NCBI GenBank assembly: GCA_937981665.1
Contig: CALJOJ010000060.1
Location: 1-47,070 of the forward strand
DNA: 47,070 nt
Source: an uncultured Rubritalea sp.
Lineage (GTDB): Bacteria; Verrucomicrobiota; Verrucomicrobiia; Verrucomicrobiales; Akkermansiaceae
Reading direction: 5' to 3'
The notes under the pieces are model-generated. The model was not told the origin of the DNA. It saw only the letters and a list, made by a program, of their open reading frames with translations, and did not search any database. Of this stretch, positions 1 through 47,070 are shown piece by piece (the stretch's first letter is position 1; every line of letters starts with the position of its first letter). The position numbers were made by a program, and so were the translations under genes.

Positions 1-290
1 TGTATGTATTGCCCGCGGACATCGTCAAAGCCGTCCATGACTTGAAGGTGCCGGACGGCTACAGGAGGGAGGGTTGCCGCGAGCGGTCGTTCATGTACTC
101 GCCAGGAGTCTACGTCGTCCCGTTAGCGGATGAGGACCACAAACATAAGTACTGCTGCATGGCGGACCCCTCGTGCGGCAAGAACAAGACAACGGTTCCC
201 TGCAAAAAGGGCGACCGCAGCAATGTGAACACCCACCACAAGAGCAAACACAGGCTGCGCGAAGTGGTTGGAGCTGGGGAGGGTGAATAG
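1..290 (+). CDS. Partial ORF with a BED-type zinc-finger-like segment (eukaryotic-looking)
   Basis: The frame is open from the window edge to a stop at 288-290, so the 5' end is missing. About 95 residues are visible. The middle contains a Cys-rich stretch (CCMADPSC near residues 48-55) followed by SNVNTHHKSKH, which resembles the Cys-Cys...His-His layout and the 'SNxxxHxxxxH' ending of BED fingers found in hAT-type transposases and related eukaryotic proteins. The spacing is not a clean BED match. No bacterial partner genes or ribosome binding site are visible. It may be a real terminal exon, a fragment of a domesticated transposon, or chance. Identification is by pattern memory only. Confidence 0.3.
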   Translation, partial: YVLPADIVKAVHDLKVPDGYRREGCRERSFMYSPGVYVVPLADEDHKHKYCCMADPSCGKNKTTVPCKKGDRSNVNTHHKSKHRLREVVGAGEGE

Positions 291-782
291 CACAAACAAG
301 CGAAAGGGAACATCCAGCGGAGCTTCGAGGCGAGCAAGAATTCCTGTGCTGAAACGAACAGGTGTGTGTATTAATGTTCGAGGCGAACTCAAACTTGTTC
401 TCGAACACGTCAGACGGGTCCGGGCAAGGGCATGCTAAAACGTATAACATAATATATTATCAATATAGTATAATATCGACAGCTCGCCATCCATTTTTGA
501 AACGCAGATAAGAGGGATATACCAAAACCAAGTGAAAAAAGTTGAAAAAAATATCGCGTGTTGCAAATTCGTCGAGAAATCTCAGCCCACCGGTACGTTT
601 TGTGGACTTTGTAGGACTGCGATGTCGTTTTGCCTTTTTCTCCGGCTGCCCTAATCTGGGCAGTGAAGGGAAGAGAGGGAACTGGTATCTGGTCTCACGC
701 GCTCGTTGGTTGCTCATATTACTTGCCCCCCAACACGTACCTTCCAATCGCTTTTGCACCGTGTTTAGTGTATATTTTTCAG
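291..782. other. Gene-free stretch, eukaryotic-like
   Basis: No credible bacterial gene. The sequence has AT-rich patches (around 445-475) and pyrimidine-rich patches, and it ends in a T-rich tract plus CAG at about 770-782 that looks like a 3' splice site. Overlapping ORFs on both strands here have no recognisable domain and are probably random. Confidence 0.4.
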
Positions 783-964
783 AGTTCGCGAGCTATTGCT
801 GCCAAGATGGTGATGGAGAAGTTTTGCCGCTCGGCTTCTTCTCGTTTGGTTCGACGTGGCAGGAGCTGGTGGGGCTGCTCACATCCAACACGACACACTT
901 TCCGCCGCTTTCTTCTCGGCGCATCAAGCACCTCCTTGTGGAGACGTACGTCGCTACGAAGAAG
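783..964 (+). other. Possible eukaryotic internal exon
   Basis: A T-rich tract ending in TTTTTCAG at 775-782 (acceptor-like) precedes an open frame. The frame reads FASYCCQDGDGEV at its start and KHLLVETYVATKK at its end, and is followed immediately by GTCAGT at 965-970 (donor-like). A second acceptor-like end, CTTTGAAACCAG, lies at about 1067-1078. The 182-nt length is normal for an internal exon. No domain is recognised, so this rests on splice-like borders and amino-acid texture only. It could also be read in other frames. Confidence 0.25.
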
Positions 965-1430
965 GTCAGTGGTTCGTGGTTCAGTGGCGGCACTCTTGTT
1001 TTTGTGGTGTTATCCTGCGTATCGTTCACATTTTTGGGGTCTAAACTCTCCCCTCTCTGTTGTCTCTTTGAAACCAGGTAGGTTTCTGTTGTCGTTTTGA
1101 ATCATATCAATAGTTGGACATTTACATACGTGTATACATACGTTGCGCAGTTGAAATACATCGTGACGGCTGTCAGCACGACCAACCGAGCGGGCCTGGT
1201 GGAGTCCAGTTTAACATGTCAGTTTTCTGATTGCCACATGTCGGCATGTTTTATGTACGAGTATTTCCCAAAGTTTTTCTGCCGTGGGCGTTCGTCCCAC
1301 CTCCCGAATAGGCGAGGGTTTGTGTACGTGTCCAATGATGTACATATTCATTGAATCCGTATACATATTTTTTCCCATCGAAATCCTGCACACCCGGTGT
1401 CCGCCCCGACTCGATTGTTTCTTACCTGTA
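965..1430. other. Gene-free stretch, intron or intergenic-like
   Basis: No supported gene. Contains short alternating motifs such as ACATACGTGTATACATACG near 1121-1143. Nothing bacterial is recognisable. Confidence 0.35.
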
Positions 1431-1685
1431 GACCCAGGCTACGGTAGGGGGGTCCCCTTTAGGGGCCTTTATTTCAGTGGCTAGGGGTCACTCGCGCGAG
1501 TAACCCCTTTGTTCTTATGCAATCTTACGTTTTCTTTATGTTTTACATTGACGAAATCAATGCTCAATGCAAAGGTGATCTAAGCTGCGCCAAACCAAGC
1601 GCTTAAACCGTCTTCATCCGTAGGATACAGAGCTACTCGTGAGAGTGGCTCAAATGGGGGTACCCCCCCTACCGTAGCCTTGGTC
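1431..1685. repeat. MITE-like foldback element with terminal inverted repeats
   Basis: The left arm 1431-1457 (key core GGCTACGGTAGGGGGGT) matches the reverse complement of the right arm 1656-1685 with about two differences in 28 bases. The interior of about 200 bp has no coding capacity. It holds its own hairpins: AGGGGT/ACCCCT flanking the perfect 12-bp palindrome ACTCGCGCGAGT near 1484-1507, and GAGCTACTC/GAGTGGCTC near 1630-1651. Non-autonomous DNA transposons of this size with nested hairpins are typical of eukaryotic genomes. Clear target-site duplications were not identified. A related fragment (CCCACGGTAGGGTA) recurs near 1922. Confidence 0.6.
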
Positions 1686-2950
1686 CACCGTTCTTTTTCT
1701 GGGGCGGGAGCCTCGCTTGGGAAGCGAGCTCTCTACGAATATCATATCATCGTTTGTCATCTTTCCTCACCCTGATTTCGAGAAAACAGAACAAGTACTC
1801 TTGAGGTGAACCCCGATCCACAATATCCCATCAATCAACTACATACAGGTGTGTACACAACACGCGCAAAGAAAAAGCGTAATTTTTTCGAAACAAGAAG
1901 GTGTTTAACCTTTAAGCCACCCCACGGTAGGGTATGAGTGCAGCATCATCATCAGATCAGTCCCTGAGGTCCTCACATGAGGAGGAGCTCAATCTCTCAC
2001 CCGAAAAAGGACTTCGAAGGTATTCGGACGCGAGCTGACGATAACGGAGGTGCACCACTTTTCCCCCGAGGTTCCTCCCTTTGGGAGCTTTTAAGACCTC
2101 TCCCGCAACAAACCATTTTTGAGAAAAACAAAAAACTGCGCTACCGGATGGAAAGTCCCACATGGCCTCGCGGTACACAACGAGAAGACCATGCTAAACA
2201 AAATGTCGTAATTTCCGGCGGTTTTGGGTTAAGGAGCCCCGTCGTTCAGAAAATATTTCAGACGAAAACTGCTACTTGTACCTCTATCATGGCACGCGTC
2301 TTCGTTCCCGCAACCCGACCAAGCTTCTATGCCTTAGAGTCGTTCGACGATGATAGCCCCCCCTGCAATATTTCTTTAACGAAATCGCCGGTTGGTTGTG
2401 AAAGCGGCTCGCGGCCGTGTCACCTGAAACTCGGCGACCCTTGCCATCCCGACGGTCATCGTCCGATAGTCTTTTGCAAACAACAAAACATATGAAGATT
2501 GATTGCGTTTTCATACCATTCCTCCTCGTGCCGAGAAGTCGTGAACCTTCGATAAAGAAAATGGCCGTTTTTTTAGGGGGGCTGTCGAAGAATCAGTCCT
2601 TAGTGTCCTAAAAAACAATATGTAAAACAACTTGTGAAATTACTTGACCAATGGCCAGCCGGTAGTTACTTGCTTGAGGAGCTTACTCGGACAAATACAC
2701 TACTATTAGTTAATCCAACAACTGCGACCCCTATCGTGGGACGAGTCCTACTGTTCGTCCATTTCGTGTTAAGGAGGCATCATCATTGACTCGTGCTGCG
2801 ATAGAAGAGGTGCGTCACTTTTTTCGTAATACTACGTGTACCTCACTTTACGAGGAGGTTAAGGCATGTCCTTCTTAACCCAAAATTGGATGTGGGGACA
2901 AAAATAAAACTGCTATATATATGGTCCTTTATTTGAGACAAAAATAATTT
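1686..2950. other. Gene-free stretch up to the eukaryote/bacterium boundary
   Basis: Long frames exist (one of 172 codons, 1977-2495) but show no recognisable domain or start signal. A hairpin GAGCCTCGCTT/AAGCGAGCTC lies near 1708-1732. Base composition falls from mixed to AT-rich after about 2,600. The change to bacterial sequence happens somewhere between about 2,500 and 2,960; I cannot place it exactly. Confidence 0.35.
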
Positions 2951-2952
2951 GG

Positions 2953-3162
2953 AAAAGGAAGCACAGGCAGATGTGTTAAAATTGCGGAAGAAATAGGCAA
3001 GCTGTAAGGCGTGGGGAGTTTGAATATGAATATTTACTCAAGATGGCGGAAGAGAAGATGGAGTTAATATCTGAAGCTTATGCGCAGTGTGAGCTACCTG
3101 CGGATGTTGACTTTTATGCGGTTAATGAAGTGCTTTCTGAAATGCGTAGCTATATTTATTAA
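2953..3162 (+). pseudogene. 5'-truncated C-terminal remnant, possibly a predicted nucleotidyltransferase (PF10127/YcgL-like)
   Basis: The frame ending at TAA 3160-3162 reads RRGEFEYEYLLKMAEEK, then LISEAYAQCELPADVDFY, then VNEVLSEMRSYIY. The pattern 'G-E-x-x-Y-E...A-E-E-K/L...S/C-x-LP-x-x-x-D' resembles the C-terminal tail of predicted nucleotidyltransferases of the PF10127 type. The N-terminal catalytic part is absent: upstream there is an in-frame TAG at 2995-2997 and then the eukaryotic-like sequence. This is the first bacterial-looking coding sequence in the window, so the junction probably cuts this gene. Family assignment is from memory of the tail pattern and is tentative. A short intact ORF from ATG 3043 (39 aa) is the alternative reading. 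Confidence 0.35.
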
Positions 3163-3214
3163 GGTTGATCTAGGAAATTGCTAATTTAGTAGTCTGTAAA
3201 TATAGTTATCTAGA

Positions 3215-3239
3215 TGTGAATTAGCGTTCTAAGTTCACA
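3215..3239. promoter_or_regulatory. Inverted pair TGTGAA-N13-TTCACA upstream of the ACIII operon
   Basis: Two half-sites identical to those of the palindrome at 3362-3381, in inverted orientation but with wider spacing. They lie about 175-200 bp upstream of actA in a 250-bp gene-free leader. Possibly a secondary regulator site; it could be chance. Confidence 0.2.
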
Positions 3240-3361
3240 GAATTAACTGATTATAAATTGTATGTTATTCATTTTTTTACTCTCTCATGGAGGTGTTTTT
3301 TTGCGCTCTTAATGAGACATGCTTGCAATAGTAAATAGCTGCTAATTATCTCAAAAATTAG

Positions 3362-3381
3362 CTTGTGAAATTTTTCACAAG
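3362..3381. promoter_or_regulatory. CRP/FNR-superfamily operator-like palindrome upstream of actA
   Basis: Nine-base inverted arms (CTTGTGAAA / TTTCACAAG) are separated by two bases and contain the exact pattern TGTGA-N6-TCACA at 3364-3379. This is the classical consensus for CRP-type regulators, not the FNR half-site TTGAT. The site ends 35 bp before the actA ATG, so bound protein could activate or block the operon depending on the unknown transcription start. An AT-rich TATAAT lies at 3407-3412 but is too close to the ATG for a normal leader. Confidence 0.5.
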
Positions 3382-3414
3382 GCTATACAAGACGACATCT
3401 AAGCAATATAATTC

Positions 3415-4158
3415 ATGGCTAATTACTTTCCTCGTTGGACAAATATACTACCGCTCAAAATCGCAGTTTGCATTGGTGCAGTTGCGATTGGCGCTGTATC
3501 CGCTTTCACTTATTATGCTACGCCTAAGGCTCAGCGAGTTGGCTATATGCCGGATCAGCCGATCCCGTATGACCATGAGCTGCACGTTACTCAGCTTGGG
3601 CTAGATTGTCGTCATTGTCATAGTTTTGTTGAGAAGTCAGGTCACGCAAATGTGCCTACTGCTAATACTTGTGCTAATTGTCACGTAAAGGGAGGGATCA
3701 AGTCTGAAAGCCCTAGACTAGCACCGCTTCTAGCAGCTATCGAGTCTGGTGAGCCAATTAAGTGGGTGAGAGTCCATAAGTCTCCAGATTATGTTTATTT
3801 TAATCACTCTGCTCACTTAGGTCGCGGAGTCTCTTGTGTAGAGTGTCACGGTCAGGTAGATGAGATGCCAATCGTTTATCATGCTAAGAGCTTGAGCATG
3901 GGAATGTGCATCGAGTGTCACAGAGCCCCTGAAGATGCGCTTCGTCCGCTGGAAGAAGTGTTCAACCTCAAGTATGATGCAGCAGATTACATCAAGAAGA
4001 ACTTAACTGCTAAAGAGCAGGTTGAGGAGTTCATCAAGGGTAAGGATTTAGGTCTTGATCTTGCTAAGACTGACGACGCTCAGAAGGCATTTGGTCTTAT
4101 GCTTAAGCATAATTGGAAAGTTCAGCCGAAGGAGAGCTGCTTCACTTGTCACAGATAA
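3415..4158 (+). CDS. actA: Alternative complex III subunit ActA, pentahaem cytochrome c
   Basis: This is the periplasmic multihaem subunit of ACIII, the quinol:electron-acceptor oxidoreductase that replaces the bc1 complex; it passes electrons from the iron-sulphur or quinol side toward the monohaem cytochrome. Five CxxCH sites are visible: Cys65-His69, Cys86-His90, Cys141-His145, Cys165-His169 and Cys242-His246, the last only one residue from the C-terminus. One N-terminal membrane segment (about residues 12-34) anchors it. Its 247 residues and five haems match the usual ActA. It is the first gene of a long + strand operon, 40 bp before actB. The ATG at 3415 is preceded by no purine-rich Shine-Dalgarno. 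A CRP-like palindrome lies just upstream. Confidence 0.93.
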   Translation: MANYFPRWTNILPLKIAVCIGAVAIGAVSAFTYYATPKAQRVGYMPDQPIPYDHELHVTQLGLDCRHCHSFVEKSGHANVPTANTCANCHVKGGIKSESPRLAPLLAAIESGEPIKWVRVHKSPDYVYFNHSAHLGRGVSCVECHGQVDEMPIVYHAKSLSMGMCIECHRAPEDALRPLEEVFNLKYDAADYIKKNLTAKEQVEEFIKGKDLGLDLAKTDDAQKAFGLMLKHNWKVQPKESCFTCHR

Positions 4159-4198
4159 TTTTTTACACACACTTTTAAATTTAACTTTTCGCTAGAAA

Positions 4199-7100
4199 AT
4201 GAGTAAACGCAAATGGCATCACCCGGAGGTTCCTGCAGAGGAACGCGCAACTAAAGTATGGCGCAGTGCCGGAGAACTAGAGGATACTCCTGGTCTCAGA
4301 CAGTGGGTAGATAAAGAATTTCCCCGTGCATCTGAAATGATGCGTGATGAGGAGGATCAGGAGAATACACGCCGTTCATTCTTAAAGTTAATGGGAGCGT
4401 CAACTGCGCTTGCTGGTCTTGGGCTAGCATCATGCCGTCGTCCTGAGTCACTTATTGTTCCTTTCGTGGATTCAGTAGAGTGGACTATCCCTGGTAAGCC
4501 AACTTACTATGCAACTTCAATGCCTTCAGCGAATGGAGCTGTTCCTCTTGTGGCTACAAACCACGAAGGCCGCCCGACTAAGCTGGAGCCAAACAAGCAG
4601 AACCCAGATGCTAATGGTGTGGATTCACACACACAGGCTTCTGTTCTTGATCTTTATGATCCTGCTCGTTCACGTTATTTCCTGTCAGCAGGTGAGTCTA
4701 TCACTCGTGAAGACGCGCTTGCTAAACTAGCTGAGTACACTGAGAGCGGAAAGTTCGCAGTGGTAGTGGGTGAAGATGATTCACTCACAAGAACTGATCT
4801 TCTTGGTAAGATCAAGGCTAAGCACGCTGGAGCAAAGTTCTACAGCTACGAAGCACTCGCTGGCGCTGGTAAGAAGGCTTCTGATCAAGCTATCTTCGGT
4901 AAGCATGCAGCTGTAAAAGCAGATTTCTCAAAAGCAGCTAAGATCCTTTCGATTGATTGTGATTTCTTAGAGCTTGATAAGCAGGGTGGACTGAAAGCAT
5001 TTTATGATCACCGTCGTCCAGAAGGTGCTGACTATGCGAATGATCCAATCGCATATCAAAGTAAACTTAATAGACTTTACTGTGTAGAGCCTACTTACTC
5101 TGTAACAGGAGGCATGGCTGATCACCGTGCGCCACTCGCGCCAAGTCAAGTCGCAGGATTCATCGCTCATCTCGCTAACCTTCTAGGTGTGGGGCCAGCT
5201 CCAGCTGAAGCATTTTCAGGAACAAAGCTTAAGTGGGTACAAGCATGCATCGACGACCTCAAGGCAGGTGGCGGTATTGTTCTCCTTGGTAGCCGATACG
5301 ATAAAGAGCTCCACGATGTGGTGTATCTCATTAACGAGAAGCTCGGTGCGTATGCAGTAGGTGCTCTTGTAGCTCGTAAAAGTAAGCAACACGCTGAGTT
5401 AGGTTCACTCGAAGACTTCGCATCTGACGTGGCTTTACATGATACTGTAATTTTAGTCACACCAGCTAACCCATTCTACGAGAATCCTACTATAGGTGGT
5501 AAGCTCTTTACTGACATAGTGAAGGGCAAGAGCGTGGTTCACTGGGGAATAAGCACGAATGCTTCGGCGAATTCAGCTTGTCTCCACATTCCAGCAGCTC
5601 ATTATCTTGAGAGCTGGGGGGACGGATTCACTGGTGATGCTGGTCATTACTCAGTGGTTCAGCCAATGATTCTACCACTTTATAATGGGATTCAGGAATT
5701 TGAACTTCTCCTGGCACTTGCTACAGGTGAAAAGCTGCATGACTCATCTGATGCTAAGGCGGTTTCTCCTGCATACAATGCAGTGAAGGAAGTATTTGCT
5801 AAGCAGGTAAAAGGGGACTGGAATTCACTTCTTAGACTCGGCTTCAATGCTGACTTTAAATACGAAGTAGCAACATCCGCAACTAAGCCAAGCTCAACAA
5901 TCAAGGAGCAGAAAGCTCCAACGATCAGTGCGCCAGACATTATTTTCGCAACTGACTATGCTGTGCTTGATGGACGTTACATCAATAACTCATGGCTTCA
6001 GGAAGCTCCAGATCCTATCTCTAAGCTTACTTGGGACAATGCAGTCTATATGTCACCAAACACAGCTAAAGCACTCGAACTCTATGATGAGATCGTAGAG
6101 CTTGAGCAGAAAGAGAAAGCATGGTGGGCAAGTCTAGGAATCGCAACTGATACGGATGTAGAGACTACACCAGTGTCAGAAGACGGTGAGGGACCAAGTC
6201 TCTTCGGGCCGATGGTGAATCTCACAGTAGGGGACAAGAGTCTGAAGGCTGTAGTGATCGTTGCTTTCGGAATGGCGGACAATGTGGTTTCAGTGCCACT
6301 CGGATATGGTCAAGGCTATGATGAGCACTGGAAGGACAACTTTAAAGGTAAAGAGATCAAGTTCGAAGCAAATGCTAAAAACGTTTCTTCAGTAGGTGTG
6401 AATACTGGTTTCAATGCGTACGCGCTGAGAACTGACAGCGATTACTTCGTGTCAGGAATTTCTATTGAGAAGGTCGAAGGTAGCCGTTACAAATTAGCGA
6501 GAACACAGGAGCACCACTCTATGTATGGACGTGCGCTTGCTCGTGAGATTTCCACTATGGATACAGCTCCAGATGGTCACGATCACCAGAAAGACTACGC
6601 TGAGCAGCTTGAAAATGTAAGAAAGCAGGGTATGGACTCACACATTCCTCAGAATGTGGATCAGTACAAGCCAGTGAGTAATACTAAGGATGAAGACGGT
6701 AATGACCGTAAGCACCTTTGGGATAAGTCACATCAGTGGGCGATGACTATCGACCTCAGTACTTGTACCGGTTGTAATGCATGTCTTGTTGCATGTCAGG
6801 CTGAGAATAATATCCCAGTAGTGGGTAAAGTTCAGGTGGCTATGGGCCGTGAAATGCACTGGATCAGAATGGATCGTTATTTTGCTGAGACTGCAGAAGA
6901 TGAAGCGTCTGAAACTGTAGACTCATGGGAAAATCCTATCGAGATGATCCCGAACCCAGTAGCATGTGTGCAGTGTGAGAGCGCTCCATGTGAGACAGTT
7001 TGCCCAGTGAACGCAACAGTTCACTCAGAGGACGGACTAAATACAATGGCTTATAACCGTTGTATTGGTACTCGTTACTGCGCGAATAACTGCCCGTTCA

Positions 7101-7675
7101 AGGCGAGACGATTTAATTTCTTCGACTACAATAAGCGTAACCCACTTCTCCATAAGAACCTCTACAAAGGTCCATTTGGTAAGAAGCAGCAAGGCGACGC
7201 CAAGTCACTTCAGCGTAACCCGAACGTTTCAGTCCGTATGCGTGGTGTGATGGAAAAGTGTACCTACTGTGTGCAGCGTCTCCAGTCAGCTAAGATCGAT
7301 GCTAAGCAGAATGTTAAGAAGGCGGTTCAGAAGTCTGGTAAGCCATCTTCAGAGTTCAAGGTAGATCATGAAATGCTCATGGCACCTGCTAATAGCGTAA
7401 CAGTAGCTTGTCAGGATGCATGTTCAGCTGGAGCAGTTGTCTTCGGAAACTTACTTAACATGAAGGATGGAATCCAGAAGACTAAGGCTCTCAGAGATGA
7501 GGACAAGGATCTTCCGGCACACGTCGAAGGTCAGTATAAGAACCCAAGAACTTACGATATGCTCGCGTATCTCGGTGTTCGACCAAGAACATCTTATATG
7601 GCTCGTGTGAAGAACCCGAACGTGAAGATGCCTGATGCCAAGAATGTTGGTAGAGCAACCATCAACATGCACTAA
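4199..7675 (+). CDS. actB: Alternative complex III subunit ActB, Mo-oxidoreductase-like plus iron-sulphur domain
   Basis: The large extracytoplasmic subunit of ACIII (1,158 aa). An ActB-type N-terminal region precedes a twin-arginine motif (Arg58-Arg59, RRSFLKLMG) and a lipobox-like LASC with Cys79, consistent with Tat export and lipid anchoring. Residues about 85-800 are the molybdopterin-oxidoreductase-like half, which in this family is believed to hold no molybdenum. From about residue 850 the ferredoxin-like half has clustered cysteines: STCTGCNACLVAC (about 856-866), CVQCESAPCETVC (about 922-934), CIGTRYCANNC (about 955-970) and later KCTYC and CQDACSAG. These bind the 3Fe-4S/4Fe-4S clusters. 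It lies between actA and actC, as in known ACIII operons. Confidence 0.93.
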   Translation: MSKRKWHHPEVPAEERATKVWRSAGELEDTPGLRQWVDKEFPRASEMMRDEEDQENTRRSFLKLMGASTALAGLGLASCRRPESLIVPFVDSVEWTIPGKPTYYATSMPSANGAVPLVATNHEGRPTKLEPNKQNPDANGVDSHTQASVLDLYDPARSRYFLSAGESITREDALAKLAEYTESGKFAVVVGEDDSLTRTDLLGKIKAKHAGAKFYSYEALAGAGKKASDQAIFGKHAAVKADFSKAAKILSIDCDFLELDKQGGLKAFYDHRRPEGADYANDPIAYQSKLNRLYCVEPTYSVTGGMADHRAPLAPSQVAGFIAHLANLLGVGPAPAEAFSGTKLKWVQACIDDLKAGGGIVLLGSRYDKELHDVVYLINEKLGAYAVGALVARKSKQHAELGSLEDFASDVALHDTVILVTPANPFYENPTIGGKLFTDIVKGKSVVHWGISTNASANSACLHIPAAHYLESWGDGFTGDAGHYSVVQPMILPLYNGIQEFELLLALATGEKLHDSSDAKAVSPAYNAVKEVFAKQVKGDWNSLLRLGFNADFKYEVATSATKPSSTIKEQKAPTISAPDIIFATDYAVLDGRYINNSWLQEAPDPISKLTWDNAVYMSPNTAKALELYDEIVELEQKEKAWWASLGIATDTDVETTPVSEDGEGPSLFGPMVNLTVGDKSLKAVVIVAFGMADNVVSVPLGYGQGYDEHWKDNFKGKEIKFEANAKNVSSVGVNTGFNAYALRTDSDYFVSGISIEKVEGSRYKLARTQEHHSMYGRALAREISTMDTAPDGHDHQKDYAEQLENVRKQGMDSHIPQNVDQYKPVSNTKDEDGNDRKHLWDKSHQWAMTIDLSTCTGCNACLVACQAENNIPVVGKVQVAMGREMHWIRMDRYFAETAEDEASETVDSWENPIEMIPNPVACVQCESAPCETVCPVNATVHSEDGLNTMAYNRCIGTRYCANNCPFKARRFNFFDYNKRNPLLHKNLYKGPFGKKQQGDAKSLQRNPNVSVRMRGVMEKCTYCVQRLQSAKIDAKQNVKKAVQKSGKPSSEFKVDHEMLMAPANSVTVACQDACSAGAVVFGNLLNMKDGIQKTKALRDEDKDLPAHVEGQYKNPRTYDMLAYLGVRPRTSYMARVKNPNVKMPDAKNVGRATINMH

Positions 7676-7727
7676 GCTGCGAAAAGCAAATCATTTAGAC
7701 ACTATCAAATTTTAAGAATTTAAGAAA

Positions 7728-9224
<1,497 letters not shown>

Positions 9225-9277
9225 GCCACTTACTAAGTAATAAAAATTTAAATAACAACTAACCACATCACAAGACA

Positions 9278-9832
9278 GTGAGCACATCAGTAAAAAGAGT
9301 TTACGGTTATCTAGCCGAATTCGAAAGCGCATCAGCCCTCTACAAGGGTGCTGAGAAAGTACGCGATGCCGGATTCAAGAAATGGGACTGCTATTCATCC
9401 TACCCAATTCATGGAATGGATGATGCGATGGGAATGAGACGTTCTATCCTACCTTACTTCGTATTCTTCGGTGGATCTACTGGTCTACTTACAGGATTCA
9501 GTTTAGCATACATCACTCAGGTAGTTATTTATCCTACAGTGGTGCAGGCAAAGCCAGCGAATATATTCACGACGTCCGCATTTTTCCCAATCATGTTCGA
9601 GCTTACGATTCTGTTCTCGGGATTTACGGTTCTCTTCTGTCTTCTCGGCCTCATGGGGCTACCTAGACTAAACCACCCGTTGTTCGCTAGCCGTCAATTT
9701 CACCGTACTACCGATGATGGATTCTTCATCGCGGTAGAAGCCAGAGATCCTAATTTCTCACCAGAAGATACGAAAGCACTGCTAGAAGAAGCAGGGGGAA
9801 CAAATATCGAACTGGTAGAAGAGGAAGACTAA
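9278..9832 (+). CDS. actD: Alternative complex III subunit ActD
   Basis: A 184-residue membrane protein with two central helices (about residues 62-90 and 106-130) flanked by soluble ends. The N-terminal motif YLAEFESASALYKGAEKVRDAGF and the later KWDCYSSYPIHGMDDAMG are characteristic of ActD (DUF3341). It binds no cofactor and braces the ActC/ActF side in the known structures. The start is GTG at 9278; the preceding leader ACAACTAACCACATCACAAG has no purine-rich ribosome site. It lies between actC and actE in the usual order. Confidence 0.9.
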   Translation: MSTSVKRVYGYLAEFESASALYKGAEKVRDAGFKKWDCYSSYPIHGMDDAMGMRRSILPYFVFFGGSTGLLTGFSLAYITQVVIYPTVVQAKPANIFTTSAFFPIMFELTILFSGFTVLFCLLGLMGLPRLNHPLFASRQFHRTTDDGFFIAVEARDPNFSPEDTKALLEEAGGTNIELVEEED

Positions 9833-9861
9833 TTTTTCATTACAGATAAAAATTTAATATC

Positions 9862-10530
9862 ATGCGCTACTTTTTTCTCATATACGCACTCGTCATCGTG
9901 TTCGTCATCAGTACCTTCGGATTCAGAGGTGACAAATTCAAGAAACCACCTATCCGCATCTTCCCAGACATGGATGAGCAGGACTACGTGAAGGCTCAAA
10001 AACCAAATAATTTCTATGCAAATGGAATGAGTGGTCAGAAGCCGGTTACTGGTACTATTCCGCAAGGCCACTCGACTGATCTTTCAGTTGAAAGCGAGCT
10101 TAAGGGGTATGGTAACAAGGAGACATATCTTCACACTGGTAAATTCAACGATAAGAACTTCGGTAAAGGTTTCCCAACTGAGCTTGAGCTCGAAAATGCG
10201 GAAAACGTAACCGCTCTACTTACACGTGGTCAGGAAGTATTCGGCTACAAATGTTCAGTATGTCACGGTCTTTCTGGAAACGGTAAGGGGGCAGCTAAAG
10301 CGAACGGCTTCATTCCTGATATCAGTAATCTCCGTACATCTGAGCTAGTAGAGGGAGCGCTCTACGATGTGATCACTAATGGAAGAGGGAACATGGGCCA
10401 GATGGGTTCAGATCTCTCACTCTATGATCGCTGGGCAGCAGTTGCATACGTCAAAGGACTCCAAGCTAGTGCTAAGGCTGACTATAATAACCCGAAGATC
10501 AAAGAGATTTTCGATGCAGCTAATAAGTAA
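9862..10530 (+). CDS. actE: Alternative complex III subunit ActE, monohaem cytochrome c
   Basis: A 222-aa membrane-anchored cytochrome c. The N-terminus (residues 1-20, YFFLIYALVIVFVIST) is an uncleaved anchor or signal. The single haem site is Cys131-Cys134-His135 (YKCSVCHGLSGNGKG), and GRGNMGQMG further on supplies a likely distal methionine. ActE is thought to be the exit point of ACIII toward the oxidase or a soluble carrier. The lipobox cysteine found in some ActE proteins is not seen here. The next gene is actF. Confidence 0.88.
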   Translation: MRYFFLIYALVIVFVISTFGFRGDKFKKPPIRIFPDMDEQDYVKAQKPNNFYANGMSGQKPVTGTIPQGHSTDLSVESELKGYGNKETYLHTGKFNDKNFGKGFPTELELENAENVTALLTRGQEVFGYKCSVCHGLSGNGKGAAKANGFIPDISNLRTSELVEGALYDVITNGRGNMGQMGSDLSLYDRWAAVAYVKGLQASAKADYNNPKIKEIFDAANK

Positions 10531-10577
10531 GACAATTTCAAACAATCAACACACACACAATTTAATCTAACAGTCCC

Positions 10578-12026
10578 ATGGCACATCACGTCACATCAAA
10601 GGACCTCCCATTACACGGGGAGAAGGTAAAGTCATCAGATCTTGCCTTACCTAAACTCATCTCACTCATCGTCTTCGCAATAGGAGCTGTGATTAGTATT
10701 ATCTTATTTAGTTTGGATAGTACTTCAGATGGATATTCATACTCTTGGCTCTTCGCCTTCATGTTCTTCATCTCTATCACACTTGGAGGTTGCTTCTGGG
10801 TGACTCTTCATAACGTGACTAACTCAGGGTGGGGTGTTTCGGTGAGACGTCTCATGGAGAATCTCGGATTTGTTTTCCCATTCATGGCAGTGATCGCAAT
10901 TCCTCTTATGGTCCCTTCTGTTCAGAATGACCTATACGAGTGGATGCAGCATCACCGCGATGTGAACCACGAATACGTAGATGAAAATGGCGAGGTCCAT
11001 TATTCTGATAGAGAAAATGCTAAGGCTGCTGCGAAAGAAGCTGCAGGTGTGGAATACCATAAGGACTACTTACAGATTCAGACTCTTGATGAAGCCGGTG
11101 TTGCAAAAGCGGATCACGGTGCATACTCATCTCCTTACAAGGGAGCTTTCAAGTCTGACCATAAATCACTCCTTTACTATAAAGCTTGGTACATGAACTT
11201 ACCGTTCTGGTTAGCTCGTGTGATCGGATTCTTCGTTCTACTAGGTCTAGGTATCTGGATCCAACGTAAACTGTCTACTGACCAGGACACAGACCCTAAG
11301 CCGACATGTGAGAGACTCATCAAGACACGTCAGCTTTCTTGCCTCATCATGCCGATCTTCGCAGTAGTGGCAACATTCATCGCTCTCGACTTTATGATGG
11401 CGCTTGACTACAAGTGGTTCTCCACAATGTACGGTGTTTACTTCTTCGCAGGTTGTGCGATCAATTCAATGGCAGTTCTCATCCTGACACTCACATGGCT
11501 CCGCAGTAAGGGGTATCTTAAGATTGTGACGAGCAAAGAGCACTACCACATCATGGGTAAACTTCTTCATGCATTCGTTATCTTCTGGGCATACGTTTCC
11601 TTCTCACAGTTCATGCTCATCTGGTATGCGAACATCACTGAGGAGACTACTTACTTCATCCTTAGAAATACTGATGAATGGTGGTATGGAAGTATTTCAC
11701 TCACATTCCTTCACTTTGCGTTACCATTTGCACTTCTTCTTCCACACTATGTAAAGAAGACAGTTATCTTCATCGTTCCGATCTGTGTCTACATGCTCAT
11801 CATGCATGCTGTGGATCTCTACATCGCAGTCATACCTGAGCGTGGAGTATCGCTCACGCATGGTAAAGAACTGTTCGTCAGTCATCCAGCGTACCTCGGT
11901 GATATCGTAGCGTTCATCACAGTCGGAGCGTTCTTCGTCTATGTCTTCTTACGTAATATCGGTAATACTAACACATACCCGAACAGAGACCCTCGTCTTC
12001 TAGAGTCAGCAAATCTTCATAACTAA
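10578..12026 (+). CDS. actF: Alternative complex III subunit ActF, NrfD-like membrane protein
   Basis: The second NrfD/PsrC-like subunit of ACIII (482 aa), homologous in shape to ActC, with about ten membrane helices. Residues about 130-185 form a charged soluble loop (HRDVNHEYVDENGEVHYSD...) that ActC lacks, as is usual for ActF. It is the last canonical act gene and is followed after 20 bp by a small membrane protein. The start ATG at 10578 lies within a leader lacking a Shine-Dalgarno but carrying AATTTAAT. Confidence 0.9.
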   Translation: MAHHVTSKDLPLHGEKVKSSDLALPKLISLIVFAIGAVISIILFSLDSTSDGYSYSWLFAFMFFISITLGGCFWVTLHNVTNSGWGVSVRRLMENLGFVFPFMAVIAIPLMVPSVQNDLYEWMQHHRDVNHEYVDENGEVHYSDRENAKAAAKEAAGVEYHKDYLQIQTLDEAGVAKADHGAYSSPYKGAFKSDHKSLLYYKAWYMNLPFWLARVIGFFVLLGLGIWIQRKLSTDQDTDPKPTCERLIKTRQLSCLIMPIFAVVATFIALDFMMALDYKWFSTMYGVYFFAGCAINSMAVLILTLTWLRSKGYLKIVTSKEHYHIMGKLLHAFVIFWAYVSFSQFMLIWYANITEETTYFILRNTDEWWYGSISLTFLHFALPFALLLPHYVKKTVIFIVPICVYMLIMHAVDLYIAVIPERGVSLTHGKELFVSHPAYLGDIVAFITVGAFFVYVFLRNIGNTNTYPNRDPRLLESANLHN

Positions 12027-12046
12027 TTTAATCAGTATTTAATCTC

Positions 12047-12370
12047 ATGGAAAACAATCTACGTGATACACCACTTCGCCGCTTCAACACCTTTTGGTGG
12101 GGTCTAGGACTCTTCGTGGCATTCGGTCTTGCTATCTTCATTATCAAGAATTTCGTCCAGACCGATGAAGTGTCTACAGCTGATACTGCGCGTGGAAAGG
12201 CTCGTATCATCAAGCTTGAGCAAGTTAAGGCTGAGCAGTCAGCTCTTCTTGAGTACAAGAAAGACGGAGACAGCGTGCAGCTTCCTCCACATGCGCTTTT
12301 CCCAATAGCTAGCGAGATCAAGCTTCTCGATACAACACCAGCTGACTCAGGTGTAGTTCACGGTAAGTAA
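12047..12370 (+). CDS. Small single-span membrane protein of the respiratory operon, function unknown
   Basis: 107 aa. A short positively charged N-terminus (RDTPLRRFNTFWW), one membrane helix (about residues 17-36, GLGLFVAFGLAIFIIKNF), then a soluble tail with a helical charged part (ARGKARIIKLEQVKAEQSALLEYKK) and a Pro-containing end. There is no cysteine and no haem site. It sits between actF (20 bp) and the CcoN-like gene (49 bp), so it is probably an accessory subunit of either complex. I do not recognise a family. Length and topology are loosely like small CcoQ/CcoH-type accessories, but no sequence match is claimed. Confidence 0.75.
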   Translation: MENNLRDTPLRRFNTFWWGLGLFVAFGLAIFIIKNFVQTDEVSTADTARGKARIIKLEQVKAEQSALLEYKKDGDSVQLPPHALFPIASEIKLLDTTPADSGVVHGK

Positions 12371-12419
12371 TACCTAGTCATTTCAAATTTCATAATTTAA
12401 GACAACCAACCATAATTTC

Positions 12420-13913
12420 ATGTCTACAACGAACAGTTCAAACATAGAAGACACGCAACTCAGAGCGAATATTGACCGCTCACTGCGTCATCCAGTGATG
12501 TTCTTCTTTACCAGCGGCGCAGTATGGCTTGCTATTTCACTTCTTCTGGGAATCATCGCGTCAGCGAAGACTCATTCACCAGAATTTCTAAGCTGCTGTT
12601 CATGCTTCAATGTAGGTCGCACAATGCCGGCTCACATGAGTACTCTTATCTACGGATGGGGAGCACAGGCTGGCTTCGGTGTGATCCTTTGGCTGATGTC
12701 TAGACTTTCACGTCAAGAGTGCAAGCAGTCAGGTCTTATTCTAGCAGCTGGTCACGTCTGGAATATTTTCGTAGGAATCGGCACGCTATGTGTCCTTCTT
12801 GGTGCCGGTACTGGTATCACATGGATGGCATTTCCTAAGTCAGTCATGATCGTTCTTTGCCTTACTTATTTCCTTATCGGAATATGGGCTCTGATCGCGT
12901 TCCGAGTTCGCCGTGGTGGTCACATCTATATTTCTCAGTGGTACTTACTAGCATCAGTATTATGGTTCCCATGGATCCTTCTGTCTGGACTAGCATTCAC
13001 CCACTTCTACCTCGGTGATGGACACCCACTCATGGTAACAGCATCTACCGCTTGGTTCAGATCTGCTATTATGTTCCTCTTCTTCACTCCTGTAGCTGTG
13101 GCGAGTGCTTACTACATCACTCCTAAGGTGACTGGTCGTCCGGTATATTCTTATAGTCTTGCGATCTTCGGATTCTGGGCACTTGCGATTTTCGGACCAT
13201 GGGCTGGAATGCAGCGTATGATGGGGGCTTCTATACCAGCATTTATTCCATACTTAAGTGCAGGTGCAGTGATTCTACTCATTATCCCAGCGATCGCTCT
13301 TGTGATCAATGTACTCAAGACGGTAAAGGATAGCAGTGAAACAGTAGCTAACTCACCATCACTAAAGTTCACCATCGCTGGTGCAGCAGGGATGCTTGTC
13401 TTCACTGTGATGAGTGCATTCATGTCTCTTCCTGATGCGCTTAAGTTTACTCAGTTCTCTATCGCTCAATACGGTCTTGAGCTTACTGGTATTTTAGGAT
13501 TTTTCTCCATGTGTATGTTCGGTGCGATCTACTTCATCGTTCCTCGTATCACGAACCGTGAGTGGATCTCTGCTACGATGATTACTCAGCACTACTGGTT
13601 ATTTATTTATGGAATTGCCTTCATTTCAGTATTCTACACAGCACTTGGTGGATTCATGCATGGATATATTCTAGAGATGCCAACAGAAGATCCTAGTGCA
13701 GCAGTGGGTAGACTTTTCCCATATGCAGTAGGTCTCACTACTGGCTTTGTATTCATCCTATTTGCAGTCTTCATGTTCTGCAGCCATTTAATGCTCATGT
13801 GGCTCAGACTGGGTCGTCGCAGTAATCATCCTACACTTCTTGCAGGTCACGCATCACATTCATCACCGCATGGCCCAGAAGGAGACATCGAGAAGCTAGA
13901 ATCAGCTAAGTAA
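12420..13913 (+). CDS. CcoN-like haem-copper oxidase subunit I homologue lacking the catalytic ligands
   Basis: A 497-aa polytopic membrane protein that follows the cbb3 CcoN pattern along its length: PAHMSTLIYGWG (His72, matching the first low-spin-haem ligand), AYYITPK then RPVYSYSLAIFGFWAL (helices around the CuB site), and FGAIYFIVPRI after the last ligand helix. Aligned without gaps to remembered CcoN motifs, every other metal ligand is replaced: CuB GHN His by Ser215, cross-linked Tyr by Gly259, the CuB HH pair by Gln265-Arg266, and the haem IGHVH histidines by Gln350 and Gly352. Normal CcoN activity is therefore not expected. A Cys-rich SCCSC lies at residues 58-62. CcoO- and CcoP-like genes follow. 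Other histidines (195, 202) do not align with ligand positions. Confidence 0.82.
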   Translation: MSTTNSSNIEDTQLRANIDRSLRHPVMFFFTSGAVWLAISLLLGIIASAKTHSPEFLSCCSCFNVGRTMPAHMSTLIYGWGAQAGFGVILWLMSRLSRQECKQSGLILAAGHVWNIFVGIGTLCVLLGAGTGITWMAFPKSVMIVLCLTYFLIGIWALIAFRVRRGGHIYISQWYLLASVLWFPWILLSGLAFTHFYLGDGHPLMVTASTAWFRSAIMFLFFTPVAVASAYYITPKVTGRPVYSYSLAIFGFWALAIFGPWAGMQRMMGASIPAFIPYLSAGAVILLIIPAIALVINVLKTVKDSSETVANSPSLKFTIAGAAGMLVFTVMSAFMSLPDALKFTQFSIAQYGLELTGILGFFSMCMFGAIYFIVPRITNREWISATMITQHYWLFIYGIAFISVFYTALGGFMHGYILEMPTEDPSAAVGRLFPYAVGLTTGFVFILFAVFMFCSHLMLMWLRLGRRSNHPTLLAGHASHSSPHGPEGDIEKLESAK

Positions 13914-13981
13914 TCACGAAGCCCTATTCTACTTTAATATCAATTTATCACTATAGTTTAACCATTTTTCATTAGAACACG

Positions 13982-14800
13982 ATGACAGTTAAGACATTTT
14001 TTATCGGACTTATTGCCAGCTTTGGTCTTCCATGGCTCGTGATGCTCGCAATTCCTTTCGGAACGATGCGTTCATTATCAGAACCTCAGTACGATGAGGT
14101 GAATGATGAGCGTACTGATTTTTATCAGCCACTCCGTACAGGTAGTCTAGAGACTGGTTCTCTGATCTATCGCCAGGAAGGCTGCATGACTTGCCACACT
14201 CAGGTGACTCGCCCTTCTTACGCAGGTGCTGATGTCTTCCGTGAGGGACAGGGTGGTACTAGAAATGATGCTGAGCGTGGTGATACACGTCGTATCACGA
14301 ATGCTTGGGACTTCGAAGGTGAGTACATGGCTCCTATCGGTGATAGTCGTATCGGTCCAGATCTTGGAAACTTCGGTAATCGTGTCGATGCACTCGCACT
14401 AGAGATCAACAAGAAAAAAGCACTTAAGATGGGCATCGCGCTTATCAAGGAAGATAAGTCACCAATGACAGCTCAAGAGATAGCTGCTGCTCTTGGCCGT
14501 AAAGCCTTCGATAAAGAGGCATACGTATACAAACATCTGTATAATCCACGTAACGAAAATTTCGAAGATAAGGGGAGAGAGAGAGTTTGGTCAGTTTGTC
14601 AGGCTAATCCACAGTTTTTCACGAAGGTAGGAAATTTCGGTCAAGGCGCTAAATTCGCTGTTGATATAAAATGCGACCAACAAGTAGTGCCAACTGGTGA
14701 CTGTAAGTCACTTGTAAACTACCTCATCAATCTCAAGAAAGATGGAGCTGTGCCATATGCGATGCAATATTCACAAACTAAGCAGAAAGGTGCTAAGTAA
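13982..14800 (+). CDS. CcoO-like membrane-anchored monohaem cytochrome c
   Basis: 272 aa with one N-terminal helix (about residues 5-27) and the CcoO-type haem site EGCMTCHTQVTRP (Cys68, Cys71, His72). Further CcoO hallmarks are GEYMAPIGDSRIGPDLGNFGNR and a C-terminal SLVNYLINLKK. The segment that in classical CcoO carries the distal Met (after HLxNPR, 'ESNMP') here reads KHLYNPRNENFEDKG and has no Met, so haem ligation may differ. Two extra cysteines occur near residues 203 and 228-240. It follows the CcoN-like gene by 68 bp and precedes the CcoP-like cytochrome. It probably relays electrons between ACIII and the aa3 oxidase, which is inference. Confidence 0.82.
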   Translation: MTVKTFFIGLIASFGLPWLVMLAIPFGTMRSLSEPQYDEVNDERTDFYQPLRTGSLETGSLIYRQEGCMTCHTQVTRPSYAGADVFREGQGGTRNDAERGDTRRITNAWDFEGEYMAPIGDSRIGPDLGNFGNRVDALALEINKKKALKMGIALIKEDKSPMTAQEIAAALGRKAFDKEAYVYKHLYNPRNENFEDKGRERVWSVCQANPQFFTKVGNFGQGAKFAVDIKCDQQVVPTGDCKSLVNYLINLKKDGAVPYAMQYSQTKQKGAK

Positions 14801-14865
14801 GTCTTGTATATTTCCTGAAATATCATCTTTAACATTTCTTAAACACTACACAATCACTCAACAAT

Positions 14866-15630
14866 ATGTCTTCTCAACCAATAGATCCGAAAAAGCCAGA
14901 TCTGGAAGAATCCACCAATGTAGCTGAACAACATGCTGAGGTAACTCGTGCATCATCTGCTGCATCACGCGAGCAGCAAGTACGTGAAAATGGTCTCGAG
15001 CCAGTTTCTGTATGGGTATTCATCACAGGTAGTATTATCGCAGTCATTGCAGGTAGTGTGCTCTTCAGTTCTAATAATCTTTTCGCATACAATGACTTCG
15101 TAAAAGAGGGATATATCCAGGCTGAAGATACTACAGGTCCACCACCTGTGCCACAAGGTGCTGTCGAGGCAGTCTACATGGCTAAGGGATCAGCGACGTA
15201 TAAGAAATGTATGGGGTGTCACCAGCCAGACGGAAAAGGTAATGTGAATTACCCACCGCTAGCAGCTTCTGAGTATGTCACTGAGTCACCAGTCGCCCTA
15301 CTTATGGCAGTAGTAAATGGTGTTAAAGGACCTATCACAGCAGCAGGAGTAAGTGTGAATAGCCAGATGGATTCTCAGCTTAATAAAAGCACAGATAACC
15401 TTGAAATGGCAGCACTAGTCTACTACCTACAGAACAGCTTCGGCAACAATGTTGGCAAAATTTACACACCTGATCAGATGCAGCAGTTTAAAGACCTCAA
15501 TGCTAAGCGTGCAACAGAGGGATACACTACTGAAGCTGAACTTGATGAGTACAGAAAAATCCAGGTTGAAGGGGACTTCTTCGAACCTGGTACAGTCATC
15601 AACAAGAAGACTGGCGAAGTTATCGAATAA
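14866..15630 (+). CDS. CcoP-like membrane-anchored monohaem cytochrome c
   Basis: 254 aa. A long charged cytoplasmic N-terminus (residues 1-45), one membrane helix (about 47-70, VSVWVFITGSIIAVIAGSVLF), then a class I cytochrome c domain with Cys115-Cys118-His119 (KKCMGCHQPDGKG). MetSer-type methionines downstream (QMDSQ, about residue 167) could be the sixth ligand. Classical CcoP has two haems and two helices; this has one of each, resembling CcoP truncated to one domain. It is the third gene of the cbb3-like block and lies 112 bp before coxA. Confidence 0.8.
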   Translation: MSSQPIDPKKPDLEESTNVAEQHAEVTRASSAASREQQVRENGLEPVSVWVFITGSIIAVIAGSVLFSSNNLFAYNDFVKEGYIQAEDTTGPPPVPQGAVEAVYMAKGSATYKKCMGCHQPDGKGNVNYPPLAASEYVTESPVALLMAVVNGVKGPITAAGVSVNSQMDSQLNKSTDNLEMAALVYYLQNSFGNNVGKIYTPDQMQQFKDLNAKRATEGYTTEAELDEYRKIQVEGDFFEPGTVINKKTGEVIE

Positions 15631-15742
15631 TACCGGCTTTCAAGATTTAATTTACCACACTATATTTAACAACAAACACATCTAATAGCATCTGTTTTCA
15701 GCTAGAAAACGTTTACTATTAAACCACACATACACTCTTATT

Positions 15743-17602
15743 ATGAGCGCTGACCATCACGATCACCACGATCCTCCATTCTGGCAGAAATACATTTTCT
15801 CTACTGATCACAAAATGATCGGTATCCAGTATGGAATTACGGCATTACTATTCTTACTTTTCGGATTCTTCTTAATGATGATGATGCGTTGGAGTATTGC
15901 ATATCCTCAAGAGCCTGTTCCTACATGGATGTCATGGGTATTTACTGATGAATGGAAAGCTAGATGGCTCACTGCTGGTAAAGTAGAAGGAGAGACATAC
16001 AACATGTTCGGTGCGATGCACGGTACAATCATGGTTTTCCTTGGAGTTGTACCTCTCGGATTCGGTGCGTTTGGTAACTATGTGACACCACTCCAGATCG
16101 GTGCTCCTGACATGGCTTTCCCTAAGCTGAACTGTGCATCATATTGGCTCTACGCACTTGGTGGTATCCTCATGTGTGCTTCATTCTTCATGGAGTCAGG
16201 TGCTGCAAAGTCAGGATGGACGAACTATCCGCCATTATCATCGTTTGCTGATTCCCAGCATCCGAATCAGTTCTTTACCGGTCAGACTCAGTGGTTACTG
16301 GGTCTCGTACTACTTATCTCATCCTCGCTATTAGGCTCAGTAAACTTTATCACCACGATCATTAACCTTCGCGCGAAGGGAATGACATGGATGCGTCTAC
16401 CGTTCTTCGTATGGGCGATGCTTGTTACTGGTTTCCTTCTTCTCCTAGCATTCCCGCCACTCGAAGTAGCTGGTATCATGCAGTTAGTTGACAGAACAGT
16501 AGGTTCATCATTCTTCCAGCCGTCTGGTCTAATTACGGATTCAGGGGCTGCTGATTATGCAGGTGGTGGATCACCACTTCTCTTCCAGCATCTTTTCTGG
16601 TTCCTCGGTCACCCGGAGGTATATGTATTACTTCTTCCATCCATCGCATGTGTGGCAGAAATTATCCCTGCTAATACTCGTAAGCCACTTTGGGGTTACA
16701 AGTCTATGGTATACGCGGTTCTTGTACTTGGATTCCTATCCTTCATCGTATGGGCTCACCACATGTACCTCACTGGTATGGGTAGTTCAGTATCTACATT
16801 CTTCCAGACCACTACTGTTTTGATCTCAGTTCCATCTGTGGTTCTTATCACCTCACTCCTGATTTCACTTTGGGGAGGTTCTATCAGATTCACGATGCCA
16901 ATGATCTGGGCATGTGCATTTCTACCAATGTTCGGTATTGGTGGACTCACTGGTCTTCCATTAGCATTCAACCTTGTTGACCTTCACCTTCACGATACCT
17001 ACTACGTGATCGGTCACTTCCACTATGTGGTTGCTCCTGGTATTCTCTTCGGTCTCTTCGCAGGTATCTACTACTGGTATCCTAAGATGTTCGGTCGTTT
17101 CATGAATAACACTCTTGGTCATCTTCACTTCTGGCCATCACTTATCTTCATCAACCTTGTGTTCTTCCCAATGCTTCTGCAGGGAATGGCAGGCTTCCAC
17201 CGTCGTTGGTATAATGGTGGTGATGGTTACATCGCTGCTGAAGGTTCATCTGACGTATTCGGTAATGTTGTGAATGAGTACATCGGTCTTAATCAACTTA
17301 TGTCTTGGTCAGTATTCCTTCTCGCTCTAGCGCAGATTCCATTCATTATCAATTTATTCACTGCTTGGAAAACTGGCAAGAAAGTAGAGAACGATAACCC
17401 ATGGGACGCTACTACACTTGAGTGGGCTACACCTACGCCTCCAGGACATGGTAACTTCGAGTTCGATGTGGCTGTTTATCGCGGACCATACGAGTACTCT
17501 CGCCCAGACTGTGATGAAGATTTCTATCCACAATGGCATGAGCCAAAGGAGCAGACATCTTCTGACCTAGACGCAGGTGTATTACCTGACGATAAGCACT
17601 AA
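15743..17602 (+). CDS. coxA: aa3-type cytochrome c oxidase subunit I
   Basis: The catalytic subunit of the terminal oxidase, reducing O2 to water and pumping protons. 619 aa with 12 or more helices. All metal ligands are present: His93 (haem a, AMHGTIMVF), GHPEVY with His290 and Tyr294, His339-His340 (AHHMY), His425 and His427 (IGHFH). The D-channel aspartate is present in IGAPDMAFP (Asp123), as is Glu292 in GHPEVY. The K-channel lysine position (expected four residues after the conserved Pro in VPxGIK) is Leu368 in VPSVVLIT. A His-rich N-terminus (HHDHHD) and an acidic C-terminal tail are extra. This is the real oxidase of the operon, unlike the CcoN-like gene upstream. Confidence 0.95.
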   Translation: MSADHHDHHDPPFWQKYIFSTDHKMIGIQYGITALLFLLFGFFLMMMMRWSIAYPQEPVPTWMSWVFTDEWKARWLTAGKVEGETYNMFGAMHGTIMVFLGVVPLGFGAFGNYVTPLQIGAPDMAFPKLNCASYWLYALGGILMCASFFMESGAAKSGWTNYPPLSSFADSQHPNQFFTGQTQWLLGLVLLISSSLLGSVNFITTIINLRAKGMTWMRLPFFVWAMLVTGFLLLLAFPPLEVAGIMQLVDRTVGSSFFQPSGLITDSGAADYAGGGSPLLFQHLFWFLGHPEVYVLLLPSIACVAEIIPANTRKPLWGYKSMVYAVLVLGFLSFIVWAHHMYLTGMGSSVSTFFQTTTVLISVPSVVLITSLLISLWGGSIRFTMPMIWACAFLPMFGIGGLTGLPLAFNLVDLHLHDTYYVIGHFHYVVAPGILFGLFAGIYYWYPKMFGRFMNNTLGHLHFWPSLIFINLVFFPMLLQGMAGFHRRWYNGGDGYIAAEGSSDVFGNVVNEYIGLNQLMSWSVFLLALAQIPFIINLFTAWKTGKKVENDNPWDATTLEWATPTPPGHGNFEFDVAVYRGPYEYSRPDCDEDFYPQWHEPKEQTSSDLDAGVLPDDKH

Positions 17603-17643
17603 TCCTTTTTACCTAGTAATTTTAAAATCAACATTCACAAGAC

Positions 17644-19398
17644 ATGGAAATCCCATATATCGTAAATGCCCGTAAAGATACGGGTCTAAACAACTCAAAA
17701 ATAGCAATCTGGCTGTTTTTGGCTTCCGAGGTGATGCTCTTTGGTGGGCTATTCTCATCATACATCTTCCTGCGTATCTTTGCAGACTATCCTTGGCCAG
17801 AGCGTGTACTTCCTGTCCTTCCTGGATTGTTAAACACGTTTATCCTTATCGCATCATCCGTAACAGTCGTATTTGCCTGGGCTTCACTCAAGCTACGTAA
17901 CTGGAAAGCATTCAAAGGCTACATGAGCTTCACACTCGTATGTGCGGCTATCTTCATGGTCTTTAAAGGCTTCGAATACAGTGCTAAGCTAGGTCACCAG
18001 AACGTTCAAACTACAGATTTTACTAATGTAGAAGGTCACGTTCATTATGATGATAATGACAAAGCTGATAACTATTATTCAGTGGTTACCAACGAGATCC
18101 TTTTCGATCTTACTAGTTATTATGACCAGTATCTAAATAGAATTACTAAGCAAATCGGTGATAAGAAGGTGACTTCTGCGATGGATGTAGTGATCAACGA
18201 TTTTGATGGTGACAAGCTTATTCAAAAACCCCTCGTCGCTAAAGATACAGTTCTTGATATTGTTGCTGATGACGGTGAAGAAGGTTCACTTCGTTACATT
18301 CTCGCTGAAGCGAAAGATTCATATATCGAAACACGTGCTCATAATGAGCAGGTGAGGGAGTCAGCTCTTAGACAAGCATGGAAAAATGTTCGTTCTAATG
18401 AAGGTAATAGATTCACAGCGGTTACAGATCTTACTCAGTATGATCAAGCACAGAAAGACGCAGCTAACGAAGAATATGGTAGAATCGTTGAAGCTGGTGA
18501 TTTTGGATCTATCCTCAAGAATTCTGGTCTGTTTAAAGTAGCAGTAGATAATGCTAAGATAGACATCAAGCCATCATGGGGAAGAATGTCAGAGAAGAAA
18601 GAGGGAGCTAAGACTGGTGTTTCTCTACTCGACCAAACTGTACTTGCAGGTGTGGCTGGAGATTCTTCAATCGTCCTAAATGTTGATGCAATTGATCACA
18701 GACATCTTGTGATGAAAGGGCGTGAGCGTGAATACTCACAGGATAAGATCAATGCAATGATCGAAGACTGGTATGCTAATCTCGGTGATAGCCAAGGTGC
18801 AGATCAGCTCAGACAATACTGGGGAATGCACAAAGAATGGCGTGAGCTATGGACAGCTAAGTTACTCAAAGACTACGGCACAGACGAAGACGGAAAGGCT
18901 AACAGAGTTCCTATCGATATCGAGCTATACAGAATCACTTGGAAACAGATGGTTTCTTATAAAGCGATCATGGATGGTAAAGATGAAGAGCGTAATACAG
19001 TTACTCTGGATAACGTGAAGCACTTCGAACCAGGAATGATTGCCGGTTTCACTGGTGCTAATCATAGTAAATTCAATCCTACTGATGATGACCATAATGT
19101 GATCGCAGCTACAGCTTCTTTCCCTGAGCTTAAAGTGGCTCGTGAAGACATTCGTTTCGAGTCAGTATTCTCACCTAAGATGAATAACTACTATGCGATC
19201 TACTTCACTATCACTGGACTTCACGGTCTACACGTTATTGGTGGGGCACTCGTACTAGGTTACTATCTCTTCTTCGGACGTAAGATGTATGAAGAGAATC
19301 CTGAGTGGTTAGCGAACCGTGTTGAGGTTGCTGGTCTATTCTGGCACTTTGTTGACTTGGTTTGGATCTTCGTATTCCCGATCTTCTACCTCATGTAA
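17644..19398 (+). CDS. coxC: Cytochrome c oxidase subunit III with a large periplasmic insertion
   Basis: 584 aa, far above the usual 190-270. Residues about 15-40, 58-82 and 92-116 are three helices with subunit III signatures (IAIWLFLASEVMLFGG; LLNTFILIASSVTVVFA; FKGFEY). Residues from about 510 are the last two helices (FTITGLHGLHVIGG; VAGLFWHFVDLVWIFVFP). Between them is a hydrophilic, charged region of about 385 residues without cysteines or membrane helices. By homology it replaces the short P-side loop after the FKGFEY helix, so it should lie in the periplasm. No domain is recognised in it. The reading frame is continuous, so it is not a frameshift artefact. It sits between coxA and coxD. 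Confidence 0.9.
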   Translation: MEIPYIVNARKDTGLNNSKIAIWLFLASEVMLFGGLFSSYIFLRIFADYPWPERVLPVLPGLLNTFILIASSVTVVFAWASLKLRNWKAFKGYMSFTLVCAAIFMVFKGFEYSAKLGHQNVQTTDFTNVEGHVHYDDNDKADNYYSVVTNEILFDLTSYYDQYLNRITKQIGDKKVTSAMDVVINDFDGDKLIQKPLVAKDTVLDIVADDGEEGSLRYILAEAKDSYIETRAHNEQVRESALRQAWKNVRSNEGNRFTAVTDLTQYDQAQKDAANEEYGRIVEAGDFGSILKNSGLFKVAVDNAKIDIKPSWGRMSEKKEGAKTGVSLLDQTVLAGVAGDSSIVLNVDAIDHRHLVMKGREREYSQDKINAMIEDWYANLGDSQGADQLRQYWGMHKEWRELWTAKLLKDYGTDEDGKANRVPIDIELYRITWKQMVSYKAIMDGKDEERNTVTLDNVKHFEPGMIAGFTGANHSKFNPTDDDHNVIAATASFPELKVAREDIRFESVFSPKMNNYYAIYFTITGLHGLHVIGGALVLGYYLFFGRKMYEENPEWLANRVEVAGLFWHFVDLVWIFVFPIFYLM

Positions 19399-19443
19399 TC
19401 TTAGAACTAAAATCACTAAACAACTTTAAAATCACGATCTATT

Positions 19444-19791
19444 ATGGCTGATTCACCAGAAGAAATTAAAAAAGCAGTTAAGCTGTACACCATCATTGGT
19501 CTAGTACTCTTCGTTTGTACTGGACTGACAGTAGCTGTGGCTACTATCCCAGCGTTGGACTTTGGCGCTCACGGGTTTGATATGGCAGATGCCATCATTG
19601 GTCTTGCTATTGCGTCATTCAAGGCGAGCTTAGTAGCATTCATCTTCATGCACCTGAATCATGAGAAGAAAATGGTCTACTGGATCTTCTTTGGCTCACT
19701 AGCGTTCGGTGTGGCTCTTATCTTGCTCTTTGCATTTGGATTCTTAGATCCGATTACTTTTGATGAAATGTTACCTAAGAAGGTTTCCTAA
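19444..19791 (+). CDS. coxD: Cytochrome c oxidase subunit IV family protein
   Basis: 115 aa with three helices (about residues 13-33, 45-68 and 75-97). The middle one reads AIIGLAIASFKASLVAFIFMHLNHEKK, the hallmark of prokaryotic subunit IV/CtaF-like proteins ('K-x-x-x-V-x-x-x-F-M-H-L'). These subunits stabilise the oxidase and hold no metal. It follows coxC by 45 bp, as in many cox operons. Confidence 0.88.
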   Translation: MADSPEEIKKAVKLYTIIGLVLFVCTGLTVAVATIPALDFGAHGFDMADAIIGLAIASFKASLVAFIFMHLNHEKKMVYWIFFGSLAFGVALILLFAFGFLDPITFDEMLPKKVS

Positions 19792-19812
19792 CATCTATAA
19801 CACACCCACATT

Positions 19813-20016
19813 ATGTCACTTCGCGCATTTCACCTCATCTTCATCTCATTCGTTTCCTTGTTCTGTCTTGGAGTAGCGGTTTGGTCTTTGTATGTGGAGA
19901 GAGATAGCACTGACATAGCATTTAAGATACTCGGTTATTCATGCCTTCTTGCCGCTATCTGCCTACCTATTTACGGAGTCAGATTTTATAAGAAAACAGT
20001 TAACTATAACTCATAA
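19813..20016 (+). CDS. Small two-span membrane protein, function unknown
   Basis: 67 aa: helices at about residues 6-26 (FHLIFISFVSLFCLGVAVWSL) and 35-55 (AFKILGYSCLLAAICLPIYGV), ending in YKKTVNYNS. It starts 21 bp after coxD and ends 4 bp before the next small gene, so it belongs to the oxidase operon. Family not recognised; an accessory or assembly role is plausible only from position. Confidence 0.7.
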   Translation: MSLRAFHLIFISFVSLFCLGVAVWSLYVERDSTDIAFKILGYSCLLAAICLPIYGVRFYKKTVNYNS

Positions 20017-20020
20017 GATA

Positions 20021-20239
20021 ATGATCTCACAGACACTCCATAACATTCTCGCATGCCAAGCATGTAGAAATGCTTATATTGACGAAGGTAAAGACGCTGC
20101 AGGCTGGGCTATCCTTTTCATGCTCTGTATCATTATCCCGATGATCTCTGCAGTTGGCTTCTTCATCTATAGAATAGCTAAACGTCAGAAGCTAAATAGC
20201 ACTACCGAGTTCGACGACCCATTCCTTTCAAACAACTAG
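20021..20239 (+). CDS. Small CxxC single-span membrane protein, function unknown
   Basis: 72 aa from ATG 20021; a longer frame from 19949 would overlap the previous gene and was rejected. The N-terminus has LACQACRNAYIDEGKDAAGW, with a CxxC pair at residues 11-14, then one helix (about residues 27-50, AGWAILFMLCIIIPMISAVGFFIYR) and a charged tail. It sits directly before coxB. The CxxC could bind a metal such as copper for CuA assembly, but that is inference; no SCO- or Cox17-like motif is seen. Confidence 0.7.
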   Translation: MISQTLHNILACQACRNAYIDEGKDAAGWAILFMLCIIIPMISAVGFFIYRIAKRQKLNSTTEFDDPFLSNN

Positions 20240-20261
20240 ATTTAATACACGATAACCAACC

Positions 20262-21071
20262 ATGTTTATGCAAAACATATTTAACACATTAGCCTTTTCA
20301 CCAGCGGAGTGGATGGGACTTCCGAAGAACTATTCAGTCCACGGTGATGCTGTGGGGCACATGATTGACGTGGTGACATGGTTCATGATCGTTCTATTCA
20401 TCGGCTGGACACTATTTTTCTTATACACACTAGTAAGGTTCAGAGCGAAGAAGAACCCTAAGGCATCCTACTATGGTGTACAGAGTCATCTATCTACTCA
20501 CCTCGAAGTAGGTGTAGTGATCGTTGAGGCAGTTCTCCTTCTTGGTTTTGCTATTCCTCTATGGAGTGAGAGAACAGATGATTTCGATCGTGTTCTTAAT
20601 GAAGATCCAGTTCGTGTCCGTGCGATTGGTTTTCAGTTTAACTGGAAGTTCCACTATGCAGGTACTGATGAAAAGTTTGGTTATATCGACCGTACACTTG
20701 TTTCATCTAAAGGTGATGCATGTATCGTGCCTGATGATAAGAATGGATTTGATGACTTCGTTTCCGATAAGCTAAGAATCCCAGTAGATAGACCAGTGAT
20801 CCTTCAGGTTACCTCTACTGATGTGATTCATAACTTCTCTATCATCCCAATGCGTATCCAGTCTGATGCATTCCCAGGTAAAGACATTCCAATGTGGTTC
20901 ACACCTAAGGAAGAGATGGAGACGTCTGTAGTCTGTGGACAGCTCTGTGGAGCAGGTCACGCTAACATGGTGACCATTATGACAGTAGAGTCTCAGGAGT
21001 CATTTGATGCGTTTCATTCTCAGCGAAGCAAGGAATCAAAAGCTGAGTCTGTAAAAACTGCAGCGAAGTAA
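20262..21071 (+). CDS. coxB: Cytochrome c oxidase subunit II (CuA subunit)
   Basis: Accepts electrons at the binuclear CuA centre and passes them to subunit I. 269 aa with two N-terminal helices (about residues 33-60 and 78-100) and a cupredoxin domain. CuA ligands are present: His in STDVIHNFSIIP, then CGQLCGAGHANM near residues 225-236 (Cys, Cys, His, Met). The usual Glu between the cysteines is Gln, which contributes only a backbone contact. No cytochrome c domain is fused, so electrons must come from a separate cytochrome, plausibly one of the upstream anchored ones. It is unusual in being the last rather than the first cox gene. A hairpin follows the stop codon. Confidence 0.94.
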   Translation: MFMQNIFNTLAFSPAEWMGLPKNYSVHGDAVGHMIDVVTWFMIVLFIGWTLFFLYTLVRFRAKKNPKASYYGVQSHLSTHLEVGVVIVEAVLLLGFAIPLWSERTDDFDRVLNEDPVRVRAIGFQFNWKFHYAGTDEKFGYIDRTLVSSKGDACIVPDDKNGFDDFVSDKLRIPVDRPVILQVTSTDVIHNFSIIPMRIQSDAFPGKDIPMWFTPKEEMETSVVCGQLCGAGHANMVTIMTVESQESFDAFHSQRSKESKAESVKTAAK

Positions 21072-21074
21072 ATC

Positions 21075-21094
21075 ATAAGCTGTACACAGCTTAT
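21075..21094 (+). terminator. Hairpin after coxB, possible terminator of the respiratory operon
   Basis: Arms ATAAGCTG/CAGCTTAT form an 8-bp stem four bases after the coxB stop. It is followed by GAGAGTGTTTTAG, only a weak T tract, so it may be an mRNA-stabilising or Rho-dependent end rather than a strong intrinsic terminator. Confidence 0.4.
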
Positions 21095-21413
21095 GAGAGT
21101 GTTTTAGTGTCTATTGTCCCAGGTCAGTAGATGCTCATTAGTGTCTTTATTGGTTAGTGAATTTTTAAAATATGAGGTGATCTGACAAATATAGTGTGAC
21201 AAACTCATTTTTTGTGTTTACAAAAATAGATACATTAAAAAGCAACCAAACTTCTTTTCACTGTATGCAAATTCTTCCTATAAAATCCAATGAGCCTAAG
21301 AAATCGGAAGTGTCCCCTGAGTCGTTAAAATAGGCTGTTGGTTAATTGTTTGGTAAGCGTCTTAAAATTGGCCGTCTAGTTAACTCCTGAAATTGAGATA
21401 GGCTTCGCGGTCT
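21095..21413. other. Gene-free stretch between coxB and an IS66 fragment
   Basis: No supported gene. A short frame near 21,266-21,330 (ILPIKSNEPKKSEVSPESLK) could be a trace of IS66 ORF1, but this is too weak to call. Confidence 0.3.
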
Positions 21414-21590
21414 ATGATTTATTTATCTTCATCCGCATTAAAAATCCGAGTCATCCTTCCTCCTGTCGATATGCGTAAAAGCTTTGATGGACTCACTGGA
21501 GTCCTACGCGAGTTTAGCATCGCTAATCTCAACGCTCAATTCCTCTACGCTTTTTCTAACAAAAGACGCTTACGTTTCAGGGGAACTCCG
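21414..21590 (+). pseudogene. IS66-family TnpB (ORF2) fragment
   Basis: The frame reads IRVILPPVDMRKSFDGLTGV, then NAQFLYAFSNKRRLRFR. This is the N-terminal half of IS66 ORF2, whose hallmark is 'P-x-D-M-R-K-S/G-F-D-G-L' followed by 'LFVFxNRRxDRLK'. Usual length is about 115 residues; homology stops near residue 55, after which the frame runs into the antisense of ffh. There is no intact ORF1, ORF3 transposase or terminal repeat nearby. A decayed, immobile remnant. Confidence 0.75.
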
Positions 21591-21608
21591 ATATTTAAAG
21601 AATGGGTT

Positions 21609-22994
21609 TTAAAACGGAAGGCCGCCGCCTTTACCACCCATTTTTTTCATCATGTCTTCCATGCCTTCCATGCCGCCCATTTGCTTCATCATCTGTTTCA
21701 TTTTGCCGCCTTTACCGCTGAACATTTTACGCATTTCGCCGAATTGCTTGAGGAGTTTGTTTACCTCGATGACTGTGGTTCCGCTACCGGCAGCTATGCG
21801 CTTTCTGCGTGTTCCTTTGATGATCTCTGGGCGTTCGCGTTCCTTCTTGGTCATGGAGAGTACGATGGCTTCCATGTGAGCCATTTTCTTGCCACCTATG
21901 AGGTCAGTAGGGATTTGCTTCTTGAGTTTCTTCATGCCCGGGAGCATGCCTAGGATACCATCGAGTGGACCTAGATTCTTGATCATGTTCATCTGGTTAA
22001 GGAAATCATTGAAGTCAAATTTACCACTCTGCATCCGCTTGGCTGCATGCATAGCGTCTTTCTCATTGATCTTGTCTGCCATGTTCTCGACCATGGAGAC
22101 GATGTCTCCCATATCGAGGATACGACCAGCCATACGTTCTGGGTGGAACTCATTAAGGTCGTCTAGTTTCTCACCCTCACCGATGTATTTAATTGGCTTG
22201 CCTGTGACGGCTCGCATGGATAGGGCTGCACCACCACGGGCATCACCATCGAGCTTAGTGAGAACAATACCTGTGATGCCGACGGCTTTATCGAAGTGAG
22301 TGGCGACAGAAACGGCTTGTTGCCCAGTGGCTGCATCAGAGACGAGGAGCGTTTCTTTGGGCTTGAGGAACTTGTGTAGATCCTTGAGTTCTCCGAGTAG
22401 CTTTTCATCGATCTCTTGACGACCAGCGGTGTCAAAAATAAGTACTGTGCCATCTTGGATTTCTGCCCACTTGAGTGCTTGTTTTGCTACTTTTATGAGA
22501 TCTTTCTCACCAGGCTCAGGTTTGAAAATAGGAACATCTACTTGCTCAGCGAGAGTCGCTAACTGCTCGACAGCGGCTGGACGGTAAAGGTCACAGGCGA
22601 CGAGGAGTGGCTTGCGACCTTCTTTCTTGAGTCGTTTAGCGAGCTTAGCAGAGGTGGTGGTCTTACCCGCACCGTTGAGTCCTACCATGAGGATACGTGC
22701 TGGTGGGTTTAGGTCTAGTGGAGATTGGTCGCCACCGAGTAGGGCAGTGAGTTCATCATGGAAGATTTTGACGATCTGTTCACCGGGTTTAACGGCCTTG
22801 ATGACTTTGTCTCCCATCGCTTGCTCCTTGACCTTGGCCATGAAGTCTTTGGCTACTGAGAATTCGACGTCAGCTTCTAGGAGTGCTAGGCGGATCTCAC
22901 GGAGAGCATCTGAGATGTTTTTTTCGGAAATTTTGCCTTGGCCTCTGAGCTTTTTGAATACGCCTTCGAGATTGTCTGAGAGTGAGTTAAACAT
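21609..22994 (-). CDS. ffh: Signal recognition particle GTPase Ffh (SRP54)
   Basis: Binds signal peptides and 4.5S RNA and targets nascent membrane proteins to FtsY and SecYEG. 461 aa. The N domain starts MFNSLSDNLEGVFKKLRGQG. G-domain motifs are GLNGAGKTTTSAKLA (P-loop), DTAGRQEID and TKLDGDARGGAALS. The M domain ends in a Gly/Met-rich tail (MKQMMKQMGGMEGMEDMMKK), with the RNA-binding GSGT segment present (RIAAGSGTTVIEVN). Length and domain order are complete. The gene points left; the IS66 fragment lies against its 3' end, 18 bp beyond the stop. Confidence 0.96.
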   Translation of the reverse strand: MFNSLSDNLEGVFKKLRGQGKISEKNISDALREIRLALLEADVEFSVAKDFMAKVKEQAMGDKVIKAVKPGEQIVKIFHDELTALLGGDQSPLDLNPPARILMVGLNGAGKTTTSAKLAKRLKKEGRKPLLVACDLYRPAAVEQLATLAEQVDVPIFKPEPGEKDLIKVAKQALKWAEIQDGTVLIFDTAGRQEIDEKLLGELKDLHKFLKPKETLLVSDAATGQQAVSVATHFDKAVGITGIVLTKLDGDARGGAALSMRAVTGKPIKYIGEGEKLDDLNEFHPERMAGRILDMGDIVSMVENMADKINEKDAMHAAKRMQSGKFDFNDFLNQMNMIKNLGPLDGILGMLPGMKKLKKQIPTDLIGGKKMAHMEAIVLSMTKKERERPEIIKGTRRKRIAAGSGTTVIEVNKLLKQFGEMRKMFSGKGGKMKQMMKQMGGMEGMEDMMKKMGGKGGGLPF

Positions 22995-23066
22995 AGATTT
23001 TGTAGTTAGGAAATTTTAAGTGATACTGAGAAATAGTTGCTGGTATGGCGATGAAACTTATGGAAG

Positions 23067-24254
23067 TTATGGTGCTATTTTTGGGGTGTAAGCGGCATTT
23101 TTGTCAATGATGAATGTCCATTCCATTCTGGGCTGGTAATCGGATGTGTCTGTTGTCTTCCAGAGTACTGTGGTGGTACAGTGCTCTAGTCTAAGCGGGC
23201 GATTCACCTTCCATGTGAATGTCTTTGTCGCAGTATCAAAGCTAGCTGGGACGTTACCGAAGCCTGCTACCTTCATGATGAGTGAGCTTGGATCTAGATT
23301 TTTAACGGCTGATAGATCTGCTGTGATACTAGGGAGGCGGTCACCTGTAGTCGTACCTGGGGCGGGTGATACAGGGTGTGGTGTGGTTTTCTTAAGAACT
23401 AAACCATGGGTGCTTTCTGAAATAGCATTGGCTGAAAATGTGATCGCGCGTTCGAAAATGTAGTCGTGCTGGTCTTCGCCGAGAATGACGTAACGCGGGA
23501 TGAGCTTATTATTAGTAGCGCGTGTGACCTTTCCTGGCTTTACTGTGAAGAGGTGTTGGTAGCCGACTTGATCAGCTATTTCGAGCATTTCTGGTTCATG
23601 GTAGCCACCTGGGTAGACATAGGTGATGATTTCCTGGCTGAATTTTGCTTCTAACAGATCTTTAGATTTAGTGAATTCGTTGAGAATAAATGCATTAAAT
23701 TCATCCTCTCCTTGTTTCTGGTATTTTTTAAAAACAGATGGTCTTGGGTGTGAGACTGAGTGAGAGCCGATCGTACAGCCGTGCTTCATCATTTCCTTGA
23801 TCATGGTAGACTTCATGGATCTACCACCAACATCGATGTAGTTGGTATAAAGGTAAACCGTGAATGGGTAGCCGAATTCCTTAAGCACTGGATAGGCGTC
23901 TTGATAGACGGAGAGCCAGCCATCATCGATGGTGATGAGGATGGACTTATCTGGGATAGATTTTTTTCCCTGTTTCCAGAGGATGAAGTCTTGCAGTGTG
24001 ATGACGTTTAGTCCGAGGTCCTTGATAGTTTGCATCTGCTCGCGAAATTTACTTGGGCGGATGACCATTTCCTGTATCTCTCTAGTGCTAGAAAAATCAT
24101 GATAACCGAGAACGGAAACTCGAACGTGATCCACAGCGGGGGGAGTATCAGTAATTGTCTTATCCGCTTCGGGAACCACTGAGTTCTGAGCTAGAAGTGA
24201 AATCTGGCTCATTAGAAGTACGGCTAGAGTGATGTGTTTTTTCAGACTTAACAT
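23067..24254 (-). CDS. Secreted polysaccharide deacetylase (NodB domain)
   Basis: Carbohydrate esterase family 4 enzyme that removes acetyl groups from GlcNAc-type polysaccharide. 395 aa. The signal peptide spans residues 1-23 (ITLAVLLMSQISLLAQ). NodB motifs are ITIDDGW (Asp110, Asp111) and SHSVSHP (His165, His169), the metal-binding triad, and YVYPGGYHEPE is motif 3. The C-terminal 120 residues form a beta-rich extra region without a known name. Exact substrate (peptidoglycan, chitin or exopolysaccharide) cannot be told. It stands alone between ffh and gpmI. Confidence 0.88.
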   Translation of the reverse strand: MLSLKKHITLAVLLMSQISLLAQNSVVPEADKTITDTPPAVDHVRVSVLGYHDFSSTREIQEMVIRPSKFREQMQTIKDLGLNVITLQDFILWKQGKKSIPDKSILITIDDGWLSVYQDAYPVLKEFGYPFTVYLYTNYIDVGGRSMKSTMIKEMMKHGCTIGSHSVSHPRPSVFKKYQKQGEDEFNAFILNEFTKSKDLLEAKFSQEIITYVYPGGYHEPEMLEIADQVGYQHLFTVKPGKVTRATNNKLIPRYVILGEDQHDYIFERAITFSANAISESTHGLVLKKTTPHPVSPAPGTTTGDRLPSITADLSAVKNLDPSSLIMKVAGFGNVPASFDTATKTFTWKVNRPLRLEHCTTTVLWKTTDTSDYQPRMEWTFIIDKNAAYTPKIAP

Positions 24255-24429
24255 GAAGTAATAGGATGCTGAGAACCATTGCTAGGCTCTGTCTCAGAAA
24301 CTAAACTTCTGAGGGGAGAATGCAAGCGAGGAATCTATATTAGAGGTTGCCCGTGTTTGATTAAAAAATGCGTCAGATTATAACTAGGCGTTGCCATGTA
24401 GTGGTACTCACGATATATAAATCCACAAG

Positions 24430-25980
24430 ATGGATACACAGAATAACAAGAAGCCAGTAGTTTTAATCATTAGAGATGGATGGGGAGTGAACGCTGGCGG
24501 CAGTGAGACTGCGACGAAAGATGGAAATGCTGCAGAGCTCGCAGCGACTCCATTTCATGATGAACTGTATCAGAAGTACCCTAAAGGAATGGTGAGCGCA
24601 TCTGGGCTGGATGTGGGGCTGCCAGACGGGCAGATGGGAAATAGTGAAGTAGGGCATCTCAATCTTGGTGCGGGCAGAGTGGTCTATCAGGAGCTTACCA
24701 GAATCAATAAATCCATCGCAGACGGCGAAATGCCAGACATCGATGTGCTTAAGAACGCCTTTGAGGTGGCAAAAGAGAAGGGGAAGAAGCTCCACTTTAT
24801 AGGTCTGGTTTCTGATGGCGGGGTGCATAGTCATCAAGATCATTTGGCTGCCTTTGTGAAAGCTGCTGCTGATGCAGGTGTGGAAGATATTAATATCCAC
24901 GCGATCACTGACGGGCGTGATACCTCACCGACTGGAGGAGTAGGTTACATGGAGAAGCTCGAAGCTGATATTTCAGGGACTAATGCAAAGATAGCTACTG
25001 TGATAGGTAGATACTATGCGATGGATCGCGACACCCGCTGGGAGAGAAATAAGCTAGCTTGGGATGCTATCGTTCTAGGTCGTGGTAAACGATGGACGGG
25101 GAATGCGAGCGAGGCAGTAGCTAACGCTTATAAGCTGGATGAGACAGATGAATTTATCACCCCTTATATTTTAGGAAATGTAGATGAGCAGCGTATCAAT
25201 GATGGTGATGTGGTGTTTTGGTTTAACTACCGTGCAGACCGAGCAAGACAGATATCTAACGCATTTCTAGACGGCGAGGCATTTGAAGGTTTTGATAAAG
25301 AGGTTTATCCGAAGACGCATTTTGTCACTCTGACTGAGTATGATTCTAAATACAGTTGTGAAGTGATGTATAAGGCTAGCTCTATGAAAAACGTTCTTGG
25401 AGAAGTGGTCTCGGCAGCTGGTCTGAAGCAGCTTAGAATCGCAGAGACGGAGAAATATCCACACGTTTCTTACTTCTTCAATGGTGGAGAAGAGGTTCCA
25501 TTTCCAGGAGAAGATAGATATGTAGCGAAGTCACCACAAGTGGCAACGTATGATCTACAGCCTGAGATGAGCGCGCCAGAAGTTACTGAGACACTCGTAT
25601 CTCGTCTCAAAGACTACGACATGGTGATTCTAAATTTCGCTAACCCGGATATGGTAGGTCACACGGGGATCGTCCAAGCTGCGATGAAGGCATGCGAAGC
25701 GATAGATGATGGAGTGAAGGCTGTGGTAGAAGAGACATTAAGACTAGGTGGGAAGCTTCTCATCACCGCGGATCACGGTAACTGTGAGAAGATGATCAAT
25801 GAAGATGGTTCACCACATACAGCGCACACGACGAACTTAGTACACGCGATCTATGTAGCTGAAGATGCAGGTTCAGTGAGCGTGAATGACGGCATATTGG
25901 CTGATATTTCACCTACATTATTAGCGATGCTTGGTGTAGACCAGCCTAGCGAGATGACTGGTACATCATTGTTGTCGTAG
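24430..25980 (+). CDS. gpmI: 2,3-bisphosphoglycerate-independent phosphoglycerate mutase
   Basis: Interconverts 3- and 2-phosphoglycerate in glycolysis using two Mn ions and a phospho-serine. 516 aa, normal for GpmI. Key motifs are LIIRDGWG (first Asp), GQMGNSEVGHLNLGAGR with catalytic Ser72, DGRDTSP, NFANPDMVGHTG and ITADHGNCE. The leader contains TATATAAATCCACAAG, with no strong ribosome site. The remains of a DUF1080 gene begin directly after its stop codon. Confidence 0.96.
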   Translation: MDTQNNKKPVVLIIRDGWGVNAGGSETATKDGNAAELAATPFHDELYQKYPKGMVSASGLDVGLPDGQMGNSEVGHLNLGAGRVVYQELTRINKSIADGEMPDIDVLKNAFEVAKEKGKKLHFIGLVSDGGVHSHQDHLAAFVKAAADAGVEDINIHAITDGRDTSPTGGVGYMEKLEADISGTNAKIATVIGRYYAMDRDTRWERNKLAWDAIVLGRGKRWTGNASEAVANAYKLDETDEFITPYILGNVDEQRINDGDVVFWFNYRADRARQISNAFLDGEAFEGFDKEVYPKTHFVTLTEYDSKYSCEVMYKASSMKNVLGEVVSAAGLKQLRIAETEKYPHVSYFFNGGEEVPFPGEDRYVAKSPQVATYDLQPEMSAPEVTETLVSRLKDYDMVILNFANPDMVGHTGIVQAAMKACEAIDDGVKAVVEETLRLGGKLLITADHGNCEKMINEDGSPHTAHTTNLVHAIYVAEDAGSVSVNDGILADISPTLLAMLGVDQPSEMTGTSLLS

Positions 25981-25985
25981 TGATT

Positions 25986-26518
25986 GATTTTAGCCACTAT
26001 ATTTAAAGTTGGAGTATAAGTGGTCTGGTAATCGTTCCGCGCCGCGTGAGGACTGGGATCGTGATGCAGGGCTTCTGTATCATGTCCATGGTAACTTGAA
26101 AAAGGTCTGGACCAATTGTATGGAAATGCAGATCGGTGAGACTGCTGGGGGCTCGACTGAGCGAAGAGGTTATCACACCGGAGACCTTTTTGTATTAGGT
26201 AAGGGACTTTTAGCGACCACACCTAAAGAAGGTAGATATTATAAAAAAGGCGGTAAAATGGTAGAGGCCAAAAGCGTGCCTACCGAGCTCGGTAAAGAGA
26301 AGCCAATGGGCGAGTGGAATGAAATGGAGATCCGTGTAGAGGGAGCAAAGAAAGTGACTTTTATTTTTAATGGTGAGGTGGTTCATGAAGTATTTGACAT
26401 GAAGCATGAAGTGGATGGGGAAAAAGTGCCTCTAGATAAAGGCCGTATTGGGCTCCAAGCCGAGTGGGCAGAAATTCTCTACAGAAATATCCGCATCAAA
26501 GAGATGCCAGCACCGTAG
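25986..26518 (+). pseudogene. DUF1080 (3-keto-disaccharide hydrolase-like) C-terminal remnant, frameshifted
   Basis: The open frame from TTG 26009 reads LEYKWSGNRSAP, then DAGLLYHVHG, then NCMEMQIGE, and ends in GRIGLQAEWAEILYRNIRI: the C-terminal two-thirds of a DUF1080/PF06439 domain. The homology continues upstream in another frame (DFSHYI at 25986-26003), so about one base is missing near 26,001-26,005. Still further upstream the signal peptide and 'LFxGKxLxGW' start are absent, because the gpmI stop codon lies only six bases away. It could in theory be translated from the TTG, but as a headless domain. The family is abundant in Verrucomicrobiota and Planctomycetes. Confidence 0.7.
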
Positions 26519-26556
26519 AATAGATTTTCTCCAGAGATGAGATTTTTAAAAAGTAA

Positions 26557-26590
26557 AAAGCCTAGTGAGTGTTCTCGCTAGGCTTTTTTT
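26557..26590. terminator. Bidirectional intrinsic terminator between the DUF1080 remnant and rho
   Basis: The stem AGCCTAGTGAG/CTCGCTAGGCT, with one mismatch, has a TGTT loop and is flanked by an A-run on the left and T7 on the right. It can end both the rightward gpmI unit and the leftward rho transcript. Confidence 0.85.
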
Positions 26591-26610
26591 ATTAGATTGT
26601 TATGTGATTT

Positions 26611-28260
26611 CTATCCCTTGATCTCTAATAGCATTTGCGCGTTGTTATCAAATCGTTTCAAGAAGAAATTGAGTCGTTCCATGGCTTCTTCTGGTCTGTG
26701 TCCAGCTAGGCCTCTGCGGATCAGATTTATTTTATGGAGATGAATCTCTGGAAGAATGAGTTCTTCACGACGCGTGCCGGACTTGAAAATATCTACAGCG
26801 GGGTAGATGTACTTTTCAGCGATTCTACGATCGAGTACGAGTTCCATGTTACCAGTTCCTTTGAATTCCTGGAAGATAGCATCATCAGCGCGTGAGTTAG
26901 TGTGAACTAGAGCACTCGCTACGATAGTGAGTGAGCCTGCGGTACGTGTGTTACGAGCTGCTGCGAAGAGTCTTCTTGGCATCTCAAGCGCGCCGGAAAT
27001 AATGCCTCCAGACTGGATGCCACGGCCGCGTCCTCCTTTGTCTCCACCCATTTCTGCGTTATACGCACGAGCGAGACGGGTGATGGAGTCCATAAGGATG
27101 AATACATGTTCACCAGCTTCTACTAGGCGCTTAGCGCGTTCTATGCATAGCTCTGCGATACGGCAATGGTTCTTAGGACCGGAGTCGTTAGAACTAGCGA
27201 AAATTTCAGCATTCGGTAAGGTGTGTCTAAACTCTGTAACTTCTTCTGGGCGCTCATCTACAAGCAGAATAATGAGATGCATCTGTTCCTCATATTTATT
27301 CTGAATAGCTTCAGCCATATGCATCATGAGCGTGGTCTTTCCTGAGCGTGGTGGAGAAACAATCAGCCCTCGCTGACCTCTGCCAACTGGAGCGATGATG
27401 TCTAGTACTCGGGTAGAGAACCGGTCAGCAGTCGTCTCGAATGAGATTCTTTTATCAGGGTTGATTGCCTTGAGCTCTTCGAAGTGAGGGAGCTTGCGGG
27501 CTTCATCAGTGGTTTTGCCGTTGATAGTGTCAATTTTAGTAAGCTGAAGACCGCGAGGTCCTTGCCTAGCTTCACCATGGATCCAGACTCCGAGACGGAG
27601 TCCATGAGCTCGGATGAGATCCGGTGTTACGAATACATCATCAGATGCTTGTTCTAATCCTTTATCGAGAACGCGAAGAAAACCGAAGCCTTTAGGAGCG
27701 AGTTCAAGCATACCATTCACTGCGACTGGCTCGCCAGTGAGTTCCACTTTTTTCTCCTTTTGGTTCTTGTGACGGCGGTTGTTATTCTTATGGTTCGGCT
27801 TATGACGGTTATTATTTTTGTTCCCGTTATTTTTACTATTACCGCGCTGATTTTTGTTGTTATTGTTTTTCTTATTCTGTTGATCTTGCTTGTTTTGATT
27901 TTGCTGGACTCGACCTTTACCTGGTACTCTGCCACGGCTATGATTGTTTTGTTCTCGTTTTTCAAAAGAATCATTCTGAGGAGAATCTTGCTTTGGCGCA
28001 TCGGACTGTGGCTCAGCTTGTGGTTGAACTTTTTTTTCAGCTTTTGGTTTGACTTTAGCTTGAGGTTTCTTGTCGGTCTTTACCTCACTTGGAGCGGTGG
28101 ACTCTTTAGGTTCTGCCTTTTTGGCTACTTTTTTAGCTGCTTTTTTAGCCGTTTTTTTTGTAGCTTTTTTGGCAGTTTTTTTAGCTTTAATAGGTGTTTG
28201 AGAGTCTAGTGCAGGTTTGTTATCACTCTGATTAGAGTCTGCTGATGTAGTGTCGCTCAT
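26611..28260 (-). CDS. rho: Transcription termination factor Rho with a long basic/Asn-rich N-terminal extension
   Basis: Hexameric RNA helicase ending transcription. 549 aa against about 420 in E. coli. Residues 1-180 are low complexity: Lys/Ala repeats (AKKATKKTAKKAAKKVAKK), then Gln/Asn/Lys-rich (NKQDQQNKKNNNNKNQRG). The RNA-binding cold-shock-like domain follows (GMLELAPKGFGFLRV), then ATPase motifs GLIVSPPRSGKTT (P-loop), LLVDERPEEVTEF, SSNDSGP and RRGIQSGGI-type loops, ending in a complete C-terminus. Extended N-termini that may phase-separate or bind RNA are known in other Rho proteins. An AT-rich leader separates it from the divergent helicase gene. Confidence 0.96.
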   Translation of the reverse strand: MSDTTSADSNQSDNKPALDSQTPIKAKKTAKKATKKTAKKAAKKVAKKAEPKESTAPSEVKTDKKPQAKVKPKAEKKVQPQAEPQSDAPKQDSPQNDSFEKREQNNHSRGRVPGKGRVQQNQNKQDQQNKKNNNNKNQRGNSKNNGNKNNNRHKPNHKNNNRRHKNQKEKKVELTGEPVAVNGMLELAPKGFGFLRVLDKGLEQASDDVFVTPDLIRAHGLRLGVWIHGEARQGPRGLQLTKIDTINGKTTDEARKLPHFEELKAINPDKRISFETTADRFSTRVLDIIAPVGRGQRGLIVSPPRSGKTTLMMHMAEAIQNKYEEQMHLIILLVDERPEEVTEFRHTLPNAEIFASSNDSGPKNHCRIAELCIERAKRLVEAGEHVFILMDSITRLARAYNAEMGGDKGGRGRGIQSGGIISGALEMPRRLFAAARNTRTAGSLTIVASALVHTNSRADDAIFQEFKGTGNMELVLDRRIAEKYIYPAVDIFKSGTRREELILPEIHLHKINLIRRGLAGHRPEEAMERLNFFLKRFDNNAQMLLEIKG

Positions 28261-28417
28261 GTAGATTAATGGCTGGTATAATTAAAAGGTAAGGAGATGA
28301 TGATGACGTGCGTGATTTATTTTGCTCAGAATAATGATAGATTAACTACGGCTCACACAGAATGTTTTTCGAATAGGTGAGGGGGCGTAATGAATTCATC
28401 TAAAGAATAAATCATTT

Positions 28418-28441
28418 TGGAGGTAGTTAAGATCACCTCCA
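28418..28441. promoter_or_regulatory. Inverted repeat in the rho/helicase divergent region
   Basis: TGGAGGT-N10-ACCTCCA, a perfect 7-bp inverted repeat in the 240-bp gap between the divergent genes, about 60 bp before the helicase start. It could be an operator or a leader hairpin. Confidence 0.3.
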
Positions 28442-28500
28442 GTCGTTCAACGCCATTATTACTAGCAAAACTTACTGGCTTGGCAAACTTTTTTTTATGA

Positions 28501-31500
28501 TTGTCAGATAGATCGCCTCATTGTTGGATAGCAGACGTGGCTTCTATTGAAAGTGTAATGATCAGAGCGTCTGCCGGAAGCGGTAAGACATGGCAGTTGG
28601 CTAACCGATATATCGCCTTATTGGCATTGGGGGTGAAGCCTGAGAAAATTATTGCTCTTACCTTTACTAAGAAGGCTGCTGGGGAGTTTCATGATAGGAT
28701 TCTCACGCGTCTTGCTGAGGGAGCTAAAGATGATGCGCACGCTGCGGATCTGGCTGAGGCATTGAAGTCTACGATTATTGGTGATGATAGTATGCCGGCA
28801 CTCGTGGATGGTAAGGTAGAGCTGCCGGATATGAATGTTGATTTTTTCCGGGTAAAGCTAAAGCAGGTGGTGGAGGAGATGGGGCGTCTTGCTCTTTCTA
28901 CGCTGGATAGTTTCTTTGTGAAGCTACTTAGAAATTTTGCCTTTGAAATGGGGATGTCTGGCTTTGAACTACTGGAAGGGAATGACTTAGAGGTAGAGAA
29001 GATGAAGGTATTTGCGGATCTCTTTAGTGTCTCTTTTTCTTCTGGTACTGAGGTGACTGAGAAAGGGATGCAGCAGTTCGTGCAAGCATTTCGCCAGACC
29101 AGTATGCAGGATGAGGGGATCAATGTGCATGGTAAGTTAGGAGATTTTGTAGATAAATATCAGCAGCGCTGGCTAAAAAATCCAGATGAGCGGAGCTGGG
29201 GCAATGAGGCGACGATGTGGCCTAAAGGATTACCCAAAGGTGGTGGAGGGTATGCTAAAAAAGCGCGTAGGGTGCTGGGCTTATTAGAAGCTGAAGTGCT
29301 GGATAATAAACGTTACACGAAAGCGCTAAAAACAGTAGCTGAGGTGCTTCAAGATAGAGATGGGAAAGTAGGGACTCCGATAGCAGTGAAAGGTAGACTG
29401 CCGATGCTCTTAAGTGGCTTACAAGATCTGAATGATGGGGAGTTTCATGATGTTTATTATAAAAAAGAAGTGATCGTCTGTGGGGATCTGGCTGAGGCTC
29501 TTTATGATCTTCTCAGCACTCTAGTGGTAGATGAGATCCGTAGTAAGCTAGAGCGCACCCAGGGGGTCTATGAGGTGATCAGTGCTTATGAAGAACGCTA
29601 TAATAAACGAGTGCGTGGACAAGGTAAGTTAGGGTTCTCTGATGCGACACTTTTACTCTCCGGACATGAGAGCACAGGTCTGTGGGATAGTGCATCTAAG
29701 GAGCTGGTGGAGTTCAGATTTGATGGAAAATTTGACCACTGGATGCTGGATGAGTTTCAAGATACTAGCAAGTCGCAGTGGGAGGTGATTCGTAACTTAA
29801 TCGATGAGGTGGTGAATCATGTGGAGGGAGATAGATCACTCTTCGTAGTAGGCGATACCAAGCAGGGGATCTATGGCTGGCGAGGCGGTGAGCCTAAGTT
29901 ATTCGATGATCTCGCGGAGCGCTATACTGAGCGGCTAAGTGAGTACCCAATGGATAAATCCTACCGCTCAGCAGAGAGTGTGCTGGCATTAGTAAATGAG
30001 GTCTGTAATCCTGCTTCAAAAGGGATGCAGAGCTTTCCTCCTGATGCGGTTAAACGCTGGAAATTTCAAGAACATGAAGCAGCACGTGCTGACCTAACTG
30101 GGCATAGTTGGGTCTGTGAAATGGATGAGGTAGAGGATGAGAGTATGGAGGATATGCGTCAGCGCTGGGTGGGTGGGCTGGTGAAAAAGTTAGATCCCGT
30201 TAGACGAGGTTTAAGCTGCGCTATTTTAGTACGTAAAAATGACCACGCTAGTGAGTTGGCTAATTACTTGCGGGATGAGCATCCTGATGTGCCAGTGGCG
30301 GTTGAGAATGAACTTTTAGTGGGTGAGGAGAACCCTGTTTCAGCAGTATTGGTAGATGCGTTTCGTTTTCTTTGCTACCCGCAAGACAGCTTAGCGTGGT
30401 GGCACGTGCAGATGAGTCCATTTGGTGAAATATTTGGCGGTGATCAAGATGCGGGTAATATGCGCTCAGTGTGGTATAGATGGACGCGCGAAATTTCACA
30501 ACGTGGTATCGACACTGTGCTGGCTGAGTGGTGTGATGCACTCAGCCAGCAGGCTGACTTATCTAAGTACAGTACTGGTAGGCTCGCTGAGTTACGACAG
30601 GCGGCGGCTGGTTTTATTGCAAAAGGTGGAGGTCTAAAAGACTGGCTTAATGAGGTAGTAGTGTGGAAGCAACGTGAGGTCACTCGGAAAGGTGTGGTGC
30701 AGATAATGACTGTGCATAAGGCGAAGGGGCTTGGATTTGATACGGTGATTTTGCCTTATCTGGATAACTCAGCATTCGATAGTGAAGGACGGATGAGTGT
30801 GTTAGATAGTGAGACTCGTGATGGAGTGAATCATGTGATGATGGCTCCGGTGAAGGATGTTAGAAATGCGGATGCGGTACTTAAACAAGAAATAGAAAAG
30901 TGGGCGGTGGAGCAGTGCTATGAGCAGTTCTGTGTGCTCTACGTGATGTTGACTCGCTCCGTTCACGCTACGTATTGTTTGTTAGATTCAAAAAAAGATA
31001 AACCTGATGATAGAAAGCGTAACGAAGCGGACTGGATCCGATCTTCAGTAGACGGAAATGCGGAGCGCGATGAGAGTCTAGGAGAACTAGCGGGACGTGT
31101 GATCTATGAGCACGGTAGCTGGGAATGGTTAGATGAAAAACCTCTTAAAAATGTGTCTGATGACGCGAAGGAGGAATCACCTAAACTAAATCCTGTAGAG
31201 TCTCGTCAGAAGGAGGTGATTGCTGGTGATAATAAGCCAAAGCAGTTTGCTAAGATGATGATGGATCGTGGTGGGCTGGAGTATGGAAACCTAGTGCATC
31301 AGTGCTTTGAAAGCATAGAGTGGTGGACAGGTGACCTGGAGTGGAGTCAGGACAAAAGAGTGAGAGGACTCGTGTTAGAATGTATGCAGAGCCCTTCAGT
31401 GTTGCCATTTTTTGAAGCCAGATCGGGACTGAAAGTTTATCGTGAGCAGGCTATCGAGTCCATGCTAGACGGAGCCTGGGTAAGTGGTGTGATAGATCGT

Positions 31501-31716
31501 CTCGTGGTGGAATGTGATGCTGAAGGTAAGGTCTTAAATGCAGCCATAATAGATTTTAAAACCGATAAAGTAGAAGATGCAGATGAATTGGCGGTGCGTT
31601 ATGCTGATCAGTTAGATCGCTACCGTAAGATGATCCGCCAGACATATTCACTGAGTGAGGAAAATGTCTATGCCTTGATCCTCTCAACTCACTTTAAAAA
31701 GACAATAAATCTCTAG
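28501..31716 (+). CDS. AddA/RecB-like UvrD helicase with C-terminal PD-(D/E)XK nuclease
   Basis: Double-strand-break end-processing helicase-nuclease of the AddA/RecB kind. 1,071 aa if TTG 28501 is the start; ATG 28558 is too close to the P-loop, although possible. Motifs: RASAGSGKT (Walker A, residues 22-30), ALTFTKKAAGEF (Ia), MLDEFQDTSKSQW (Walker B, II), VVGDTKQGIYGWRGG (III), KSYRSAESV (IV), IMTVHKAKGLGFDTVILP (V) and YVMLTRS (VI). The C-terminal nuclease has GNLVHQCFE and the catalytic pattern GVIDRL...IIDFKTDK. No AddB partner is adjacent: rho lies upstream and a LOG-family gene downstream. Confidence 0.88.
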   Translation: MSDRSPHCWIADVASIESVMIRASAGSGKTWQLANRYIALLALGVKPEKIIALTFTKKAAGEFHDRILTRLAEGAKDDAHAADLAEALKSTIIGDDSMPALVDGKVELPDMNVDFFRVKLKQVVEEMGRLALSTLDSFFVKLLRNFAFEMGMSGFELLEGNDLEVEKMKVFADLFSVSFSSGTEVTEKGMQQFVQAFRQTSMQDEGINVHGKLGDFVDKYQQRWLKNPDERSWGNEATMWPKGLPKGGGGYAKKARRVLGLLEAEVLDNKRYTKALKTVAEVLQDRDGKVGTPIAVKGRLPMLLSGLQDLNDGEFHDVYYKKEVIVCGDLAEALYDLLSTLVVDEIRSKLERTQGVYEVISAYEERYNKRVRGQGKLGFSDATLLLSGHESTGLWDSASKELVEFRFDGKFDHWMLDEFQDTSKSQWEVIRNLIDEVVNHVEGDRSLFVVGDTKQGIYGWRGGEPKLFDDLAERYTERLSEYPMDKSYRSAESVLALVNEVCNPASKGMQSFPPDAVKRWKFQEHEAARADLTGHSWVCEMDEVEDESMEDMRQRWVGGLVKKLDPVRRGLSCAILVRKNDHASELANYLRDEHPDVPVAVENELLVGEENPVSAVLVDAFRFLCYPQDSLAWWHVQMSPFGEIFGGDQDAGNMRSVWYRWTREISQRGIDTVLAEWCDALSQQADLSKYSTGRLAELRQAAAGFIAKGGGLKDWLNEVVVWKQREVTRKGVVQIMTVHKAKGLGFDTVILPYLDNSAFDSEGRMSVLDSETRDGVNHVMMAPVKDVRNADAVLKQEIEKWAVEQCYEQFCVLYVMLTRSVHATYCLLDSKKDKPDDRKRNEADWIRSSVDGNAERDESLGELAGRVIYEHGSWEWLDEKPLKNVSDDAKEESPKLNPVESRQKEVIAGDNKPKQFAKMMMDRGGLEYGNLVHQCFESIEWWTGDLEWSQDKRVRGLVLECMQSPSVLPFFEARSGLKVYREQAIESMLDGAWVSGVIDRLVVECDAEGKVLNAAIIDFKTDKVEDADELAVRYADQLDRYRKMIRQTYSLSEENVYALILSTHFKKTINL

Positions 31717-31748
31717 CAGAATGTTAGAGGATGGAGTACGAATAAACT

Positions 31749-32858
31749 ATGAAATCAAAAAAGAAACACAGAGGTTCTCAAGAGAAAGACTTTACAGGTG
31801 GCAAGTCACTCGCGCCACAGTGCGACTACGTGGAATCAACGGGTGATAAGGAGATAGATAAGAAAGTACTGGCTCTAGCTGAAGAGCTTAGCTCTGGTGA
31901 CCGGGGATGCATGTTAGCTGAGATGATGATGAATGCTGTTAAGACTGCTCGTGGAGTGGTGACTGATGGTGATTATAAAATGATGAACCGTACTTTCAAG
32001 GAGATGCGTCATGCTAATGAAGTATTCGCGCCATATCGTGATAGACGAAAGGTCGCGGTCTTTGGCTCTGCGAGAACGAAGCCAGAAGAAGATGAGTATC
32101 AGACGGCTGTTAAATTTTGTCAGCGCCTCACTGAAGAGGGTTATATGACGATCACTGGTGCTGGTCCTGGGATCATGGCGGCTGGTAATGAAGGAGCAGG
32201 GAAAGAAGATAGTTTCGGGCTTAATATCAATCTACCCTTTGAGACATCTGCTAATGAATTTATCGATAATGACCCTAAGCTTATTGATTTTGACTACTTC
32301 TTCACCCGAAAGCTTTCTTTCGTAAAAGAAGCAGATGCTGGTGTCGCATTCCCAGGTGGCGTGGGTACTATGGATGAGCTCTTTGAAGCTCTGACATTGA
32401 TTCAGACAGGTAAGGCTACTGTCTATCCGATCGTTCTCGTCGATGCAAAAGGAGGTACTTACTGGAAGTTCTGGATGCAGTTCATGAATGAGCACCTTAT
32501 GCGCCTAAATCTCATCTCTGAGACTGACTTCGCGCTCTTCAAGATCACTGATGACATTGAGGAAGCAGTAGAGGAAATTGTTCAGTTTTACTCAAATTTC
32601 CACTCCTACAGATATGTCGGAGATAAGCTAGTATTAAGAATAGAGAAGCCTCTAACAGAAGCCTCGCTTGAGAAACTAGCTACTGATTTTAAGGATATTT
32701 CCAAGGATGGAGTCATCGAGCAGACGACGGCTCTTAAAGAAGAAGTGTACGAGGATGATCTTGCTGATATGACACGTATCGTGCTTCTGCATAAGCGTAG
32801 AGATTTCGGTAGACTACGCATGCTGATAGATGCCCTCAATGTGGCTGAGACAGTTTAA
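31749..32858 (+). CDS. LOG-family protein (cytokinin riboside 5'-monophosphate phosphoribohydrolase-like)
   Basis: The Rossmann-like domain has the LOG signature PGGVGTMDELFEALTLIQT (around residue 201) and GAGPGIMAAGNEGAG (around 137-151), residues that in the family cleave nucleoside monophosphates to base plus ribose phosphate. 369 aa is longer than the typical 180-240. About 90 residues precede the core (TYDGDYKMMNRTFKEMRHA-like helical region) and about 110 residues follow VEEIVQFYSNFHSYR. This matches the long TIGR00730-type proteins. The exact substrate is unknown. It follows the helicase by 32 bp and precedes the oxidoreductase by 12 bp, so the three may be co-transcribed. Confidence 0.82.
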   Translation: MKSKKKHRGSQEKDFTGGKSLAPQCDYVESTGDKEIDKKVLALAEELSSGDRGCMLAEMMMNAVKTARGVVTDGDYKMMNRTFKEMRHANEVFAPYRDRRKVAVFGSARTKPEEDEYQTAVKFCQRLTEEGYMTITGAGPGIMAAGNEGAGKEDSFGLNINLPFETSANEFIDNDPKLIDFDYFFTRKLSFVKEADAGVAFPGGVGTMDELFEALTLIQTGKATVYPIVLVDAKGGTYWKFWMQFMNEHLMRLNLISETDFALFKITDDIEEAVEEIVQFYSNFHSYRYVGDKLVLRIEKPLTEASLEKLATDFKDISKDGVIEQTTALKEEVYEDDLADMTRIVLLHKRRDFGRLRMLIDALNVAETV

Positions 32859-32870
32859 TTTCACTACTCT

Positions 32871-33917
32871 ATGGAGGTAGACTATTTGATCATCGGTCAG
32901 GGACTCGCAGGGAGTGCCTTGGCGATGGCTTTGTTAGATCAGGGTGCTAGCGTACTGGTGATGGATCGTGAAGATTCGCATTCTGCTAGTCGTGTGGCGG
33001 CAGGTCTGATCACTACCGTGGCTGGTAAAGGTATGAATCCTAGCTGGCGGCAGAGTACTTACCTGCCAGAGGCGAGGAGCTATTATCGTGAACTCGAACG
33101 GGCTTCGGGTGAGATTTTATTTCATGAAATGGATACGCTGCGTTTGTTTGAAAACGAGAAACAACAGTGTAAATTTTCTGATAAACGCGAGCTGTTAAAG
33201 CAGTGGGTGGATGACGCTGATAAGGCTGACTATGAAGGCTGGAAAGCCGATTGTGGAGGCTTCTTAATGAAGCACGGTGGATGGTTGGATACTCAAAAGT
33301 ATCTTAAGGTGATTAGAGATATTTTAGGTGATGCCTACCGTGTGTCAGATTTTTCTGAGCAGGACTTGAAGTTTGAAAATGATGCGGTGAGCTGGCAAGA
33401 CGTGAATGCAAAGCGTGTGATTCTCTGCCAGGGCGCAGCTGGTTTACGAAGCCAAAATGGCAGCATCGATGAGAGTTTGTTTGCCTACGTTAATCATCGT
33501 TGTAGTAAAGGTGAAATCCTCACTGTAAGCATCGCTGAGGCAAATGAAGACAAGATCATCAATCGAAACGGTTGGATGATTCCGATCGGTGACGGGCATT
33601 GGCGTTGTGGTGCGAATTATAATTGGGACGAGTTCAGTAAAGGGGGGACTGAAGCGGGTAGAGAGTATGTAGAGATGCAGATCCAGAGCTTAACAGATAA
33701 ACCTTATGAAGTATTAAGTCACACTGCTGGAGTGCGCCCTATCATTCGCAAGAGTCAGCCTTGTATCGGTCATCATCCTGAGTACCAAAAAGTCAGTTTT
33801 TTTAATGGATTAGGGAGTAAAGGGGTGATCACAGCGCCAAGTGTGGCTTGTCATTTTGCTCAGCATCTAGTGCATGGAGCGGGGATTGATCCTGAGTTAC
33901 TCATAGAGGAGGGGTGA
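32871..33917 (+). CDS. FAD-dependent oxidoreductase (DAO family)
   Basis: 348 aa. An N-terminal dinucleotide-binding fold YLIIGQGLAGSALAMAL (GxGxxG) with Asp at the end of beta-2 (VMDRED) binds FAD. Later GVRPIIRKSQPCIGHHP and FFNGLGSKGVITAP are the C-terminal FAD-contacting parts of D-amino-acid-oxidase-type (DAO) proteins. Substrate is unknown: resemblance to the oxidase half of MnmC or to ThiO is possible, but there is no thi or tRNA-modification gene nearby. It begins 12 bp after the LOG-family gene. Confidence 0.8.
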   Translation: MEVDYLIIGQGLAGSALAMALLDQGASVLVMDREDSHSASRVAAGLITTVAGKGMNPSWRQSTYLPEARSYYRELERASGEILFHEMDTLRLFENEKQQCKFSDKRELLKQWVDDADKADYEGWKADCGGFLMKHGGWLDTQKYLKVIRDILGDAYRVSDFSEQDLKFENDAVSWQDVNAKRVILCQGAAGLRSQNGSIDESLFAYVNHRCSKGEILTVSIAEANEDKIINRNGWMIPIGDGHWRCGANYNWDEFSKGGTEAGREYVEMQIQSLTDKPYEVLSHTAGVRPIIRKSQPCIGHHPEYQKVSFFNGLGSKGVITAPSVACHFAQHLVHGAGIDPELLIEEG

Positions 33918-34037
33918 GTGGAGAGAGGCGGCTGCTATGCGGTAGTCTTGTTACTTTAAAGTTAATGATCCTTGTAGTAATGATGTGCATGACAATAATT
34001 GAGTCATCACAAATTACCTAACAAGCGAAGCTGGATG

Positions 34038-34084
34038 AACCTCAACTAACCTCATTCTATGAGTGCGATAGCTGGAGGTTTTTT
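34038..34084 (+). terminator. Possible terminator after the oxidoreductase
   Basis: AACCTC (34038-34043) pairs with GAGGTT (34075-34080), followed by four more T. The stem is long-looped and imperfect but correctly placed 120 bp after the gene. Confidence 0.35.
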
Positions 34085-34180
34085 CATTCAGGCTAATGAG
34101 CTAAACTCAATGTGTGAGAGTATGCTTCACTGTGGACCAGATGGAGGTGGACATTTTCAGTATCGGGATTTCTCAATTCC

Positions 34181-34489
34181 TTCATGCTGCTACCACTAGA
34201 TCTAAGAGACTGGGGTGGCCTCAGAAGTCATGGTTTACTTCGTTGTCGGAGCCGTTGTCCGCATTCCGCTAGAAAGGTTTAAGGTCAACTACGTGGATTA
34301 GGAGAAAAGCAACATTCGCCCTACATGATGCTCGCTTTATTGATTTACTGCTACTAGAATGGGATATTTAGCTCGCGCAAAATTGAGCTGGCAACTTACC
34401 GAGATGTTGCCGTTCGGTACTTAACTGCAGACAAGCATCCCGACCACGACACGATCTGTAAATTCAGCTCAAACTATGCCGCAAGATAA
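34181..34489 (+). pseudogene. IS1182-type transposase N-terminal remnant with frameshifts and stops
   Basis: Pieces of one protein appear in three frames: MLLPLDLRDW (34184-34213), then VYFVVGAVVRIPLERFKVNY (34231-34292), then LGEKQHSPYMMLALLIYCY, a TAG at 34355-34357, and NGIFSSRKIEL, DVAVRYLTADKHPDHDTICKF. These match the DUF772 N-terminal region of IS1182/IS5-like transposases ('HPxMMLxLLIYxYAxGxFSSRKIE...VAxRYLTxxxHPDHxTIxxF'). The rest of the transposase (catalytic DDE region) is missing. No terminal repeats were found. A dead insertion sequence fragment upstream of tRNA-Cys. Confidence 0.75.
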
Positions 34490-34571
34490 GAAAGGGCTCC
34501 AGAAATAGATTTTATGAAAGAATCTCTTTCCGAGAGACTCTTATAAAAGTTAAATAAAGTTAACAGAGAGA

Positions 34572-34600
34572 TTGACACTCGCATGATCTGAGGTTACCAA
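34572..34600 (+). promoter_or_regulatory. Candidate promoter of tRNA-Cys
   Basis: TTGACA at 34572-34577, a 17-base spacer and TACCAA at 34595-34600, ending 17 bp before the tRNA. The -35 is perfect, the -10 is poor. Confidence 0.35.
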
Positions 34601-34616
34601 CTGCCACACTATTCAA

Positions 34617-34693
34617 GGCGGAGTAGCCAAGTGGCCTAAGGCATCAGTTTGCAAAACTGACATTCGTGGGTTCGAATCCCACCTCCGCCTCCA
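34617..34693 (+). tRNA. tRNA-Cys (anticodon GCA), CCA encoded
   Basis: Acceptor arms GGCGGAG (34617-34623) and CTCCGCC (34683-34689) pair perfectly; discriminator T at 34690 and CCA at 34691-34693. The anticodon stem TCAGT/ACTGA encloses the loop TTGCAAA, so the anticodon is GCA. The T arm GTGGG-TTCGAAT-CCCAC is perfect. A standalone tRNA gene with an intrinsic terminator downstream. Confidence 0.96.
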
Positions 34694-34723
34694 TTACTTT
34701 AGTATCAAAAAAAATTGCATCAA

Positions 34724-34753
34724 AAAAAACTCAGCATTTTTGCTGAGTTTTTT
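34724..34753. terminator. Bidirectional intrinsic terminator between tRNA-Cys and ribBA
   Basis: The stem ACTCAGCA/TGCTGAGT is flanked by an A-run on the left and T6 on the right. It serves the rightward tRNA and the leftward ribBA. Confidence 0.85.
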
Positions 34754-34783
34754 GGTTTTTAAGAATGTTGTTTTTTCTAGTAT

Positions 34784-35983
34784 CTAGAGCTTGTGGCCCA
34801 TGCGGTTTTTTTTGGTTTCTAGGTACTTTTCGTTGTCCGGGTTTGATTCCTGGCGGATGGGTAGTTGTTCTACTATTTCTAGTCCGTAGCCTTCTAGCCC
34901 GATCATTTTTTTCGGGTTGTTGGTGAGGAGTTTTATTTTACGGACGCCTAGATCGTGGAGGATCTGAGCTCCTACACCGTAGTCACGGAGGTCAGCGCCG
35001 TAGCCTAGCTTCTCGTTAGCTTCGACTGTGTCGAGGCCTTCTTCTTGGAGTTTGTATGCCTTTATCTTAGCAGGGAGGCCAATGCCTCTGCCTTCTTGGC
35101 GGAGGTAGAGTAGGATACCTCCGTCTTTGGAAATCTGTTCTAGTGCCTGATGGAGCTGGCCGCCACAGTCGCAACGACGTGACATGAAGACGTCACCAGT
35201 GAGGCATTCTGAGTGAACTCTAACGGTGACGGGCTGGTCTGGATCTATTTTACCTCTGACTAGTGCGAGGTGGTGGGACTCATCGATGTCTATCTCGTAG
35301 AGGTGGCAGTCGAATTCGCCAAAGTCTGTGGGGAGCTTGATGATTTCTGTGCGGTGGACGAGTTTGTCGTGATTGCGGCGATGTGTGATGATCTGGGCGA
35401 TGGTACAGGCTTTGAGATTATGCTTTTCTTGGTATTCACCTAGGTCACCGACTGTGGCCATGGTGCCGTCTTCGTGCATGATCTCACAGATGACACCCGC
35501 TGGCTCTAAGCCTGCTAGGAGAGCGAGGTCAGTGGCGGCTTCTGTATGCCCAGCGCGGCGGAGGACTCCACCTTCTGCTGACTGGAGTGGGAAAATGTGA
35601 CCGGGCTTTACGAGTGCAGCAGGCAAGGTGTTTGGATTAGCCAAGAGCTGGATGGTGCGAGCACGATCTGCGGCTGAGATGCCTGTGGTGATGCCCTCTG
35701 CCGCGTCTACAGAGATTGTGAATGCGGTCTTGAGAGCTTCTGTATTTCTACGGCTCATCTGCGGGAGCTCGAGATTTTCAGCTTGTTCAGTGGAGATGGG
35801 AGCGCAGATGAGTCCGCGTCCGTGGCTCGCCATGAAGGCGATGATCTCGGGAGTGACCATGCTGGCAGCACAGACGAGATCTGCTTCGTTTTCTCGGCTA
35901 GGGTCATCTGCTACGATGACCATTTTACCTGCTGCAATGTCGGCGATGATTTCCTCGACGGGACTAAAATTGATTAAGCTCAT
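34784..35983 (-). CDS. ribBA: Bifunctional 3,4-dihydroxy-2-butanone-4-phosphate synthase / GTP cyclohydrolase II
   Basis: Makes both precursors of riboflavin. 399 aa. The RibB half (residues 1-205) has DDPSRENEADLV, the substrate-binding acidic cluster, and RAGHTEAATDL. The RibA half has HSECLTGDVFMSRRCDCG (zinc cysteines) and LRQEGRGIGLPAKIKAYKLQ (catalytic and GTP-binding). Both halves keep their key residues, so it is likely bifunctional. No FMN riboswitch is visible in the 190-bp leader. Confidence 0.96.
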   Translation of the reverse strand: MSLINFSPVEEIIADIAAGKMVIVADDPSRENEADLVCAASMVTPEIIAFMASHGRGLICAPISTEQAENLELPQMSRRNTEALKTAFTISVDAAEGITTGISAADRARTIQLLANPNTLPAALVKPGHIFPLQSAEGGVLRRAGHTEAATDLALLAGLEPAGVICEIMHEDGTMATVGDLGEYQEKHNLKACTIAQIITHRRNHDKLVHRTEIIKLPTDFGEFDCHLYEIDIDESHHLALVRGKIDPDQPVTVRVHSECLTGDVFMSRRCDCGGQLHQALEQISKDGGILLYLRQEGRGIGLPAKIKAYKLQEEGLDTVEANEKLGYGADLRDYGVGAQILHDLGVRKIKLLTNNPKKMIGLEGYGLEIVEQLPIRQESNPDNEKYLETKKNRMGHKL

Positions 35984-36172
35984 AGCTGTGTGAACCTGTT
36001 ACGGAATGGGAGAAAAATCAATGATAATCAGTGAGGGGGAGTAGTATCAATGTATAGGTGATGAGGTGACTCGTATTTAGATCATCTTGAGGCAGGGCGA
36101 TTGGCTTGCCTTTAAGTAAGAAAAGGGTTCTATTCTCTGGATTCTGGGCGTGTTTTTTGCTAATAAGTAGGC

Positions 36173-37168
36173 GTGCGATATGTTGTACAACGTTGGTTTC
36201 AAAAGCTTTTACCAGAAAAATTGGTAGCTAGTCTCACGCCGATGGTGCTCAAGGAACTCAGGCAGGGCTTGAGGCGAGGCACGTTTTTGATCCCTTTTAT
36301 GGGGATTCATTTTTTTGCGATTGCTTCATTGGATATGGAGTTTTTTACCGATGTTGAGCTAGCCTCGAACCAGTACACTGGTGTGATGCAGATTGGGTTG
36401 TTTTTTGAGTACACTCCATTTTGGTGGGTAGTGGGTGGGATATGTATGGTTCTGATGCCACTCGGAGGGATAGTATTGATGGATCAGGAGCTGGATGAGG
36501 GAAACTACGAGCTATTACATATGACTGAGCTTAGTCGCTGGCAGGTGGTGATAGGTAAATTATTGTCTATATGGGGTGTTACTTTATTGACTTTGTCTTC
36601 ATTATTGCCGTATTTGATCGTACGTTATTTTGTAGGTGGAATGGATGTATGGCGTAATATAGCACTGATGATGACGGTGGTGATGGCATCGGCTATGGTG
36701 GCTTCTGGGGCGATAGGTGCGTCTTCATTTAAGAACCCGTTCGCAAAGATAGGTGTCTTTTTATTATATTTATTATCGATGGCTGGTAGTGGTTCTATTG
36801 TGCTGATACCGTCTGCATTACAGGCAGGAAATTGTGGGGTTTTTTATCATCTCAATGTGGTCGCTTTTTTTCTTTGCTATGTATTGCTGGGTTTAGTTAT
36901 TGCGCGGTCGAGGATACGGCTGGTGTTGCATCAGTATGAAATGAAGCCAACTTGGATGACTTTGATCCTACTAGTAGCTGGGCCTATGATTATTGGGATG
37001 AGTTCACTCTTTACCGCTGGTTGGTTAGGCGGGATAGGCTGTCTATTTATTACTTATATGGCTCGATATGTGGATATTTCTCCGCGAGCGCCTAGCTGGC
37101 AGGCATTGCCTAAGCTGAATACTCCACCGGCGAGATCTGAAATTAGTAAACTAGGGCCAAAGGTTTAG
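36173..37168 (+). CDS. ABC-2-type permease-like membrane protein
   Basis: 331 aa with about six helices after a cytoplasmic N-terminus. TPMVLKELRQGLRRGTFL is typical of ABC-2 permease openings, followed by QELDEGNYELLHMTELSRWQVVIGK, the cytoplasmic coupling-type helix ('LLLSPVSR/ELSRWQ...GK'). No ATPase gene is next to it. Start GTG 36173; no ATG occurs before the homologous region. Function unknown: an exporter subunit or a membrane protein of ABC-2 origin. Confidence 0.7.
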   Translation: MRYVVQRWFQKLLPEKLVASLTPMVLKELRQGLRRGTFLIPFMGIHFFAIASLDMEFFTDVELASNQYTGVMQIGLFFEYTPFWWVVGGICMVLMPLGGIVLMDQELDEGNYELLHMTELSRWQVVIGKLLSIWGVTLLTLSSLLPYLIVRYFVGGMDVWRNIALMMTVVMASAMVASGAIGASSFKNPFAKIGVFLLYLLSMAGSGSIVLIPSALQAGNCGVFYHLNVVAFFLCYVLLGLVIARSRIRLVLHQYEMKPTWMTLILLVAGPMIIGMSSLFTAGWLGGIGCLFITYMARYVDISPRAPSWQALPKLNTPPARSEISKLGPKV

Positions 37169-37221
37169 AGGTTTTAATCTGCGGTTGACTCATTGTTGAT
37201 GTGACCTTGATGAGTAGACAC

Positions 37222-37263
37222 AAAAAAGCCATCTGGAGCTTTTTCAAGCTAACCAAATGGCTT
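37222..37263 (-). terminator. Hairpin with leftward T-run, candidate minus-strand terminator
   Basis: AGCCATCTGG (37227-37236) pairs with CCAAATGGCT (37253-37262), extended by AGCT/AGCT. An A6 run lies on the left, so in leftward RNA the stem is followed by U6. No minus-strand gene is annotated to its right. It could still slow rightward transcription from 36173-37168. Confidence 0.45.
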
Positions 37264-37762
37264 AGATGTGGGTTTTCAGTTTGTTTGTTTGCCGATTATT
37301 GCTTTTGGAGGGGTGGGTAATTGTTTTCTTAAAGCTTCGGGAGGAGGGGGGATCTGTTTTAAAAGTTTTGGGAGGGGGGGGAGGGGGGAGGGGGGAGGTC
37401 TGTTTGTGTTATTAAATTAGGTTTATTTTGGGGGTGTGCTTTATAGGGAGTACAATGTTATTGCAGATTTTTTTGTGTTATGGGGGTGTTCTTAATTTGG
37501 GGTGTTTTTTGCTTACACTGCTTTAGACAGGCACTAGTGAAATTTAGTCACAAGATTATGAAATAAATTACTGAAATTTCTATTTTGTGTGTAAGTCATT
37601 CATTATTAGTGGTTTTATTTACGGTTAATATTGTGACTCACTGTTTTCACTATACTGATCTGTGGTAGTGATGTGTATTACTGTATTGGTATGTTGTTCT
37701 AACATACGTATTTAAAAATAAATCCTAATATGGGAATCTATAGCTTCCTCTTATTTTTATAG
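37264..37762. other. Gene-free stretch with G-rich tract
   Basis: About 500 bp without a supported ORF. It holds the G-run cluster at 37339-37398 (listed separately), further short G runs near 37,429, 37,483 and 37,497, then AT-rich sequence with an inverted repeat at 37689-37707 (GTATGTT/AACATAC) likely to be leader or promoter DNA of the next gene. Confidence 0.5.
37370..37398 (+). repeat. G-quadruplex-forming G tract
   Basis: Runs of 3, 8, 6, 6 and 2 G separated by single A residues; a shorter relative (runs of 3, 2, 6) lies at 37339-37351, followed by the same TCTGTTT. Four or more G-runs with one-base loops is the strongest form of quadruplex motif. Its composition is unlike anything else in the bacterial part. 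Confidence 0.7.
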
Positions 37763-37806
37763 ATGCAGGTACTTGACCTTATGAGCTTGCTGGAGATGAT
37801 GTGGGC

Positions 37807-38241
37807 ATGACATCAACAACTGATTCTTCAGTATGCCCTACTAGCCCACGAGTGGAAGTGAGTGGCATTCCTTATTTCGCCAGAATGTGCGACAAGATCC
37901 GTTCTCATGCTCAAGGTGAACTTCACGCTGATTATCTGCCTAATCTTGGTGGTGGCTATGATAAGTGGACTTGTGAATATCTTAAGGTAGGTTATACTGA
38001 ACTAGTAGATAAAGTGAATGAAGGTCTGAGCGATGAAGCGGCTCTAGAGTGGGCTATGGAGACTGGTGGAGCCCGCACGCAGCAGGAGACTGACTGGTGG
38101 ATCAGCTATATGAAAAATAGAGGTTATAATGATGATCTTGCAGATATTTTAAACCAGCGTAAGGATACTGCAGGTTATGGAGACAGAGCAGATATAGTGA
38201 GCTTCTTTGATTTCATTGATGCTGACGAGGGAAGAATGTAG
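37807..38241 (+). CDS. DUF5069 domain protein
   Basis: 144 aa from ATG 37807; a GTG two codons earlier is possible. YFARMCDKIRSHAQGELHADYLPNLGGGYDKW followed by a C-terminal helical part ALEWAMETGG matches the DUF5069 family ('ARxLDKxRxxxxGxLPxDYxPxLGxGfD'), found mainly in Verrucomicrobiota and Planctomycetes. Biochemical function is unknown. It is soluble, without signal peptide. It lies 45 bp upstream of pyrC on the same strand, so it may be co-transcribed with it and moaA. Confidence 0.78.
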   Translation: MTSTTDSSVCPTSPRVEVSGIPYFARMCDKIRSHAQGELHADYLPNLGGGYDKWTCEYLKVGYTELVDKVNEGLSDEAALEWAMETGGARTQQETDWWISYMKNRGYNDDLADILNQRKDTAGYGDRADIVSFFDFIDADEGRM

Positions 38242-38286
38242 TTTTTTCTCTGAAATCCTACTCACAGTTATATTTTATAAACGAAA

Positions 38287-39300
38287 ATGAACGAAATCAC
38301 ACTAAACTCGCCACTAGATATGCACCTTCATCTACGTGATGATGAGATGCTGAAGTTAGTAACTCCTCTAACTACTGAGACATTCGCTGGCGCAGTCATT
38401 ATGCCAAACTTGGTTCCACCAGTTGATAATCTCGATAGATTATTAGAGTATCGTGAGCGTATCACAGCGGCTCAAGGGAGTGATGTCTTTGCCCCGTATA
38501 TGATGTTGTTTTTCCGTCAGTATACTGAGGCCGAGCTAGCGGCTGCTAAGGATCACATGCTAGGTATCAAGCTCTATCCCGCTGGAGCTACGACAAATAG
38601 TGAAGCAGGGGTGAAGGCTCTTGATGCGGTGGAGCCTACTTTTAAGATGATGGAGGAGATGGGGATCCCGCTCATGGTACATGGTGAGACGCATGGTTTT
38701 GTGATGGATAGGGAAAAGGAATTTCTTGCTAGCTATGAATACCTAGCGAAGAAGTTTCCTAAACTACAGATAACAATGGAGCATATTACGACTGCTGATG
38801 CAGTAGAGCTGATGGGGCGCTATGAAAACCTGCGCGCTACGGTGACGCTTCAGCATCTTATCATCACTCTTGATGATGTAGCTGGAGGGATGCTAAATCC
38901 TCATCTGTTCTGTAAGCCGATCGCGAAGCGACCAGCAGATAGGGAAGCGTTATTACAAGCTGCGCTAGAAGCTAACCCAAGCCTTATGTTCGGTAGTGAT
39001 AGTGCGCCGCACCCTCTGAGTAAGAAAGAATGCTGTGGCTGCGCTGCAGGTGTATTTACCTCACCTCTAGCAGTGGCGAGACTAGCTCAGTTGTTTGATA
39101 ATCATGGTAAGTTGGAGAATCTCCAGGCATTCCTTTCAGATAATGCGCAGCGACTTTATGGAGTGACTCCACCAGAGAAAAAAGTGGTGGTGCAGAAGCA
39201 GTCCTTTGAGGTACCAGTTGCTTATGAAGGTCACGGCCAGACAGTAGTTCCTATGCATGCGGGTGAGACGCTCGATTGGGCAGTGACCTCTATTTCTTAA
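38287..39300 (+). CDS. pyrC: Dihydroorotase (PyrC, class II type)
   Basis: Closes carbamoyl-aspartate to dihydroorotate, step three of pyrimidine synthesis. 337 aa, close to the E. coli-type PyrC (348). Metal-binding motif DMHLHLRD (His13, His15), carboxylated lysine in [13 protein letters not shown], His in VHGETH and EHITT, and final Asp in FGSDSAPHP. All catalytic residues are present. It follows the DUF5069 gene and precedes moaA by 20 bp. Confidence 0.95.
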
Positions 39301-39320
39301 GTGGAAAATATTAGTTAGTG

Positions 39321-40331
39321 ATGAGTTCAGGAGTTATAGATAAGCGCGATAGACCATTGAGAGATTTAAGAATATCGGTGACGGATCGATGTAATTTCCG
39401 CTGTCGCTACTGCATGCCAGTAGAGGTATTTGGTGCTGGTTATGAATTTTTGCCGCGTGCAGAGATTCTCAGGTTTAGTGAGGTTGAGAGACTAGCTCAG
39501 AGGTTTGTAAATCTAGGTGTGAGTAAAATCCGGCTGACTGGTGGCGAGCCATTACTTAGGCGTGATCTTGTGGTTCTGGTTGAAAAGCTGGCTAAGATCA
39601 AAGGGGTGGAAGACATCGCGATGACGACAAATGCTGCATTATTAGCTAAGCATGCAGCGAGCTTAAAAGAAGCTGGGCTGCATCGGGTGACGGTATCATT
39701 AGATGCTATCGATGCAGAGATTTTCGGTGAGATGAATGGTGTCGGTGTAGGTCCAGATAAGGTGATCTCCGGTATAGATGCAGCTCTTGACGCTGGCTTG
39801 GGAGTCAAGGTGAATGCGGTGATCAAGAAGGGAGTAAACGATACTGAAGTGCTTGCGCTGGCGGAGTTTGCTCGTGAGAGAAGGATCTCTGTCAGAATGA
39901 TAGAGTACATGGATACTGGAAATGTGAATGGCTGGAAGCTCGATGAGGTGGCAGCATCGCATGATCTATTAGGAGAACTGAGGAAGGGAATGGATTTGCA
40001 GCCATTAGAGCGAGCACTTGGAGAGACTGCCGAGCGATACGCGATTGATGGAGAAGAAGGTTTTGAGGTTGGGTTTATTAGCTCTGTGACTAAGCCATTT
40101 TGTAATGCTTGTAACCGAGCTAGGCTCTCAGCTGATGGTAAAATATTTACCTGTTTGTTCGCCTCACAGGGGCTGGATGTAAAAGAGCTGTTGAGAGATG
40201 GAGCTAGTGATGCTGATCTGGATAAGGTACTTGAAAATCTATGGTCGGTGAGAAGTGATAATTACTCTGAACGGCGTAGTGAACTGACTGAGGGGTTACC
40301 AAAGGCAGAGATGTCATATCTAGGCGGGTAG
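39321..40331 (+). CDS. moaA: GTP 3',8-cyclase MoaA (molybdenum cofactor biosynthesis)
   Basis: Radical-SAM enzyme converting GTP toward cyclic pyranopterin. 336 aa from ATG 39321; a GTG one codon earlier is also in frame. Radical-SAM cluster CNFRCRYC (Cys24, Cys28, Cys31), followed by RLTGGEPLLRRD. The C-terminal second cluster is FCNACNRARLSADGKIFTC. The usual GG-type C-terminus is present (MSYLGG). It sits 20 bp after pyrC. The other moa genes are not in this window. Confidence 0.95.
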   Translation: MSSGVIDKRDRPLRDLRISVTDRCNFRCRYCMPVEVFGAGYEFLPRAEILRFSEVERLAQRFVNLGVSKIRLTGGEPLLRRDLVVLVEKLAKIKGVEDIAMTTNAALLAKHAASLKEAGLHRVTVSLDAIDAEIFGEMNGVGVGPDKVISGIDAALDAGLGVKVNAVIKKGVNDTEVLALAEFARERRISVRMIEYMDTGNVNGWKLDEVAASHDLLGELRKGMDLQPLERALGETAERYAIDGEEGFEVGFISSVTKPFCNACNRARLSADGKIFTCLFASQGLDVKELLRDGASDADLDKVLENLWSVRSDNYSERRSELTEGLPKAEMSYLGG

Positions 40332-40354
40332 TTGAGGTCTGTATTTTTCTACCA

Positions 40355-43300
40355 CTAACTTACTCGCTTGTTCCACTTTGTGATGATGAGGATGGAGAGC
40401 ATGATGCAGGTGGTGGTGATGAGGCCAAGGACTGTTAGGCATGAGGTGATGGTGCTGATTTTTTTTCCGCCCCAGAATTTCCACTGATCTAGGAATACGG
40501 ATTTAGTTTCTTCTTCTAGGTCAGTATCTGCTGTGGTGATGCCGTCATCTTCCTCCTCACGGTTCATCGCATTCGTAGCGCGTGTGGAGCTGATGATTTT
40601 CATTAGGTTGGCTAGTTTTTCGTTTTTGAAATATGATGCGCAAGTCGGGTACTGGGTGTCTTCATCTCTGATTGTAATACTATCAAGGTCTTTTAGCGTA
40701 CCATTGAGAGCGGTGCGGACAATTTTCTGAGTGAGGACTTTTGCCTCATTTTTGTTCTTTGCTTCAGCAGCATCTACATAGCCAATCGCTTGGGTAAGGA
40801 TAGTGAGTCGTTCTTGCTGAGCTTCACTGAGTTTTGAATTACCAGTTTCTGGATCTACTTGTGCTTTGAGCCAGTTACGCTTGTCTAGCAGGACGTCTGC
40901 ATTTCTGGTGTACCAGTTCTTGTTAGACTGAGTGACGATGATACCCTCGAATGCATAGCGTAGTGGCATGAGCTTAGATGGGAATGGCTCACCACCTTCT
41001 TCACGAGCTGACTCACCACCTTGGAAAAGACCGCGGTTCATGTCTTCAAATTTTACTAAAGCGCCTGCAAGTAGGAGCTGGGGGACGAGTAGTAATGGGA
41101 CTGCGCTTAGGGCTGCTCGCTCTGTGCTCACACAGGAGGAAATGAGTAGAGCCATGGCTGTGCCGACTATCGCTGTTAGGCTCATCCAGGCCCAGTGGAA
41201 AAGGAACATTCCTTCTATCTCTAGCATGTAGTTCCCGATGGCGATGTAAATTCCTGACTGCAGGATGGCTAGCACCGAGAGGCTTTTAAACTTAGCTAAG
41301 ACGTAAATGGCGGAGCCGTAGCGGTGGTTCCTTTCACGGCGTAGCACTGGCTTGTCACGTAGGATCTCTGTAGCACTATTCGTGAGGCCGAGGAACATTC
41401 CAACTGTGACTGAGAGGAAGAGGTACTCGATGAGGTTAAGACCAGTATCAAATTCATAGGATCCTTCTTCAGATGCTCTGAGTGTTAGACCGATGAGGAA
41501 GGCGAGTATTGGAGCTTCTAAAATAGTGGAGTAGAGGGTGCCTTTGTTTCTGAACTTAGATAGAAGTGAGCGGTGCAGATGAGTGCGGAATAGGATAAAG
41601 TGGTCCTTGAATGTGCGCTTGCGGCTCATCGGGATAGGCATATTATCCTCGGCGCGTGGTGCGTCACCTATCTGGGTATGGGCAGGGAGTTCACCACTGG
41701 CTACATCGATAAGTAGGCGGTGGCTTTCGAAGCGTTCCTGCCAGAACCTAGGCGGGAATCTACGAGCGTATTCAGTATTGTTTGATTGAATGAGATTATG
41801 AAGTGGGGTCTCGATGACATCAAAAACAAAGTCAGCGGCACTTTCCAGTTTGATGTTGTTATGGTTTTTGATCGGGATCTGCAGTTCAATGCAGGCATTT
41901 TTGAAGTAACCAAACATCTCATCAGGTGCTCCGAAGTAGGCTATCCTACCGCCTTTATCGAGAAGGAGAACTTTATCAAATAGACTGAGTACTGATGAAC
42001 CTGGGCGATGTAGTGAGGCGATGACGATTTTATCGCGAGCGGTACTTTTTAGCGTTTCAGCTACGTGCTCGGAGTCCTTCGATGAGAGCCCAGAGATGGG
42101 TTCGTCGAAGAGTAGTATTTCAGCGGCTGATCCGAGATCTAGACCGAGATTTAGTCGGCCACGCTCACCACCACTGATGCGTTTATCTCCTGGAGAACCT
42201 ACTTTACGGTGCGCTAGTGGCTGGAGTGCTAGTTCAGCTAAAATACTGTCGATTCGCTTGACCTGTTCTTCAGTAGAAATTTTAGGTCGTCTTATAAAGC
42301 AAGCGTGAACAAGATGCTCGCGGACTGTTAAGTTAGCATTGAGTGCCTCTTCTTGGGGCATGTAGGTGATGAATGGGGCAAGCCGCTCGCGGTGAATGTA
42401 GAGTGAGATGCCATTGAGTCTTACATGTCCGCGACTAGGTTTTAGCTGACCGGCAATAGTAGAGAGGAGAGTGGACTTACCGCATCCACTTGGTCCCATG
42501 ATGCAGAGCATCTCTCCACGCGCGATACTGAGGTCGATGTTATCAAGAGCGACTCCGCCTTTAGCGAATTCATGAGAGAGACCGTCGAGGTGGAGTTCGC
42601 GGATGACGGTGCGCTCCTCATCGATGAATCCATCGGTGAATCTACAACGGATGCCCTGACTCGGGCTGAGGCGAATGAGCATGCCGTCGCCTAGTTCACA
42701 GCCTTGCTTTATGACTTGGTCACTGACTAAGACATCGCGTTCAGAATCAATGATCTTGAGCTGACCTAATGAGGTTTTTGGATTGAAAGTGATCTGAAGT
42801 ACGACCCTAGCCGCAAGGCCAGCAGAGAGGAGGAGGTCGCCCTTTTTGAGGACAGCAGGGTCATTAGATGCGATGACAGTGTGCTCATTTTGATTGAGCT
42901 TGAATCTACTGCCCGTATCCATTGCTTGGCGACGGAGTGACTCGAGTGTGATTTGCTTACCATCGGGTAGGGTGAGTGAATCATGAAAGCTGAGTTCGGT
43001 CGGCTGAGAGTCGATGATGAGACTTTTCTTAGCGATGATAATGTCAGAGTGCTTGAGCACCTTGAGTGTGACCTTGGTGCCGAAATTGATCATTAGTTCA
43101 GTCTGGCGTGACTTACTGCGTTCAGCTACGAGACCCTTACTACTGTCATGGATGTAGAGTGTTTTGGAGGTAGATTGTTGCTTGCATGTGAGGAAGTAAC
43201 AGAGGTCATCTGCGGAGAGTGTCCATTCCGGCATGCTGAGTCTCTGGTGGGATCTCAGTCTCAGCATTTGTCCTGGTAGTACCGCTGTTCCACCTACCCA

Positions 43301-43921
43301 GAGGGTGAGTCTTCCAGTATTTCTTAGGATGATGATCTGTTCGTTCCGATAGAGTCTAAAGGCCTGTTCGGCAGCTTTCACTGGAACTCGAACGTCTGCA
43401 TCCTTATCTACTGAGAAGACGACACGGGTGAATGGAAGCATTGCGTCAGGGTGGTAAATCCCTGTCATTTCATCAGAAATAACGGCACCGAGATCCGCCT
43501 TGCCAATCATGATCAGGAGATCGAGAAATGCTTGGTGACCACGGTTTTTACTCGTTGAGGAGTCGATCAGTAAATAGAGTTGCAGACCAAGGGAGGTGAT
43601 AGAGGAACTATCCATTTCCAAGGTGATACGGTCAGCGAGTACTTTCATAGACTGTGGAGTCCTGAAGGCACGCTGAAGGCGGCGGGCGATCCAGCGGTGA
43701 TCAGCTTCTGGGTATGCGTGGCGAAGCAGGTCGAGAGCTACTTCAGCCTCCGCGGTATCTACAGAGCCGTCAAGAGCCACAAAAGAGGCGAAGACATCAA
43801 CTAGGATCTCTACGTGCTCGATGGACTTTGGCTTTGGCGCTATCCAGCGACGAATGTTGCTGATTGGCTGAGAAAGCTGTAATCTTGACTTGCGGTTTGG
43901 CGATAAGGGGTGAAATTCCAC
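40355..43921 (-). CDS. Very large ABC transporter fusing TerB-like, regulatory, ATPase and ABC-2 membrane parts
   Basis: 1,188 aa in one chain. Residues about 35-120 resemble the TerB/DjlA helical domain (VDVFASFVALDGSVDTAEAEVAL). About 150-435 is a beta-rich region of unknown family, in which FHA-like or hook-like repeats are possible. The ABC ATPase follows: MGPSGCGKSTLL (P-loop, about residue 477), ISGGERGRLNLGLDLG (signature, about 577), LLFDEPISGLSS (Walker B) and ASLHRPG. Then there is a loop region and six or so membrane helices of ABCG type (YLFLSVTVGMFLGLTNS; GIYIAIGNYMLEIEGMF), ending in one last helix at the C-terminus. Such half-transporters dimerise. Substrate unknown; antisense to moaA, tail to tail. 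Confidence 0.82.
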   Translation of the reverse strand: MEFHPLSPNRKSRLQLSQPISNIRRWIAPKPKSIEHVEILVDVFASFVALDGSVDTAEAEVALDLLRHAYPEADHRWIARRLQRAFRTPQSMKVLADRITLEMDSSSITSLGLQLYLLIDSSTSKNRGHQAFLDLLIMIGKADLGAVISDEMTGIYHPDAMLPFTRVVFSVDKDADVRVPVKAAEQAFRLYRNEQIIILRNTGRLTLWVGGTAVLPGQMLRLRSHQRLSMPEWTLSADDLCYFLTCKQQSTSKTLYIHDSSKGLVAERSKSRQTELMINFGTKVTLKVLKHSDIIIAKKSLIIDSQPTELSFHDSLTLPDGKQITLESLRRQAMDTGSRFKLNQNEHTVIASNDPAVLKKGDLLLSAGLAARVVLQITFNPKTSLGQLKIIDSERDVLVSDQVIKQGCELGDGMLIRLSPSQGIRCRFTDGFIDEERTVIRELHLDGLSHEFAKGGVALDNIDLSIARGEMLCIMGPSGCGKSTLLSTIAGQLKPSRGHVRLNGISLYIHRERLAPFITYMPQEEALNANLTVREHLVHACFIRRPKISTEEQVKRIDSILAELALQPLAHRKVGSPGDKRISGGERGRLNLGLDLGSAAEILLFDEPISGLSSKDSEHVAETLKSTARDKIVIASLHRPGSSVLSLFDKVLLLDKGGRIAYFGAPDEMFGYFKNACIELQIPIKNHNNIKLESAADFVFDVIETPLHNLIQSNNTEYARRFPPRFWQERFESHRLLIDVASGELPAHTQIGDAPRAEDNMPIPMSRKRTFKDHFILFRTHLHRSLLSKFRNKGTLYSTILEAPILAFLIGLTLRASEEGSYEFDTGLNLIEYLFLSVTVGMFLGLTNSATEILRDKPVLRRERNHRYGSAIYVLAKFKSLSVLAILQSGIYIAIGNYMLEIEGMFLFHWAWMSLTAIVGTAMALLISSCVSTERAALSAVPLLLVPQLLLAGALVKFEDMNRGLFQGGESAREEGGEPFPSKLMPLRYAFEGIIVTQSNKNWYTRNADVLLDKRNWLKAQVDPETGNSKLSEAQQERLTILTQAIGYVDAAEAKNKNEAKVLTQKIVRTALNGTLKDLDSITIRDEDTQYPTCASYFKNEKLANLMKIISSTRATNAMNREEEDDGITTADTDLEEETKSVFLDQWKFWGGKKISTITSCLTVLGLITTTCIMLSILIITKWNKRVS

Positions 43922-44141
43922 TGCTTGATGATGGCTGGCTATGCTCGGATATGCAAGTCACCAGAGAAGAAAAATGAGAAATAATTACAATTCGGAAGAG
44001 AAAATAGTTTTCTTTTCCATCAATGGGGATAGGTTTTGCCAGAAGCAAATAGGGAATATGGTCTGTATGAATGTGGCGACTGACAACTACTTGCCTTATG
44101 ACTGAATCTGACTTACCAAAATTAATCAATTTTCTTACTAC

Positions 44142-44183
44142 AATACTTTACTAAATACTTTACTGAATACTTTACTGAATACT
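44142..44183 (+). repeat. 3.5 tandem copies of a 12-bp repeat abutting the ftsH start codon
   Basis: AATACTTTACTR at 44142-44153, 44154-44165 and 44166-44177, then half a copy AATACT at 44178-44183; the ATG of ftsH follows immediately. Only one base varies between copies. No Shine-Dalgarno is present. Confidence 0.9.
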
Positions 44184-46607
44184 ATGGCAAATCAACGTCC
44201 ACCAGAACCACCACCAACACCTAAAGGGCAAGGCCCGATGGGACCCGATGGGAAACCCGCTAAACCAGGCACTAACTGGAGAGTGATCACCTTACTGCTC
44301 ATTGGAGCAGGGATTATTTTCATGGCTTATCATTCATCTTTCGGGAGTGATAAGATAGAGAAAATAGGGCCAGCAAGGTTAGCTAACTTACTTGAAGATG
44401 AGAAAGTCCTGATAGATCCTCTGCAAGGCATGAAGAAATCTCAGCTTGATGATAACAAAGAGGTTGCAGCTTATCTTAGTAGTAAGAAACTTAAGAGTGA
44501 TGATCATTTCACACAGGTAACGAACGAAGGAAGCGCGCATCTTAGTGAATTTGTAGGAAAGTATGACAGTACGAACTACGTGGATGCTAAGATAGATCCT
44601 GATAAAAAGCCGTTTACGGTTCTTATCAATACCCAAGCGAATAGTGAATTCATCAACGAGGTTCAGACGAATTACGATGTTGCTATGGAGCAGGTGACTG
44701 AACTCCCTATCAAAGACGGAAATACTGAGCAAATCACGATCAAACAACTCTACAAACTACTCAAGGAAGATAAAATCGTTCTTGCTGGTGATAACAAGAT
44801 GAGTCTTCAGAAGCTTAGCGAGAGTGATGACGCTGTTTTCGAAGGTGATATGATAGTGCCTGCTATAAATAAAGAAGCTAAGCCAAACTGGCAGGCATTC
44901 ACTTGTACGGTGAATACGCTGAAAATTAATGATCAGCAACGAGACGTTATTTTCGGATCTACTTTTAAAGAGAAGGTAAATAATAACACGCTGAGTATGG
45001 TGCTGATGAATTTTCTTCCTATCCTACTTATCATCGGTCTACTGTTCTTCCTATTCCGTAGCCAGATGAAGAATGCTGGTAAGGGCGCGATGAGCTTCGG
45101 TAAGAGCAAAGCAAAGATGCTCAATCAGGATACAAACAAAGTAACGTTCAAGGACGTGGCTGGTATCCAGGAAGCTAAGGAAGAGCTCTTTGAAATTGTT
45201 GATTTCCTTAGAGATCCTAAGAAGTTTGAAATGCTCGGAGGTAACATTCCTAAAGGTGTTCTCATGATAGGATCACCAGGTACTGGTAAGACCCTCCTTG
45301 CACGTGCGATAGCAGGTGAGGCTGAGGTTCCGTTCTTCTCGATTTCAGGTTCTGACTTTGTAGAGATGTTTGTCGGTGTAGGTGCGAGTCGTGTTCGTGA
45401 CATGTTCGAGCAGGGTAAGAAGAGCTCACCATGTATTATCTTCATTGATGAGATTGACGCAGTAGGTCGTCACCGTGGCCAGGGAACTGGTGGTGGAAAC
45501 GATGAGCGTGAGCAGACTCTTAATGCTCTTCTCGTGGAGATGGATGGATTTGATGCACGCTCAGGTGTGATCATCATAGCGGCTACTAACCGCCCAGACG
45601 TACTTGATCCAGCGCTACTTAGACCGGGAAGATTTGACCGTGAGGTTCGTGTGAATTTACCAGACGTAAATGGCCGTGAGCAGATCCTTCGGGTACATGC
45701 TAAGAAAGTGAAGCTTCATAAAGATGTAGATCTAGGTGTTATTGCTCGTGGTACTCCAGGGTTCTCTGGTGCGGAGCTAGCGAATCTTCTCAACGAGGCA
45801 GCACTTCTTGCAGCAAGAACTGGTAAGAAAGATATCAAGCAGCCTGAGCTCGAAGAAGCTCGTGATAAAGTGCGCTGGGGGCGTGAGCGACGCTCAATGG
45901 CCCTTAGCGATAAGGAAAAGGAAAATACAGCATACCACGAAGCTGGTCATGCTATCCTAAATATTATTTGTGAGCATACTGACCCACTCCATAAAGTGAC
46001 TATCATCCCGCGTGGTCCAGCACTAGGTGTGACGATGTTTCTTCCTGAGGAAGATAAGTACACGTACCGCGTAGGTGAACTCGTAGACCAGCTCTGCGTA
46101 GCGATGGGTGGACGAGTCGCTGAAGAACTGCAGTTCGGAAACGTGACTAATGGAGCAGTGGGTGACATTCGCCAAGCTTCTAACATCGCCCGTAAGATGG
46201 TATGTGAGTGGGGGATGAGCGATAAGCTCGGAATGGTAGAGTATGCTAGCGAGCAAGGTGACATGTTCAGTGGTGGTAGTAAAAACTACTCAGAAGAAAC
46301 TGCTCAACTTATCGATGAAGAAGTCAGAGGTCTTATCGACGGTGCTTATGAGCGTGCTAAGTCACTTCTCATTGAGAACCGTGAGGCACTCACTCGTATT
46401 TCTGAAGCACTTCTTGAGTATGAGACTCTTGATGGCAAGCAGACAGAAGATCTTCTTTATAAGGGAGAAATGGAGAACCCTCCGCAGATGCCAACTCCAC
46501 CAGAGCCACCAACACCAATGCCACCAGAGCCAGTGAGAGGTGCTCCTGAAGTAACGGATAAAAAAGACGATGAACCTCTCGATGGTGTTGTCGGAGCTCC
46601 AGCGTAA
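44184..46607 (+). CDS. ftsH: ATP-dependent zinc metalloprotease FtsH
   Basis: Membrane-anchored AAA protease that degrades misfolded membrane proteins and some regulators. 807 aa against about 645 in E. coli. The N-terminus is Pro-rich ([11 protein letters not shown]). Helix 1 is at about residues 33-51, with a periplasmic part of about 220 residues (unusually long), and helix 2 at about 270-293. AAA motifs: GSPGTGKT (about 362), [12 protein letters not shown], second region of homology [19 protein letters not shown]. The zinc site [10 protein letters not shown] is at about 585. The C-terminal tail is Pro/Pro-Glu rich ([14 protein letters not shown]). An intrinsic terminator follows. Confidence 0.96.
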
Positions 46608-46636
46608 ATCGCTGAAAGTGAAATAAGTCTAAAACA

Positions 46637-46674
46637 AAAATCCACCTTAGCAAAATGCTGAGGTGGATTTTTTT
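46637..46674 (+). terminator. Intrinsic terminator of ftsH
   Basis: The stem TCCACCTTAGCA/TGCTGAGGTGGA, with one G-U pair, has an AAA loop and is followed by T7; an A-run lies on the other side. Confidence 0.88.
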
Positions 46675-46910
46675 GGCTCTTCAGGCGATGCGCTTGACGG
46701 ACTCATACCTTAATTGAGCATATAGGTAGTCTAAATCTTGGACTCCACATGATCTATGGACTATTCTTGAGGGTAAATTTTCACATAGGAGACTATTTGA
46801 TCAGAGGATTTGGTGAGTCCGCAGCACAGCTTTCAAACGATAATTCGGAGGGTATGCTATGCTAAATAGTCATGCGCATCGTGTGAATAGTCATATAGAT
46901 TAAGATTTCT
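46675..46910. other. Gene-free stretch between ftsH and the group II intron
   Basis: No ORF with recognisable content. TTGACG at about 46693 with GCATAT some 20 bp downstream is promoter-like, and an intrinsic terminator follows at 46911, so a short untranslated transcript of about 200 nt is possible but unsupported otherwise. Confidence 0.3.
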
Positions 46911-46938
46911 AGAGAGTGCCTTAGGGGCTCTCTTTTTT
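46911..46938 (+). terminator. Intrinsic terminator preceding the group II intron
   Basis: AGAGAG/CTCTCT with an 11-base imperfect inner part, followed by T6. Class C group II introns insert directly after such structures, which fits the intron-like sequence that starts next. Confidence 0.6.
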
Positions 46939-47070
46939 GTGTGTGCCCGGCAGGGCACACTGACTTGGGGGTTAAAGTCCCCTGTGGGCTCGGCAGAGAG
47001 AACCACTAGCAGACAGCAAGGTTAAGATCGTGAGATCTTGGCTGAAGGAAGCTGATAAGCAAACCATTGC
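46939..47070 (+). mobile_element. 5' end of a group II intron (cut by the window end)
   Basis: Begins with GTGTG after the T-run and carries the typical 5' domain I sequence of bacterial group II introns: hairpin GTGTGCCC-GGCA-GGGCACAC, then GGGGGTTAAAGTCCCC, a hairpin AAGATC-GTGA-GATCTT, and GAAGGAAGCTG followed by AGCAAA. These words recur in many bacterial introns of this kind. Placement immediately after an intrinsic terminator suggests class C. The maturase/reverse transcriptase ORF and 3' end would lie beyond the window. The exact 5' base (46939 or 46941) is uncertain. Confidence 0.75.

Follow-up and report, generated by a model that had tools for sequence, protein, structure and literature searches.

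We analysed a 47,070-nucleotide stretch of DNA (the window) from an uncultured Rubritalea sp., whose genome assembly is 2.7 Mb in size and 92.9% complete and has Rubritalea and other Akkermansiaceae as its nearest named relatives. Its forward strand carries a cluster with the order actABCDEF, a small transmembrane (TM) gene, ccoN-like, ccoO-like, ccoP-like, ctaD, ctaE, subunit IV, a small ORF and ctaC. The first six genes encode an ActA-like penta-haem cytochrome with five CxxCH motifs (3415–4158), an ActB-like subunit (4199–7675), an ActC-like membrane subunit (7728–9224), an ActD-like subunit (9278–9832), an ActE-like mono-haem cytochrome with one CxxCH (9862–10530) and an ActF-like membrane subunit (10578–12026). 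We take these names from gene order and known architecture (for ActD from order), not from a match to a family model; ActF, the one Act protein compared with Pfam and NCBIfam, fell into no family over cut-off. The presence of all six genes in order, the five haem motifs of ActA and the single one of ActE are what an ACIII cluster should show, and the order is conserved in relatives. Upstream of actA, only positions 3333–3414 match the relatives fetched, many of which hold just about 1–1.5 kb there; the stretch 1–3330, which includes an ORF (9–290) that looks zinc-finger-like by eye, is possibly foreign DNA joined in assembly.

Downstream of actF follow a 107-residue single-TM protein (12047–12370), the CcoN-like subunit (12420–13913), and CcoO-like (13982–14800) and CcoP-like (14866–15630) membrane-anchored cytochromes c, each with a CxxCH motif and one haem, so that the CcoP-like protein carries one haem and not two. 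A profile of the small TM proteins of distant clusters did not match the 107-residue ORF, and its kinship with them is therefore positional. The remaining genes encode an aa3 oxidase: CtaD (subunit I, catalytic motifs intact; 15743–17602), CtaE (subunit III; 17644–19398), subunit IV (19444–19791), a small ORF, orfX, between subunits IV and II that is present in many relatives (19949–20239), and CtaC (subunit II, CuA motif intact; 20262–21071). CtaE has 584 residues and a large insertion located between its helices. The 25 longest CtaE proteins found in relatives have 571–644 residues and the five shortest 217–263, two of the latter being from methanotroph genomes.

The CcoN-like gene is an open frame with an ATG start and encodes 497 residues. 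The protein belongs to the COX1/CcoN family (PF00115, 117 bits; TIGR00780 ccoN, 109 bits). The cut-off of TIGR00780 is 583, and since an intact relative also falls below it with 225 bits, the low score alone proves nothing. PF00115 can miss such proteins too, as it fails to match the ACIII-linked copy in one genome (G202). The predicted fold is confident (pLDDT 92), and the superposition that the sequence-only reading had called for showed the CcoN framework to be retained: in a VIA-align comparison of candidates from Foldseek's top 1000, the model matched CcoN of Pseudomonas stutzeri with 2.1 Å over 444 residues. Within the COX1 family, CcoN is the type nearest to it.

The metal site is another matter. 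We set the ligand columns by alignment to three of five matching solved CcoN chains, to 108 relatives and, in a larger set, to 167. His72 aligns with one low-spin haem b histidine; the second is Leu355, leaving one of the two histidines expected of a CcoN. The haem b3 histidine is Leu353, the three CuB histidines are Ser215, Gln265 and Arg266, and the cross-linked tyrosine is Gly259, so that six of the seven haem, CuB and Tyr positions are replaced. The loss is concentrated at these sites: among 110 positions conserved in intact relatives, the window protein has lost six of the seven ligand positions vs 25 of the 103 others (Fisher p = 0.002). The sequence-only reading had placed His72, Ser215, Gly259 and Gln265-Arg266 exactly so; it was also right that the helix-X haem histidines are replaced, but had assigned this HxH pair to Gln350 and Gly352, where the alignments put Leu353 and Leu355. 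His195 and His202, which it had named as residues that might prove to be ligands after all, are variable, with 22 and 38 histidines, respectively, among 74 distinct family rows, and lie outside the ligand columns. In line with its view, the substitutions rule out a normal haem b pair in this subunit, and the same holds for haem b3 and the CuB site.

Might the ligands have migrated instead, or a different cofactor have moved in, leaving an active reductase? Other pseudo-enzymes are known to have migrated catalytic residues (PMC10211241), and the window's family has four new and conserved histidines (His24, His112, His456 and His470). However, the other ligand-poor groups, which have likewise lost ccoS (see below), do not conserve these four. 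Moreover, 73 of 74 family rows combine a basic residue at position 214 with an acidic residue at 354, each adjoining a former ligand, whereas 31 intact rows have uncharged residues there; this charge pair may fill the old cavity. We consider an active reductase very improbable. Some group may still be bound, since His72 and the new membrane residue His112 are each invariant in the window's family (74/74 rows).

We then looked at how widespread such proteins are. With the window protein as query (E = 0.001), 116 of the 141 genomes in its order had a match, as did 123 of the 387 drawn from its phylum; these counts include intact relatives and ordinary cbb3 oxidases. The cluster is present in isolates of Rubritalea, Roseibacillus, Luteolibacter and Haloferula. 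Genus g2 of the same family, probably Akkermansia, had no match in its 20 listed genomes. Genome searches were made within the phylum, and a contig scan returned Verrucomicrobiota plus one 3-kb contig labelled Spirochaetales; the fragment on it (L107) is identical to a Verrucomicrobiales sequence (L102) in the segments read, and the label is probably a binning error. This fragment is cut off after two ligand columns (HH) and has ccoS upstream. Two genomes, G071 and G039, hold both a closer match to the query, which is probably of the ligand-poor type, and an intact homologue with ccoS and without ActF upstream (L099/L166 and L100/L165).

Altogether 168 rows were read, the window included. After removal of repeats, of fragments gapped at a ligand column (L097, L103, L107; L135 was kept) and of hits of at most 250 bits, 121 distinct copies were ligand-poor: of the seven positions, 18 copies retained none, 85 one, 17 two and 1 three. 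All seven were retained in 20 close relatives, and no copy fell between three and seven. Nine distant functional relatives (L153–L160, L169) were counted apart. His72 is kept in 88 of the 121 ligand-poor copies, and these numbers bear on the idea that one haem is still bound through it, with a new partner or five-coordinate, and serves in b-type electron relay or in gas sensing. The invariance of His72 in the window's family speaks for this idea, as do three distinct ligand-poor copies (L110, L111, L164) in which the two low-spin haem b positions (72 and 355) are retained and the CuB, Tyr and b3 positions lost; these copies are possible one-haem intermediates. On the other hand, the window protein has Leu355 in place of the axial partner, the other 33 copies have A, F, Q, S, L or R at position 72, and the four ligand-poor groups share no conserved histidine column. 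Three of the groups conserve His391, but so do intact relatives, and it is outside the seven; His112 lies in the next helix and, judging from topology, near the other membrane face. A retained haem thus seems unlikely to us.

Changes at the locus point in the same direction as the ligands. Intact clusters carry a ccoS gene in the actF–ccoN gap beside the small TM gene, and it is absent in the window. Cofactor insertion into cbb3 oxidases requires CcoS. The Pfam CcoS model matched in five of nine genomes with an intact ACIII-linked CcoN vs none of 19 with a ligand-poor one. A ccoS profile matched upstream of all 19 distinct intact close relatives, including by construction the eight intact loci from which it was built, and of none of the 113 distinct ligand-poor copies with enough sequence (L127 included). 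The nine distant functional relatives stand outside this count of 19; seven of them (L154–L158, L160, L169) have no ccoS upstream. In the window genome (G000, 92.9% complete) neither CcoS nor CcoG gave a match. CcoG does not discriminate, because six genomes with an intact ACIII-linked CcoN lack it as well, and we rejected it as a test: only six of 28 genomes had a CcoG over cut-off, and each of these six has a fused CcoNO oxidase. The loss of ccoS together with the ligands is separate evidence that the metal centre is not built.

The window subunit thus shares fold, length, N-O-P order and sequence family with CcoN of cbb3 oxidases, but differs in its ligand positions, in having no ccoS that we could find and a mono-haem P subunit, and in the ACIII genes upstream. 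Its closest counterparts for comparison are the intact ACIII-linked CcoN proteins of other Verrucomicrobiae (such as L116, L122 and L112). These have the same cluster order (ActA–F, small TM gene, CcoN, O, P) and are 32–36% identical to the window protein, but unlike it they have all seven positions and ccoS.

Next, we asked how often the ligands were lost. In a quick tree of 88 rows built without the ligand columns, the ligand state changes three times. The AU test rejects a single ligand-poor clade (p = 0.00035), which rules out one origin of the ligand-poor state. A more careful tree of 53 rows, rooted on the distant functional oxidases, gave three changes across the 5–95% bootstrap range and a single change in 0% of 200 bootstrap trees; the starred branches alone force two. 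These trees leave out L123, L133, L165, L166 and many of the window's near relatives. The first ligand-poor group comprises Verrucomicrobiales, methanotrophs and families f10, f15, f19 and f20; the second has 17 rows, of which family f9 contributes 14; the third is L127 by itself, which falls among the intact copies of f7, the family to which it belongs (support 100/99). Ligand loss has more than one origin, and most likely occurred three times.

The ligand-poor subunit is under purifying selection. Against three relatives, dN/dS of the CcoN-like gene was 0.096, 0.099 and 0.148, at dS values of about 1.4–1.6 that are near saturation; for a fourth relative it was not computable. The earlier statement that the gene is kept intact holds on both counts, open frame and selection. 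At an ActC identity of 0.68–0.74, the median CcoN identity was 0.40 for ligand-poor pairs vs 0.60 for intact pairs, the pairs not being independent. Also from non-independent pairs, the divergence of CcoN and of the CcoO-like and CcoP-like cytochromes speeds up once the ligands are lost, and that of ActF hardly does. This faster divergence is compatible with a structural role but also with partial decay, and it is what one would cite in favour of a decaying oxidase relic, kept only through translation coupling to the cytochromes. Such a relic does not sit well with frames that are open in nearly all copies read, a dN/dS of 0.10–0.15, a confidently predicted complete fold, residues invariant within a family and a constant place behind ActF, and we give it very little credence.

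That place is indeed strictly kept. ActF lies upstream of all 90 distinct ligand-poor copies with 2.5 kb of upstream sequence, which answers the earlier suggestion to look for ligand-less homologues next to actF in other Verrucomicrobiota. It lies upstream of 15 of 19 intact close relatives; the remaining four have a full set of ligands. The two small cytochromes come next in 96 of 96 distinct ligand-poor copies. At 136 ligand-poor loci, repeats included, CxxCH is present in 130/130 CcoO-like and 130/131 CcoP-like proteins; a CcoO-like protein was not found at six of these loci, nor a CcoP-like one at five.

The link to the aa3 oxidase is looser. Of 75 distinct ligand-poor loci for which 7 kb or more of downstream sequence was available, 48 have CtaD nearby, and none was found at the other 27; of 17 distinct intact loci with 7 kb downstream, two have it. 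In two cases (L112 and L125), an intact ACIII-linked CcoN with ccoS has aa3 genes at the same locus, on the other strand in L125. The sequence-only reading had placed the subunit between ACIII and aa3, as a scaffold or docking unit joining the two through its cytochromes. That it belongs to a conserved ACIII cluster, together with CcoO- and CcoP-like cytochromes, is borne out, but with aa3 genes missing from 27 loci and ActF from none of the 90, a bridge to aa3 alone had to be dropped as a general rule. To our knowledge, the ACIII–aa3 supercomplex of Flavobacterium johnsoniae does without a CcoN-like subunit. There, ACIII stands next to an A-type oxidase, as it does here in gene order. The passages available on that supercomplex propose direct electron transfer (PMC8361435, PMC8498564) and describe contact between ACIII and the oxidase through oxidase subunit III (PMC8361435).

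Of the two cytochromes proposed as the bridge, one has changed. The distal Met of the CcoO-like MPxY motif, which we take to be a haem ligand, is Cys206 in the window and Cys in all 82 rows of its family (71 distinct proteins). It is kept in 27/27 intact rows and in 40 of 46 other ligand-poor rows, the rest having His, Ser or Arg; these ligand counts cover proteins of 151–329 residues. In 54 of the 71 proteins the sole other cysteines are the two of CxxCH, which makes an internal disulfide unlikely, and the haem is probably His/Cys ligated in this family. His/Cys c haems are usually of low potential. By contrast with the CcoO-like Met, Met168 of the CcoP-like protein is kept in the window and, like Met178 of ActE, in 99–100% of the ligand-poor groups. 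Because the CcoO-like protein has lost its usual Met in the window's family, the CcoP-like cytochrome is the more plausible carrier. CcoO passes electrons to haem b of CcoN in a working cbb3 oxidase; with that haem gone, the CcoO haem would be a dead end and free to change, and CcoP would remain on the through route.

We propose that the catalytic subunit of a cbb3-like oxidase that was already part of an ACIII gene cluster lost its haem-copper centre, the ligands going together with the neighbouring ccoS, most likely three times. It would now be a cofactor-free or nearly cofactor-free membrane subunit, bound to ACIII and holding the CcoO- and CcoP-like cytochromes c. Electrons would exit ACIII via ActE and pass through the CcoP-like haem to another acceptor, here presumably CuA of the aa3 oxidase encoded alongside and elsewhere other oxidases or soluble cytochrome c. 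The CcoO-like haem, which used to be the final step before haem b of CcoN, would have been freed in the window's family to shift from His/Met to probable His/Cys ligation. ACIII binding, absence of cofactor, electron path and structural role are read from sequence and gene order, and we put the probability that a cofactor-free CcoN holds the cytochromes on ACIII at roughly two in three. The retained many-helix fold would also suit a cofactor-free subunit that handles ions or quinones through the old proton channel or a lipid or quinone pocket, as in NrfD-type proteins; the NrfD-like ActC and ActF of the same complex carry no redox cofactors, according to the passages available (PMC8076601). 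We regard this role as quite unlikely.

Returning to the proposed adaptor on ACIII, genes in the same position are already in print as an oxidase. For verrucomicrobial methanotrophs, the passages available describe a functional cbb3 oxidase beside ACIII (PMC8498564) or beside aa3 (PMC11102522), list the cbb3 type among the terminal oxidases (PMC8498564, PMC10205796, PMC8170126) and relate the oxygen affinity of Methylacidiphilum to the cbb3 oxidase of this cluster (PMC6688271). In the passages found of two SolV transcriptome papers (PMC3404531, PMC4210602) these genes are not named. For Verruconatronum, caa3 genes are listed directly after ACIII (PMC13274419, in the part available), so a CcoN after ACIII is not universal in the phylum. 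The sequence-only reading knew of no description of the arrangement; the neighbourhood had in fact been published, as a functional cbb3 oxidase, and our searches of an open-access library turned up no report of a CcoN without its ligands or of a pseudo-oxidase.

In the five pmoA-bearing genomes read, the ACIII-linked CcoN is ligand-poor and is the only CcoN-like protein found, with SESSHFV (four genomes) or ADAAHQT (one) in place of HHYHHHH. We looked for a second CcoN, but the query finds one match in each. Their other COX1-family proteins are A-type, ba3-type or NorB; examples were typed, and the rest were judged by length, score and CtaD profile. With nearly all metal-binding residues lost, the genes counted as an extra oxidase in methanotrophs probably cannot reduce O2.

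Taken together, the ACIII of Verrucomicrobiae with this cluster may be an ACIII–CcoNOP complex, in which NOP went from a working oxidase to a metal-free electron-exit adaptor, most likely three times, one family acquired a His/Cys CcoO haem, and the "cbb3" of methanotrophs is such an adaptor that reduces no O2. This combined picture, drawn from comparative data, has in our estimate slightly better than even odds. We know of no earlier recurrent family of pseudo-oxidases in the haem-copper superfamily; if that is true, this would be the first. The superfamily is defined by its metal centre, and a conserved branch that lost the centre repeatedly, yet retains the fold and the partner cytochromes, suggests that an oxidase can survive as architecture. 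The matched intact and ligand-poor relatives let the loss of the centre be dissected. If the ligands are also missing in the named methanotroph strains, models of low-oxygen respiration in methanotrophs need revision.
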